Shown here piece by piece: positions 1 through 56,559 of a stretch of 56,559 bases of DNA. Both the position numbers and the translations under genes were made by a program. The notes under the pieces were generated by a model. That model was not told where the DNA came from. It saw only the letters and a list, made by a program, of their open reading frames with translations, and ran no database searches. Position 1 is the stretch's first letter. Each line of letters starts with the position of its first letter. The stretch is from Terriglobia bacterium (GTDB taxonomy: Bacteria > Acidobacteriota > Terriglobia > Acidiferrales > UBA7541): assembly GCA_020072805.1 (NCBI GenBank), contig JAIQGC010000007.1, positions 1 through 56,559 of the forward strand, written 5' to 3'.

Positions 1-315
1 GCGAGTGCGGGCGGAGCGGGCGTAGGCGAGATAGGGGGCGACGAGGGAGGCCGGGGCTTTTTTGCGGTACATGCGGGCGAGGAGCAGGGCGGCGGCGCCT
101 TCGAGGACGGTGCGCGAGGCGCGCGCGAGAAGATCGGAGAGGCGAACGAGAACCATCTCCTCGCGGCGGCGGATGGTGAGGGTGAGGCTGGCGTAAGGGA
201 AAAATTCGACATGGAAGCGCGGCGGGCGGCCATCGCAGCCCAAGCGGGTGAACATGCGCTGAAAGAGAAACGGGGCACTGGGATCCTCGCGCGGCTTGCG
301 CTTGGCGGAGGTCAC
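1..315 (-). CDS. SprT-like domain protein, truncated by the window edge
   Basis: The N-terminal 105 codons of a gene running off the left edge. The start is a GTG at 313-315 that overlaps the TGA of the upstream gene (GTGA), which indicates translational coupling. The visible protein begins VTSAKRKPRED and contains a stretch with the rhythm LTLTIRRREEMVLVRLSDLL followed by RTVLEGAAALLLARMYRKKAP. This resembles the N-terminal part of acidobacterial SprT-like zinc-peptidase-type proteins. The expected HExxH motif would lie beyond the edge, so the assignment rests only on the N-terminal pattern. It is the last visible gene of the minus-strand uvrA tail. Confidence 0.5.
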   Translation of the reverse strand, partial: MTSAKRKPREDPSAPFLFQRMFTRLGCDGRPPRFHVEFFPYASLTLTIRRREEMVLVRLSDLLARASRTVLEGAAALLLARMYRKKAPASLVAPYLAYARSARTR

Positions 316-845
316 GGAGCGTTCCTGCGGCGGACGGGGGGCGGGGCGACTTCTTTCTTGGCTTTTTCGGCGTCGTGGAGAGCGTCGCGCGTGCCCTCGA
401 TGGCGTCGTCAAGATTTTCCTTGTAGAGGGATAGTTCCACGCCGGCGGTTTCGATCTCCCTGAGGACCGCGAGGAACTCGGCGGCGCGGCGGATCATCAG
501 CTCGATGCCCTTGCGCAGATTTTCCTGATTTTGGATGCCGTCCTCAATGCGGTCGGCGGCGTCATCCACGCAGCCGACATAAGCATTAAGCAGGGCGTTG
601 AGGATGACGGCGTGATGATTGGGGGAGGGGTGGGCCAGCTCGTACTGGAATTTCTTGAGGCGGTCGTCGGCAAACTCAAGAAAGAGCTTGATGCGCTCAT
701 TGGGGGATTCCGCATCGCGGATTTTGTCGGCTTCGAGCGCGGAGAGGTAGTCCTTCTTCTGGCTTTGCGCTGCAGCGGCGCGCGGTGGCACACCGGCAAG
801 AAACGCGAGCGGAATCAGGAGAGCGGCGGAGACGCGCATCCTCAT
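312..845 (-). CDS. small exported helical protein, function unknown
   Basis: 177 residues. The ATG at 843-845 overlaps the stop of the preceding gene (ATGA) and gives MRMRVSAALLIPLAFLAGV, a typical Sec signal peptide ending near AAAAQ. The mature part is Glu/Asp/Lys-rich and predicted helical, with no cysteine cluster or catalytic motif recognised. It is translationally coupled to the neighbours on both sides. A longer reading frame continues upstream of this ATG but has the low-complexity Pro/Arg composition of antisense noise, so the signal-peptide start is preferred. The function is unknown. Coupling to another small exported protein suggests the two act together in the envelope (inference). 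Confidence 0.65.
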   Translation of the reverse strand: MRMRVSAALLIPLAFLAGVPPRAAAAQSQKKDYLSALEADKIRDAESPNERIKLFLEFADDRLKKFQYELAHPSPNHHAVILNALLNAYVGCVDDAADRIEDGIQNQENLRKGIELMIRRAAEFLAVLREIETAGVELSLYKENLDDAIEGTRDALHDAEKAKKEVAPPPVRRRNAP

Positions 846-1360
846 TGGGCTCCTTGCGGCGGGGCGGCCGGAGGTCTTTTTTCGCCGGGGCGGCGGGGGA
901 AGAGCAGGCGGAGGAGCTGGTCCTGGGAGCGCTGCAGGTCGTCGCGAAGGACTTGCAAGGGAGGGCGGAATTCGAGGGGGGCGGCGTTCATGGCGTCGAT
1001 GGTTTCGCGAATGCCCGCGCGCACGTGCAATTCGATGATGCGGTAGCCGCTGGATTCCTTTTCCGCGTTGGGGTGCTGGCGAATGACTTCGGCGATGGCG
1101 GCGCGCACATTGTCGCGGTATTTTTCGAGGATGAGTTGGGCGGCGGGATAGTCCTGCGCTTTGCCGGCGCGGCGGGATTCGATGAACTGGGCGTCGCCCA
1201 ATTTGGCCAAAAGTTTGGCTTTGCGCACGGAATTGGTTTCGGCGTCGAATCGGGACTGAAGCGCGGGAATGGTTTGCGCGGGAGAAGGGCGCTGGGAGAC
1301 TGCGGCAGGCGCGAGGCCCAGGAGCAGCGCACACAGCGAAAGAAGCGGCCAGCGGCGCAT
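842..1360 (-). CDS. small exported protein, function unknown
   Basis: 172 residues starting MRRWPLLSLCALLLGLAPAA, a clear signal peptide with probable cleavage after AVS. The mature domain is helical, with charged repeats such as RKAKLLAKLGDAQF and YRDNVRAAIAEVIRQHP, and ends in a Pro-rich tail. It lies 7 bases after the TPR gene and overlaps the next gene by 4 bases. No family is recognised. The helical, periplasmic character and company of a TPR protein fit an envelope or secretion accessory role, but that is inference. Confidence 0.65.
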   Translation of the reverse strand: MRRWPLLSLCALLLGLAPAAVSQRPSPAQTIPALQSRFDAETNSVRKAKLLAKLGDAQFIESRRAGKAQDYPAAQLILEKYRDNVRAAIAEVIRQHPNAEKESSGYRIIELHVRAGIRETIDAMNAAPLEFRPPLQVLRDDLQRSQDQLLRLLFPRRPGEKRPPAAPPQGAQ

Positions 1361-1367
1361 GGGCGGG

Positions 1368-2678
1368 TCAGCGCTTGCCGGCGAGGCGCTTGCGCAGGAC
1401 GATGATGCGCTGCTGGGATTGCCAAATCTGATTCGCATCCTGACCTTTGTCCACATCGAGAAATTTCTGATAGGCCTCGAGCGCCGCGGCGGCCTGCTCC
1501 AGTCTATCGTAGCAGGTGGCGCGGACAAACCACGCGCCGGGCACGAGTGGCTCCTTGCGGGCGACCTGATCGAGAGCGGCAAGAGCTGCGGGGCAGTTTT
1601 TTTGCAGGTAATAGGCGGAGCTCAGGTCCTTCCAGGCGGCGAGGTTATCGGAATCGGCGCGGACGACGAGGAGCAGTTCCCTTTCCGCGGAGGGAAAATC
1701 GCGTTTCTGGAGGAAGAGGCGGCCGAGGCCGGCGCGCAGAGCGTTGCGCGTGGGGTCCTGCTGAAGGGCTTTTTGCAGGGTGAGGATGGCGGCGTCCCAG
1801 TGAGTCTGGGCGACCTGAATGTCGGCGCGGAGCAGCAAGGAATCGGTGGAGGGGGGTTGCGCGGCGTCAAGGCGGTCGAGAGAAGCGAGCGAATCTTCCA
1901 ATTGTTTTTGCTCGAAGAGGATATTGGCGAGGCGGAATAGGGCGTCGCGGTCGCTGGGCTGGAGTTCGAGGTAGCGGCGGTAGGCGCCGGCGGCATCGGA
2001 CTTTTGTTGCGCGTCGAGGGCGTGAGCGAGGACCAGTTGCGCGGGAGCGGAATCGGGAGCCAGGGCCAGAGCAGAGCGGGCGGCGGATTCGGCGCCTGGG
2101 AATTTTTCCGCGCGAAGAAGGACGCGGGCGAGGGCCAGCTGCACGTCGAGATCGCGAGGATCGAGGCGGGCGGCGGCTTGCAGGGATTCGATGGCGCCGG
2201 GAAGATCGTTTGTGCGATCGAGAGCCAGAGCGAGCAGGTAACGGGGGCGGCTCTGCGCGGGAAGAAGCGCCACGGCCTGGCGCAGAGGAGCGACCGCGGC
2301 GGGCGGGTCGTGATCGAGCAGCAGCGAGCCGAGATTGACGTAGGCTTCGGAGAGCTTGGGGTCAAGCACGATGGAGCGCTGCAGCGCGGCGCGGGCTTCG
2401 TCCCAGCGTTCGAGGGCAATATAAACGTAGCCGAGTTCAAAGAAGCCATAGGCGAAATCGGGCTGATCGGCGGTCAGCTTCTGCAAGGGAACGAGGGCGG
2501 CGGGAAAATCCTTGCGGTCGATGGCGCTCTGGGCTTCCTCGAGAAGATCGTTGAGTGGATTGGGGACTTTCCGGCGCGTTGCGGGACGCTGCTTTTCCGC
2601 CGGAGGAGCCTGCGCGCGCACGGGCAGCAGAAAGCAAAGAGCAAGAGAGGCGGCGGCGATAAGGCGCGTCGAGTTCAT
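1368..2678 (-). CDS. exported TPR-repeat protein
   Basis: 436 residues. The N-terminus [23 protein letters not shown] is a signal peptide. The rest is a run of about ten 34-residue tetratricopeptide repeats from residue ~50 to the end, with the usual A-x-G/A-Y and P spacing (for example YGFFELGYVYIALERWDEA and AYVNLGSLLLDHDPPAAV). TPR arrays are protein-binding scaffolds, so a periplasmic binding role is likely. The start ATG overlaps the uvrA stop by 4 bases (2675-2678), so it is co-translated with uvrA. This is probably only genomic streamlining, since no repair function is indicated. Confidence 0.85.
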   Translation of the reverse strand: MNSTRLIAAASLALCFLLPVRAQAPPAEKQRPATRRKVPNPLNDLLEEAQSAIDRKDFPAALVPLQKLTADQPDFAYGFFELGYVYIALERWDEARAALQRSIVLDPKLSEAYVNLGSLLLDHDPPAAVAPLRQAVALLPAQSRPRYLLALALDRTNDLPGAIESLQAAARLDPRDLDVQLALARVLLRAEKFPGAESAARSALALAPDSAPAQLVLAHALDAQQKSDAAGAYRRYLELQPSDRDALFRLANILFEQKQLEDSLASLDRLDAAQPPSTDSLLLRADIQVAQTHWDAAILTLQKALQQDPTRNALRAGLGRLFLQKRDFPSAERELLLVVRADSDNLAAWKDLSSAYYLQKNCPAALAALDQVARKEPLVPGAWFVRATCYDRLEQAAAALEAYQKFLDVDKGQDANQIWQSQQRIIVLRKRLAGKR

Positions 2679-5623
2679 GGCTTGACCCTAGCTTTGCCGC
2701 TGGCGGGCTTGTCCGTGGGATTGGATGCGCCATTGGCGGCTTGCTTTGCCTGGGCGGCGGCACGTAGGACGCGGGCCAGGTAGCGGCCGGTGTGCGACTG
2801 GGGATTGCGGGCGACCTGCTCGGGAGTGCCGGTGGCCACGATTTTGCCGCCCTGGTCGCCGCCCTCGGGGCCCATGTCGATGATCCAGTCGGCGGACTTC
2901 ATGACGTCGAGATTGTGTTCGATGACGAGGAGAGAAGCGCCGCTATCGAGAAGTTTGCGGAAGGCGGTGAGGAGTTTGTGGATATCGTCGAAGTGCAGGC
3001 CGGTGGTGGGTTCGTCGAGCAGATAGAGGATGCCCTTGTTTTCGGTGCGGGCGAGGTGCGCGGCGAGTTTGAGGCGCTGGGCTTCGCCGCCGGAGAGGGT
3101 GGTGGCGGACTGGCCGAGGCGGAGATAGCCCAGGCCGATTTCGGTGAGGATGCGGATTTTGGAAGTGACGCGGGGAACGTTGGCGAAGAAGAGCAGCGCC
3201 TCGCGCGCGGTCATCTGCAGGACATCGTGGATATTTTTTCCGTGATAGCGGACATCGAGCACGCCGCTCTTGAAGCGCGTGCCACGGCAGTCCTCACAAA
3301 CGAGTTCGACATCGGCGAGGAACTGCATTTCGACGGTGACGGTGCCGTCGCCCTGGCAGGTTTCACAGCGGCCGCCCGGAACGTTGAAGGAAAAATGGCC
3401 GGCGGAATAGCCGCGGCGGCGGGCGTCGGGGCAATCGGCGAAAACTTCGCGGATGCCGTCGAAGGCTTTCAGGTAGGTGGCTGGATTGGAGCGCGGGGTG
3501 CGCCCGATGGGCGACTGGTCTACGATGACAACTTCCTGAATGTGCTGATCGCCTTCGAGCTTGTCGCAGAACTCCTTGATGCCGGCGCCGGTGCGGCGGG
3601 CCAGGAGGGCTTTGTAGAGGACGTCATGGACGAGGGTGGATTTGCCGGAGCCGGAAACGCCGGTGACCACGGTGAGGGTGTGCAGCGGAATCTGCAGGTC
3701 CACGTTTTGCAGATTGTGGAGCATGGCGCCGGAGAGGCGCAGGAATTTTCCGGCGGGCTTCTGGCGGCTGCCGGGAAGAGGAATGCGCAGTTCGCCGTTG
3801 AGGTAGCGGCCGGTCAGGGATTGGGGCTCTTGCAGCAGCGCTTCATAAGTTCCGGCGAAGAGAATGCGGCCGCCGAGTTCTCCGGCGCCGGGACCTAGAT
3901 CAATGATGCAGTCGGCGGAACGGATGGTGTCGGGGTCGTGCTCGACGACCAGAACGGTGTTGCCGAGATCGCGAAGGGATTTCAGGATGTCAATGAGGCG
4001 CTGGGTGTCGCGCGGGTGCAGTCCGATGGAGGGCTCGTCGAGAACATAGAGCGCGCCGACGAGGTGCGAGCCGAGGGAAGTGGCCAGTTGGATGCGCTGG
4101 GATTCGCCGCCGGAGAGAGTGGAGGTGAGGCGGTCGAGGCTGAGGTAGTCGAGGCCGACTTCGTCGAGGAACTGCAGGCGGCTGCGAATTTCCTCGAGGA
4201 TGCGCTCGGCAATTTTGGCTTGCTCGGGGCTTAGTTCCAGCGCGGTGAAAAAACCGCGGGCTTCCTTCACGGTGAGCTTGCACAGCTCGGTGATGGATTT
4301 GCCGGCGACACGCACAGCGCGGGCTTCCGGGCGCAGGCGCGTGCCGCCGCATTCAAGGCAGACGGCGTAACCGCGATAGCGGCTGAGGAAGACGCGCACG
4401 TGCAGTTTGTATTTTTTGCGTTCGAGCCACTGGAAGAGACCCTTCACGCCTTCAAAATTATTTTCCGGGTCGCCCTCGACGATAACGCGGCGGTGTTCGG
4501 CGGAAAGATGCCGCCAGGGCACGTGGGTGGGAATGCCGCGGGAGCGGAGCCAACGCTTGGCCTCGGCGAAAAGGGTGCGGTAGCGCGGCTTGGTCCAGGG
4601 GTCAATAGCGCCTTCTTCAATGGATTTTCCCGGGTCGGGGACGACGAGGTTCAAATCGAAGTCGACGGTGTTGCCAAAGCCGAGGCATTTGGGGCAGGCA
4701 CCATGGGGATTGTTGAAGGAAAAAAGGCGCGGCTCGGGCTCCTGGTAGGCGATGGAGCAGCGTTTGCATTCGAAGCGTTCGTTGAAGGACAGGCGCTCGG
4801 CGGCATTGCCGGTGGCATCGGCGACGAATTCGAGGAGGGCTTCGCCGTGGCCTTCGCGGTAGCAGAGTTCGACCGAGTCCACGAGGCGGGAGCGCGAGGC
4901 GGGAGCGACGGCCAGGCGGTCCACCAAAACGAAGACGGGGCGCTTGAAATTGAGGTCCAGGAGTGTTTCGGGCGAGGAAAACTCGTGCACGCGGCCTTCC
5001 TGATAGAGGCGGTTGAAACCGCGCTTGCGCAGTTCCAGCAGGGCCTGGCGCACGGCCTCGGCGGAGGCGGAAGCGGAGAGAGGACGCTTCTTTTTTCCCT
5101 TGGGGTCTTCAGAAACGGGCAGGCGCACGGGAAACAAGACGTAGAAGCGGCGGCCGGGATTGAGAGACAGGACGCGCACGGCGATATCCTCGGGAGCGTC
5201 CTTGCGCACGGCTTCGCCGCATTTGGCGCAAAACGTGGTGCCGCAGCGGGCGAAAAGCAGGCGCAGGTAATCGTAGATTTCGGTAGAGGTGGCCACAGTG
5301 GAGCGGGGATTGCGCGTAGTGGTCTTCTGGCGAATGGCCACGGCGGGAGCGATGCCGGAGATTTCGTCGACGTCGGGCTTTTCCATGCGTTCGAGGAACT
5401 GGCGGGCGTAAGCGGAAAGGGATTCGACGTAGCGGCGCTGGCCTTCGGCGTAAACGGTGTCAAAGGCCAGGCTGGATTTGCCCGAGCCGGAGAGGCCGGT
5501 GATCACGGTAATTGCATAGTGGGGAATATCGACGCTGATGTTCTTCAGGTTGTGGACGCGCGCACCACGGATGCGGACGACTTCCTGCTCGGTCTGTGGA
5601 GGAGTGAGTTCGCGCGTGGCCAC
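2675..5623 (-). CDS. uvrA: excinuclease ABC subunit A
   Basis: 982 residues; UvrA of nucleotide excision repair, the DNA-damage-sensing ATPase that loads UvrB. Two ABC ATPase halves are visible: Walker [10 protein letters not shown] near residue 43 and GVSGSGKST in the second half, with signatures [12 protein letters not shown] and [12 protein letters not shown]. Zinc-finger cysteines are present (CKRC/CPKC in the insertion and CETC/CEDC in the C-terminal half). The length is slightly over the usual ~940 because of a charged insert near residue 175 ([11 protein letters not shown]) and a C-terminal tail. It is the head of a minus-strand unit with its own sigma70-like promoter about 40 bases upstream of the ATG. 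Confidence 0.97.
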
Positions 5624-5668
5624 GGGCTGCTCGCACAGCGCGCTTCCCGCGCACTGTCCAAACTTTGG

Positions 5669-5697
5669 ATTATACGGCTCGTGCGGCAGTGCGGTAA
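5669..5697 (-). promoter_or_regulatory. sigma70-like promoter of uvrA
   Basis: On the minus strand a perfect -10 TATAAT (5669-5674) sits 17 bases from TTACCG (5692-5697), placing the transcription start about 40 bases before the uvrA ATG. No LexA-type palindrome was recognised next to it. Confidence 0.55.
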
Positions 5698-5751
5698 ATG
5701 GACAAATCAGCCGCTCCTGGGAGGGGGGGAAGCCAAGGATTATGGGGAAAC

Positions 5752-6681
5752 TCAGGGCTCGACGTCCAGATTGATCTCGCCGATGCCGCCTTGCACGTCC
5801 AGGCGTATGTTGACGGGGGCTTTGCCGTAGGCATCATTGACGTAGGCGCTGCCTTCGTGGCGCAAGCCGTGGGTCTCGATCGAGCCGATGCCGCCCTGGG
5901 CGTGCACCATGACGCCCACGTTGGCCTTGGGCAGCCGGATATTCAACTGGCCGACTCCGCCATGGATTTCTCCCGTAAAGTCAGCCTTGCGCTCGCCGGT
6001 AAGATTCAGATTCAATTCACCCGCGCCCATTTCCAGGCCCAGATGCGTGATGGGAACGCCGCGGAAGCTCAGGTCGCCCTGGCCCGCGCCCATCTTCAGG
6101 CGGAGATTCAGGGGCAAATCATTGGCGAACTTCAAATCCCAATTGTTTTCGGTGTTGCCCAATTTGACGGTTTCGCCGGACTGGCGGATGCGCAATTCGC
6201 CGGCGGTCCCGCTGACGGCGTATGTCAAACGGGGATTGCCGGCGGCCTCAGTGTAGCGGAAATCGGCGTCCAGAGCGCCCGCCGCGCCCCCGGCCATGCG
6301 CATTTCTCCCGCGGACATTTCAATATCCGCGCGGAGGGATTGAGCGCCCTGGCGCTCGATCTTCTGCACGTCATGGTGGTATTCGTCGCCATATTTATAT
6401 TTGCCGCGCAGGGTGGCCGCGGCGAAGAGCACCAGCAGGAGCAGAAGAGCCACGGCCGTTCCGGAGATGAGCGGGCCGGGCTCCCCCGGCGGACGCCTGC
6501 GCGCCCGCGCGCTATCCCACAATTTGCCCAGGCCCAGAAAGACAAGCAGCAAGGGCCAGTAGTGGCGAAGGAGGGGCCAGGGGTTGGTGTCCGGGCGGAG
6601 ATTGAAAATGAGAAAAACGAGGCCAAGGGCAATCAGGAAAATTGCTCCTCCGATATTGCGCCGAGCAAAATCGTTGGACAT
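5752..6681 (-). CDS. LiaF/toastrack-type membrane-anchored protein
   Basis: 309 residues. The N-terminal part has transmembrane segments at ~10-27 and ~37-55 (LiaI/LiaF-like hairpin) and a third at ~73-92. Residues ~110-309 form a Gly-rich repetitive beta domain with periodic LRLKMGAGQGDLSF and LNLNLTGERKADF units, typical of the toastrack/DUF2154 fold found in cell-envelope stress proteins. It is probably an inner-membrane protein with an extracytoplasmic beta-solenoid-like domain. It lies upstream of uvrA on the same strand but is separated by 128 bases and the uvrA promoter. Its exact role is unknown. Confidence 0.75.
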   Translation of the reverse strand: MSNDFARRNIGGAIFLIALGLVFLIFNLRPDTNPWPLLRHYWPLLLVFLGLGKLWDSARARRRPPGEPGPLISGTAVALLLLLVLFAAATLRGKYKYGDEYHHDVQKIERQGAQSLRADIEMSAGEMRMAGGAAGALDADFRYTEAAGNPRLTYAVSGTAGELRIRQSGETVKLGNTENNWDLKFANDLPLNLRLKMGAGQGDLSFRGVPITHLGLEMGAGELNLNLTGERKADFTGEIHGGVGQLNIRLPKANVGVMVHAQGGIGSIETHGLRHEGSAYVNDAYGKAPVNIRLDVQGGIGEINLDVEP

Positions 6682-6763
6682 GGCACACCCCCTTCATGAT
6701 TGAAGGTACGCAGGAGCAATCGGGAAAGTTCCAGGAGATTCACGCCGCGGGCGAATTCGTTTG

Positions 6764-7387
6764 TCATTCTTCATGGTTTGCCGAAAGGGGCGGTTGGCCC
6801 TGCCGGGGCAGCCAGCGGAACTTCTTTTCTTCCAGCAGAAAGCGCCAGTCCACGCGGGTAAAGAGATAGACCAGAAAGAGCAGCAGGGACTGGGTGATGA
6901 AGAAATAGGCGACCATCCAGCCGGGGAGGCCGGTGAGTTTGAAGCGGTGGGCAGCCAAGGTGGCGGTCTTGAACCAGGCGGCATAGCTCACCACGCGGCC
7001 AAGAAAGAAAGGGATGGCGATGAGCGGCCAGCCCAGAGTGGTAAGTCCGTAGGCCAGGAAAAGATTATTGGAGGGCAATGGACTGAAGGCATAAAAAAGA
7101 AACAAACTGAAGGTAAGTTTGCGGCGGCCTTCGATCGCGCCCCGGAGGGAATCCACGCTCTGGCGAGTGGCTTCGCTCAGCAACTTATCGCGGATGAGCA
7201 AACGGGCCAGCTTGGCCAGGGCGAGGCGGCCCAGAGTGGCCGCGGTGGCACCGAGCACGGCCAATTGCAGCGCGTTCATGGAGGGATGCTTCACGCCAAG
7301 ATAGGAAACGGCCATCCAGGTGGGAGGAGCGAAGGCGGGAATCAGATTCAGGAGAAAGATAAAACCGAAAATGAGGAGGAATTCCAT
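6764..7387 (-). CDS. multi-pass membrane protein, function unknown
   Basis: 207 residues with about five hydrophobic segments (start to ~25, ~40-60, ~95-115, ~120-140 and ~165-185) and a charged C-terminus. It has features reminiscent of small VTT/DedA-like membrane proteins (Pro-rich loop FAPPTWMAV, YAFSPLPSNNLF). No catalytic motif was found. It sits upstream of the LiaF-like gene on the same strand and divergent from deoB, so the two membrane proteins may form a unit. Confidence 0.6.
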   Translation of the reverse strand: MEFLLIFGFIFLLNLIPAFAPPTWMAVSYLGVKHPSMNALQLAVLGATAATLGRLALAKLARLLIRDKLLSEATRQSVDSLRGAIEGRRKLTFSLFLFYAFSPLPSNNLFLAYGLTTLGWPLIAIPFFLGRVVSYAAWFKTATLAAHRFKLTGLPGWMVAYFFITQSLLLFLVYLFTRVDWRFLLEEKKFRWLPRQGQPPLSANHEE

Positions 7388-7528
7388 TGCGGGCCGTGCG
7401 CTTTCCTTTCTCCCACAGTTCTAAGATACCGCAGTTCCGCGCGCCGCGCCGAATTCCCTCTCCGTGTGTTCCACGCCGCGCCCTGCCCCGGGAAAGCCGT
7501 GTGGTAAAGTGGGTGGGGAGTGAATCGC

Positions 7529-8716
7529 ATGACAGTTTTCAAGCGCATTGTTTGGATTGTCCTGGACAGCGTGGGAATCGGCGAACTTCCCGACGCTGGG
7601 GACTACGGCGACAAGGGGCGCAACACGCTCGGGCACATTGCCGAGTCCCGGCCGCTGGCCCTGCCGCAACTGCTGCGCCTGGGGATCGGCAATATCGCGC
7701 CGCTCAAGCATCTCGCGCCGGCCTCGAAACCACTGGCCGCTTACGGCAAAGGCGCCACGCGCTCGCCCGGCAAGGACACCACCACGGGGCACTGGGAAAT
7801 GGCCGGGGTGTGGCTGGCGCAGGCTTTTCCGGTGTATCCAGAAGGATTTCCGCTGGAACTGATGATGGAATACGAGCGGCGCATCGGCCGCAAGACCATC
7901 GGAAACAAGCCCGCTTCGGGCACGGAAATCCTCGTGGAACTGGGAGATGAGCACGTGCGCACCGGCTTCCCCATCGTGTACACATCGGGTGACAGCGTCT
8001 TTCAGGTGGCCGCGCACGAGGACGTCATCCCGGTGGCGGAACTTTACCGCATGTGCGAAATCGCGCGAAAATTGCTGGACGGCAAACACCGCGTGGGGCG
8101 GGTGATCGCGCGGCCTTTCACCGGCGCGAGCGGCGGGTATACGCGCACGGCGCGGCGGCACGACTACGCGGTGGACCCGCCGCCGATGCTCATGGACGCG
8201 CTGGCGGAGCGCGGCGTTCCGGTTTACGGCGTGGGCAAAATTCACGACATCTATAACGGGCGCGGAGTCGCCGACTACGTGACGACGAAGAACAACGCCG
8301 ACGGGATGGACAAGATCATGGCGGCGCTGCGGGAGCGCTCCGCGGGACTTATCTTCTGCAACCTGGTGGATTTCGATATGCTCTTCGGACACCGCAAGGA
8401 TGTCGAGGGTTTTGCGCGGTCGCTCGAGGAGTTCGACCGCATGCTGGCCGGGCTACTTCAGGAACTGCAGCCCACGGACCTGCTGATTCTCACTGCCGAC
8501 CACGGCTGCGATCCCGACCCCAGGTGGGAGACCACCGACCATTCGCGCGAGTACGTGCCGATTCTGGCTTATTCACCGGGGATTCCCGGCGGGACGGCGC
8601 TGGGCATCCGCGCGACGCTGGCGGACATGGGCCAGAGCGTCGCGGAAAATTTCGGGGCGCGAATCGAGCACGGAACAAGTTTTCTGAAGGAATTGGGAAG
8701 CGCCAAGCCCGCCTGA
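7529..8716 (+). CDS. deoB: phosphopentomutase
   Basis: 395 residues. DeoB interconverts (deoxy)ribose-1-phosphate and -5-phosphate in nucleoside salvage. Alkaline-phosphatase-superfamily metal motifs are clear: DSVGIGELPDA near the N-terminus, the phospho-acceptor region GKDTTTGHWE, and LTADHGCDP with TTDHSREYVP near the C-terminus. I chose the ATG at 7529 because GGGGAG lies 8 bases before it; an in-frame GTG at 7520 overlaps that ribosome-binding site. The length matches the family. It is divergent from the upstream membrane-protein gene and monocistronic. Confidence 0.96.
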   Translation: MTVFKRIVWIVLDSVGIGELPDAGDYGDKGRNTLGHIAESRPLALPQLLRLGIGNIAPLKHLAPASKPLAAYGKGATRSPGKDTTTGHWEMAGVWLAQAFPVYPEGFPLELMMEYERRIGRKTIGNKPASGTEILVELGDEHVRTGFPIVYTSGDSVFQVAAHEDVIPVAELYRMCEIARKLLDGKHRVGRVIARPFTGASGGYTRTARRHDYAVDPPPMLMDALAERGVPVYGVGKIHDIYNGRGVADYVTTKNNADGMDKIMAALRERSAGLIFCNLVDFDMLFGHRKDVEGFARSLEEFDRMLAGLLQELQPTDLLILTADHGCDPDPRWETTDHSREYVPILAYSPGIPGGTALGIRATLADMGQSVAENFGARIEHGTSFLKELGSAKPA

Positions 8717-8746
8717 GCGAAAAATACCAATACCCCAAAAAACCCT

Positions 8747-9715
8747 TCAGTCGGAAGCGCTCTTGCTGACCGGGGCGTAGTAGCCGTTGCGGGTACGCGC
8801 GGTAATCTTGCCGTGGCCCTTGGGCGGGAGCACGCTCACCTGCACCGGGCGGAAGCTGCCGTCCTGATTGGCGTTGCTCGGATAGTAGGCCAGGACGTAC
8901 TGGTTGCGAATGTCCTTGGCCACCTCTTCGCAGATGTTGTGGACTTCCTCGACGCTCTCGGGGAAAAAGGCCAGACCGCCGGAAGCCTCGGCAATTTCCT
9001 GGAGAGCCTTGCGCGCCTTCTTCTTGGTTTTCTTCTCTTCGTCGCCGAGGATGCCGATGGTATAGATGAGCGCTTCGGATTTTTGAATTTCCTTGATGGC
9101 CGCTTCCAGGGAGTTGCGGCTGGCGGTGTCGTCGCCGTCGGTAACCACCAGCAGAACCTTCTTGTCCTTCTTGGCTTTTTTGAGGTGGTCCAGGGAACCG
9201 ATGATGGCGTCGTAGAGGGCCGTGCTGCCGCGGGAATCGATGCGTTCGAGGGCTTCTTTCAGCTCGGGGACGCTGCTGGTGAAATCCTTGTCGAGGTCCA
9301 GATAAAACTCGTCGTTGAAATTGACAACAAAGGCCTCATCGTTGGGGTTGCTGGCCTGCACGAGGGTGATGGCGGCTTCGTTGACCTTGGGGCGCTTGTC
9401 ACGCATGCTGCCGCTGTTGTCAATCACCAGGCCCATGCTCACGGGGATGTCCTCTCGCTTGAAGACGGAAATCTTCTGGGCGACCTTGTTTTCCAATACT
9501 TTAAAATTCTCGGGCTTCAGTCCGTCCACGAAGTGGCCGTGGTCATCCACGGCGACGGTGTGCAGCACGACGAGGTTCACCGTATGGCGCAGGCTGAAGG
9601 TTTCGTCTTTTTTGGCGGGAGCGCCCGAAGCGGAAGGCGGAGGAGGAGGGGCGATGGGCGGAGGCAACTGCGCCTCAGCCATGGGAAGCAGCAGGAAAAA
9701 TCCGGCGAGCAGCAT
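8747..9715 (-). CDS. exported VWFA-domain protein of acidobacterial type
   Basis: About 322 residues when started at MLLAGFFLLLPMAEAQ. An upstream or non-ATG start is possible because this N-terminus lacks the positive charge of a normal signal peptide. The von Willebrand A domain has a MIDAS motif DNSGSMRD and the later TDGDDT, followed by a C-terminal beta segment ending NQYVLAYYPSN...GYYAP. That ending is characteristic of the VWFA-related proteins expanded in Acidobacteriota. A Pro-rich linker follows the signal region. It is downstream of, and paralogous to, the next gene. The function is unknown; extracytoplasmic protein binding is likely. Confidence 0.8.
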   Translation of the reverse strand: MLLAGFFLLLPMAEAQLPPPIAPPPPPSASGAPAKKDETFSLRHTVNLVVLHTVAVDDHGHFVDGLKPENFKVLENKVAQKISVFKREDIPVSMGLVIDNSGSMRDKRPKVNEAAITLVQASNPNDEAFVVNFNDEFYLDLDKDFTSSVPELKEALERIDSRGSTALYDAIIGSLDHLKKAKKDKKVLLVVTDGDDTASRNSLEAAIKEIQKSEALIYTIGILGDEEKKTKKKARKALQEIAEASGGLAFFPESVEEVHNICEEVAKDIRNQYVLAYYPSNANQDGSFRPVQVSVLPPKGHGKITARTRNGYYAPVSKSASD

Positions 9716-9752
9716 CAGAGCGGAGGCCTGGCGCGGAGCGCGCCGTCCGGCA

Positions 9753-10766
9753 TCAGCGGCTGGGCGCGTAATACCCGGTACGGGCAAAGACGCTGAGCGG
9801 GGGCAGCCCGCGGGGAGCGCGCAGCTTGACTTTGATCTTGCGCCAGCGAGAATCGTGAGTCCTGTTGCTCGGGTGATATCCAAGAACATATTGGTTTCGC
9901 AGCTCCATTCCGATTTTCGCGGCGATATCGGGAAGATCATTCAGATTCTCCACCGAAAACGTGCGCCCGCCGGTCATTTCCGTCATTTCGGTGAGCAGCG
10001 AAGGGCCGCGCAACTCCTCGGGAGTGCGGCCGCGGTTTCCGTAAGGGTCGAAGATCCCGATGGCGTAGAGCTGGCAATCGGATTCCCGCACCAGGCGCTT
10101 GATGTCCCTTTCGCTGTACCGGCTATGATTATCGCCTCCATCGGAGATGATGAGCAAGGCGCGCTTGGCGTGATGTGCACCCCTCACCTGGCTGAGGCCC
10201 AGGTAGATGGCATCCACGAGGGCGGTGCGGCCCCGGGCCTTGGTAAAGAGCATGCTGGTCTGGAGATCCTCGACGCTGCTGGTAAAGACGCTGGAGAGTT
10301 CGGCGCGCTCGTTGAAGCTCACAAGAAAGAATTCGTCCTGGGGATTCGCGGTCTTGAAAAACTGCAGGGCCGCTTCGCGCGCCTTGTCCACTTTGTTGGA
10401 CATGCTGCCGCTGAGGTCAAAAATGACCCCGATGGAAATGGGCACGTCCTCGGAGGAAAAATGAACGATTTCCTGCTCGACGTTGTCCTCGAAGACGCGG
10501 AAATTTTCCATTTCCAGGCCGGTGACCAGGCGGCTGTAGGGGTCCGTCACGGTGACGTTGACCAGGGCGATATCCACATCGGAGCGCAGGGTCTGACCGG
10601 GCTTGAGCGCCTGGCCCTGGGTATCTTTTTTCAATTCCGCCGGAGTGCTTTTCTCCGGAGACTGGGCGCGGGCAGGCGCGGCAAGAAGGAGGGTGGCCAG
10701 GCAGGCGCACGCAAAAAAGCCACGCACAAGCAAGACCGGGCGAAAATGGTTCGCGGCGCCTTGCAC
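9753..10766 (-). CDS. exported VWFA-domain protein of acidobacterial type
   Basis: 337 residues with signal peptide MQGAANHFRPVLLVRGFFAC...ARAQ. It has the domain plan of its downstream neighbour: an N-terminal beta region (VTVTDPYSRLVTGLEMENF), a VWA domain with MIDAS DLSGSMSN and ISDGGDN, and the C-terminal NQYVLGYHPSNRTHD...TGYYAPSR. The two are a tandem duplication that has diverged. The gene is divergent from kdsB. Confidence 0.85.
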   Translation of the reverse strand: MQGAANHFRPVLLVRGFFACACLATLLLAAPARAQSPEKSTPAELKKDTQGQALKPGQTLRSDVDIALVNVTVTDPYSRLVTGLEMENFRVFEDNVEQEIVHFSSEDVPISIGVIFDLSGSMSNKVDKAREAALQFFKTANPQDEFFLVSFNERAELSSVFTSSVEDLQTSMLFTKARGRTALVDAIYLGLSQVRGAHHAKRALLIISDGGDNHSRYSERDIKRLVRESDCQLYAIGIFDPYGNRGRTPEELRGPSLLTEMTEMTGGRTFSVENLNDLPDIAAKIGMELRNQYVLGYHPSNRTHDSRWRKIKVKLRAPRGLPPLSVFARTGYYAPSR

Positions 10767-10914
10767 AAATCCCCCCGTGGCCCGTGCGGACCGCAGCCGC
10801 GCGCAGGGCCAACGCCCTCATCTTACCACTGGGGCGGGCGCTGACAAGGGCGGCGTCCCTGCACGGCGGGGCGGATATGCTAGCATCGGCAGTGACGGAA
10901 GGAAGGAACTGGCG

Positions 10915-11670
10915 ATGACGACTCCCCAAGTGGTGGTGGTGATTCCGGCGCGCTACGGCGCGGTGCGGCTGCCCGGCAAGCCGCTGGTGGCGCTGGCCGG
11001 CAAGCCCATGATCCAGCGCGTCTGGGAGCGCGCCAAAATGGCGCAGCGTGTCACCCGGGTGATCGTGGCCACGGACGACCAGCGCATCGTGCAGGCCGTG
11101 GAAGGATTCGGCGGAGAGGCGCGCATGACGCGGCCGGAACACCGCTCGGGAACGGAGCGCATCGCGGAAGTGGCTGCACATACCGAGGGAGAGGTTTTTG
11201 TGAACGTGCAGGGCGACGAGCCGCTGCTGAATCCGGCGGCGGTGGATGCGGCGGTGGCGGCACTGCTGGAAGAGCCGGCGGCCGCGGTGGCCACGGTGGC
11301 CACGCCTGTGAAAACTCCGGCGGACATCATGGACCCCAACGTGGTCAAGACGGTGCTGGATTTCGACGGCAACGCGCTTTATTTTTCGCGCGCGCCGATT
11401 CCCTGGGTCCGCGACGAGCAGCAGCGCGTGCACGCGCGCCACCTGAAGCACCTGGGGCTCTATGTATTTCAGCGCGATGCCCTGCTGGAATTTCCCACGC
11501 TGCCCCAGGGAGAACTGGAGCGCGTCGAGCAGCTCGAACAACTGCGCTGGATGGAGAACGGCTGGAAGATCCGCGTGGCCGAAATTCCCTACGATTCCGT
11601 CAGCGTGGACGTGCCCGAGGACGTGGCCCGCGTCGAAGCGCTGCTGGCCGCCGAATCCCGCGCGTCCTGA
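10915..11670 (+). CDS. kdsB: CMP-KDO synthetase (3-deoxy-manno-octulosonate cytidylyltransferase)
   Basis: 251 residues, full family length. It activates KDO with CTP for lipid A core assembly. The nucleotide-binding start VVVIPARYGAVRLPGKPLV is diagnostic, followed by NVQGDEPLL and the hydrophilic RPEHRSGTERIAEVA. The start ATG at 10915 is preceded by GGAAGGAA. It stands alone in opposite orientation to the VWFA pair. The other KDO genes lie 4 kb downstream. Confidence 0.96.
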   Translation: MTTPQVVVVIPARYGAVRLPGKPLVALAGKPMIQRVWERAKMAQRVTRVIVATDDQRIVQAVEGFGGEARMTRPEHRSGTERIAEVAAHTEGEVFVNVQGDEPLLNPAAVDAAVAALLEEPAAAVATVATPVKTPADIMDPNVVKTVLDFDGNALYFSRAPIPWVRDEQQRVHARHLKHLGLYVFQRDALLEFPTLPQGELERVEQLEQLRWMENGWKIRVAEIPYDSVSVDVPEDVARVEALLAAESRAS

Positions 11671-11705
11671 GCGGCTGGGCGATACGCCGCAGGGAGCGTT
11701 CTCTC

Positions 11706-13265
11706 TTAGGGCTGGCGCAGTGTCGTGCCCAGGAGCACTCGCGTCGAATCCGTCCCGACCAGCAGGACCGTATTCGAATCCACGAGGTAGGCCGAGAATT
11801 TGAATGTGCTCGGCGGAAACCCTGCCGAGTTCGTGGCCAAGCTCAGTGTATTGCGCGCGGCTGGGTTTGCGCCCAGGGTAAACCCTCCCGAAAATGCCAC
11901 ATCGAAATACTGGACTCCACCGGAAAAAGCGTTGAAGTCCATCAAGCCCGACGCGTTCGCGCTAGCCGTGGAGCTCAATGAGAATTGCCCGGTAGCATCC
12001 ACTTCGTCGGTCGTTACACCCGTCCAGCCGAAGGCATGATTCCCCGCCATTGACGAAGCGGTGACCGAAGCGGCGTTTTGCGCGAAGATCAAGCCGTCAC
12101 TGGTGATATTTGAGTCGGTCTCCTGAAAAACGGCGCGCGTGGGCGACGCCAGATAAAAGATGTAGGTGAAGGTTCCGGCGGCCGAGTCCGTCCAGGTCAG
12201 CGTGCCGCCGCCCAGGGCGTTGGCGTCCACGGTGTAGCCGCCGCTGATCGTGCTGGAAGCTCCGGGCAGCGCGGTGACCGTGCCGCTGCTGTTTTCATCG
12301 AGGACGATCGCGCTCAGATTCCCGGCTCCGTCGGAGGTAAACCGTCCCGCAGAGACAATCGCCCCCGTCGCGCTCGCCCCTCCCAACTGGAAAACATAGT
12401 TGCCGCTGAGCGAGGAAACCGAATAGGACAGATTCTGCTGCGCGCTGGCCTCCCCCACCAAAGCCGAAGGAAAATCCGTGCCCAGCAGCACGATTCTCGA
12501 TGCATCCACAATATAGAAAACAAAATTGCGCCCCGCCAGCGTCGCCAGACCCCGCCCGGACGAACCGTAGGTTGCGTCGAGCTGGTAAGAGGCGCCCGCG
12601 GGAAATGCCTGCTGCCCGGAGAGCGTGCCCGCTTCGTTGGAATCGTAGAGGCCGTTCTGCACCCCACCGGCGCCATCGGCCGTGAACCGTCCAATAACCG
12701 AGAGCGGATTGAGCGTCGCGCTGATCCCGGAGACATCAAAGACGTAGCTGCCGGCGATTTTCGTCAGGGAGAAGGCCGCGGGGTCCTGCAGGCGCAACGA
12801 CCCGCTGGTCGTGGCGCTCGCATCCGTCTGAATGATGAAGCCCTGAGCCGGCGAGGCAAGAGTGATGCTATAGCTCGTCGTTCCCGTGGAATTGGTCAGG
12901 CTGAGCGAGCCGCGGCCGTCCGCACGCACCTGGTAGCTGCCGCCGCTGAACGTAATTTCGTACACACCCGAGCAAACGTTGACGTCCTCGACGCCCCCGG
13001 TGATATTGCCGAGTCCGTCCGCGGTGATGCTCCCCGCCCGCGTGAAGAAACTGCTCACCCCGTTGCACAGCTCCTTGCCGCTCATGCTGAAGGCATACTG
13101 CCCCTTGAAACTCGCGGTTGTGAAATTGCCGCTGCCCGAAGGCCGGTTCACGATAACTCCGCCGTTTCCGCCGCAACCCGCAATGAGAAGCAAAAAGGCG
13201 GCAGCGCCGGCCACAATGAACTTTCCTGCCGCCCGGTTCAAACGAGAGCTGCCAGCGAAGCTCAT
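11706..13265 (-). CDS. repeat-containing lipoprotein
   Basis: 519 residues. The signal peptide ends in a lipobox LLIAGC with Cys at about residue 31, so it is probably membrane-anchored. The mature protein contains four to five diverged ~100-residue beta repeats. Each has an aromatic-rich start (GQYAFSMSG, GSYVFDVSG, GNYVFQLGG, GNHAFGWTG), an F/ITADGxGN-type turn and an ending of the F.IVDASRIVLLGTD type. Ser/Thr/Gly/Ala dominate. Such repeat lipoproteins are common in acidobacterial genomes and lack a known role. The ATG overlaps the stop of the upstream gene (ATGA, 13262-13265). Confidence 0.75.
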   Translation of the reverse strand: MSFAGSSRLNRAAGKFIVAGAAAFLLLIAGCGGNGGVIVNRPSGSGNFTTASFKGQYAFSMSGKELCNGVSSFFTRAGSITADGLGNITGGVEDVNVCSGVYEITFSGGSYQVRADGRGSLSLTNSTGTTSYSITLASPAQGFIIQTDASATTSGSLRLQDPAAFSLTKIAGSYVFDVSGISATLNPLSVIGRFTADGAGGVQNGLYDSNEAGTLSGQQAFPAGASYQLDATYGSSGRGLATLAGRNFVFYIVDASRIVLLGTDFPSALVGEASAQQNLSYSVSSLSGNYVFQLGGASATGAIVSAGRFTSDGAGNLSAIVLDENSSGTVTALPGASSTISGGYTVDANALGGGTLTWTDSAAGTFTYIFYLASPTRAVFQETDSNITSDGLIFAQNAASVTASSMAGNHAFGWTGVTTDEVDATGQFSLSSTASANASGLMDFNAFSGGVQYFDVAFSGGFTLGANPAARNTLSLATNSAGFPPSTFKFSAYLVDSNTVLLVGTDSTRVLLGTTLRQP

Positions 13266-13741
13266 CGCGCGCTCCCCTGGCGTTTGGCCTGCGCAGCCCG
13301 CCCTTCCCCGCCGGCAATCGCCAGCGGCGCGCCCTGCGCGGTCCGCAAGACCAGCGACTGCCCTCCCTTTTCGATGACCCGCGCCAGAAACACCGTGCCC
13401 TGCCGCGTCGCGGAGGATACGCCCGCAAGCTTCACCGGATCGCCGGGGGCCAGCGAGAAATGGCGCGCGGCGAGATACCCCGCCGGTCCCAGGTCGGCGG
13501 TCATCGAACCGTTCTCCGTTTGCAGCAGGATGCGCCCGCCCCGATCCGATCGGGGCCCGCCGCCCGCAGCTTCGTAATTCAGAAAAACGCCGGCAAGAAC
13601 AGTTTCCCGAGCCGCGTCGTAGGCGTGCAGGCGCGCCGGCGCACGCTGCGGCCGGGGAGCCGTCTGCTGCGCGGCGGAAATCCCCGCGCAGCCCGAAAGA
13701 ATCACGAAAAAAAAGGCTGCTCTTCGGACAAAGTGTTTCAT
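13262..13741 (-). CDS. exported protein, function unknown
   Basis: 159 residues starting MKHFVRRAAFFFVILSGCAG, a signal peptide with cleavage near ISAAQ (a Cys at ~18 could alternatively mark a lipoprotein). The mature part is small and beta-rich (VFLNYEAAGGGP, ILLQTENGSMTADLGPAGYL, GDPVKLAGVSS), which suggests an OB- or SH3-like barrel, though no family was recognised. It is translationally coupled to the repeat lipoprotein, so the two likely work at the cell surface together. The reading frame extends upstream of this ATG but without coding-like composition. Confidence 0.6.
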   Translation of the reverse strand: MKHFVRRAAFFFVILSGCAGISAAQQTAPRPQRAPARLHAYDAARETVLAGVFLNYEAAGGGPRSDRGGRILLQTENGSMTADLGPAGYLAARHFSLAPGDPVKLAGVSSATRQGTVFLARVIEKGGQSLVLRTAQGAPLAIAGGEGRAAQAKRQGSAR

Positions 13742-13905
13742 CGCTTCACCCCGCTGCTTCGAATTCGCGCATTGCGCGCTTCCGTTCTCCGCAACTAGAC
13801 TTCCCCTTTTGCTTAGAACCCCGCCACGGGCAAAAGGTTGCGGTAATTTCCCGCCGGTTGCCCCGATTGCATCACCCCGTGGAAATGGATGCAAAAACTC
13901 CGCAT

Positions 13906-15677
<1,772 letters not shown>

Positions 15678-15722
15678 CGAAGCCATTGCAAATCTTGCGC
15701 TCTATGCGTAGCCTTTGACGCA

Positions 15723-16562
15723 ATGACTCCCGTGCACGAAATCGCTCTCGGTTCCCTCCGTCTCGGCGGGGACAATCCCCTATTCCTGATCGCCGGACCG
15801 TGCGTGATCGAGAACGAAGCGCACGCGCGCAAAATGGCCGAGGAAGTCTCGCGCATCGCCGCCGCCGCGGGAGTTCCCTACATTTTCAAAGCGTCCTACG
15901 ACAAGGCCAATCGCACGTCCGTCAAGTCCTACCGCGGCCCGGGCCTCGTGGAAGGCTTGCGCATCCTGGGCAAGATCAAGCGCGATCTGGGCCTGCCCAT
16001 CCTTACCGACATTCACGAACCGTCGCACGCCGTTCCCGCCGCGGAAGTCGCCGACATTCTGCAGATTCCCGCGTTTCTCGCGCGGCAGACGGACCTGCTG
16101 CTGGCCGCCGCGAAGACCGGGCGCATCGTCAACGTCAAAAAGGCCCAGTTCCTGTCGCCGTGGGACATGGCCAACGTCGCGGAAAAAGTCTCCGGCGCGG
16201 GCAATTCGAAAATCATTCTCACCGAGCGCGGCGCTTCCTTCGGCTATCAGAATCTCGTGGTGGACATGCGCTCGTTCCCCATTCTGCGCAAGCTCGGCTA
16301 TCCCGTGGTCTTCGACGTGACCCACTCGGTGCAGTTGCCCGGCGGACAGGGCAACTCCAGCGGCGGCCAGCCGGAATTCATCGAGCCCCTGGCGCGCGCA
16401 GGCGTCGCCGCCGGAGCCGACGGAGTATTTCTGGAAGTGCATGACAATCCCGCGAAGGCGCTTTCCGACGGCTCCAATGCCCTGCCCCTCGCGCAGCTTC
16501 CCGCGCTGCTGGCGCGGCTGAAGGAACTTTCCGCGATGGTCCGCCGCTGGGGTGCTCAATGA
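15723..16562 (+). CDS. kdsA: KDO-8-phosphate synthase, metal-dependent class
   Basis: 279 residues. It condenses phosphoenolpyruvate with arabinose-5-phosphate. Motifs [47 protein letters not shown] and [11 protein letters not shown] are all present. The Cys in AGPC marks the metal-dependent (Aquifex-like) class; the E. coli-type enzyme has Asn there. It overlaps kdsD by four bases (ATGA). Confidence 0.96.
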
Positions 16563-17518
16563 GCCTGGAATCCGCGCGGCGCGTCCTGCGCATTGAAGCG
16601 CAGGCCATTCAGGACGTCTTGGCCCGCCTCGATGTCAGTTTCGAAAAGGCCGTGGACCTTTTTTTCAACTGTCGCGGGCGCGTCGTGGTCAGCGGCATGG
16701 GCAAATCCGGACTGATCGGCCGAAAAATTGCCGCGACGCTCGCCAGCACCGGCACTCCTTCCCTTTTTCTACACCCCGCCGAAGCCATGCACGGCGACCT
16801 GGGCATGCTGGCGCGGGGCGATTCGATGCTGGCTATTTCCTACGGCGGCGAAACCGAGGAACTGATCGGGCTGCTGGAAACGCTGAAGCGTCTGGAAATC
16901 AAGCTGGTTTCGCTCACCGGGAATCTCCGCTCGACGCTGGCCGGGGCCAGCGACGTAGCGCTCGATTGCAGCGTGCGCGAAGAGGCCTGCTCGCTCAATC
17001 TCGCGCCCACCGCCAGCACCGCCGTGGCCATGGCCGTCGGCGACGCCCTGGCCGTCTCCTTGCTCGAACGCCGTGGCTTCAGCCCCGACGATTTTGCCGC
17101 GCTGCATCCCGGCGGGCGTCTGGGGAAAAAACTACTGCGCGTCGAACACTTGATGCACAAGGGCGAGGACCTGCCCAAAGTCGCGCTCGACTCGCGCATG
17201 CCCGACGTCATCTACGAAATGAGCAAAAAGGGACTGGGCATGACCACCGTGGTGGACGCGCAAGGCCGCCTCGCCGGCGTGGTCACCGACGGCGACCTGC
17301 GCCGTCTGATGGAAAAGCAGAAGACTTCCGTGCTGGAAATGACCGCGGCCGCCTGCATGAGCAAGAATCCGCAGACCATCGGCCCGCAGGCGCTGGCCAG
17401 CGAAGCGCTCAACGTCATGGAAAAGAGAAAAATCACCGGTGTCATTGTCGTGGACGACGCACAAAAAGTTCTCGGCGTGGTCCACCTGCATGACCTGTGG
17501 ACGCTGGAACTGATTTAG
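16559..17518 (+). CDS. kdsD: arabinose-5-phosphate isomerase
   Basis: 319 residues, KdsD/KpsF family. It converts ribulose-5-phosphate to arabinose-5-phosphate for KdsA. An N-terminal SIS domain contains [20 protein letters not shown] and [14 protein letters not shown], and a C-terminal pair of CBS domains spans from ~205. It is translationally coupled to kdsA. Confidence 0.95.
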
Positions 17519-17547
17519 CAGTTCGCAGGACCGTTTCAATAAACAAG

Positions 17548-17648
17548 GTCATCCTGAGGCGAAGCCGAAGGATCTCAACTGCAAGCGTTCGCAACTCGTG
17601 AAGTTGAGATTCTTCGTCCCGGCCAAAGACGCCGGGACTCAGAATGAC
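17548..17648. repeat. palindromic intergenic element (REP/MITE-like)
   Basis: The 101-base stretch is bounded by GTCATCCTGAG (17548-17558) and its inverted match CTCAGAATGAC (17638-17648), with one mismatch. A second inner inverted repeat pairs GATCTCAACT with AGTTGAGATT. The outer sequence belongs to a type of dispersed palindromic element common in intergenic DNA of Acidobacteriota and some other phyla. It separates kdsD from kdsC. No coding potential. Confidence 0.7.
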
Positions 17649-17695
17649 AATTTTTACTTTTTCGCAGCAGCAGCAAACGACCAAAAGAGGACATC

Positions 17696-18259
17696 GTGCC
17701 CAAGGCAAAAAAGATCCCCGCGCAACTCTCCCGCAGAGCTAAACAGATTCAGGTGCTGCTGATGGACGTGGACGGCACATTTTCGCGCGGGGTCTGGCTG
17801 CTCTCGCGCCCCGACGGCACCGCCGTCGAGCTGAAAGGCTTCGACCCGCACGACGGCCAGGGCCTCACGCTGGCGCGCACGGCGGGCCTCCGCACCGGCG
17901 TCATTACCGGCCGCGAAAGTCCTGCGCTGGCCCGTCGCGCGCGCGAGATGGACATGGAATTCGTTTACCAGAAGCAGGGCCACAAGCTTCCCGTCTACGA
18001 GGAGATTCTGCGCAAAGCCGGCGTCAGCGACGCCCAGGTCGCCTACGTGGGAGACGATCTTCCGGACATTCCCCTGCTCAAGCGCGCGGGTCTGGCCGTG
18101 GCCGTGGGCGATGCCGTCGCCGAGGTCAAACGCGCCGCGCACTTTATCACCAAGGCGCGCGGGGGTGAGGGGGCCATCCGCGAAGTCGTCGAGCTGATTC
18201 TGAAATCGCAAGGCAAGTGGGACAGCATCATCGAAAAAGCCCGCGCCACAACCTTCTAA
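17696..18259 (+). CDS. kdsC: KDO-8-phosphate phosphatase
   Basis: 187 residues, matching the ~188 of E. coli KdsC; HAD superfamily. Motif I is LLMDVDGTFSRGVW and motif III/IV is VAYVGDDLPDIPLLKRAG. The GTG start at 17696 is supported by AGAGG five bases upstream. The enzyme removes phosphate from KDO-8-P to complete the pathway KdsD-KdsA-KdsC-KdsB, all encoded in this window. It is separated from kdsD by a palindromic element, which may allow independent expression. Confidence 0.93.
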   Translation: MPKAKKIPAQLSRRAKQIQVLLMDVDGTFSRGVWLLSRPDGTAVELKGFDPHDGQGLTLARTAGLRTGVITGRESPALARRAREMDMEFVYQKQGHKLPVYEEILRKAGVSDAQVAYVGDDLPDIPLLKRAGLAVAVGDAVAEVKRAAHFITKARGGEGAIREVVELILKSQGKWDSIIEKARATTF

Positions 18260-18278
18260 TCAGCAATTTCCGCTGTAG

Positions 18279-18298
18279 GGGCGGGGCTTGCCCCGCCC
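18279..18298. repeat. GC hairpin downstream of kdsC
   Basis: GGGCGGGGC and GCCCCGCCC form a perfect 9-base stem with a two-base loop. There is no T-tract, so it is more likely a REP-type hairpin or mRNA 3'-end stabiliser than a classical terminator. Confidence 0.55.
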
Positions 18299-18396
18299 TC
18301 TTGAGTGTCACGCTCGGCGCCAGTTTTCGGAAAAACTTCTCGCGCAGCCAACGAGAAGATTCTTTGTTATAAAAGGACCAGGGACAATTCACATCC

Positions 18397-19194
18397 ATGA
18401 CCACGACTCATCCGCCCGCCGCCCGAAGACTTCTTGAAGGAAAAGCCGCCATCGTCAGCGGCGGCGCCTCCGGCATCGGCCGCGCCACGGCCACGCTTCT
18501 CGCCCGCGAGGGCGCCGACGTGACCATCGCCGACCTCAACGCCGAGCAAGGCGCGGCGGTCGTCCGCGAAATCATCGCCGCGGGCGGCAAGGCCGCGTTC
18601 GAAAAGACCGACGTCTCCCGCGCCGCCGATTGCCTGCGCGTGGTCGAATCCGTCACAGCACGCTGCGGCGCCCTGCACATCCTGGCCACCTGCGCGGGCA
18701 TCATCCGCCGCTTTTCCGTCGTGGATCTCGCCGAAGAGGACTGGGACGCCATGATGGCGGTCAACGCCAAAGGCGCCTACCTGCTTTCGAAATTCGCCGT
18801 GCCGTCCATGACGCGCAACGGCGGCGGCGCGATCGTGCACATCGCTTCCGACTGGGGAATCAACGGCGGCAGAAACGCCGCGGGCTACTGCGCATCGAAG
18901 GGCGCCGTGGTCCTGCTCACCAAAGCCATGGCCATTGACCACGCCGCGCAAGGCATCCGCGTCAATTGCATCTGCCCCGGCGACATTGACACGCCCATGC
19001 TGCGCGCCGAATCTGCACAACTCGGCCAGAGCGACGCCGAATTTATCGCCGCCTGTTCCAACCGCCCGCTCGGCCGCGTCGGACGTCCGGAGGAGATCGC
19101 CCAGGCCGTCCTCTATCTGGTGAGCGAAGCCTCTTCCTTCGTCACCGGCATCGCCCATCTGGTCGATGGCGGCGCCAACGCCGGCTCGATGTAA
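18397..19194 (+). CDS. short-chain dehydrogenase/reductase
   Basis: 265 residues, classical SDR. The Rossmann motif is SGGASGIGRATATLL (residues ~24-38), followed by DLNAEQG, the NAKGAY segment and the active-site YCASKGA. The C-terminal segment CICPGDIDTPM is typical of the NAD(P)(H)-dependent FabG-like group. The substrate cannot be told from sequence. It stands alone between two hairpin elements. A TATAAA-type box lies about 25 bases before the ATG. Confidence 0.88.
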   Translation: MTTTHPPAARRLLEGKAAIVSGGASGIGRATATLLAREGADVTIADLNAEQGAAVVREIIAAGGKAAFEKTDVSRAADCLRVVESVTARCGALHILATCAGIIRRFSVVDLAEEDWDAMMAVNAKGAYLLSKFAVPSMTRNGGGAIVHIASDWGINGGRNAAGYCASKGAVVLLTKAMAIDHAAQGIRVNCICPGDIDTPMLRAESAQLGQSDAEFIAACSNRPLGRVGRPEEIAQAVLYLVSEASSFVTGIAHLVDGGANAGSM

Positions 19195-19226
19195 TCCATT
19201 TCCAACAGGATGTCATTCCGACCGGA

Positions 19227-19247
19227 GGGCCGATGTCTTTTCGGCCC
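19227..19247. repeat. hairpin in palindromic intergenic element
   Basis: GGGCCGA and TCGGCCC form a 7-base stem with a 7-base loop shortly after the SDR stop. The surrounding bases (GTCATTCCGACCGGAGG...GAAGCGGAGGAA) resemble a second family of dispersed intergenic palindromes. It may act as a terminator for the SDR gene. Confidence 0.5.
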
Positions 19248-19354
19248 GAAGCGGAGGAACCGCTGCCCCATCGCTCATGCTTTTTATGAGCGATGAATCT
19301 CTCTTCTCTTCCCGCGCCAGCCACAACTCACCACAATCCCGCTATACTGTCCGC

Positions 19355-20128
19355 GTGACTCGCCGCGACAATAAAAATCCGAAGCAGCCCCGCGAGACCT
19401 CGCGCAAAGTCGGCCTGGCCCGCGCGCTTTCTAAACTGGGACTCTGCTCGCGCTCGCAGGCCGCCGATCTCATCCGCTCCGGACGGGTCCGCTTGAACGG
19501 CGCGATTCGGCTCGACCCGGAAACTCCCGTGCGCCTGGGGCGCGATCGCGTGGCCGTTGACGGCCTCGCCGTGGCCCCTTCTGAACGACTCTATCTCCTG
19601 CTTAACAAGCCGCGTGGCATCGTCACCACCGCCGCCGACGAACGCGGCCGCGACACCGTCTATTCCTGCCTGTCTGAAAATCTCCCCTGGGTGGCCCCGG
19701 TGGGCCGCCTCGATAAAGCTAGTGAAGGACTTCTCCTCCTCACCAACGATTCCGAATGGGCCGCGCGCATCACCGCCCCGGAAACACACCTGGCGAAGAT
19801 TTACCACGTGCAGATCGGCGTTATCGCCGGCGTGGATTTACTGCAAAAGCTGGAACAAGGACTGACCACAAAAGAGGGCGAGTTTTTACGCGTCACCCGC
19901 GCCGGCATTCTTCGCCAGGGCGAGCGCAACTCCTGGATCGAGATCACCCTCGAGGAAGGCAAGAACCGGCACATCCGCCGCATGCTGGAAGCCCTGGGCA
20001 TCGAAGTCCTCCGGCTAGTCCGTGTTGCCATCGGTCCGCTAAGTCTTGGCACGCTCGCCAAAGGCGCTTCGCGGCCGCTGAGCGCGGAGGAAAAAATTGC
20101 CCTGGACCATGCTCTGCGCAGTTCGTGA
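19355..20128 (+). CDS. RsuA/RluB-family pseudouridine synthase
   Basis: 257 residues from the GTG at 19355 (VTRRDNKNPKQP). There is an N-terminal S4 RNA-binding domain (ARALSKLGLCSRSQAADLIRSG), then the catalytic domain with GRLDKASEGLLLLTND, where Asp is the catalytic residue, and KNRHIRRMLEALG. It modifies a uridine in 16S or 23S rRNA; the exact target cannot be decided from the sequence. A TATACT box ends six bases before the GTG, so the transcript would be essentially leaderless. An in-frame ATG upstream at about 19278 would add a non-conserved extension. Confidence 0.88.
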   Translation: MTRRDNKNPKQPRETSRKVGLARALSKLGLCSRSQAADLIRSGRVRLNGAIRLDPETPVRLGRDRVAVDGLAVAPSERLYLLLNKPRGIVTTAADERGRDTVYSCLSENLPWVAPVGRLDKASEGLLLLTNDSEWAARITAPETHLAKIYHVQIGVIAGVDLLQKLEQGLTTKEGEFLRVTRAGILRQGERNSWIEITLEEGKNRHIRRMLEALGIEVLRLVRVAIGPLSLGTLAKGASRPLSAEEKIALDHALRSS

Positions 20129-20147
20129 CGAACGGAACTTCTTCGTC

Positions 20148-21008
20148 TCACTGCGGATTCTGCACCCAACTGTCAAACGCGGTCCACACCGCATCCTTGT
20201 CCACCTTGCAGCCCGCCAGCGTCTTGTTCCTGCACACATCGAGCGCATAGACCGGGTGAATTTCCCAGAGCGAGCGCCGGTGAGGGTCTCCCATCGGCAG
20301 AAACTCCGGATGGCCACAATACGCGTGACTCGCGTCGAAAAACATTTGCCCGGAAATTCTCACCGGATGCTTTTTCAGCTTGGCCATGACCGCGGCAAAG
20401 GTGATTTTGTCCCATGACGCCGGGCGAAAGTGCGGAATCATTTCCGCGGTCACGCTATTGCACTCCGCATCATCCGGGCGCTTTCCCATCACAATGTGAA
20501 TGTCATTGGCGGCCTTGCCGGGCAGATGACAATTCACGCCCTCCTTGCTGGCGATTTTCGTTTTTAGAATAAAACCCACATAGACGACCATGGTGCCTTC
20601 GCCGACCGGCGCCCCGCCGGACTGGATCAGATCCTTCAGCACGGAGCGGTCCGCCGGCAGCGGTTCGGGATGCGGCACATGCTGATTGCCGAACGTCACG
20701 CCTTTTTCTTCCGCGGCCTGCTGCAGCTCATCAAAGGCGCTGATGGTCAGGGGAACCGCGCTCCCGGAAGCGCACAGATTGTTCTTGGCTTTGTCCTGCG
20801 CGGCGCTCGCCGGATTCTCCGCAGCCCCCGCCAGACCGCACTGCCCGTCAATCGGGCGCTGTTGCTGGATTCCGCCATACGGAACCGGGCAGCCCGGAGT
20901 AAAATTATCCCCCGCCGCGGAAAGCGCCCCTGCCAGAATCACCAGCGCCATTGTCATGAACAATCCAAGCCGAACCGCAGTCTTAGGATGATGCGCCATT
21001 TCTTTCAT
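20148..21008 (-). CDS. exported protein, function unknown
   Basis: 286 residues. The ATG at 21006-21008 is chosen because AAGGAGGTTCG lies directly before it. The signal peptide (LGLFMTMALVILAGALSAAG) is followed by a Cys-containing mature protein with segments such as GVNCHLPGKAANDIHI, SVTAEMIPHFRPASWDKI and WEIHPVYALDVC. The repeated His/Asp/Asn pattern could be a metal or catalytic site, but no family is recognised. It is convergent with the pseudouridine synthase gene. The upstream 200 bases (to 21253) are AT-rich and probably hold its promoter. Confidence 0.7.
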   Translation of the reverse strand: MKEMAHHPKTAVRLGLFMTMALVILAGALSAAGDNFTPGCPVPYGGIQQQRPIDGQCGLAGAAENPASAAQDKAKNNLCASGSAVPLTISAFDELQQAAEEKGVTFGNQHVPHPEPLPADRSVLKDLIQSGGAPVGEGTMVVYVGFILKTKIASKEGVNCHLPGKAANDIHIVMGKRPDDAECNSVTAEMIPHFRPASWDKITFAAVMAKLKKHPVRISGQMFFDASHAYCGHPEFLPMGDPHRRSLWEIHPVYALDVCRNKTLAGCKVDKDAVWTAFDSWVQNPQ

Positions 21009-21253
21009 CGAACCTCCTTCGCAGCCATCGCAGGATGCGCCGCCCGCCATCCTGCCACTCCCCTAGTACGTAGCGCAATATTATTGATTATTATAATTAT
21101 TCTACACGCTAAATATCGCGTTACGGCCGGAGGCAGGAGCAGACTTACCCTTCCACGCAAGCGGGCCGGATTTCATTGATTGGCATTCCGTTTGCGCGGC
21201 CCGCGGCAGTTCTTTACAACCCACCCGCTGAATGCCCTGCAAACCGGAACGGG

Positions 21254-22876
21254 CTACGGCTTTGAAGAGCTTCCCTTCCTCTTATCCATTTCGCGTTTGC
21301 GCAGTTCCACGCGGCGGATTTTTCCGCTGATGGTTTTGGGAAGCTCCGCGAGGAATTCGATCTCGCGCGGGTATTTGTAGGGTGCGGTGGTTTTCTTGAC
21401 GTGCTCCTGCAGCTCGCGGACGAGTTCGGCTGAGGCGGTGCAACCCTTGCTGAGAACCACGAAGGCCTTGACGATGTGCCCGCGGACTTCGTCGGGGCTG
21501 GCCACCACGGCGGCTTCCACAACGGCGGGATGCTCGACCAGCGCGCTTTCCACCTCGAAGGGCCCGATGCGATAGCCCGCGCTGATGATCACGTCATCCG
21601 CGCGGCCCACGAACCAGTAGTAGCCGTCGCCGTCGCGGCAGGCTTTGTCGCCGGTGACGTACCAAGGACCGCGGCGGGTGCCCGCGGTGAGGCCGGGTTC
21701 TTTCCAGTAGCCCAGGAACAGTGACGGCGGATGGCCCTTGATGGCGATTTCCCCCTCTTCGTCGGCGGGCAGTTCGCGGCCTTCGGCGTCCACGATGGCA
21801 ATTTCATGGCCGGGCATCGGCTTGCCCATCGAACCGGGGCGCACGGGCACGGAAGGGTGATTGCAGACGGCGATAATGGTTTCGGTTTGGCCGTAGCCGT
21901 CGTAGATGGTCGTGCCGGTGGCTTCCTTCCAGACTTCGATGACCTCGGGATTGAGCGGCTCTCCCGCGGCCACGACGTGGCGAAGGGAAAAGCGATAGCG
22001 CTTCAAATCTTCCTTGACCATCAGGCGGAAGGCGGTGGGCGGCGCGCAGAAAGTCGTGATAGGGTACTGCTGAAGCAATTCCAGCGTTTTTTTGGGGTCG
22101 AACGGCCCGCCGTAGGAAAACACATTCGCTCCCGGATGCCAGGGGCCGAACAGCGTGCTGTAGGCGGCCTTGGCCCATCCGGTATCGGAAAGATTCCAGT
22201 GCAGGTCATCGGGCCGGAGGTCCAGCCAGAACTCGCCCGTCAGGCGATGCGCGAGCGTGTACGCATGGCAATGCAGGACCATCTTGGGGCCGCCGGTGGT
22301 CCCGGAAGTGAAATAGAGCAGGGCGGGCTCCTGCGAGCGCGTGGGCGGCGCCTGAAAATTTGCGGCGGCAGATTGCATGGCTTTTTCGTAGCTGACCCAG
22401 CCGGGCTGCTCCGCGCCGACCAGGATGAACTGCTGCAGCCCGGGAGCGTCCTTGCGCGCGGCTTCGACCTTGGGCCAATTCTCCGTGTCGGTGATGATGG
22501 CTTTGGCCTCGGAGAGTTGCGTGCGGTAGGCGATGTCCTTGGGCTGGAGGAGCGTGGCGCCGGGGGCGGCCACCGCGCCGAGACGCAGCAGGCCCAGCAT
22601 GACCACCTGCCAGGCCGGGATCCGCGGCAGAATCACCAGGACGACATCGCCGCGGTGCAGGCCCAGACCCGCGAGAACATTGGCAAAGCGCTGGGAAAGC
22701 CCGCTGAGCGCGGCAAACGTGAATTTTTCCTCGCGGCCCTGTGCGTCCAGCGAGTGCAGGGCCATGCGCGCGGGATCGGCGGCGTGGCGGTCCACAATGT
22801 CCGTGGCAAAATTAAAGTGCTCGGGAATTTCCCAGCGAAAACTCCTGTAATAGTCCTCATAGCTGGCGATGGTCAC
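21254..22876 (-). CDS. MACS-type acyl-CoA synthetase
   Basis: 540 residues from a GTG at 22874-22876 that follows GAGG; the upstream gene ends nine bases earlier. The protein starts VTIASYEDYYRSFRWEIP, typical of medium-chain/aromatic acyl-CoA synthetases of the acetyl-CoA-synthetase family. AMP-binding motif YFTSGTTGGPKM, GYGQTET, YVTGD and the C-terminal RADDVIISAGYRIGPFEVE are present. It would convert a carboxylic acid to its CoA ester with ATP. It is the last gene of the QHNDH operon, consistent with activation of acids derived from oxidised amines (inference). Confidence 0.88.
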   Translation of the reverse strand: MTIASYEDYYRSFRWEIPEHFNFATDIVDRHAADPARMALHSLDAQGREEKFTFAALSGLSQRFANVLAGLGLHRGDVVLVILPRIPAWQVVMLGLLRLGAVAAPGATLLQPKDIAYRTQLSEAKAIITDTENWPKVEAARKDAPGLQQFILVGAEQPGWVSYEKAMQSAAANFQAPPTRSQEPALLYFTSGTTGGPKMVLHCHAYTLAHRLTGEFWLDLRPDDLHWNLSDTGWAKAAYSTLFGPWHPGANVFSYGGPFDPKKTLELLQQYPITTFCAPPTAFRLMVKEDLKRYRFSLRHVVAAGEPLNPEVIEVWKEATGTTIYDGYGQTETIIAVCNHPSVPVRPGSMGKPMPGHEIAIVDAEGRELPADEEGEIAIKGHPPSLFLGYWKEPGLTAGTRRGPWYVTGDKACRDGDGYYWFVGRADDVIISAGYRIGPFEVESALVEHPAVVEAAVVASPDEVRGHIVKAFVVLSKGCTASAELVRELQEHVKKTTAPYKYPREIEFLAELPKTISGKIRRVELRKREMDKRKGSSSKP

Positions 22877-22884
22877 GGGCGGCC

Positions 22885-24609
22885 TCAGGCGGTTTCGATG
22901 CTCGCGGCTTCTCCCAGGTTCAGTTCCTGGACGGCCACTTCGCGCATCTTGAATTTCTGGATTTTTCCGGTGACGGTCATGGGGAACGCGTCCACCAGCT
23001 TGATGTACTTGGGAATCTTGAAGGTGGCGATTTTTCCCTTGCAGAATTCGCGGATGTCCTCCGGGGCCAGCGCCGCTCCGGCCTTCACTTTCACCCAGGC
23101 CATGACCTGCTCGCCGTATTTGGCGTCGGGAACGCCGATGATCTGCACGTCGCTCACGCCGGGGCACTGGTAGAGAAACTCCTCGATTTCGCGCGGATAA
23201 ATGTTCTCGCCGCCGCGGATGATCACGTCCTTGGCCCGGCCGGTGATTTTGCAGTAGCCACGCTCGTCCATGCTGGCGAGGTCGCCGGTATGCAGCCAGC
23301 CATCCTCCTCGATGGACTTGCGGGTGGCTTCGGGATTCCGGTAGTACCCCTTCATGACCATGTAGCCGCGCGTGCAGAGTTCGCCCGCTGTTCCACGTGG
23401 AACGATGCGTCCGGTGGAGACATCAACGATTTTTACTTCGGTGTGCGGAAGAGGACGGCCCACGGTGGAGACGCGCAGTTCGATCGGATCGTCAGTGATG
23501 GTCTGGGTGATGACCGGGGAAGCCTCGGTCAAGCCGTAGGCGATGGTCATCTCCCGGAGATTCATGAGCTTGACCACGCGCTTCATCACTTCAATGGGAC
23601 AGGGCGCGCCGGCCATGATGCCGGTGCGCAGCGAGGAGAGATCGAATTGAGAAAAATCGGGATGGTCCAGCTGGGCGATAAACATCGTGGGCACGCCCTG
23701 CAGCGCGGTGCAGCGTTCTTCGGCGGCGGCGCGCAAGGTTTCCAGCGGGTCGAAGAACGGCGCGGGAACGATCATGGCCGCGCCGTTTAAGACGCAGGCC
23801 ATGTTGCTCATGACCATGCCGAAGCAATGGTAGAACGGCACGGGAATGCACATGCGGTCGTGGTGCGTCAGTTTCATCGAAGCGGCCACCAGCAGCGCGT
23901 TGTTGATGATGTTGTGGTGGGTGACCGTGGCGCCCTTGGGCATGCCGGTAGTGCCGGAGGTGAACTGGATGTTAATGGCGTCGCCGAATTCCAGAGTGGC
24001 TTCGCGCGCGCGCAAATCGCTTTCCGCCGCTTCCCTGCCCATGGCCAATAAATCACGCCAGTGAAACATGCCCGCGGGGGAATCTTTTTCTCCGATGTAG
24101 AGCAAGTTGCGCAGATTCGGCAGCTTGGCGGCCTGCAAAGCGCCGGGCGCGCAAGCGGAAAGCTCCGGACAAAGGCTGCGCAGGGTTTCCGGATAGCTGC
24201 AGTCGCGCATGCCCTCGACCATCAGCAAAGTCTGGCATTCGGAAAGGTTCAGCGCGTATTCCAGTTCGTAGGCGCGGTTGGCGGGGTTGATGTTGACGAG
24301 GATGGCTCCGGCCTTGGCCGCGGCAAACTGCGTGACCACCCATTCGGCGCAGTTGGTGGCCCAGATGCCCACGCGGTCGCCTTTCTGCACGCCCAGGCGC
24401 AGCAAACCGCGCGCGGCCAGATGGACTTCTTCGCGAAACTGGCGATAGGTGTAGCGCTTGTTCTGGTGGCGAACGGCCAGCGCGAGGCGATCCGGATGCT
24501 GCTCGACGGCGCGGTCGAGCACTTCGCCAATGCACAGTCCCAGCAGGGGAACGCTTCCCGTGCCGTGCTCGTAGCTCAACCGCGGCTTGCCGGAAACGGG
24601 ATCGCTCAC
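22885..24609 (-). CDS. AMP-dependent acyl-CoA ligase
   Basis: 574 residues, ANL superfamily, close to the ACSF2/fatty-acyl-CoA-synthase type. Motifs: INIQFTSGTTGMPKGATVTH (P-loop), YGLTEASPV, LHTGDLASMDERGY and GRAKDVIIRGGENIYPREIE. The C-terminal lysine region TVTGKIQKFKMRE is intact. The start overlaps the stop of the QhpE-like protease gene by four bases, so it is translationally coupled to cofactor-maturation genes. The likely substrate is an aliphatic or aryl-alkyl acid. Confidence 0.88.
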   Translation of the reverse strand: MSDPVSGKPRLSYEHGTGSVPLLGLCIGEVLDRAVEQHPDRLALAVRHQNKRYTYRQFREEVHLAARGLLRLGVQKGDRVGIWATNCAEWVVTQFAAAKAGAILVNINPANRAYELEYALNLSECQTLLMVEGMRDCSYPETLRSLCPELSACAPGALQAAKLPNLRNLLYIGEKDSPAGMFHWRDLLAMGREAAESDLRAREATLEFGDAINIQFTSGTTGMPKGATVTHHNIINNALLVAASMKLTHHDRMCIPVPFYHCFGMVMSNMACVLNGAAMIVPAPFFDPLETLRAAAEERCTALQGVPTMFIAQLDHPDFSQFDLSSLRTGIMAGAPCPIEVMKRVVKLMNLREMTIAYGLTEASPVITQTITDDPIELRVSTVGRPLPHTEVKIVDVSTGRIVPRGTAGELCTRGYMVMKGYYRNPEATRKSIEEDGWLHTGDLASMDERGYCKITGRAKDVIIRGGENIYPREIEEFLYQCPGVSDVQIIGVPDAKYGEQVMAWVKVKAGAALAPEDIREFCKGKIATFKIPKYIKLVDAFPMTVTGKIQKFKMREVAVQELNLGEAASIETA

Positions 24610-25406
24610 GATGATTGTAAACCTCCGGAGGAAGATGGTACGGCACCAGCCGCCTCATGCGCCACCAGGATGCGCGCAATCGCGGCGGCATCCGCCATGG
24701 GCGCCTGTTCGCGGATGCGCGCGGCCCAGGCAGCGATATGCGCCGCGGCAAAGCTGGCGCCCTGTAGATTTTTCTCCTGCGGGCGGCCCGGCAGCGGCCG
24801 GGGGGATGGGTGCGCCAGGAACAGAGGCTCGCCGGACGGCCCTGCGGTGCCCCCTCGGTATTCATCCCAGGAGCAGGCCGGATCAGCGGCGACGGCAATC
24901 ACTCCGGGAAGCGATGCGGGCAGGAGGCCGAAGTGCCCGGGGAGCGAAGCCGCAACAATGCAGGCGCCGCGCGCGGCGGCATGGTCGCAAGCGGCCTGGA
25001 ATAGTGCGCGGTGCTGCGCTTCCGGAGTGCTCAGGCTGCAATTGATGATCTTCGCGCCGTGGTCGGCGGCCCAGCGGATGGCCGCTGCCGCCGCGGCGGG
25101 CGAAGCCTGCAAGCGCTGGTGAAAGATGCGCACGCTGTAGAGCAGGGCGCCGGGCGCCTTGGCACGCAGGACTCCGGCGATGGCCGTGCCGTGGCCCAGG
25201 GCGTCATTCCAGTCGTCCTCGAAGATGACCACTCCGTCTTCTCCGAGGCGAATCGCAATTCCTCCCTCGACCCGGCCAACGTGAGAATGCTTGGGGTTGA
25301 TGCCGCTGTCGATGACGGCGATGGAAACACCCTGCCCCGTGCCCAGCCAGGGCGAAGCACCCGTCTGGGGAGCCGCATCGGGGCGGGAGAGTCCCTGGGC
25401 GGTCAT
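24606..25406 (-). CDS. qhpE: QhpE-like subtilisin-type maturation protease
   Basis: 266 residues, S8 peptidase with the triad Asp33 (IAVIDSGIN), His72 (GHGTAIAGV) and Ser218 (QGASFAAAH), and the oxyanion Asn in IINCSLS. No signal peptide is present, so it is cytoplasmic. In Paracoccus, QhpE removes the leader of the QHNDH gamma subunit after QhpD has cross-linked it. Position in a qhp operon and compact length support the same role. It overlaps qhpF and the following ligase by four bases each. Confidence 0.88.
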   Translation of the reverse strand: MTAQGLSRPDAAPQTGASPWLGTGQGVSIAVIDSGINPKHSHVGRVEGGIAIRLGEDGVVIFEDDWNDALGHGTAIAGVLRAKAPGALLYSVRIFHQRLQASPAAAAAAIRWAADHGAKIINCSLSTPEAQHRALFQAACDHAAARGACIVAASLPGHFGLLPASLPGVIAVAADPACSWDEYRGGTAGPSGEPLFLAHPSPRPLPGRPQEKNLQGASFAAAHIAAWAARIREQAPMADAAAIARILVAHEAAGAVPSSSGGLQSS

Positions 25407-27199
25407 GGACGGAAGGCTCCCACGGGCAAGGACTGCTCGCGCACGGCGGCGCGATGCAAGCGCTGGTAGAGTCCGTCTTCTTCCAGCAGGCGATCATGAC
25501 TGCCCTGCTGCGCCAGTTTGCCGCGATCGAGCACGATGATCTGATCGGCATCGCGCACGGAGGAGAGGCGATGGCTGATGATCAGCGTGGTGCGGCCGGA
25601 AAGCCACTGGCCGAGCCCGGCCCAGATGCGCGATTCGCTGAGGACGTCGAGCGAGCCGGTGGCTTCGTCGAAGATCCACACGGGAGCGTCGCGCAGGACG
25701 GCGCGGGCCAGGGCCAGGCGCTGGCGTTGGCCGGTGGAAAGACGCACGCCGCGCTCGCCGGCGACGGTGGCGAGGCCGTCGGGCAAGGCCTCGACGAATT
25801 CCGCGAGGTCGGCCATGCGCAGCGCGCCGTTCAACTGCGCCAGGGTGGCGTCCGGCCGGACGTAGCGCAGGTTTTCCTCGATGCTGGCGTGGAAGAGAAA
25901 TGGCTCGGCGCTCACCACGGTCAGAGCGCCGCGCAGGCTGTTCATTTGCAGATCGCGAAGATCGCAGCCGTCCAGCAGCAAACTGCCCTCCTGCGGGTCG
26001 TAAAAGCGCAGCAGGAGATCCACCAGCGTGGACTTCCCCGCCCCGCTGGGCCCCACGATGCCGATGCGGCCTCCCGGCGGGATGCGCAGGCTGAGGCGCT
26101 CGATAACGGGGACGCCGGCAACATAGGAAAAACTCACATTGCGCAGTTCGACTTCGCCGCGCGGCGCGGAAAGAGCCGCAGCGTCGGGCTTCTCGCGGAC
26201 TTCCGGCTGCAGCGCGAGAAATTCCAGGACGCGGCTTAAGGCGACACGCGCGCGCTGCACGCTCAGGAACAGGCCCACCAGATTCTGCACCGGACCGAGA
26301 GCGCGGGCCTGATACGCGGCGAAGGCCGCCAGGCTGGCGAGGCTGATCTCCGCGGCAATGACGCGGTGGCCGCCAAAGAGCAGCAGGGCCAGGGTGCTGG
26401 CGGCGAGGAGAACGGCGGGAGAAGCCCCGGCCCAGGAAGAGGCCCGCTGATAGCCGAGCAGCGCGGAGATGTAGCGCTCATTGCCGGCTTCGAGCTTGCG
26501 CGCTTCGGTTTCCTCGGCGCGGATGCCCTGGATCCATTTCATCCCCAGAAGGGATTCGAGAAGCGTGCTGCTTAGTTCCGCGTTGCGCTCGCGCACTTCG
26601 CGGGCCTTTTCCGCCACGCGCTTGCGGAAACGCGCCAGGAAAAAAGCGCTGGCGGGAAGAAAGAACGTGCACAGAAGAAACAGTTTCCAATCGAGCCAGA
26701 TCAGGGCGGCCAGCGTGCCCAGCAGCGTCAGCAGGCTCAGCACCAGGCTCAGGAGCGCGTCGGTGCCCACGGACTGAATTTCGGCCACGTCGCTGCCCAG
26801 CCGGGAGACGATTTCGCCGGTCTTGGTTCCCGCGAAGAATCGGGGAGAAAGAGTTTGCAGGTGGCGGAAGAGAGAGACGCGCATGTCCATCAGAATGCGC
26901 GAGGAAACCTGCATATAGAGGTAGCGCGTGAGCGCGCCCAGAGCGAATCCGGCGAGCACCAGAGCGGCCATCGCCAGCGCGGTGAGAATCAGCAGCCGCT
27001 CATTCCTGCCGGTGAGGGCCTCGACCAGGAATTTGACGCCCAGGGGATAGGCCAGTCCGGCCAGGCTGGCGGCGAGGGTCAGAAAGAAAACAAAGCTCAG
27101 GCGCAGGGCGTAGGGCCGGAGGAAAGGAAGAATCAGGGCAAATTCCTCCATGCGCGGCAAATTCCGCTGCCCGTCCTGGTTTTTCCGTGTGTTCTCCAC
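25403..27199 (-). CDS. qhpF: QhpF-like ABC exporter
   Basis: 598 residues; fused transmembrane and ATPase halves of an exporter. About six membrane segments lie before residue ~320. The nucleotide-binding domain has Walker A GPSGAGKST, signature LSTGQRQRLALARA (Thr in place of the usual second Gly) and Walker B VWIFDEAT, with H-loop ISHRLSS. In characterised qhp clusters QhpF is the efflux transporter needed to move the gamma subunit to the periplasm. Its position between qhpB and qhpE supports that assignment over a generic drug exporter. Confidence 0.87.
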   Translation of the reverse strand: MENTRKNQDGQRNLPRMEEFALILPFLRPYALRLSFVFFLTLAASLAGLAYPLGVKFLVEALTGRNERLLILTALAMAALVLAGFALGALTRYLYMQVSSRILMDMRVSLFRHLQTLSPRFFAGTKTGEIVSRLGSDVAEIQSVGTDALLSLVLSLLTLLGTLAALIWLDWKLFLLCTFFLPASAFFLARFRKRVAEKAREVRERNAELSSTLLESLLGMKWIQGIRAEETEARKLEAGNERYISALLGYQRASSWAGASPAVLLAASTLALLLFGGHRVIAAEISLASLAAFAAYQARALGPVQNLVGLFLSVQRARVALSRVLEFLALQPEVREKPDAAALSAPRGEVELRNVSFSYVAGVPVIERLSLRIPPGGRIGIVGPSGAGKSTLVDLLLRFYDPQEGSLLLDGCDLRDLQMNSLRGALTVVSAEPFLFHASIEENLRYVRPDATLAQLNGALRMADLAEFVEALPDGLATVAGERGVRLSTGQRQRLALARAVLRDAPVWIFDEATGSLDVLSESRIWAGLGQWLSGRTTLIISHRLSSVRDADQIIVLDRGKLAQQGSHDRLLEEDGLYQRLHRAAVREQSLPVGAFRP

Positions 27200-27228
27200 G
27201 TTGCGGGATTCCCGGCGCTCCCGTTCGC

Positions 27229-28338
27229 CTAGTGAGCCAGCGGGGGCAAGGCCCGGAACGTGGTTACGCCGGGATCACCCGAGAGGTTGAGGGTCTTGAT
27301 AAGCTTCATGCTCGCCGTGTCATAGATGTGGATGAACGGAGAAGCGCCCGAGACATAGGCTTTCTTGCCGTCGCGGCTGATGTTGGCGACATACTTAGTG
27401 CGCTCAAGATTCACCATGCGCTCAACTTTCCGCGCCGTCATATCCACTTCCACCAGTTGCAACATCAAGCCGTAGGCGTGCTTGCGGTCCGGTGCGACGA
27501 TCACCGAATAGAGCGGCACCGGGGGGCCAAGTTCCATTAGGTCCATTTTGCCGGTGGTCAGGTCCATATTGGCGAAGCCGAAGATGTCCTTCTTCGTGAT
27601 CGGATCTTTCGTGTAAAACGGCAGGCTGAGAATGCCGCTGCGCTCGAACTGCACGAACGCCGCGAGGGCATCCACCGGGCCCTTGTCCGGGAGATTGCGG
27701 GACATCAATGGGTACGTGCCGGTGATGCGGCCCTGTGCGGGGTCAACGTAATAGATGTCCCGGCCCCAGGCGATCAACTGGCGGCCGTCGGTGGTCATGG
27801 CCAGGGTCATCACGCCTTCGGGAACTTCCACGATTTTATTGATCTTGCCGGTCTTCACGTCCACCGACCAGATTTGCGGGGGTTCCACTTTGAATTCGTC
27901 CGGCAGCATCTTCACCAGTTTGACGTGGATATAGAGCAGATCGCCCTTGGGGTTAATGGTCAGGCCAAAAATAGTCATGCGATGGCCCGCCGGAGTGAGG
28001 TCGAAGACCTTCTCGGCCTTGCGCTGGGCCACGTTGACCATCTCCAGGCGGGAGCGGCCTTCGCTGGTCACGTAGAGATATTTGCCGTCCGGAGAAAAAA
28101 CCATGTCCTTGGGGGAGCGCCCGGTGATTTGAATTTCCCCCGCGATTTCATCGCGGTTGCCGTCGAGCAGGACGATGGCGTGCGGATGGATCCCGATCGC
28201 GTACATTTCCGGCTCCTGCGTCTGCGCGCGCCCCGCTGGAGCCAGACCGGCCGCGAGCAGCAGCGCCAGCGCAGTGGCGCGGGCGCTGCTGCAAAAAATT
28301 CCGGAAGAAAAGCTGAAGTGCGCAATTTTGTCTATCAC
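27229..28338 (-). CDS. qhpB: quinohemoprotein amine dehydrogenase beta subunit
   Basis: 369 residues. A signal peptide ends near AGRAQ, followed by a seven-bladed beta-propeller of YVTN type (GKYLYVTSEGRS, TDGRQLIAWGRD, RDGKKAYVSGASP). QHNDH beta is the propeller that packs against the small gamma subunit. The start is supported by AAGGGGG before the ATG. It lies 44 bases after the gamma gene and upstream of the exporter. Confidence 0.9.
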   Translation of the reverse strand: MIDKIAHFSFSSGIFCSSARATALALLLAAGLAPAGRAQTQEPEMYAIGIHPHAIVLLDGNRDEIAGEIQITGRSPKDMVFSPDGKYLYVTSEGRSRLEMVNVAQRKAEKVFDLTPAGHRMTIFGLTINPKGDLLYIHVKLVKMLPDEFKVEPPQIWSVDVKTGKINKIVEVPEGVMTLAMTTDGRQLIAWGRDIYYVDPAQGRITGTYPLMSRNLPDKGPVDALAAFVQFERSGILSLPFYTKDPITKKDIFGFANMDLTTGKMDLMELGPPVPLYSVIVAPDRKHAYGLMLQLVEVDMTARKVERMVNLERTKYVANISRDGKKAYVSGASPFIHIYDTASMKLIKTLNLSGDPGVTTFRALPPLAH

Positions 28339-28382
28339 GGCTGCCCCCTTGCGTTACTGCGAATCCGTCCTGATGCAAGCCC

Positions 28383-28724
28383 TCAGGGCTTGTTCGGATT
28401 CAGCAAATCGAGATTCTTCCAGTCGCGTTCCGCCGCGGCGCATTTGTCGGCCCAATCGGGGAAATTGGTGATCTGGTCGGGCACCTGCGCCGGCCACCAG
28501 CAGTCGTCCGAGCAGCCATAGAGATCGGCTTCGACGGGCTGGCACAATCCGGTGACGCCGCCGGTGGCATCCGTCTCCCATCCGGGATCGAAGACCAGCG
28601 AACAGCCCAAGTTGGCGCCCTGCATGGCGCTGACGCTCTCCTTGGGATCGGCCGCGGGGGGCTGACCCGTCAATTGCTTCTCAAAGTTCTGCGCTTTTTT
28701 GTTGAGAGGCCGCACGTGTTTCAT
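28383..28724 (-). CDS. qhpC: quinohemoprotein amine dehydrogenase gamma subunit (CTQ carrier)
   Basis: 113 residues: a leader of about 34 residues (MKHVRPLNKKAQNFEKQ...) and a ~79-residue core. When the first core Cys (residue 41) is set to position 7, every cross-link residue known from the Pseudomonas and Paracoccus enzymes falls in register. These are Cys7-Glu16, Cys27-Asp33 and Cys41-Asp49 (thioethers made by QhpD), and Cys37-Trp43 (cysteine tryptophylquinone). Asp33 is also the expected catalytic base. The ATG overlaps the radical-SAM gene stop by four bases. Exceptionally well-supported small gene. Confidence 0.95.
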   Translation of the reverse strand: MKHVRPLNKKAQNFEKQLTGQPPAADPKESVSAMQGANLGCSLVFDPGWETDATGGVTGLCQPVEADLYGCSDDCWWPAQVPDQITNFPDWADKCAAAERDWKNLDLLNPNKP

Positions 28725-30331
28725 ACCGCACCCCGTTTCTCGATAAATTGAGGAAAAAAATCCGGATTGCTTTCCATGATCCGGGCATAGGCATGGAGAC
28801 CGAGATCGATCCAGCTGCGAATCCATTCGCAGTAGTGCGCATTGGCGTGGTACAGGCTGCCGTAATGGGTGTTCGCCTCGTGGTAGCAGCCGCCGGCGCA
28901 GACGTGGCGCACCCAGCAGGTGCCGCAGTGCGGCTTGTTGCTCAGGTGCGCGCGGCTTAGAAAATCGGTCTGACGGGCCACGTCCAGGCCCTCCTGCACG
29001 CTGCCCATGCGGTGTGCGGGGGATTCCGAGAAGCGATGGCACAGGTAGAGGTCGCCATCGGCGCCGACGCCCAGCAGGCCCAGCCCGGCGCCGCAGGGAT
29101 AGTTTTTCGAGATTCCGGTGTGCAGCTCGCCGAGCAGATTGGAAAGATTGGAAAAACCGAAAGACTCGTTTTTCAGGGCGCGCTCGACGTAAATGTCGGA
29201 AAGTTTACGGAAGGCTTCCAGCACGGTCCACAACTCTTCGGATGTCAAAGCAAAATCCTCTTGCGCTGAGGAAGTCACCGGAGCGAAGCCCACTTCGTGA
29301 AAACCCATATCCAACAAGTGCCAGAAGCATTCCTCGACGGCGGTGATGCCGTGGGTGAGCGTGGCGCGCGCGGCCACCGGGCGGGTCTTGTGGCGATGGA
29401 GAAGTTCGAGGATGCGCGGGCGGACGTGGTCGTAGGAGCCCATGCCGTTCTTGTAGGTGCGCCGGAGATCGTTGTATTCCTTGGGGCCGTCGATGCTCAC
29501 CGATACGCCGATGCGGTTTTCACTGAGGAAGTCGATGACCTCGGTGGTCAGACCGGTGGCGTTGGTGGTCATGGTGAAATCCACGTGCTTGCCGGCTTTG
29601 GCCGAGGCTTCCCCGGCGTAGGCCACCACGCGGCGAATGAGGCCGAGATTCATCAGCGGCTCGCCGCCGAAGAACACCAGGGTCACGTTCTTCTGGTCGG
29701 CGGAATTGGCCAGCAGGAAATCCACGCTGCTCCGTGCGGTCTCTTCCTGCATCATGCGCTTGGGAGTGCCGTAATCTCCCTGCGCGGCAAAACAATAGCT
29801 GCAGCCCAGATTGCAATCGTTGGCCACGTTGAGGACCAGGGAGCGCTGCGGAAAGGGCGCCGGAGGAAGCTGGCGCTGCGGAGTTTTCCACTCTTCGCCG
29901 GGAAACCCCGAAAAGCGAATGGCGCGAATGCTGCGCAGTTCCCGCAGGGCCTCCCCGATCTGCTGCCGGTCATGCGTACCTTCAAATGCGCAGAAAATAT
30001 CTTTCAGCAGGACGTAGCCGGCGCCCGCGGCCTGGCGGCCTTCGGTTGCCGGGGCCGGCGCGGACTTTCCCGGCCGCAGGTAATGCAGAATGTCGCGGCT
30101 CAATCCGTCCAGGGCGAAGACGGCGGTGACGTCCACGACGAAGACATAGGAAGAACCGCCAGCGGCGAATTCGCGAATATCGGAAAGCAGCACGGCGGGC
30201 TCATCGGGAGGAACACACAGCGGCGCTTCCACCACCGCTTCCATCGCCGGGGAGAAAATTCCGGCAGCGCCCGCGGGAAGCAGGTGGGAGAGCGGGAGAA
30301 AGTTGTGCGGCAGCCCGTGGGCGTGGCTCAT
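28721..30331 (-). CDS. qhpD: QhpD radical SAM cross-linking enzyme
   Basis: 536 residues. The radical SAM cluster motif is CNLGCSYC (Cys173, 177, 180). The C-terminal SPASM-like region is rich in Cys (CHRF, HCGTCWVRHVCAGGCYHE, HYCEW) for auxiliary Fe-S clusters. QhpD forms the three intra-chain Cys-to-Asp/Glu thioether bonds in the gamma subunit. It is longer than the Paracoccus protein (about 476) mainly at the N-terminus. It sits between qhpA and qhpC as in the classical operon. Confidence 0.93.
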   Translation of the reverse strand: MSHAHGLPHNFLPLSHLLPAGAAGIFSPAMEAVVEAPLCVPPDEPAVLLSDIREFAAGGSSYVFVVDVTAVFALDGLSRDILHYLRPGKSAPAPATEGRQAAGAGYVLLKDIFCAFEGTHDRQQIGEALRELRSIRAIRFSGFPGEEWKTPQRQLPPAPFPQRSLVLNVANDCNLGCSYCFAAQGDYGTPKRMMQEETARSSVDFLLANSADQKNVTLVFFGGEPLMNLGLIRRVVAYAGEASAKAGKHVDFTMTTNATGLTTEVIDFLSENRIGVSVSIDGPKEYNDLRRTYKNGMGSYDHVRPRILELLHRHKTRPVAARATLTHGITAVEECFWHLLDMGFHEVGFAPVTSSAQEDFALTSEELWTVLEAFRKLSDIYVERALKNESFGFSNLSNLLGELHTGISKNYPCGAGLGLLGVGADGDLYLCHRFSESPAHRMGSVQEGLDVARQTDFLSRAHLSNKPHCGTCWVRHVCAGGCYHEANTHYGSLYHANAHYCEWIRSWIDLGLHAYARIMESNPDFFPQFIEKRGAV

Positions 30332-30344
30332 CCGGCGGCGCTCC

Positions 30345-31922
30345 TCAGTGAATCGGGAATTGCACGTAAAGCGGCACGGTCACCAGCACGTAGGCCCGGG
30401 CCTTCAACGGCTGCTGTGCGCCCGGGGGCGTATAGCTGGCTTCCACCCAGACGTCGCCGGCGTTATTGGTCGAGCGCAGCCGCGCCGGGTTGGGACCTTC
30501 CTCCGCGGGAGTGAACAGGCCGTTCTGGTTCACGCTGCCCACGAAGGAGACATCCTTTTCCCCAAACGAGGCATACGCCTCCGCCATGCTCCAGGAAGCC
30601 TGCACGGCGCCCAAGTCCAGATCGTCGGCAGTGCCGGGCAGGCCGTCCGCGCCGTTGCTCCATGCGTGTGCTTCAAACTGGGCGAATTCCTTTTGGTAAT
30701 GGATGCCCCCGAGGCGCGCCATGGCGTGATCCGGCGTAACGCGCAGGTAGTCGGCGTTTTCATACACGATGAACTGTCCCGCGCCGGAAATCGCTCCCGT
30801 CTTTACGTCGCGTGCGCCCGGTTTCGCGGCAGGGTCCACGCTGATGACCGCTTCGATATGGTCCGGAGCAGCTTCCACGATTTTTTCAACGCTGACGCCG
30901 TCGCCCAGATGCAAATCGGCGTGTTGCGCGGGCGGAGTCATGAGAATGCCGGCGATGCGGATGGTCACGTGGCTGGAGCCGCGACGAACCGCGCCGGGCA
31001 AAACGGCCAGCACGCGGGGAGCGCCTTCCACGCGATAGCGGACTTCCCTGGCTCCCAGTTCGGGATGCTCGAGTGGGAACCAGCGCCCGCGCAGGGTATT
31101 CTGGTCCGCGGAAAGATGAAAGACTTCGCGTGTCTTGTCCTTTTCCCCGCGCAGGGCATTGCCGCGCCAGGCGTAGGCGCCGAACCAGCGGCCCTTGCCG
31201 CGCACGGTTTCCTTCTGCCCGCTGGCAAATGCCAGTGCGGTTTCGCTTTGGCGGCCGCCGTCGGGAAGCGTGCGGAAGCTCAGCAGACCCGTGTAATCTC
31301 CCTTGCCCGGCTGGCTGCCCACAACCACCCACTGGCCCTCACCGGGAGCGGTGGCGTCCTTTTCCTTTTTCCACTCGGGAGTTTCCAGAGGAAAGTGGTC
31401 GGCGAGCCAGGCCAGATTTTCATCGGCTAGTTTGGGCCAGTCGACTTGCCGGTGCTGGTAGATCATGGCCGGATACATGCCCATGAGAAAATCCTTCAGC
31501 TTGAGCCATTCCTCGCGGGTGCGGCGCTGCCCGGCAATCTTGCCGTAGCTGTGACAGCCGGCGCACGCCGCCTTCATGTGCTCGCTGGGTATTTCTTCGC
31601 TCGTTTCCTCGCGTTCAAGGACGTAGGCAATGGGGGCCAGTTCCGAGGCCGTGAGACCGTGATTGTCGGAGAGGTATTGGACGATCTGCCGGGCCGCGTC
31701 GGGGGTAAGGGAAACGCCGTGAATCCGGACCATGCGCTTGACGGTCAATTCCCATTCTTCCGGCGGTTTGCGCACGTAGGAGATGCGGCTCATGCGCCCC
31801 TGGGCATCCACCTGGTGGCAGGCCCCGCAGGAGTCGCGCACCAGTTGGGACTTGACCGGCAAACCTTCCGCGGAAACACCCGCCGCCAGCATCAGACAGC
31901 CGAGAGAGAGCAACCAGCGCAT
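30345..31922 (-). CDS. qhpA: quinohemoprotein amine dehydrogenase alpha subunit (diheme)
   Basis: 525 residues from the ATG at 31920-31922, chosen because GGAGG lies five bases upstream and it gives a clean signal peptide MRWLLSLGCLMLAAGVSA. Two c-type heme motifs, CGACH (32-36) and CAGCH (120-124), occupy the N-terminal cytochrome domain. Three beta domains follow, as in the QHNDH alpha subunit. Electrons from amine oxidation at CTQ pass through the hemes to a periplasmic acceptor. It is the first gene of the operon, with a long (~235 base) leader. Confidence 0.93.
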   Translation of the reverse strand: MRWLLSLGCLMLAAGVSAEGLPVKSQLVRDSCGACHQVDAQGRMSRISYVRKPPEEWELTVKRMVRIHGVSLTPDAARQIVQYLSDNHGLTASELAPIAYVLEREETSEEIPSEHMKAACAGCHSYGKIAGQRRTREEWLKLKDFLMGMYPAMIYQHRQVDWPKLADENLAWLADHFPLETPEWKKEKDATAPGEGQWVVVGSQPGKGDYTGLLSFRTLPDGGRQSETALAFASGQKETVRGKGRWFGAYAWRGNALRGEKDKTREVFHLSADQNTLRGRWFPLEHPELGAREVRYRVEGAPRVLAVLPGAVRRGSSHVTIRIAGILMTPPAQHADLHLGDGVSVEKIVEAAPDHIEAVISVDPAAKPGARDVKTGAISGAGQFIVYENADYLRVTPDHAMARLGGIHYQKEFAQFEAHAWSNGADGLPGTADDLDLGAVQASWSMAEAYASFGEKDVSFVGSVNQNGLFTPAEEGPNPARLRSTNNAGDVWVEASYTPPGAQQPLKARAYVLVTVPLYVQFPIH

Positions 31923-32140
31923 GGCATCCTCCATGACGGAGACCCGAAAGATTCCGAAAGATAATCCGAAGCAACGTCCCGCACGGCCTCCAGGACGCTC
32001 AAATTAAGTCTTAAACCAGCGCAGCATACCGTACCCGCGCCGCAAAAGATACCGATCCAAAGGCAACCTGCCGGAGAACAATCCAACGTCTGCGGGAAGG
32101 AGAGAGCGCCGAAAAGGTTCGTCTGAATTCATTGCAGTTG

Positions 32141-32157
32141 ACCAGCGGCCGGCTGGT
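32141..32157. promoter_or_regulatory. palindrome at the qhp transcription start
   Basis: ACCAGC-GGCCG-GCTGGT, a perfect 6-base inverted repeat with a five-base centre. It lies just downstream of the -10 of the predicted qhpA promoter, covering roughly +1 to +17. That position suits a repressor operator (inference). The rest of the 386-base qhpA/crotonase intergenic region (31923-32308) holds the promoter and otherwise nothing recognised. Confidence 0.45.
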
Positions 32158-32164
32158 TGAGCGC

Positions 32165-32194
32165 AATATAGTTAAGGCACGTAGGCCTTGTCAA
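32165..32194 (-). promoter_or_regulatory. sigma70-like promoter of the qhp operon
   Basis: On the minus strand: TTGACA (32189-32194), an 18-base spacer and TATATT (32165-32170). The -35 is a perfect consensus and the -10 differs at one position. The start of transcription would be near 32158, about 235 bases before the qhpA ATG. Confidence 0.7.
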
Positions 32195-32308
32195 GACATT
32201 CGTTGTGGTTTACCGTAGCGGACCAGAGCGCGGACTTCTTGCCTTCTCCGCGCGCTTTTCGTCGAGAGGTTGCGGCGCACGGCATGCGCGCGCCCCAGGA
32301 GAGTCGCC

Positions 32309-33085
32309 ATGAACTACCAGCACATTACTCTGAACATGGAGGGCGGCACGGCGGTGGTGACCCTGAACCGGCCCGCGCGCCGCAATGCCCTGGCGCTGGA
32401 AATGATGCAGGAGCTGATCCAGTGCTTTGACGGGCTGGCGGTGAACCGTGAGGCCCGAGCCGTCATCCTGGCCGCCGCCGGCAATGTGTTCTGCTCCGGG
32501 CATGACCTGGGCGAGATGGTCGGGCGGGATATCAACGAGTACCGCCACCTGTTCGACGTGTGCACGGTGCTGATGACGCGCATTCAATCCCTGCCGCAGC
32601 CGGTGATTGCCGAAGTGCAGGGCGTGGCTACTGCGGCGGGATGCCAGTTGGTAGCCACCTGCGACCTGGCCATCGCCTCGGAAAAGGCTTCTTTCGCGAC
32701 GCCGGGCGTGCGCATCGGTCTTTTCTGCACCACGCCCATGGTGGCGCTTAGCCGCGCCGTCGGACGCAAGCGCGCCCTGCAGATGCTGCTGACCGGTGAA
32801 CTCGTGGATGCACGGACGGCGACGGACTGGGGACTGGTAAATTTCGTCGTGCCCGCGGAAACGCTGGCGGCGGAAACCCGCAAGCTGGCCGAGCGGATTT
32901 CTGGAGCGAGTTCGCTGACCATCGGCCTGGGCAAGCAGGCCTACTACTCGCAGATCGATCTTGACCAGCCCAAGGCCTACGCCTACGCCAAGGAAGTGAT
33001 GAGCATGAATTCGCTGGCGCTGGACGCGCAGGAAGGCATTAGTGCATTTCTGGAGAAGCGGCCGGCCTGCTGGGTGGGGCGTTAG
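32309..33085 (+). CDS. crotonase-family protein lacking both hydratase glutamates
   Basis: 258 residues. The ATG at 32309 has AGGAGAG five bases before it. The crotonase fold is clear: oxyanion-hole segments FCSGHDL and GVATAAGCQLVA, and the conserved SRAVGRKRALQMLLTGE. The position of catalytic Glu144 of enoyl-CoA hydratase is Gln (GCQLV), and the Glu164 position (FATPGVRIG) is Gly. Simple hydratase chemistry is therefore doubtful; ECHDC3-like proteins share this pattern. It is convergent with the U32 gene, overlapping its end by four bases, and divergent from qhpA. Confidence 0.85.
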   Translation: MNYQHITLNMEGGTAVVTLNRPARRNALALEMMQELIQCFDGLAVNREARAVILAAAGNVFCSGHDLGEMVGRDINEYRHLFDVCTVLMTRIQSLPQPVIAEVQGVATAAGCQLVATCDLAIASEKASFATPGVRIGLFCTTPMVALSRAVGRKRALQMLLTGELVDARTATDWGLVNFVVPAETLAAETRKLAERISGASSLTIGLGKQAYYSQIDLDQPKAYAYAKEVMSMNSLALDAQEGISAFLEKRPACWVGR

Positions 33086-34182
33086 TCGCCCGGCATAGAC
33101 GCCGGGCGGCTTTCCGAAATAGTCGTTAACTCGGGATTCTTTGCCGGCCGTTCAGTGGCCGACGGATTTTCTTCCCATTCGTAATAGCACATCTCTCCCG
33201 GCACGCAGCGCGCAGGCGCCAGGCGAATGCTTTGGGCATGCTCCTGCACTTCACTTTCGGAGGCTCCGGCCCGCTGGCGGGCCACGACGGAGCGGACCAG
33301 GCGCAGACTCATCAGCTTGCGCATGGCCGAGGCTTCCCGGCCCACAATTTTGAGCGAAGCCACCCCGATCCTTTCGAAAAAGGGAATGGCGCAAAGCCCG
33401 CAGGGGCCGGGCAGAACCGCGCCCGCACCCTGCTCCGAACAGGCGCTGTTGGTAAGGACGCCGATGCGCCGGCGGAAATCATCGAGCAATTTTGCCGCGG
33501 CTTCCTCTTCCCCCTCGCGCCAGGGATTACCGGAAAGCTTCACGGTCTCCGAGGACATTTTCACGAGATTGGTGCAGAAGGCGCCGACGGAATGATGGTG
33601 CGTCGTGAGGCAGTTTCCTTCCTCGAAGATGCAGCCATCGTTCAAGATGAAGGTTTCAATTTCCATTTGCGGGCCGGCGGTAGTAACGATGCGCGCGATT
33701 TCCGGCAGAGTCAGGCTGCGCGGCAGGATGACGCGGCGCACGCCCAGCGAGCGGAAAAATTCAATGGCGCTGCTGTTCAGCGTGGCAGCGATCGAGCTGA
33801 GGTGCAGCGCGCAGGAAAGATTCTCTTCGGCCAGGGCCATCAGCAGGCCCGGGTCGGAGATGATCAGGGCGTCCGCGCCGGCTTCCCCGACATAGCGCCG
33901 GGCCAGCTCGACGACCAGCGGCAGCTGCCCGGCGGTATAGGTCTGTGCATTCAGCGTGATGAAAACGGGAACCGCTGCGCGATGGGCCTGCTCGATAACC
34001 CGGCCGAGGTCGGCGAAGGTGCGCAGATTGCCGCCCACCGGGCTGCGGCGGTTCAGCCAGACCGCGCCGGTGTAGCGTTCGACCCACTCGTCGGGCACCA
34101 TCCCGCAGTAAAGCTCCTCGGCACCGTTGGCCAGGAGCATCTCCGTCTCATCCACGCCGTTTAAGGGAGCAAGAATCTTCAC
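33082..34182 (-). CDS. U32 family protein, UbiU-like
   Basis: 366 residues from a GTG at 34180-34182. The TIM-barrel N-terminus (MKILAPLNGVDETEMLLANGA) and central signature EIETFILNDGCIFEEGNC match the spacing of the U32 family signature (E-x-F, then C-x4-G-x-C). Cys184-x6-Cys191 has the spacing of two [4Fe-4S] ligands of UbiU. Further Cys occur at 203, 248, 261 and 264, followed by IPFFERIGVASLKIVGR, typical of U32. Family members include collagenase-like proteins and, better established, oxygen-independent hydroxylases (UbiUV, RlhA, TrhP). It lies six bases after its partner gene and may act on a substrate of the adjacent amine-dehydrogenase system. Confidence 0.8.
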   Translation of the reverse strand: MKILAPLNGVDETEMLLANGAEELYCGMVPDEWVERYTGAVWLNRRSPVGGNLRTFADLGRVIEQAHRAAVPVFITLNAQTYTAGQLPLVVELARRYVGEAGADALIISDPGLLMALAEENLSCALHLSSIAATLNSSAIEFFRSLGVRRVILPRSLTLPEIARIVTTAGPQMEIETFILNDGCIFEEGNCLTTHHHSVGAFCTNLVKMSSETVKLSGNPWREGEEEAAAKLLDDFRRRIGVLTNSACSEQGAGAVLPGPCGLCAIPFFERIGVASLKIVGREASAMRKLMSLRLVRSVVARQRAGASESEVQEHAQSIRLAPARCVPGEMCYYEWEENPSATERPAKNPELTTISESRPASMPGD

Positions 34183-34188
34183 GTACCC

Positions 34189-35115
34189 TCACATCGGAAG
34201 GCCGGGCTCATAGATGAGCCGGGCCACGCCTCTTTCCGCGGCGCCCTGCAAGAAACCCTGTAGCGCTTTTTCTTCCAGGTAATAGAAAAACGTATTGCCG
34301 CGCTGAAAAAAGCGCGTGCCGTCGGTGGATAGCGCGGACGCGCTGAAGGTGTGCGTCGTGGAATACTCCCGGCATTCCTGGCGGCAGGGCACGCCGGGGC
34401 GGAATCGCTGGCTGCCCTCGATGTGCAGCGAGCTGATCATGCAGTGGCGGCCGCTGGTGACAAATCCGCAAGGAACATAGCAGGCCACCTGAAATGGAAG
34501 CTCGTGGAAATCCATATCCGCGGAATTGGGCAGGAGATCCATTTCCACCGTGGCCACGCCGTAGCGGCTGATCAGGCTGCGCAGAAACGGCGTATCCAGG
34601 CCGGCGGGCTGCATGCTGGCGCGGATGCCGGCCGGAGCGTTCGGAGCGTTATAGAGAGGAACGACGCGGGGGTCGCGCATGGTTTTGTTCAGCAAGCGGC
34701 CGCGCACGAGGCACAAGCCGGGGAATTCCGCATGCACCAACTGCAGAACTCCCCAATCGTTGAAGACCACTTCCACCGCGCGGCCCTGCCGTGCGAGCCA
34801 AGCGAACAAAACGCGCAGCGCGTCCAGACCTTCGTCCGTGGCCGGCGGGGTCAGGAAGCTGATTTCCAGCTGTTTGTTCCAGAGTTTTTCGCAGAGGACG
34901 GAGAAAGAATCCAGCGAGGGCAGCAGGCTTTCGCAGAATTCGTTGCCCACGCAGGCGCGCCGCGGCGGCGACTGCCGGGCGGCTTGCCGGAAGAAACCGG
35001 CGGCCGGGCTGTGGAACTCTTTCAGGTGCGGCTCGCAGAAACGGAGCGGGTCGGCAAGCAAATCGTCCCAGCGATCGGCCAGCACGGGATTTCGGACGTG
35101 GACGGCCCACTCCAT
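34189..35115 (-). CDS. U32-like partner protein, UbiV-like cysteine pattern
   Basis: 308 residues. No textbook U32 signature, but barrel segments such as VEVVFNDWGVLQLVHAE and VRGRLLNKTMRDPRV recall U32 proteins. The Cys set Cys225-x18-Cys244-x3-Cys248 (GRHC ... PCRQEC) plus upstream Cys (27, 55 or 61) resembles the Cys39/180/193/197 cluster set of UbiV, which has C-x12-C-x3-C. AGGAG precedes the start. Being six bases upstream of the U32 gene, the two probably form a heterodimer as UbiU-UbiV do (inference). Confidence 0.6.
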   Translation of the reverse strand: MEWAVHVRNPVLADRWDDLLADPLRFCEPHLKEFHSPAAGFFRQAARQSPPRRACVGNEFCESLLPSLDSFSVLCEKLWNKQLEISFLTPPATDEGLDALRVLFAWLARQGRAVEVVFNDWGVLQLVHAEFPGLCLVRGRLLNKTMRDPRVVPLYNAPNAPAGIRASMQPAGLDTPFLRSLISRYGVATVEMDLLPNSADMDFHELPFQVACYVPCGFVTSGRHCMISSLHIEGSQRFRPGVPCRQECREYSTTHTFSASALSTDGTRFFQRGNTFFYYLEEKALQGFLQGAAERGVARLIYEPGLPM

Positions 35116-35226
35116 CGCAAGGAACTCCTGGGAGCGGACGCGTTCCGCTCGGCAACGGGAAGGCCGGGTCCCGAGGGTCCCGGCCGTTTCCAGCGGTTCA
35201 TTCTATACGCGGAAGGGGTTTTTCGG

Positions 35227-38200
35227 CTACCACACAAACTTCAAGCCGAGCTGCAATTCGCGCGGATTGAAAGCCTGGGTGGATTTCCCAAAGGAAAGTG
35301 GATCGCCGGCCAGATCCGATACCGGCAGAAACATATTCGACCGGTTGGTCAGGTTGAAGGCTTCCGCGCGGAACTGAATCTGCCCGCCTTCACCAAAGAA
35401 CTTGAAGGCGAAGTTGCGCGATAGCGAGAGGTCCACCTCTTTGTAGTCCGGGCCGCAAAACGTGTTCCGGCCCAGATTGCCGTTTGCTGGCGCGGTGAAT
35501 GGATCCGGGGTCGGGAACACCGCCGTGGACGCGAAAATACCGTCGGCAAACTGTTTGGGCGTGGAGCACCCGATGGTATTTCCAAAGGCCGGCGTGTTGG
35601 GACGGTCATATCCGGTGGCCTGGGTGCCGCCTCCGCCGTCGGCGTTGTAGTCGGCCGCGGGCACAAAAGCGTCATTGTAGACCGTAAACGGCCTCCCGGA
35701 CTCATAGGAGATGATGGTGTTGAGTTGCCATTCGCTGAAGGCAGCGCGCACGGCTGCGGATCGCTTGCTCATCTTGCCGATGTTCCACACCGCGTTCAGC
35801 GCGATGCGGTGGCGGATGTCAAAACTGGAGCGTCCATAATCGAGGTGCCGGTTATTGGCGTCCAGCGTGCCGAAGTAGCCCGTGCCGGCATTGGCAAAGT
35901 CTCCCGCGAAGGCATCGTCCTGGATATCCATGGACTTGCCGTAGGTGTAGCTGGCTTGCAGAAGATAGCCATGGGAGAAGTGTTTTTTGATTTGGAAAGT
36001 GGCCCCGTGGTAGTTGGAATTGGTGTCGGTCGAAAGATACGACGCCCAGCCCAGGTAGGGATCCGGCCTGGTGAACGGCACACCCTGATAGCCGCCGGCC
36101 ACACGGTTGGGATCGTTGGTGAACGCCAGACGGTGGCCCTGGTTCCCGGCATAGCCCACTTCCACGAGCCAGTCCGGCGCCAGTTGATATTGAATATTGA
36201 GGTTCCACTCCTCGACATACGGAGTTTTCAAATTCGGATCAATCAGATAAGGAAACAGAAGGCAAGGAGTCGCAGTCGTGCCCACCAACCCCTGGGGAAT
36301 AAATCCACCCGCGCAACCCGGATTGGGGGTCGGAGGATACTTAATCACATCGGCGAGGGTGTACGGAATGGAGGCCCCGAGTCCAAACGGCGGAATGGCG
36401 ACCACAAAGGCGCTGTAGGGCGGGCTGAAGCGCGCCGGCTCGCTCAACAGGTCATTGTGCATGCGGTCGTAATTCATGGAAAAACCGCCGCGAACGGAGA
36501 ATTTGCCGTTCCCGAAAGGATCCCAGGCAAGGCCAATGGCCGGAGCGAAGTTCTTGTAGTAGGGCTTGTACATTTCACCCAACTGGCCAAAGGTCGGAAT
36601 GTTCGCAAACTGGTCGAGAAGCGTCGCTCCCGCGCCCAGGTTGATTCCTCCCTGCAAGCCGTTCGCTTCATGAATCACGCCGAAGATTTCGTGGCGCAGG
36701 CCCAGATTCAGCGTCAGATTCTTGCGAAACTTCCAATCGTCCTGCACGAACCAGCTGAAGTCCGTGCGGCGGAAGTTGCGGTACTCATTGGGGCTGCCCA
36801 CGATGCTCTGCCCGGTGGTCGGATCCAGCTGCTGGGCCTGCAGATAAGGCAGGCCATTTACAAAATCGCTGAGACTCGCAAACTCATACATGCCGCGGCC
36901 GAGGGCGTCAAACGCCCCGTGCTCGAACTCCTTGGACCACTGCCCGCCGAATTTGAATGCATGGCGTCCCCGGTTGAGGATGACCGTGTCGCGAAAGTCC
37001 GCCTGATTGTCCAGCATGTTGATGGGAATGAAGAAGTCGGAGCCGAAGCCCAGCGTAAAATCATCCAGCAGGAATTGCGGGACGTTTTCCGGATAAGCGT
37101 CGGTGAACGCGCGGTTGCGCAGCCAGCCGAAGCGGAAATCATTCACCAGGTTGTGACCGAATACGTGAGTCTCCCCCACGGCCAAGCTGCCGATGAAGCC
37201 GTCGAGCGGACGGCTGAAACCGCGCAGCATGCGTCCCAGTCCACCAATGGTGGTGAGTTCGCCCACGCCGGTGGTCCGCGGATAATGGCCGGACCAGCGC
37301 ACGAACAGGCGGTCATTGCCGTCGTGGAAAAGATTATCCAGACGCAGCATGTATTGGTCGGTGGTCGTGCTGTTGGTCTTCTGGCCCACGGCCGTGCCGT
37401 AATCCGGCGAACCGATGAATTGAATATCCTGGCTGTAGACGGGATCGCCCGGAACCAGATCCGGTCCGGGGAAATTCTGGAAGAGATAATCGGAAACGCT
37501 CCCGGGCAAATTGGCGTGCACCCAGGCGCGCAACTGCGGAGTCTCCACTTGCACCTTGCGGGTCACCCCGCGCCGCTCGCGGAATCCTTCGTAAGCGATG
37601 AACCAAAAAGTCTTGTCCTTGCGCACGGGCCCGCCCAGCGTGCCGCCGAACTGGTTTTGAATCAGGGCGGAGCCATGTTTTTCACCGGTGAGCGGATCCA
37701 CCGGATCAAAGAAATTTCCCGCGTTCATGGCCTTATTGCGATGGAACTCCCAGGCCGAGCCGTGAATATCATTTGTCCCCGACTTGGTGGCCACGTTGAT
37801 CACCGCGCCGAAATTGCGGCCGTACTCTCGGCCCAGGCTCGAGGTGGACACCTGAAACTCCTGCACGGCATCGAGAATCGGCGCAATGGCCGGAACCCCG
37901 CCCAGCCCGTTGTCGGAGTTGGGCGCGCCGTCGAGCAGGAAGTTGGTCGAGCGGATGCGCTTGCCATACGTCACGAAGCCCAGATCATAGGAAGAGTTGT
38001 TGTAATAGGTGGGAATCGAGACGCGTGAGGGCGCCGTGCCCGGTTCGAGCACCGGCAGCTGGTAAATGTTGCGCTTGATCAGCGGCAACTCCTCAAGCTG
38101 CGTCTGCTCGACGATGTGCGTGATGCGGCTCTCTTCCGTGTTCACGGTGACCGCGCTGGCATCCACCTGCACTTTTTGTTCAACCAGTCCCACCTGAAGG

Positions 38201-38544
38201 AGCATGTCCACGCGGCTGGTCTCCCCGACGTGCAGCGTCACATTCGAGGTGACTGTGGTCTTGAAGCCGGCCTTCTCCGCCTTCACTTCATAGGTTCCCG
38301 GCGGCAGGTCGGTCAGACGAAAAAGTCCTTCGGCCCCGGTGACATCCGAGCGCGTGGCATTGGTGCCCAGGTTGCGCGCGGTCACGGTGGCGCCGGCCAC
38401 CGAGCCGCCGCTGGGATCCTGCACCGTGCCCACCAGCGTGCCGGTGGTCAACTGCGCGGCACTGGGTAGCGCGGAAAGAAGCAGCGCGAGAAACACCACA
38501 GCCAGGACGGACCCAAAACAGCGCGTGCGGCGAATCGTTATCAT
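35227..38544 (-). CDS. TonB-dependent receptor, acidobacterial CarboxypepD_reg type
   Basis: 1105 residues. Signal peptide (MITIRRTRCFGSVLAVVFLALLLSALPSAA), a carboxypeptidase-regulatory-like domain at ~32-110 (GTLVGTVQDPSGGSVAGATV ... PPGTYEVKAEKAGF), a plug domain (~120-270, ending at the NVATKSGTNDIHGSAWEF region), and an outer-membrane beta-barrel ending in LGLKFVW, with the terminal aromatic required for barrel insertion. Such proteins import or bind large or scarce nutrients. GGAGGGG precedes the ATG. It is divergent from paaX and upstream of the U32 pair. It may belong to the aromatic/amine uptake system, but the ligand is unknown. Confidence 0.92.
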   Translation of the reverse strand: MITIRRTRCFGSVLAVVFLALLLSALPSAAQLTTGTLVGTVQDPSGGSVAGATVTARNLGTNATRSDVTGAEGLFRLTDLPPGTYEVKAEKAGFKTTVTSNVTLHVGETSRVDMLLQVGLVEQKVQVDASAVTVNTEESRITHIVEQTQLEELPLIKRNIYQLPVLEPGTAPSRVSIPTYYNNSSYDLGFVTYGKRIRSTNFLLDGAPNSDNGLGGVPAIAPILDAVQEFQVSTSSLGREYGRNFGAVINVATKSGTNDIHGSAWEFHRNKAMNAGNFFDPVDPLTGEKHGSALIQNQFGGTLGGPVRKDKTFWFIAYEGFRERRGVTRKVQVETPQLRAWVHANLPGSVSDYLFQNFPGPDLVPGDPVYSQDIQFIGSPDYGTAVGQKTNSTTTDQYMLRLDNLFHDGNDRLFVRWSGHYPRTTGVGELTTIGGLGRMLRGFSRPLDGFIGSLAVGETHVFGHNLVNDFRFGWLRNRAFTDAYPENVPQFLLDDFTLGFGSDFFIPINMLDNQADFRDTVILNRGRHAFKFGGQWSKEFEHGAFDALGRGMYEFASLSDFVNGLPYLQAQQLDPTTGQSIVGSPNEYRNFRRTDFSWFVQDDWKFRKNLTLNLGLRHEIFGVIHEANGLQGGINLGAGATLLDQFANIPTFGQLGEMYKPYYKNFAPAIGLAWDPFGNGKFSVRGGFSMNYDRMHNDLLSEPARFSPPYSAFVVAIPPFGLGASIPYTLADVIKYPPTPNPGCAGGFIPQGLVGTTATPCLLFPYLIDPNLKTPYVEEWNLNIQYQLAPDWLVEVGYAGNQGHRLAFTNDPNRVAGGYQGVPFTRPDPYLGWASYLSTDTNSNYHGATFQIKKHFSHGYLLQASYTYGKSMDIQDDAFAGDFANAGTGYFGTLDANNRHLDYGRSSFDIRHRIALNAVWNIGKMSKRSAAVRAAFSEWQLNTIISYESGRPFTVYNDAFVPAADYNADGGGGTQATGYDRPNTPAFGNTIGCSTPKQFADGIFASTAVFPTPDPFTAPANGNLGRNTFCGPDYKEVDLSLSRNFAFKFFGEGGQIQFRAEAFNLTNRSNMFLPVSDLAGDPLSFGKSTQAFNPRELQLGLKFVW

Positions 38545-38683
38545 GTCACCCCTCCAGCAAACCCTTGGACGTATACGAAACTACGATCCCGGAACTGACG
38601 CTTTTCCCCGAGGCCCAGTGCCGGGTCAAGCTTGCCCGGCAAAACCACAAAGCGCGGTGGCGGCAGCCTTTCCCGGGCCCCGC

Positions 38684-38705
38684 CACAAATATTACAAACT
38701 TTGTG
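38684..38705. promoter_or_regulatory. candidate operator between TonB receptor gene and paaX
   Basis: CACAAA-N10-TTTGTG, a 6-base inverted repeat whose core AAATATTAC plus ACTTT-G/A-TGTG recurs upstream of iorA (47293-47311). It lies about 17-38 bases into the predicted receptor transcript and 140 bases upstream of paaX. A palindrome GTGTACAC (38705-38712) adjoins it. PaaX is the obvious candidate binder (inference). Confidence 0.45.
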
Positions 38706-38728
38706 TGTACACGTATTGTATTGCAACC

Positions 38729-38757
38729 GTATAATGACTCCGCCTATCGGTTGTCAA
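38729..38757 (-). promoter_or_regulatory. sigma70-like promoter of the TonB receptor gene
   Basis: Minus strand TTGACA (38752-38757), a spacer of exactly 17 and TTATAC (38729-38734). It is the only strong promoter seen in the 303-base paaX/receptor intergenic region. No clear promoter for paaX on the plus strand was identified, though a TATAAT is present at 38730-38735 without a matching -35. Confidence 0.7.
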
Positions 38758-38847
38758 GCTGTTTTTCTGGAGCCCCGCCCGGCGGCGCTCCACCACGGAG
38801 GAACGGACGCAGGCGGCTGCGCCGCGTTCCGTCGCGGAGGTGCAGGG

Positions 38848-39732
38848 ATGAAAGCGCGCAGAGCGATATTCGAAATTTATCTCGACTACATCCAGTATTA
38901 CGGCGGTTCCATCCGCGTGCGCAGCTTGCTGCGACTGTGCAAGGAACTGGGCTTTTCCGGCGTGGCCGTGCGCGCGGCCCTCTGCCGGCTTTCGCAGCAA
39001 GGCTGGCTGGACCGCACCCGCGAACAGAAGCAGAGTTTTTATTCTCTGACTCCGATGGGCAGGGATCGCGTGGAAGAAGCCGCGCCCCGAATCTTCACTC
39101 CGCTCACGGAAAAATGGGACGGCCAGTGGACCATCTTGACCTATTCCCTGCCGGAAAGACTGCGCGCGAAACGCGAGCGCCTGCGCCGGGAATTGATCTG
39201 GCTGGGCTATGGCCCGCTCACTCCGGCGACCTGGATCATTCCCAAACCCGCCGCCGAACTTACCACCAAGCATCTCCTCGACAGGGGCTTGGACAAAGGC
39301 GTCCATCTGTTCCGCGCACGGCACATCAACTCGCTGGCCAATGCCGAACTGGTGGAAAAGTGCTGGGACCTCTCCGCGGTGCAAAAACAGTACCGCTCCT
39401 TCATCGACCGCTGGAATCCTCAGTGGCGCTCCTACCAGCAGAAATTCAACAGCGGCAAACCCGTTCCGGACAATCTGTGCTTTTCCGGCAAGATGCGACT
39501 GTTGCACGAGTACGGCCGCTTCCTGTACCTCGATCCCCGCCTGCCCTGGGAGCTTCTGCCCAAGGACTGGCTGGCCGAGCCGGCCTGGCGGATCTTTCGC
39601 GACTGCTACCATTTGCTGGCGGAAGGCGCTTTGCGCTTTTTCGAAAGCGGTTATCAGGGCCCCGCTCGCACGGAGACGCAAAAGCGCGAGGGCCACGCGC
39701 GCGTGATGCAGGGACTCATGGAACTGGTTTGA
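38848..39732 (+). CDS. paaX: PaaX family transcriptional regulator
   Basis: 294 residues (E. coli PaaX 316). The N-terminal winged helix contains IFEIYLDYIQYYGGSIRVRS and LGFSGVAVRAALCRLSQQGWL; the C-terminal domain ends in the helical RDCYHLLAEGALRFF region. PaaX represses phenylacetate genes and is released by phenylacetyl-CoA. The start at 38848 is preceded by GGAGG. It is immediately followed by paaK, so it probably controls the paaK-crotonase unit and the divergent receptor. Confidence 0.93.
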   Translation: MKARRAIFEIYLDYIQYYGGSIRVRSLLRLCKELGFSGVAVRAALCRLSQQGWLDRTREQKQSFYSLTPMGRDRVEEAAPRIFTPLTEKWDGQWTILTYSLPERLRAKRERLRRELIWLGYGPLTPATWIIPKPAAELTTKHLLDRGLDKGVHLFRARHINSLANAELVEKCWDLSAVQKQYRSFIDRWNPQWRSYQQKFNSGKPVPDNLCFSGKMRLLHEYGRFLYLDPRLPWELLPKDWLAEPAWRIFRDCYHLLAEGALRFFESGYQGPARTETQKREGHARVMQGLMELV

Positions 39733-39814
39733 AGAAAACTCTTTGGCAGGGGAGCGGGATTTTGCAGCGGACCGGCAAGAACAACGGAAATCCAGGCAAG
39801 TCGGGAGAGCACCG

Positions 39815-41134
39815 ATGAATGCACAACCAGCCCGGACGAGCGAAGCGCCAAAACTCGAATCCCTTCCGCGGGAGCAACTGCGCAGCCTGCAACTGGCCAA
39901 GTTGCAGAATGTCTTGAAGCGCGTCGCGGCATCCGTCCCCTTCTACCGACGAAAATTCGAAGCCGCCGCGATTCGCGCGGACGAAATCCGCAGCCTGGAA
40001 CAGCTCCGGCAGCTTCCCTTCACCACCAAAGCCGACCTCTGGGAAAACTATCCCTTCGGCCTGCTAGCCACGCCATCCGAGGAAGTTTCGCGCGTGCATG
40101 CGTCCTCCGGCACCAAGGGAAAATTGACCCTGGCGGCCTATACCCGCAAAGATGTCACCCAATGGGGGGAATTGATGGCCCGCTGTCTGTCCGCGGCGGG
40201 CGCCAGGGCGGGCATGCGCGTCCTGAACGCCTATGGTTACGGATTGTTCACCGGCGGCCTGGGATTTCACTATGGCGCGGAGCATCTCGGCGCGACCGTC
40301 ATTCCCATTTCCGGCGGCAACACCGCCCGCCAGGTGCAATTGCTCGAAGACCTGCAGCCCGAAGTGCTCTGCTGCACTCCTTCCTTCGCGCTGACCATCG
40401 CGGAAGCCTGCGAACAATCCGGCTCCGGCAAACCGCTCAATCTGAAAATCGGCCTCTTCGGGGCGGAGCCGTGGACCGAATCCATGCGCGCGCAAATCGA
40501 AAAGCGCCTGGGCCTCTCGGCCTTTGACACCTATGGCCTGAGCGAAGTGGGCGGCCCGGGCGTGGCCCAGGAGTGCGCCGAAAAAACCGGCGGTCTGCAC
40601 GTCTGGGAAGATTTTTTTCTCCCCGAAGTGATTGACCCCAGAACTGGCGATCCTCTGCCTCCCGGCGAAGAAGGCGAACTGGTCCTGACCACGCTGGAAC
40701 GCGAAGCCATGCCGCTGGTTCGCTATCGCACCGGGGACATCACCACGCTCGATGCGCAAACCTGCGCCTGCGGACGAACCCATGCGCGCATTCGCCGCAT
40801 CCGCGGCCGCCGCGACGACATGCTGATCATCCGCGGGGTCAACGTCTATCCCTCGGAGATCGAATCCGTGCTGCTGAAGTTCGAGGAAGTTCTGCCGTTC
40901 TACGAACTCCATCTCGATCGCCCCAGGACGCTCGACCAGCTTACCGTCCGCGTGGAATGTGCCGGGCGGCACCTCGATGGCCAGGCCGCCGGCAGCGAAC
41001 TCGCGGGCAGGCTGCAATCGGCCATCGCCAGCCGCTGCGCCGTGCGCGTGGAAATCGAGCTTCTGGCCACCGGCACGCTGACCCGCAGCATCGGCAAAGC
41101 CTTGCGCATCGTGGACAAGCGGCCCAGGGAGTAA
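39815..41134 (+). CDS. paaK: phenylacetate-CoA ligase
   Basis: 439 residues, full PaaK length. It makes arylacetyl-CoA from the acid, CoA and ATP. Motifs: HASSGTKGKLTLA (P-loop variant of SSGTTGKPT), YGYGLFTGGLGFHYGAE, YGLSEVGGPGVAQEC, YRTGDIT and GRRDDMLIIRGVNVYPSEIE. The ATG at 39815 aligns with the family N-terminus. It follows paaX by 82 bases. No genes for ring epoxidation (paaABCDE) or benzoyl-CoA reduction are in the window, so the fate of the product is decided elsewhere. Confidence 0.95.
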   Translation: MNAQPARTSEAPKLESLPREQLRSLQLAKLQNVLKRVAASVPFYRRKFEAAAIRADEIRSLEQLRQLPFTTKADLWENYPFGLLATPSEEVSRVHASSGTKGKLTLAAYTRKDVTQWGELMARCLSAAGARAGMRVLNAYGYGLFTGGLGFHYGAEHLGATVIPISGGNTARQVQLLEDLQPEVLCCTPSFALTIAEACEQSGSGKPLNLKIGLFGAEPWTESMRAQIEKRLGLSAFDTYGLSEVGGPGVAQECAEKTGGLHVWEDFFLPEVIDPRTGDPLPPGEEGELVLTTLEREAMPLVRYRTGDITTLDAQTCACGRTHARIRRIRGRRDDMLIIRGVNVYPSEIESVLLKFEEVLPFYELHLDRPRTLDQLTVRVECAGRHLDGQAAGSELAGRLQSAIASRCAVRVEIELLATGTLTRSIGKALRIVDKRPRE

Positions 41135-41205
41135 GCGCGGGACCGGCGGAAGCCAAAACGTTTTGCAAAACCAAACTGCAATTATCCCAGGAGGAGACAC
41201 AGATC

Positions 41206-41967
41206 ATGCAACTGAAAACCATGCGCTACAGCGTGGAAGGTCCGGTGGCAAAAATTGAGTTCACCCGGCCGGAGGCCCTCAACGCCATGAACCGTCCGTG
41301 GTCGCAGGACTTCATGGATGCGACCACGGCCGTCGGCAAGGAAAAGAAAGTGAAAGTGGTGGTCATCTCCGGCGCCGGGCGGGCCTTCTGCAGCGGCATC
41401 GACCTGAAGACCCTTTCCACCGAGGGCTATCCCATGGGCTGGTTCCGGCTCTACGAGCGCTCCCTGCGCAATCTCGAGACCATGAGCAAAATCGTCATCT
41501 GCGCCATGCACCGCTACAGCATCGGCGGCGGCATGCAGGTGGCTCTCGCCAGCGACATCCGCATCGCCACGGAAAGCACCGAGTTTGCCCTGACCGCCGT
41601 CAAGGAGTGCCTGATTCCCGGCATGGGCACCTACCGCCTGGCCCGCTTCATCGGGCTGGGCCGCGCCAAGCGCATCATTCTCTCCGGCGAATACATCGGC
41701 GCCCGGGAAGCTCATGCCATGGGCCTGGTGGATTATCTGGTCCCGGACGCCGATTTCGAAAAGCGCGTGAAGGAGATTACCGACATCTACGTGCACACCC
41801 ACTCCGAAGGGCAGCGGCAGTCGAAGAAGCTTATGGACCAGTGCTTCGACCTCAAATGGCAGCCGTTCCTGAACAAATATTTGACTGCACAAAAGACCAC
41901 GCTCTCTTCCGCCGAACACAAGGAAGCCGCGAAGCATTACCGCGAGCAGGGACAGCACCGCTTCTGA
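41206..41967 (+). CDS. crotonase-family protein, probable acyl-CoA isomerase or hydrolase
   Basis: 253 residues with AGGAGGAG before the ATG. Fold motifs: RAFCSGIDLKTL and CAMHRYSIGGGMQVALASD. The Glu144 position of enoyl-CoA hydratase is Gln (GGGMQV) and the Glu164 position (FALTAVKECLIPG) is Ala, as in the other crotonase of the window. It probably does not act as a standard hydratase. It is in line with paaX-paaK and likely acts on an aryl-acyl-CoA. Confidence 0.85.
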   Translation: MQLKTMRYSVEGPVAKIEFTRPEALNAMNRPWSQDFMDATTAVGKEKKVKVVVISGAGRAFCSGIDLKTLSTEGYPMGWFRLYERSLRNLETMSKIVICAMHRYSIGGGMQVALASDIRIATESTEFALTAVKECLIPGMGTYRLARFIGLGRAKRIILSGEYIGAREAHAMGLVDYLVPDADFEKRVKEITDIYVHTHSEGQRQSKKLMDQCFDLKWQPFLNKYLTAQKTTLSSAEHKEAAKHYREQGQHRF

Positions 41968-42014
41968 AGAGGCGTTGTTTTTAAAGGAACAGTCAGCCGG
42001 ACCGCTCTGCGGAA

Positions 42015-42596
42015 TCAGGCGGAAATTTTCGCCGGGACGCAGAGCGCATCCGCCGGCGCCACTTCGAGCGCCAGCGCGTAACCCGCTTCCAGCGCGCGGA
42101 GATTGGTTGCTTCGGTCCCCTTGGGAACACGGGCCGCCACGGCCTGCCGCAGCGCTTCGATGGTGACCAAGCCGGAAATTTTTGCAATCACGCCCAGGCA
42201 AACCATGTTGGCCGCCACTTCCCTGCCCATCTTCTGCCGCGCCGTCTGCAAGATGGGCACGCTATGCACGCGGAAAGGTCCCGAAGGCGGATTGGTCACC
42301 CGCTTGGAATCGGCAATCAGCAGCCCCCCCGGTTTCAGTTTGCTGGAAAACGTATCGCAGGACTTCTGCGTCAGGCACAGCAGCAAATCCAGATGCGCGC
42401 AAATCGGATAATCAATCTCTGTATCGCTGATGATCAGGTCCGAACGGCAGCCTCCGCCGCGCGATTCCGGCCCATACGACTGCGTATAGGTGACGAATTT
42501 TCCGCCGTAAATCCCCGCGGCTTCCGCCAGAATCGCTCCGGCCAGCACCAGCCCCTGCCCGCCTTCTCCGCTCAACCGGACTTCGTAGCGTTCCAT
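42015..42596 (-). CDS. korC: 2-oxoacid:acceptor oxidoreductase, gamma subunit
   Basis: 193 residues with the gamma-subunit glycine motif RLSGEGGQGLVLAGAILAEAA and the SYGPESRGGGCRSDLI segment typical of KorC. In the complex, alpha, beta and gamma bind thiamine diphosphate and CoA and pass electrons to a ferredoxin domain. It is the last gene of a five-gene minus-strand unit. The true substrate (2-oxoglutarate or an aryl-2-oxoacid) cannot be read from the sequence. Confidence 0.88.
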   Translation of the reverse strand: MERYEVRLSGEGGQGLVLAGAILAEAAGIYGGKFVTYTQSYGPESRGGGCRSDLIISDTEIDYPICAHLDLLLCLTQKSCDTFSSKLKPGGLLIADSKRVTNPPSGPFRVHSVPILQTARQKMGREVAANMVCLGVIAKISGLVTIEALRQAVAARVPKGTEATNLRALEAGYALALEVAPADALCVPAKISA

Positions 42597-42623
42597 GTCG
42601 TCCTCACTCCCGGCAAAAAACGC

Positions 42624-43421
42624 CTAAGCGACGCTCTCCGCGTAGACCGCTCCATATTCCGGCCGCGGTTCGTGATGCAGAATGCCGGTAAGCATTTTTC
42701 CGCGCAGCCTCTCGGCCGGCAGCGCGGCAGCCGCTTCCACGTCCACCACGTTCTGCTTCTGCATCAGGATCTGGTCCGCGGGATTGCCCAGCTTGTTGAA
42801 GCGCCCGAAAAACTCCGGGCAATCGCTGGCCACTTCCAAAAACGAAAAACCCTTGTTCTCGATCGCCGCCACAATCAATTTTTCCAGCGCGCTCGGCTCA
42901 TACGTGATTCCCCGCGCCACGAAGCTCGCTCCCGCGGCCTCCGCCAGCTTGCAGGAATCGAACGGCGTCTCGTACTGCCCCTTGGGGCTGGTGGTGCTCA
43001 CTCGTCCGATCTGCGTGGTCGGAGCAAATTGCCCGCCGGTCATCCCGTAAATCTGGTTGTTCAGCAAAAGGCAGGTCAGTCCCACGTTGCGCCGCGCGGC
43101 ATGAATCAAATGATTGCCCCCGATGGACAGCCCGTCGCCGTCGCCGGTGATCACGATCACGGTCAGCTCCGGCCGCGCCAGCTTGATCCCCGTGGCAAAC
43201 GCAAGCGGCCGCCCGTGCGTCGTATGCAGCGTATTGAAATCCACGTAGCCCGCCAGGCGGCTGGAACAGCCGATCCCCGACACCACCACGATTTCGTCCT
43301 TGGTGAGTTTCAAGGAGTGAATCGCGCGCAGCAGCGCGCCCAGCACGATGCCGTGCCCGCAGCCGGGGCAGAGCATGTGCGGAAACATTTCCATGCGCAG
43401 ATACTCCCGGAAATCAAACAT
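42624..43421 (-). CDS. korB: 2-oxoacid:acceptor oxidoreductase, beta subunit
   Basis: 265 residues, thiamine-diphosphate-binding subunit. FPHMLCPGCGHGIV, SGIGCSSRLAGYVDF, and the TPP motif GDGDGLSIGGNH ... LLLNNQIYGMTGGQ are all clear. The start overlaps the end of the alpha gene by eight bases. Confidence 0.93.
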   Translation of the reverse strand: MFDFREYLRMEMFPHMLCPGCGHGIVLGALLRAIHSLKLTKDEIVVVSGIGCSSRLAGYVDFNTLHTTHGRPLAFATGIKLARPELTVIVITGDGDGLSIGGNHLIHAARRNVGLTCLLLNNQIYGMTGGQFAPTTQIGRVSTTSPKGQYETPFDSCKLAEAAGASFVARGITYEPSALEKLIVAAIENKGFSFLEVASDCPEFFGRFNKLGNPADQILMQKQNVVDVEAAAALPAERLRGKMLTGILHHEPRPEYGAVYAESVA

Positions 43422-44568
43422 GGCGCACTTCCTTTCCCTCGATCGCCAGCAGAATCTCCTCCGGGCTGATCGCTTCCCCGTCGGCTTTCAGGCAGCTCTC
43501 CACATCCTTGCTGCGGCCGATAACCCGCTGCACCTCTCCGCTCATCTGCCCCAGGTTCATTTCCGCCACGATTACCCGTGAAGCGCCTGCGCAGGCCGCG
43601 GCAAGTTCCTCTCCGGGAAAAGGCCACAGCGTGATGGGGCGAAACAGCCCGGCGCGGATTCCTTGTTTGCGGGCCTCGCGCACCGCCCGGCGGGCGGCCG
43701 CCGCGACGATGCCGTAGGCAAACACGATCACTTCCGCGTCCTCCGTATCGAGAAGCTCGTAGCGCATCAGCCCCTCGCGATTGCGCACCGTCTTTTCCTG
43801 CAACCGCCGGTTCGTCGCCGCCACCAGCTTGGGGTCCTGTGTCGGATACCCGCGGTCGTCGTGCGCCAACCCGGTCACGTGGTAGCGGTAACCGTCCCCG
43901 AACGGCGCCATCACCGGAACGCCATCCGCTCCCGGCGTAAACGCCGCGTGCTTCCCCGGCTCGCACGTGGGACGCGCGCGATTTTCCACGGGCAGGTTCG
44001 CCAGCCGGCGCATGTCCACCTTCTCGTACATGTGCGCCACCACTTCATCCATCAGCAGGATCACCGGCGTGCGCAAACGTTCCGACAAATTAAACGCCAG
44101 CACGGTCAGCTCGTAGACTTCTGCGGGCGTGCTCGGGCACAGCGCAATCGCCGGATGATCCCCGTGCGTCCCCCAGCGCGCCTGCATCACGTCTCCCTGC
44201 GCCGGCAGCGTGGGCAGCCCCGTGCTCGGTCCGCCGCGCATCACGTTCACAATCACGCAGGGCACTTCCGCGTAACACGCGTAGCCGATGTGCTCCTGCA
44301 TCAGCGAGAATCCCGGACCGCTCGTCGCCGTCATCCCCTTCACTCCGGCCAGCGACGCGCCAATCACCGCTCCCAGCGAGGCAATCTCATCCTCCATCTG
44401 AATGAATTTCCCCCCGGCGGGAGGAAGCAGACGGGCCATCACTTCCGCAATTTCCGACGACGGACTGATGGGGTAACCTGCGTAGAAGCGGCAGCCCGCG
44501 GCCAGCGCCGCGCGCGCGCAGGCCGCATTCCCCTGCAGCAATTGAACGGTTTTCGTTGCGGCTCCCAT
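43414..44568 (-). CDS. korA: 2-oxoacid:acceptor oxidoreductase, alpha subunit
   Basis: 384 residues from the ATG at 44566-44568 (MGAATKTVQLLQGNAACARA). Contains GCRFYAGYPISPSSEIAE, the EDEIASLGAVIGASLAGVKG segment and TSGPGFSLMQE, standard for the KorA/PorA pyrimidine domain, and a C-terminal FRPITLWPFPGEEL. It lies 11 bases after the iorB-korD fusion. Confidence 0.93.
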   Translation of the reverse strand: MGAATKTVQLLQGNAACARAALAAGCRFYAGYPISPSSEIAEVMARLLPPAGGKFIQMEDEIASLGAVIGASLAGVKGMTATSGPGFSLMQEHIGYACYAEVPCVIVNVMRGGPSTGLPTLPAQGDVMQARWGTHGDHPAIALCPSTPAEVYELTVLAFNLSERLRTPVILLMDEVVAHMYEKVDMRRLANLPVENRARPTCEPGKHAAFTPGADGVPVMAPFGDGYRYHVTGLAHDDRGYPTQDPKLVAATNRRLQEKTVRNREGLMRYELLDTEDAEVIVFAYGIVAAAARRAVREARKQGIRAGLFRPITLWPFPGEELAAACAGASRVIVAEMNLGQMSGEVQRVIGRSKDVESCLKADGEAISPEEILLAIEGKEVRHV

Positions 44569-44579
44569 TGCGCAGCTCC

Positions 44580-45428
44580 CTACTGAACGCGCACGGCCAG
44601 GTCCGGGCACATCCATTCGCACAGCATGCAGCGAATGCACGCCTCCGCCTTGACCACTTCCGCGCGGTTCCGCTCGTTCATCTTCAGGCACGCCTGCGGG
44701 CAGACCACCACGCAGATCTCGCAGCCCTTGCACCAGCTGTCGTGAATCGCAATCTCCGGCGCATCCAGGCAAGTCACGCTGCGGCTCATCTCGCATTTTT
44801 CCGAGGGCAGCGAATCCCTCATCGCCGCGAACTGCGCATTGCGCCCCGCCAAAAACGCTTTCTGGTTGCGCTCCACCGTCTTGGGCTTCACGCTGGCCGC
44901 AATCGCCCCCAGCCAGTCCTGCAACTCGAATTCGCACACGCTCGATAGCGCCCCCAGCAGCACCGTATTGCACATGCGGTGGTCGCCGATCTCCACCGCC
45001 AGCTCTTCCGCGTCAAACTGCCGCACGTCGCCAACCTGCCCGCGCAGCGCCTGCTCAATCCCCTGCGGGTAACGCGTCGGCGCGTCCATGCGGCGATCCT
45101 GGCAGGCCGCCGGAGGAATGCGCTTGCGCGAGTTCACAATGATCGTGCCGCCCGGCTTCACGTACTTGCTCCAGCGCAGCGCCTCAGCCGGCTCAAAGGC
45201 CAGCAGAACGTCACTCGTCCCCGGCTCGATCGTTGGCGAAAGCACCTGCGCGCCATAACGCACGTGGCTGTACACCACGCCGCCGCGCTTGGCCATCCCG
45301 TGCACTTCGCTTTTCTTCACCTGATAACCGCGGTTCATGCACACCACGCCCAGAATGTCGCTGGCCAGAATTACGCCCTGGCCGCCCACGCCCACGATCA
45401 GCACATTCTGCGTTCCGTTGGGTTCCAT
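44580..45428 (-). CDS. iorB: indolepyruvate oxidoreductase beta subunit fused to KorD-type ferredoxin
   Basis: 282 residues. Residues 1-~195 are IorB (NVLIVGVGGQGVILASDIL, EVHGMAKRGGVVYSHVRYG). The C-terminal ~70 residues form a two-[4Fe-4S] ferredoxin domain with Cys233, 236, 239, 243 and Cys264, 267, 270, 274 (WCKGCEICVVVCP, CIRCMLCEWMCPD). That domain resembles the separate KorD delta subunit of 2-oxoglutarate:ferredoxin oxidoreductase. No free korD is present in the operon. The second ATG (45428) is preferred because AAGG is seven bases away; an ATG at 45434 is possible. Confidence 0.9.
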   Translation of the reverse strand: MEPNGTQNVLIVGVGGQGVILASDILGVVCMNRGYQVKKSEVHGMAKRGGVVYSHVRYGAQVLSPTIEPGTSDVLLAFEPAEALRWSKYVKPGGTIIVNSRKRIPPAACQDRRMDAPTRYPQGIEQALRGQVGDVRQFDAEELAVEIGDHRMCNTVLLGALSSVCEFELQDWLGAIAASVKPKTVERNQKAFLAGRNAQFAAMRDSLPSEKCEMSRSVTCLDAPEIAIHDSWCKGCEICVVVCPQACLKMNERNRAEVVKAEACIRCMLCEWMCPDLAVRVQ

Positions 45429-45438
45429 GCTCATGCCT

Positions 45439-47262
45439 TTACACCGTGCGCCGGGCCGGATCGGCCGCCAGCGGAATGATGGCGTTCGTCTGACAAAGCA
45501 GTCCGCAGACCGCGCAGCCCATGCATGCAACCGGATCAATCGTTACCTTGTGCTGCCCTTCGTGCATCTCCTCGGTCCAGATAATCGCCGGGCACCCCAG
45601 ATTCATGCACATCTGGCAGGCATTGCATTCCTTCGCGGTGACCGCGTACGGCGTGGTGCGAATCGTAGCCGGAGAAACTACGCAGGGGCGATTGGTGATC
45701 ACCACGGAAACGCCGTCATATTGAATGGCCGACTTCAGCGTGCGAAATACGGCGGAGACGTCGTACGGGTCCACCACCTCGACGAATCCCGCGCCCAAGG
45801 CCTTGCACAGCGTGGCGATGTCCACAGTCCGCGCCGTTTCTCCGCGCAAATTCTTTCCCGTCCCGGCATGCTCCTGGCCGCCGGTCATCGCCGTGGTCTG
45901 ATTGTCCAGGATGACCACGGTAATCTTGACGTTGTTGTAGAGCGCGTCGATCAGCGGCGGTATGCCCGAATGAAAAAACGTCGAATCGCCGATCGTAGCC
46001 ACCACCGGGCGGGTGCCGTCTCCGCCCTTCTGCAAGCCCACGGCCATTCCGATGCTGCAGCCCATCGCCAGCGTCGTATCAATCGCCGCCAGCGGCTCAT
46101 ATACCGCCAGCGTGTAGCAGCCAATGTCTCCGGCCACCAGCGCATTCAGCTTCTTCAAGACCAGATAAGGCACCGTATGCGGACAACCGGGGCATAACGC
46201 CGGAGGCCGGAAAAGATTTTCTTTCACCGCTGCGGCAGCTCCGGCAGTTTCCGGCGCCTTCGGCATGGGCAAAACCCCAGCCTTCTGAAAACCCGCGCGC
46301 ACCCGCTCCGGACTGAATTCGCCCAATCGCGTGAAATATTCCTTGCCCTCCGCCTGAATCCCATTGGCCTTCAACTGCTCCTCGATTACCGGCTCCAGTT
46401 CCTCGACCACCAGCAGGCGGTCCACGCTCGCCGCAAAGTTCCGCAGCCGGTGAATGGGCAGGGGATTCATCAGCCCGATTTTAAACACGCTGGCATCGGG
46501 GAGAATCTCCTTGACGTACTGGTAGCACACCCCGCTGGTGATGACGCCAATTTCGCTGCTGCCCTTCTCCCAGCGGTTCAATTCCGTCGTTTCCGCAAAC
46601 TCCCGTAGCAAGCCCGTGCGTTCCACCACCTTTTCATGGCGCACCCGCGCGTTGCTCGGCACCAGCACGAATTTATTCAGGTTTTTCTCGTATTCCTTGG
46701 CGCGGGAGGGTTGAATCGTTCCCAGCGTGACCATGCCCTTGCTGTGCGAAAGCCGCGTCGTGCTGCGCAGAAGAACCGCCGTGTCAAAACGCTCGCTGAT
46801 TTCGCAAGCCAGCTGAAAAAAATCCTTGGCTTCCTGGCTGTCCGAGGGCTCCAGCAACGGCAGTTCCGCGAACCGCGCATACATCCGGGTGTCCTGCTCG
46901 TTCTGCGAACTGTGCACGCCCGGGTCGTCCGCCACCACGATCACCAGCGCCGCTCGCACGCCCGTGTAGGCCACGCTCATCAGAGTGTCCGCTGCCACGT
47001 TGAGCCCCACGTGCTTCATGGTCACCAGCGCGCGGCTACCGGCCACGGCTGCGCCCACTCCCACGTCCAAAGCTACTTTTTCATTGGGGGACCAGGAAAC
47101 GTAGTGCTCGCTGTCGTACCGCGCCAGGCTTTCCAGAATTTCCGTGCTGGGCGTCCCCGGATAGCCCGTGGCCACCCGGATGCCGTTCTCCAATGCGCCG
47201 CGCGCAATGGCCTCATTGCCGGAGAGCAGCACCTGCGCCGGAGAGCTGATCGCTGTGGCCAT
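45439..47262 (-). CDS. iorA: indolepyruvate:ferredoxin oxidoreductase alpha subunit
   Basis: 607 residues, full length. Pyrimidine domain GYPGTPSTEILE, TPP domain CPGCPHTVPY ... IGDSTFFHSGIPPL ... LDNQTTAMTGGQEH, and a C-terminal pair of [4Fe-4S] motifs (CNACQMCMNLGCP and CMGCAVCGLLCQ). It decarboxylates aryl-2-oxoacids (indolepyruvate, phenylpyruvate, p-hydroxyphenylpyruvate) to arylacetyl-CoA with IorB, reducing ferredoxin. It heads the iorA-iorB/korD-korA-korB-korC unit. Confidence 0.96.
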   Translation of the reverse strand: MATAISSPAQVLLSGNEAIARGALENGIRVATGYPGTPSTEILESLARYDSEHYVSWSPNEKVALDVGVGAAVAGSRALVTMKHVGLNVAADTLMSVAYTGVRAALVIVVADDPGVHSSQNEQDTRMYARFAELPLLEPSDSQEAKDFFQLACEISERFDTAVLLRSTTRLSHSKGMVTLGTIQPSRAKEYEKNLNKFVLVPSNARVRHEKVVERTGLLREFAETTELNRWEKGSSEIGVITSGVCYQYVKEILPDASVFKIGLMNPLPIHRLRNFAASVDRLLVVEELEPVIEEQLKANGIQAEGKEYFTRLGEFSPERVRAGFQKAGVLPMPKAPETAGAAAAVKENLFRPPALCPGCPHTVPYLVLKKLNALVAGDIGCYTLAVYEPLAAIDTTLAMGCSIGMAVGLQKGGDGTRPVVATIGDSTFFHSGIPPLIDALYNNVKITVVILDNQTTAMTGGQEHAGTGKNLRGETARTVDIATLCKALGAGFVEVVDPYDVSAVFRTLKSAIQYDGVSVVITNRPCVVSPATIRTTPYAVTAKECNACQMCMNLGCPAIIWTEEMHEGQHKVTIDPVACMGCAVCGLLCQTNAIIPLAADPARRTV

Positions 47263-47292
47263 GGCCGGACACCCCGGAAGAGAGCGCGATTT

Positions 47293-47311
47293 AAATATTA
47301 CACTTTATGTG
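47293..47311. promoter_or_regulatory. motif shared with the paaX/receptor intergenic region
   Basis: AAATATTAC-ACTTT-A-TGTG lies 31-49 bases upstream of the iorA start. It matches the 38684-38705 site apart from a two-base gap and one substitution. No consensus -35/-10 was recognised for iorA, but TAATAT within this motif on the minus strand could be its -10. Confidence 0.4.
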
Positions 47312-47463
47312 CCCTGCGCTATCTTTCGTAACATAGTTTTTCGTAAAATCCCGGCCCTGTCAAGCCTTAAATAGCTCCCCCTCTTCTTTTCCTTAATACC
47401 CTCGTTCCCCTCCCCCGACGGCCCCTCCAAGCCACTCGGCAGCAGGTGCAGGGAGTCCCCCGC

Positions 47464-48438
47464 TCAATACGCTTTCAGGCTCCGCGCCGCTTCAATCACG
47501 TCTTTGGCGTTGGGAAGAAACGCTTCTTCCAGCGGCGCGCTGAAGGGCACCGGACAATCCGGCGAAGCAATGCGCATCAACGGCGCATCCAGGCTTTCAA
47601 ACGCCTTTTCCGCGATGCGCCCGGCCAGTTCCCCGGCAAAACCGCCCTGCATCGTGTCCTCATGCAGCAGAATCACCCGGCTGGTCTTGCGCACGCTGGC
47701 CAGCACCGCCTCTTCATCGAGCGGCACCAGGCAACGCAGGTCAATCACCTCGGCCTCGATTCCCTCTTTAGCCAAGACCTCCGCAGCCTCCAACGCCACG
47801 AACACCATCGCCCCATAGGTGATGACGGAAACATCCCGCCCCACACGGGCAATTCGCGCTTGCCCCAGCGGAACAACATAGTCTCCCGCCGGAATCTCCT
47901 CCTTGATTCTCCGGTAGAGCAGTTTGTGCTCGAAATACAGCACCGGGTCGGGGTCGCGAATCGCCGCCTTGATCAATCCCTTCGCGTCATAGGCGCTCGC
48001 TGGAACCACCACTTTCAATCCCGGCGTATGCACAAACGGCATTTCCGGATTATTGGAATGAAATGGCCCGCCATGCACGCCCCCTCCCGACGGCCCGCGA
48101 ATCACCATGGGCACGCCCGCTCCCCAGCGATAACGCGCTTTCGCCGCGTAGTTCACGATCTGGTCGTAGGCCGTGGTGATGAAATCGGCGAACTGCAGCT
48201 CCACAATCGGCCGCAGTCCCATGATCGCCGCGCCGATCGCCGCTCCCAGAAACGCGTTTTCCGCCAGCGGCGTGTCAATAATGCGCCGCTCTCCAAAGTG
48301 CTCCAGCATTCCCGCCGTCACTTTGAATGCCCCGCCGTAGGCGCCGATGTCTTCCCCCAGCAGGAAGACATCTCCGTCGCGCTCCATCTCTTCCCAGATT
48401 CCCTCGCGAATCGCTTCCAGATACGTCCGTTCGGCCAT
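47464..48438 (-). CDS. 2-oxoacid dehydrogenase E1 beta subunit
   Basis: 324 residues, transketolase-like pyruvate/branched-chain E1 beta. Motifs YLEAIREGIWEEMERD, FLLGEDIGAYGGAFKVT and GLRPIVELQFADF are standard; the C-terminal part contains EAEVIDLRCLVPLDEEAVLASVRKT. It lies three bases after E1 alpha. No E2 acyltransferase or E3 gene is in the window, so it may use those of another complex. The substrate (pyruvate, branched-chain 2-oxoacid or acetoin) is undetermined. Confidence 0.9.
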   Translation of the reverse strand: MAERTYLEAIREGIWEEMERDGDVFLLGEDIGAYGGAFKVTAGMLEHFGERRIIDTPLAENAFLGAAIGAAIMGLRPIVELQFADFITTAYDQIVNYAAKARYRWGAGVPMVIRGPSGGGVHGGPFHSNNPEMPFVHTPGLKVVVPASAYDAKGLIKAAIRDPDPVLYFEHKLLYRRIKEEIPAGDYVVPLGQARIARVGRDVSVITYGAMVFVALEAAEVLAKEGIEAEVIDLRCLVPLDEEAVLASVRKTSRVILLHEDTMQGGFAGELAGRIAEKAFESLDAPLMRIASPDCPVPFSAPLEEAFLPNAKDVIEAARSLKAY

Positions 48439-48441
48439 GTC

Positions 48442-49455
48442 CTAATTCCCTTTCGCCGGCGAAGCCGCCGCTTGTGGATTTTTCGCCTGGCTATCGGCAA
48501 ACACGCCGTCCAGCAATTCTCCGGCGTCGGGAAAAGGAGACTCTTCGGCCCGTTGCACCGCTTGCTCGATCTCCTCCGCAATCCGCTCATACATCCGGGC
48601 AATTTCCTCCGCGGTAAGCAATCCTCGCTCCCGCAAAACTTTCTCGAACCGCGCGATGGGGCATTTGCCGGCCCACTCCTCGAAGAGTTCCTTGGGCACA
48701 TACTCCGCGCCGTCATGCGCGGAATGCCCGCTCATCCGAAACGTTTCGCATTCAATCAGCGTCGGCCCTCCTCCGCTTCGGGCCTGGAGAATGGCTTCTT
48801 GCGTGGCCTCATACACGGCCAGCACATCGTTGCCGTCCACGCGCCGGCAGGGCATCCCATAACCGCTCGCGCGATCCGTGATGTGCGCCACGGCCATCTG
48901 CCGCTGCGTCGGCGTCGAATACGCATATTTGTTGTTGTTGCAGAGATACACGATGGGCAGCTTGAAGACCGCCCCGTAATTCATCGCTTCATGCCACTCG
49001 CCCCGGCTGGTAGCCCCGTCGCCGAAGTAGCACAGCACCACATTGGGCTGCTTGCGGTATTGAAAGGAAAAAGCCACGCCGTTGGCCACCGGCACAATCG
49101 CCGCCATCGAGCTGATATAGGAAATGATGCGATGCTTGAGCGAACCCATGTGCGTGTTTCCGTCGCGCCCCCGCGTCGGTCCGTCGCGCCGTCCCAGATA
49201 ATGCGCGAAAATCACCCACGGCTCCATTCCGCGAATCAGGAATGCCGCCAAATCCCGGTGGCACGGACAGACCGCATCCTCCGCTTCGGTTAGAATCGCG
49301 CTGCCGGTGGATATGGCCTCCTGCCCGCGCCCAAAAAACACCCCGCCCACGATCTTTCCCTGACGGTACAGCTTCTCGATGCGGTGCTCCATCTCGCGCA
49401 TCATTTTCATGCTGTAGAGCATCCTGCCGCCTAGTTCACTTGTGATTGCGCTCAT
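48442..49455 (-). CDS. 2-oxoacid dehydrogenase E1 alpha subunit
   Basis: 337 residues from MSAITSELGGRMLYSMKMMREME. The TPP motif GDGATSRGEWHEAMNYGAVF ... LCNNNKYAYSTP is intact, as is the phosphorylation-loop-like region MSGHSAHDGAEYVPKEL. It forms the heterotetrameric E1 with the following gene. GAGGGA precedes the ATG. The Ala/Pro-rich C-terminal tail is probably disordered. Confidence 0.92.
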   Translation of the reverse strand: MSAITSELGGRMLYSMKMMREMEHRIEKLYRQGKIVGGVFFGRGQEAISTGSAILTEAEDAVCPCHRDLAAFLIRGMEPWVIFAHYLGRRDGPTRGRDGNTHMGSLKHRIISYISSMAAIVPVANGVAFSFQYRKQPNVVLCYFGDGATSRGEWHEAMNYGAVFKLPIVYLCNNNKYAYSTPTQRQMAVAHITDRASGYGMPCRRVDGNDVLAVYEATQEAILQARSGGGPTLIECETFRMSGHSAHDGAEYVPKELFEEWAGKCPIARFEKVLRERGLLTAEEIARMYERIAEEIEQAVQRAEESPFPDAGELLDGVFADSQAKNPQAAASPAKGN

Positions 49456-50054
49456 TCCCTCTCCCTCAGTCCCCGGAATTTCCACTCGCGGCCTGAATGT
49501 GGGAAGCGAGTATAAGCCTCCTTCCCTCGGCGCACCACTCCGAAAACAAGCCGGCCACATTTCTCGAACTTAGCCCCGCGTCCATGCGCGGCGAACCGCT
49601 TCCGCCTGTCCTGCCTCACCACTGCGCGTCGGAGTAGGTGTCCACAATGGCGCCCGACTCCGATTCGACCGCTTCTGGCAGTTCGGCAACCGGAGGCCCT
49701 CACACCCCAATGGCTCGAATTCGCATGCAACGGCAAGCCTAAACTTTCGAATTCGCTCCATGCATCGTCTACTTCGTTGCCGGCGACGACCGCTTTGCTT
49801 CGACGATCGACGTCGGTGCCAAGAACGCAGGGCAAAGAGTAAACCCACTCTGCGTTCTCCCGAAAAACGAAATCATTTCTTAGAATGGCTTGTGACCATG
49901 CTCACCTTTCATGGTGACTTGGCCCACTGACATCACTCGCGATGAAGCATTTAATTAAAAGCAAAAGACTTGGCGAACGTCAAATCTCTCCGCAGGGAGA
50001 GACCGGAGGTCGAGAGTCTTTACGTCATGTGTTTGTGCAAAGGAGAACTAGGCC
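49456..50054. other. 599-base non-coding stretch, start of a less GC-rich segment
   Basis: No convincing gene. Short frames on the minus strand (49570-49848) are Arg/Pro-rich noise without a ribosome-binding site. A hairpin TCTCTCC-GCA-GGGAGAGA lies at about 49984-50001. AAGGAGAACT precedes the next gene. Base composition shifts here from the GC-rich style of the left part. Confidence 0.5.
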
Positions 50055-51776
50055 ATGAAGAGTCCAGCATTCAGAACGTTTTTGGTGAGCCTGGGCATGG
50101 CCGCATTACTCACTGCGGTCGCTTATGCGCAGGAAGCCAACTTGGGCAAGTTAAAAATTAATGTTACCCCGGGCGAATCCTATCTATTTGTCGACGGAAA
50201 CGGAATGGCGCCGGGAAGCCGAACCGTCGATCTTTCCGTCGGGGCACACAAGATTCTTGTGGCCAACTACGGGTATAGGTTTTGGGCTCGAGAAGTCACA
50301 ATTAACCCCGGTGAAACCACTCCGCTGGATGTCTCACTTGAGAGGGAAGGCGATGTCGTGTTTGGTCCGAAGGGACGCATACAGATTGAAGTGGGACACT
50401 TGGACGCGGGTGATGCTGCCGTTCTATTGAATGGCAAGAGTCCGAGCTACTTCGTTGGTCATGTCGATGAATTCAACAACGAATTGTTTCTACACCAGGA
50501 GCTGATCGTTCCGCCGGGAAATCACCTGGTAACAATCACCCGGCACGGAACCGAAATTTGGTCTGGGAAGCTGTCTGTTCCGGAGAACCAGCGGGTGATT
50601 GTCGATATATCGAATGGAAGGATACGAACCAAGGACTGGTCCCGCGGAAAACATCTGGACTCGCTTCACAGATTTAAGGCGGGAATTGCAAGTGCTACGG
50701 TCGTGATTGCACCCGTTAGTTCGTCAATTTCGGCATACCCTTCGAAAATTGATTGCGGGCAGCGCAGCGAAGTGAAATGGACTTCTGCTGAAACAATAGA
50801 TGCCGATATCAGCGGGATGAGTCCAGTTCCTGTGGCTGGCCAGCGCAGCGTGTCTCCGAAGGAGAGTACCACTTACGAACTTACCGCTACCGGTCCGGGC
50901 GGAGTGACCAAATCTAGTTCCACCGTGGAAGTGAATCCCGTGGTTCAATCCTCACTCACTGTGTCTCCCGCCGAAGCCCGCTACCGCCGCATCGGCGACA
51001 AGGTAAAGGAAGCGGGAAACATTTCCCTGAATTGGTCTGCCACCAATGCTGACACTGTTTCTCTCGCACCCCTCGGCACGGTGGACACGAGCGGAAGCCG
51101 TTCCTTGGTTGTTACGCCATCTCAGACATCGAATGGCCCCGTGGACGAGGTCGTGAAATACGCCCTCAGTGCAAGCAATGCCTGCGGCGGTACTGAAACT
51201 AAAACCGCGGCCGTCCACATCACTGGCTCCATTGAGCCGATTCCTGAGATGCTTCTGCATAGTGTCTTTTATCCCACAGACTATCCAAGCACGCAGAAGC
51301 CGTCACTCGGTCTGGTTCGGAGTCAGCAGGAGGCGTTGACAGCGCTTGCCGCCGGCTTCACAAAATATCTTGAATATGATCCGGACGCGAAGCTCACCCT
51401 GGCTGGCTATGCCGACGAGCGCAACACGAACAAGTACAACCAGTTCTTGTCCGAACGGCGCGTACAACGGGTCAGGGAATTCCTGATTTCCCAGGGCGTT
51501 GCGGAGAACAAGATCGAAACGGAGGCCTACGGCGAAGAAAGGCCCATCGATATGGCCACCGTCACTGATCTCCAGGCGAAGAATCCCAATCAACCTTCGG
51601 AGTCCCGAGTGCGCAATTTCCGTGCGACTTGGCTTGCTTATAATCGCCGCGTTGACGTACTCCTTCTGCCCACAAACCGTGAATCGCTGCAGTTTTATCC
51701 GAACAACGCGAATGATTCTGACGTGCTGTGGCAGAAGGCAAGACTCAGCGATGCGGTGATTGAACAGAATCAATAA
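50055..51776 (+). CDS. exported PEGA-like/OmpA C-terminal domain protein
   Basis: 573 residues. Signal peptide ending YAQE, an N-terminal PEGA-like beta domain (LKINVTPGESYLFVDGNGM, ~30-95), a second similar module (~110-190), Ig-like repeats at ~225-300 and ~300-395 (KSSSTVEVNP, KTAAVHITGS), and a C-terminal OmpA peptidoglycan-binding domain (~430-560) with LTLAGYADERNTNKYNQFLSERRVQRVREFLISQGV. It likely links the outer envelope to peptidoglycan. The gene has less GC-rich codon use than those to its left. Confidence 0.88.
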   Translation: MKSPAFRTFLVSLGMAALLTAVAYAQEANLGKLKINVTPGESYLFVDGNGMAPGSRTVDLSVGAHKILVANYGYRFWAREVTINPGETTPLDVSLEREGDVVFGPKGRIQIEVGHLDAGDAAVLLNGKSPSYFVGHVDEFNNELFLHQELIVPPGNHLVTITRHGTEIWSGKLSVPENQRVIVDISNGRIRTKDWSRGKHLDSLHRFKAGIASATVVIAPVSSSISAYPSKIDCGQRSEVKWTSAETIDADISGMSPVPVAGQRSVSPKESTTYELTATGPGGVTKSSSTVEVNPVVQSSLTVSPAEARYRRIGDKVKEAGNISLNWSATNADTVSLAPLGTVDTSGSRSLVVTPSQTSNGPVDEVVKYALSASNACGGTETKTAAVHITGSIEPIPEMLLHSVFYPTDYPSTQKPSLGLVRSQQEALTALAAGFTKYLEYDPDAKLTLAGYADERNTNKYNQFLSERRVQRVREFLISQGVAENKIETEAYGEERPIDMATVTDLQAKNPNQPSESRVRNFRATWLAYNRRVDVLLLPTNRESLQFYPNNANDSDVLWQKARLSDAVIEQNQ

Positions 51777-52209
51777 TACTTTCGCTTGGAATATGTCTTT
51801 CAAGCAGGGAATGAAAATCGACGCATCGCAGGGCTCGAGAAGAACGGACTGGCGGCCATGAGTGGGCCTGCGGATGCTGAACCGGCCGGGGATGGCGTCC
51901 AACTGGCGTCCAAAACCGGCCATCTTGAAGCTGGATTTCAGTAACTTACGCGCGTAAGGGCAATTAAATCATCGAGACTTATGGAGCGGGCGATGGGAAT
52001 CGAACCCAGGCCCGATTCCCGCTATGTTTTTGAAATTATGAGCTATATGCGCAGCTGCCGTCCAAAACCGTCCATAATGGACTGAAGTGAAAAAACCGCG
52101 ACAGGTCGCCTCGCGCAGCCCCTGATTTGGTGAGTCAAGGGACGCAACAGGGCCCCATGTCCGAAATGTGGGCGGAATAAACCCAAATGTGAAATTTGAA
52201 TCAGTTTCT
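51777..52209. other. intergenic stretch with integration-scar features
   Basis: 433 bases without a convincing gene. It contains a tRNA-Gly 3'-end fragment (51982-52008) and flanking imperfect 18-base direct repeats at 51906-51923 and 52058-52075, with core CGTCCAAAACCG-G/T-CCAT. Reading frames touching these repeats give the same short peptide end on the minus strand (M-A/D-GFGRQL), which may be the tail of degraded integrase genes. Confidence 0.5.
51982..52008 (-). other. tRNA-Gly 3'-end fragment (candidate attachment-site remnant)
   Basis: Read on the minus strand the 27 bases give TGGGTTCGATTCCCATCG followed by CCCGCTCCA. That is a complete T arm, the 3' strand of a GCGGGC-type acceptor stem, discriminator T and CCA, as in tRNA-Gly. 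The remaining tRNA (D arm, anticodon arm, 5' acceptor) is missing in the adjacent bases, so this is not a functional tRNA gene. Such 3'-end copies mark att sites left by tRNA-targeting integrases. Confidence 0.6.
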
Positions 52210-53970
52210 TCAGTTGATTTCCTTGATGATAGGCGCTGTTTCCGGCAACGCCGCTCCGGACTCCTGCAGGACATCCGCACTTCTTCGGCCCCAAACCGTT
52301 CCCACAGGATGACGTTTAGAAACTTCCGGGTAGACCGCCCTGGCGCGGTTCAGCCCTTCCGCGATGCTGTGGCACATATTCTCGGGTCCGATGTGCTGCT
52401 GAAACTCAGCCTGATGCATGAGTCTCGAAGGTTGTTCCCTGGCTCCGCAGAGAATCAGTTCCCGTCCCGATTCGTGCACTTGGTCCGCTAAGCTTTCCAA
52501 TGCTTGCAGGCCGGTGGAATCGATCGCGGTCATGTTGCGCAATCTTAGAATCAGGATCGGGGGCAGGCTGGGCAACCGAGTTGTGATCTCCTCGATCTTG
52601 TCGGTCGCTCCAAACAGGAATGGCCCATGAATTCTAAAGATGGAGACGTAAGCAGGGATTACCTTGTGCTGCAAGATGTGAACATGTCCTTCGCGGACGT
52701 ACTCTTCGGTTGCCTCCGAGACCGTGGTGGTTTGTGTGACTTTCTTAATGAAAACCAGCACGGCGAGAATCATGCCCGCTTCCACGGCTACCGTCAGATC
52801 CGCAAACACCGTCAATAGAAAAGTGACGAGCCATGTCGCAATCTCCATTCGAGAGAGCTTCAAAAGCTCCGGAATTTCCCCCCACTCACCCATGTTGTAA
52901 GAGACAACCAGAAGAATTGCGGCCAGGACCGACAACGGGATGAATCTTGCCAGGGGAGCTGCGAAGACCACGATGGCCAGGAGAGTCAAGGCATGAATCA
53001 TTCCGGATACCGGAGTCTTTGCCCCGGAACGGATGTTGGTGGCCGTTCGTGCGATGGCGCCCGTCGCCGGAAGCCCTCCGAACAGCGGAGAAAGAATATT
53101 CGCGATCCCTTGTCCCACAAGTTCCACATTCGGGTTGTGCTTGTCGCCGCTCATGCGATCGGAGACGACCGCGGACATCAATGATTCGATTGCGCCTAGC
53201 ATGGCCACCGTGATTGCCGGCGAAATCAACGGTCGGAGCAAGTTCAGATGGAAATGCGGAATGTTAAGAGTGGGTAGCCCGGAGGGGATGCCCCCAAAGC
53301 GAGTCCCAATCGTTTCGACAGGCAGTTTGAGCAGCACGACCGCCGCCGTACCGACAAAGAGGGCGACGATGTACCCCGGAATCCGTTTTACGTAGCGCAT
53401 GAAAACGATAATCACGGCAAGGGCTACAATCGCTAGGCCCGTCTCCAACGGCGAGAACGAAGAGAAATTGCGCGCAATCGTCTGAATGCGGCCGAGAAAT
53501 TCACCGGGAACCTTCTCGATCTTTAGCCCAAAGAAATCCTTGATTTGCGTGCTGGCGATAATAACCGCGATACCGTTCGTAAAACCGACGACGACCGGGC
53601 GCGGTATGAATTTGACGGCCGTGCCTAAACCCGTTGCGCCCAGAATCAACAAGAGGACACCGGCCATCAACGTGCACATGAACAACCCGTCCAGGCCATA
53701 CTTCGCCACAATGCCGAAGACGACAACGACAAACGCGCCGGTTGGACCGCCAATTTGGGTCTTCGATCCGCCCAGTGCCGAAACCACAAAACCAGCCACG
53801 ATCGCGCAATACAGACCGGCCTGGGGGGGAACGCCAGAAGCGATGGCGAAGGCCATCGCGAGAGGCAGTGCGACGAGACCAACGGTTATACCTGCAAGAA
53901 GGTCCGCCACGAACAGACGCCTCGTGTAGGATTTGAGACACAGCACGGATTTGGGTAGCCAGTTGTTCAT
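52210..53970 (-). CDS. SulP family anion transporter with STAS domain
   Basis: 586 residues from MNNWLPKSVLCLKSYT. A transmembrane core of 10-14 helices carries the SulP signature region (GLVALPLAMAFAIASGVPPQAGLY, GGSKTQIGGPTGAFVVVV). The C-terminal STAS domain (~425-545) has RNMTAIDSTGLQALESL. Transports sulfate, bicarbonate or another anion; the substrate cannot be predicted. Two small regulators lie directly upstream on the same strand. Confidence 0.93.
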   Translation of the reverse strand: MNNWLPKSVLCLKSYTRRLFVADLLAGITVGLVALPLAMAFAIASGVPPQAGLYCAIVAGFVVSALGGSKTQIGGPTGAFVVVVFGIVAKYGLDGLFMCTLMAGVLLLILGATGLGTAVKFIPRPVVVGFTNGIAVIIASTQIKDFFGLKIEKVPGEFLGRIQTIARNFSSFSPLETGLAIVALAVIIVFMRYVKRIPGYIVALFVGTAAVVLLKLPVETIGTRFGGIPSGLPTLNIPHFHLNLLRPLISPAITVAMLGAIESLMSAVVSDRMSGDKHNPNVELVGQGIANILSPLFGGLPATGAIARTATNIRSGAKTPVSGMIHALTLLAIVVFAAPLARFIPLSVLAAILLVVSYNMGEWGEIPELLKLSRMEIATWLVTFLLTVFADLTVAVEAGMILAVLVFIKKVTQTTTVSEATEEYVREGHVHILQHKVIPAYVSIFRIHGPFLFGATDKIEEITTRLPSLPPILILRLRNMTAIDSTGLQALESLADQVHESGRELILCGAREQPSRLMHQAEFQQHIGPENMCHSIAEGLNRARAVYPEVSKRHPVGTVWGRRSADVLQESGAALPETAPIIKEIN

Positions 53971-54235
53971 TGTGTTTTTTCTAGTTTCCGTTCTTCCAGA
54001 TTCCGCATGAGTTGCCCGCCCGGGCAAATTGGTTGCGGGGGGTGTCAGACTTCTCTACTTCGAATTCCTGGTTTCTGTCCAGCCTCACTTCAAACTCCTT
54101 GCGGGCTGGGCCACGAAAATACGAGCGCTTCGATTCTGCCGCTGGCATTCCGTTGCGTCCGCGCGGCACGCTCCTCAGCCGACTCCCGGCCCGGCATCGG
54201 GAAGCGCAGGCCGGGCCCGCTCTCCGAGGCCATCC

Positions 54236-54487
54236 CTAGTCTTTCGGTGCGCTGGTCTGAGCAAGCCAGCGTTTTTCCACGCGCGCGAAAGCCTCTTGCA
54301 AATCTATTTTGTCCTTGCATGCCCACCGAACGGCTGCGTGCAGACGGTACGCTTGCCGAGAGGAAAAATAGAACCTGCCGTCCTTTATCGTGGGCTCAAG
54401 GAAACCCTTTGTCTGGAGTTCCGCGATTGTGGATTCCGCGATATCCAACTTCTGGGCTAACTGCTGGGGAGTGTAGTAATCCGGCAT
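54236..54487 (-). CDS. small MerR/excisionase-like helix-turn-helix protein
   Basis: 83 residues starting MPDYYTPQQLAQKLDIAESTIAELQTKG, a typical MerR-type/excisionase HTH: TPQQLA initiates the recognition unit, followed by the wing FLEPTIKDGRFYFSSRQAYRL. GGAG precedes the ATG. It lies upstream of SulP on the same strand (265-base gap to its start). It might be a local regulator or a leftover of a mobile element. Confidence 0.75.
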   Translation of the reverse strand: MPDYYTPQQLAQKLDIAESTIAELQTKGFLEPTIKDGRFYFSSRQAYRLHAAVRWACKDKIDLQEAFARVEKRWLAQTSAPKD

Positions 54488-54587
54488 GGTGATTGATCTC
54501 CTCGTTCAGGCTTAACAAAGAAGTCAGGCTTCATAGGCACTCTTGCATCTGCGAGTATGTGCAGGTGATGGGCAAATTTTTTTTTCC

Positions 54588-54917
54588 CTAGGGGACCGTT
54601 TCCATCTGCTGAAGCATGTCTCTCACACCCACCAAGTGGTTATTGAAGATATCTCTCGCTATATCAAGAAGCCGAAACAGTGTCGGGTCCGAAACGGAGT
54701 AATACACATTGCTGCCCGCTTTGCGCCCCATCACGATGTTGCGCATTCGCAGAATCGTGAGCTGCTGAGAAACATTCGCGGGCTCAATCTTCAGAATCTC
54801 GCTGAGTTCATTGACCCCCTTCTCGCCATCACGAAGAGAATCGAGGATCCGGATGCGGATAGGGTGGGCGAGGGCTTTGAAGAATTCAGACTTGAAATTG
54901 GCAAGCTGCTGTGGCAT
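54588..54917 (-). CDS. ArsR family transcriptional regulator
   Basis: 109 residues from MPQQLANFKSEFFKALAHPIRIRIL (AAGG six bases upstream; longer in-frame starts up to 54974 exist). The winged helix includes GVNELSEILKIEPANVSQQLTILRMRNIV and RKAGSNVYYSVSDPTLFRLL. No metal-binding Cys pair of the classical ArsR type (ELCVCDL) is seen, so the signal is unknown. An inverted repeat lies just upstream. Probably regulates the SulP group. Confidence 0.85.
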   Translation of the reverse strand: MPQQLANFKSEFFKALAHPIRIRILDSLRDGEKGVNELSEILKIEPANVSQQLTILRMRNIVMGRKAGSNVYYSVSDPTLFRLLDIARDIFNNHLVGVRDMLQQMETVP

Positions 54918-54927
54918 GCTCATCCTT

Positions 54928-54941
54928 GTATACATGCATAC
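54928..54941. promoter_or_regulatory. candidate ArsR-type operator
   Basis: GTATACATGCATAC contains the inverted ends GTAT and ATAC with a six-base centre that itself includes ATGCAT. It lies 11 bases before the preferred ArsR start, a usual place for autoregulation by this family (inference). Confidence 0.4.
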
Positions 54942-55088
54942 TGTAATCTTCGCAGATGTATATGTCAAGTGCAATTTTTTTCGTCGATGAGTTTATTGCT
55001 TCCATCCGATAGGATAGAAAGCATTTAACGGACTCGTAGAGATGGGCGGCACCACCGTCTGGGGTGCGGCACATAGCAGGAGGCGTTT

Positions 55089-55727
55089 ATGTTTGTCAGA
55101 CCCAAGTTCACTGTTTTTCGATTTTGGGCAGCGCCTTCACTTTCAAAACAAACAAATGGCGACAGCTCCCGTTTGCTTTCTTCACCTGGTTATCCCGCAG
55201 CACAAGAACGAAAGGCCAACATCAACCTCCCTGCATTCTTCACCGTGGTCGCGTTGTTGTTTGTTCTGGCGGAGCACTTTGGTCGCGTGGAAGAGCAGCC
55301 GGATGCGAACCTCAACCCGAATTCCACAGCACTTGTGAATCTGACGTTGTCACCCCCGGAGAGATCCGGAAATGGATCCGGATTCTCCGTACGGTTCCAG
55401 TTAAGCAACCGGGGGAACCATCCCATCTTTTATCCGATAAACACAACAACGCGTGCACCGGTCGGACAACTTGTAGAACGACCATCCCCGTCATCGGATT
55501 GGATGAGCATCGCAAGTACATCGAAACAGCGAGTCCCCGCGGTACAGGAATTCACGGACTCAAGTTTTCCGTGGATTGAGATGCCACCGGGCGGTTGGGT
55601 TGACGGCAAATTTCACGATCCTGGCGAATCTCCGGAAGAGCATGCCTTTGCGATTTACGTGAAGCCAGCGCGGGATGCCAATGGAATCCGAATCATCTCA
55701 AAGTCTTATGCCCCTCCTGCGAACTAG
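55089..55727 (+). CDS. membrane-anchored protein, function unknown
   Basis: 212 residues; GGAGGCG precedes the ATG. A hydrophobic segment at about 46-62 (LPAFFTVVALLFVLAEHF) probably anchors it, with the C-terminal ~150 residues outside. That part has a beta-rich pattern (NSTALVNLTLSPPE, FSVRFQLSNRGNHPIFYP, WIEMPPGGWVDGKFHD), resembling an Ig-like or beta-sandwich domain. No family recognised. It stands between the ArsR gene and the HyfB-like gene. The long N-terminal cytoplasmic part is unusual for this sort of protein. Confidence 0.6.
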   Translation: MFVRPKFTVFRFWAAPSLSKQTNGDSSRLLSSPGYPAAQERKANINLPAFFTVVALLFVLAEHFGRVEEQPDANLNPNSTALVNLTLSPPERSGNGSGFSVRFQLSNRGNHPIFYPINTTTRAPVGQLVERPSPSSDWMSIASTSKQRVPAVQEFTDSSFPWIEMPPGGWVDGKFHDPGESPEEHAFAIYVKPARDANGIRIISKSYAPPAN

Positions 55728-55946
55728 TTAAGGGATCGTGCAATTCTGCGTTTATGAAGTAAATAGGAATATAGATTATTAGGCTTTGGCTCTTGTGCAC
55801 CGAGGGATGAACAAGAGAGCGAGAGGCCGCAAAGGGGCGAGGTGACGCAGTGTAGGGCGATTGCCACCGTAAAGGAAAATCGGACGAACAAATATGGCGC
55901 GAAGTTATCCGAAAGTTCTATCATCGGGTCGTCGTGAGCAGGTCTC

Positions 55947-56559
55947 ATGAACACGCTTCCGGTTGGCACGATCTTCGCGCTTAGTCTTGCGGCCTACTCG
56001 GCCGGCGCCCTGGCTTGTCTTGCGTCTTGGCGAAAGCCGGCCCTCTGCCGCTACATCTGTTGCGGCAGCGCCTTGGCAGGCGCTGTCTTGGGGGGCTTCG
56101 CCGCGGTACTCGGGCTTCTTCAAGGCTCGCCGGTTCGCTGGTCGGTCTCGTCAGGAATTCCGCTCTTCGCCTACAGCTTTAACTATGATGCTCTCGCTGG
56201 CTTCTTCAACTTGACCCTGGCGATTCTGGCAGGCGCGGTTTCCATCTACTCATTCAGCTATGTGAAAGAATTCGAGGGCAAGAGGAACATCGGCCTCTTC
56301 GGCTTCTTATTCCATCTCTTGCTTCTCAGCTTGACAATCGTTTTTACCGCCGCCAATGCCTTTTTGTTCCTGATGGGGTGGGAAGTGATGGCGCTGGTTG
56401 CCTACGGACTGGTCACATTTTACCACGAAGATCGGGAGACCCGGCGAGCCTTGAAGAAGCCCGAGTACCGCGGCGAAGCCCCCCAAGACAGCGCCTGCCA
56501 AGGCGCTGCCGCAACAGATGTAGCGGCAGAGGGCCGGCTTTCGCCAAGACGCAAGACAA
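55947..56559 (+). CDS. HyfB/NuoL-like proton-translocating subunit, broken at window end
   Basis: Starts MNTLPVGTIFALSLAAYSAG and shows four to five transmembrane helices. The segment FLFHLLLLSLTIVFTAANAF then FLMGWEVMALVAYGL matches hydrogenase-4 component B and related Mrp/NuoL-type antiporter subunits. The frame stays open to the end, but after about 56440 the sequence is an inverted copy of 56015-56133 and no longer encodes the family sequence (expected next helix missing). Only residues 1-~165 are reliable. Membership of a Hyf-type or other complex I-like system cannot be judged here. Confidence 0.8.
   Translation, partial: MNTLPVGTIFALSLAAYSAGALACLASWRKPALCRYICCGSALAGAVLGGFAAVLGLLQGSPVRWSVSSGIPLFAYSFNYDALAGFFNLTLAILAGAVSIYSFSYVKEFEGKRNIGLFGFLFHLLLLSLTIVFTAANAFLFLMGWEVMALVAYGLVTFYHEDRETRRALKKPEYRGEAPQDSACQGAAATDVAAEGRLSPRRKT
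56015..56133 (+). repeat. left arm of 119-base perfect inverted repeat
   Basis: Lies within the genuine part of the HyfB-like gene. Its exact reverse complement occupies 56441-56559, the very end of the window. Confidence 0.9.
56441..56559 (-). repeat. right arm of 119-base perfect inverted repeat (likely assembly artefact)
   Basis: Exact reverse complement of 56015-56133, ending at the last base of the window. It interrupts the HyfB-like coding sequence. A fold-back or chimeric contig end is the simplest explanation. Confidence 0.85.

Follow-up and report, generated by a model that had tools for sequence, protein, structure and literature searches.

Results

Organization of the ior/kor operon

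The DNA analysed here (the window, which denotes the whole stretch of 56,559 nucleotides) belongs to contig JAIQGC010000007.1 of the Terriglobia bacterium assembly GCA_020072805.1, a draft genome in 157 contigs. It harbours five genes in the order iorA - iorB::korD - korA - korB - korC, all on the same strand and as described in an earlier sequence-only reading of this DNA, with 10 bases between iorA and iorB, 11 between the fused gene and korA, an 8-base overlap of korA and korB, and 27 bases between korB and korC. The iorA gene (45439..47262, minus strand) specifies a 607-aa indolepyruvate ferredoxin oxidoreductase alpha subunit that exceeds the cut-off of its IOR_alpha model (TIGR03336, 710 bits, cut-off 650.9). 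The alpha subunit of the second 2-oxoacid oxidoreductase, encoded by korA (43414..44568, minus strand), scores over the general family model NF006412 (550.8 bits, cut-off 411) but under the 2-oxoglutarate-specific NF007206 (424.4, cut-off 579). The korB gene (42624..43421, minus strand) encodes the beta (TPP) subunit, with PF02775, 8ys5_C as top PDB chain and 292.4 bits for NF007207 (under the cut-off of 364), while korC (42015..42596, minus strand) encodes the gamma subunit of the second enzyme, with PF01558 and a TIGR02175 score of 77.7 bits, just under 81.1. IorAB and KorABC each possess TPP and gamma subunits of their own, and TPP-domain families are retained in both enzymes according to Pfam.

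Convergent with the operon is a PaaK-like phenylacetate-CoA ligase gene (39743..41134, plus strand; TIGR02155 551.8 bits, under the cut-off of 646.3), in which the first ATG lies further in, and a gene of the enoyl-CoA hydratase family (41206..41967, plus strand; PF00378, 149 bits) is also present. Directly upstream of iorA, the minus strand at 47464-49560 encodes E1 alpha and beta subunits of the pyruvate dehydrogenase type, which also occur upstream in loci L079 and L233, so that a third 2-oxoacid enzyme is encoded beside the two ferredoxin-dependent ones.

The fused gene iorB::korD

The second gene of the operon (44580-45428, minus strand) is open from an ATG at 45428 to a stop at 44580 and encodes a single protein of 282 aa, in which an IorB part is followed by a variable linker and a ferredoxin domain with eight cluster cysteines. 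The IorB part (residues 1-200; 44829..45428, minus strand) is a gamma-type domain matched by the Pfam POR family (PF01558) over residues 15-196 and by NCBIfam IorB models that stop near residue 199. The linker (about residues 201-225; 44754..44828, minus strand) shows low conservation and low pLDDT at 201-220, and the korD part (residues 226-282 plus stop; 44580..44753, minus strand) contains two [4Fe-4S] motifs, with Pfam 4Fe-4S domains within residues 223-278 and matches to the NCBIfam OorD and OGOR_delta models over residues 222-281. The scores of the latter matches are under the cut-offs, that of the KorD domain alone being 42 for NF007205 against a cut-off of 93, and KorB, KorC and KorD thus all fall short of the KorDABC/OorDABC models. 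The IorB part is likewise under the cut-offs of the IorB models (at best 222.3 against 237 bits for NF005322, and 160.7 against 205.8 bits for TIGR03334), yet despite this IorB models were the top NCBIfam matches in 59/59 fused members.

Both parts lie in one uninterrupted frame in 85/85 loci, which include the best 80 of 138 named relatives and represent 83 distinct sequences (L079 is identical to L051, and L152 to L002); at L120 the contig stops within the last cluster motif and so truncates the fused gene. Since a single frame is observed in all of these loci, the fusion is neither a sequencing error nor a product of chance, and the suspicion that an error had joined two genes at about 44800 is thereby removed.

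Among 59 fused sequences the linker measures 24-42 residues (median 32), with Ala, Pro and Glu abundant, and its column conservation is 0.26 as compared to 0.73 and 0.75 for the flanking parts. AlphaFold2 modelling of the fused single chain returned a mean pLDDT of 85.4 and a pTM of 0.74, with values below 50 solely at residues 210-219 and below 70 in the blocks 41-50, 101-120 and 201-220. The top Foldseek matches were gamma-delta chains of oxalate oxidoreductase, to which both domains aligned at an rmsd of 13.5, suggesting that the mutual arrangement of the domains either differs from that of oxalate oxidoreductase or is undefined; taken by itself, the gamma domain superposes on 8ys5_B with an rmsd of 2.6. 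The union of a gamma and a delta domain in a single polypeptide, as in gamma-delta fused oxidoreductases, is therefore evident from the reading frame, Pfam and Foldseek alike. The window linker contains a Met at residue 213, and a Met of any position occurs in 20/59 linkers; an internal start at Met213 was considered and rejected, as it is not conserved and 0/4 of the relatives first compared have a Met there.

Identity of the C-terminal domain

Relatives of the window KorA (E <= 1e-60) are present in 111/247 genomes of the phylum, and the best 30 KorA loci comprise two with the fusion and 28 unfused. A korD-like frame lies just upstream of korA, with no iorB there, in 27/28 of the unfused loci, L201 being devoid of korD. 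A free-KorD model was constructed from 29 sequences found with the window domain as query, namely the 27 upstream korD frames together with L229 and L230, and compared with an IorA-ferredoxin model built from unfused operons. The fused domains scored a median of 78.0 bits with the former as compared to 29.8 bits with the latter, and KorD was preferred in 84/84 cases, a motif filter having dropped one of the 85 fused proteins; for the window domain the values were 76.7 and 23.3 bits. In the PDB the fused protein is matched best by Helicobacter pylori OorD (8ys5_D, 38.2 bits), although some polyferredoxins outscore OorD when a profile is used. The tail domain is accordingly identified, at the sequence level, as KorD, the delta subunit expected for KorABC, because a free korD holds that position in nearly all related loci and because the free-KorD model is uniformly preferred. 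This substantiates, by gene position as well as sequence, the earlier proposal of a delta ferredoxin domain at the IorB C-terminus.

Iron-sulfur clusters of IorA

The C-terminal two-cluster ferredoxin domain that had been attributed to IorA was found: its eight cysteines, located at 546-590, show a conservation of 0.95-1.0 in 75-76 rows, and 74/74 IorA tails of fused operons have at least eight cysteines. Twelve cluster cysteines are conserved in 76 IorA rows, eleven of them fully and one at 0.95, the first four of which are, in this family, ligands of the proximal cluster. With twelve cluster cysteines in IorA and eight in the KorD domain, the IorA-IorB/KorD pair is predicted to hold five [4Fe-4S] clusters, three in IorA and two in KorD, rather than the four per alpha-beta pair that were initially counted.

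Distribution and history of the fusion

In a scan of named genomes, for which five fused proteins were aligned to form the query, each of the best 80 of 138 relatives matches into the ferredoxin domain, exceptions being possible among the other 58. These 80 belong to Pseudomonadota (73, of which 49 Alphaproteobacteria), Acidobacteriota (three) and Actinomycetota (one), with three unassigned, and the fused sequences include the cultured strains Rhodopila globiformis, Blastochloris sulfoviridis and Afifella pfennigii. A near-full-length match occurs in just 3/297 genomes of the phylum (this genome, G041 and G253). Within the genus the fusion was present in 3/36 genomes searched (this one, G303 and G305), several of the 36 being incomplete, and in the class of A. 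pfennigii a full-length match was obtained in 4/385 genomes, Afifella included, with one more matching the first third only. As the fusion is rare within each group yet scattered across many, horizontal transfer is suggested. Plasmid carriage was rejected, the two plasmids encountered having unfused IorB only.

A survey of IorB proteins and their operon context, as proposed in the earlier reading, shows that the operon is preserved with the fusion. Among the best 80 of 138 named loci iorA was present in 78, korA in 78, korB in 72 and korC in 67, with every miss at a contig end (at L156 a short korA piece is visible there); iorA and korC are thus present in 78/78 and 67/67, respectively, of those long enough to show them. 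Unfused IorB proteins of the phylum end near residue 200, and their loci contain iorA in 27/27 cases and korA or a ferredoxin part in 0/27, within at most 1.5 kb on each side and less in some. The 27 unfused IorB loci and the 28 unfused korA loci were the best-scoring ones rather than a random sample, and some are short on one side.

In an IorB tree calculated by a quick method from 35 fused and 28 unfused rows, a branch with an SH-aLRT of 96 places all fused rows together, which is consistent with one fusion event; L203, L205, L212, L216 and L218, whose matches are KorC, were left out, and the window row was thinned and is represented by L079. The history of KorA is less clear: in a tree of 30 fused and 29 free rows, two changes are required to account for the fused ones, two being forced by well supported branches and a single change occurring in 1% of bootstrap trees, while a single fused clade was not rejected (p-AU 0.188). 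This tree was calculated without L120, L156, L228, L230, L234, L024, L231 and L095, near copies were thinned, and L050 alone stands for the window group.

Search for a free korD

No free korD was found in the genome, in line with the initial statement that a separate delta gene does not exist, and an independent gene that might supply the KOR complex from elsewhere, one of the two objections foreseen, was thus not encountered. TIGR02179 gave 24 matches, none over the cut-off, three of which lie in the operon and 21 elsewhere. Fifteen of these 21 were inspected: twelve lie in ten NCBIfam-named frames (two NuoI-like, FDH-beta, PFOR, TtrB/DsrO-like and others) and three were read and scored, being an ordinary small ferredoxin on contig C12 (13.5 bits) and two others; the remaining six are weak, one lying in a frame of 50 aa and five in longer frames (379-1047 aa). 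When the genome was searched with a profile built from the fused domain, the fusion scored 99.8 bits and the runner-up, a 501-aa frame, 32 bits. In 13/13 fusion-bearing genomes the fused domain ranked first against its own profile, the second match reaching at most 62 bits. Blastochloris (G354) and the congener G303 have a separate delta-like gene beside another oxidoreductase; in B. sulfoviridis this is a free 82-aa OorD-like gene (L229) preceding another korA-korB-korC, with the fusion in the same genome. The window genome itself contains a further KorAB-type enzyme on contig C68 (L049, L234), whose gamma and alpha parts form a single polypeptide, and contig C140 encodes a single-chain PFOR, so that the fused operon is not the genome's sole source of such enzymes.

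Metabolic context

The genes around the fused operons suggest aromatic acid metabolism and low oxygen. Among the 80 named loci (best 80 of 138), PaaK-like genes occur at 26, and at 17 of the 46 with long flanks; PaaI was found in six, and Liv-type transporter clusters in 15 and 13. Clusters of UbiT, UbiU and UbiV are present in 10, 9 and 8 of these 80 loci, among them L084, L097, L120 and related loci such as that of Emcibacter; because these genes serve ubiquinone synthesis without oxygen, their proximity hints that the fused operon is used at low oxygen. Neighbour families were delimited by single-linkage clustering and named from one representative each, those of PaaI, UbiT, UbiU and UbiV being over model cut-offs and the Liv-type ones under. 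Phenylacetyl-CoA epoxidase as the usual destination was rejected, PaaA being present in only 2/13 genomes with the fusion.

The window also carries a quinohemoprotein amine dehydrogenase cluster at 22885-31934 on the minus strand, with an alpha subunit and a radical-SAM maturation protein over NCBIfam cut-offs, a QhpE-like protease just under the cut-off, an ABC transporter and an acyl-CoA ligase. Acids formed from amines by this cluster may be passed on to the ior/kor and PaaK gene products. At 33082-34182 (minus strand) a protein is encoded that is weakly similar to TrhP and UbiU (83.5 and 82.3 bits, far under the cut-offs).

Discussion

With the electron-carrying subunit of one enzyme attached to a subunit of the other, the two are probably built as one machine. 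On the strength of the gene fusion and its conservation we consider it likely that iorB::korD tethers an arylpyruvate and a 2-oxoglutarate-type oxidoreductase into one assembly, with IorB carrying the electron outlet of KorABC. IorA and IorB would form one enzyme of the indolepyruvate (arylpyruvate) type whose electrons exit through the IorA clusters, while the KorD domain, on the flexible tail of IorB, would dock on KorABC and act as its outlet to external ferredoxin. As KorD would thus ride on IorB and dock on the second enzyme, both enzymes would be made in a fixed ratio and held together, the probable stoichiometry being (IorA, IorB-KorD, KorA, KorB, KorC)2. IorA has an electron outlet of its own, and KorABC has none in the operon except the IorB tail. 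The suggestion of the sequence-only reading that KorABC might borrow electrons through IorB is not supported as worded, since all conserved cluster cysteines of the aligned fused proteins sit in the KorD domain; KorD would, more simply, be the usual outlet of KorABC. We infer a role for the assembly under low oxygen, in the breakdown of aromatic acids or amino acids.

It is unlikely, to our mind, that the fusion does no more than fix the subunit ratio, with KorD cleaved off or produced from an internal start and the enzymes remaining separate. The disordered and variable linker and its Met at residue 213 would agree with such an arrangement, but most linkers lack any Met, the first relatives compared have none at the window position, and cleavage would be a detour because relatives have a free korD gene.

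Also improbable is that the fused domain is an extra relay of the IOR next to a delta-less KorABC, the neighbourhood reflecting shared regulation only. In its favour, the domain is covalently attached to IorB, and the top fold match, oxalate oxidoreductase, is a single enzyme served by gamma-delta chains. Enzymes of the superfamily without a delta subunit or an intramolecular ferredoxin domain exist (PMC5020499, section 11), and KorABC therefore need not use KorD. Against this, IorA already holds a full two-cluster domain in 74/74 tails, the fused domain groups with KorD in 84/84 cases, korD occupies that position in 27/28 related korA loci, and tail and korA are both absent from 27/27 unfused IorB loci in the flanks of up to 1.5 kb, less in some.

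A coupled reaction, in which electrons and CO2 from IorAB pass inside the complex and KorABC carboxylates succinyl-CoA to 2-oxoglutarate, is given little credence here. Were it to operate, arylpyruvate + succinyl-CoA would in sum yield arylacetyl-CoA + 2-oxoglutarate, and the amino acceptor for aromatic amino acid transamination would be regenerated without net ferredoxin consumption. Hybrid enzymes in which IorB-KorD acts as the gamma-delta subunit of KorAB are very improbable: the top fold matches, oxalate oxidoreductase and PFOR, do combine gamma and delta in a single polypeptide, but a second gamma gene, korC, was retained in every named locus long enough to show it (67/67), as was iorA (78/78), among the best 80 of 138. 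An artefact, with two genes run together through loss of a stop codon or through misassembly, could be imagined for a draft genome in which the linker Met might be the old korD start, but is refuted by the 83 distinct fused sequences, some of them from named cultured strains.

The favoured tethered assembly was compared with known systems. The second enzyme resembles H. pylori OorDABC (8ys5), which is the best PDB match of the window KorB (250.8 bits) and of the ferredoxin domain and the second-best of KorA (310.5 bits), but in which OorD is a separate 113-aa chain with no IorAB partner. The window shares the D-A-B-C order of the H. pylori oor genes, but the independent delta subunit is replaced by fusion to IorB in 85/85 loci. 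It likewise shares with IorAB systems an IorA above its model cut-off and an IorB with the usual gamma domain, and differs in the additional C-terminal two-cluster domain of IorB. The gamma-delta chain of Moorella thermoacetica oxalate oxidoreductase (5c4i, 5exd, 5exe) also places a gamma before a ferredoxin domain on one chain; by descent, however, the window gamma belongs to the IOR and the delta to the KOR.

Gamma-delta fusions and domain shuffling within one 2-oxoacid oxidoreductase are known, and in oxalate oxidoreductase the gamma and delta domains both serve one enzyme. In the available part of PMC13285125, HpdDEFG is described as a p-hydroxyphenylpyruvate ferredoxin oxidoreductase oxidising arylpyruvates, and a survey reports several subunit fusions within one enzyme; arylpyruvate oxidation is the likeness to the system proposed here, but that part contains no fusion between two oxidoreductases. 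No description of an IorB-KorD fusion, or of the gamma subunit of one enzyme joined to the delta of another, was found in the open PMC literature, searched with partly unspecific terms and with preprints and most subscription papers outside its scope.

What sets these loci apart is that the electron outlet of one enzyme is joined to a subunit of another. The fusion explains two annotation puzzles, an IorB with an iron-sulfur tail and a KorABC seemingly without a delta subunit. As both enzymes are encoded beside the fusion wherever contigs are long enough among the best 80 of 138 relatives, the organization of these loci predicts a two-enzyme redox assembly.
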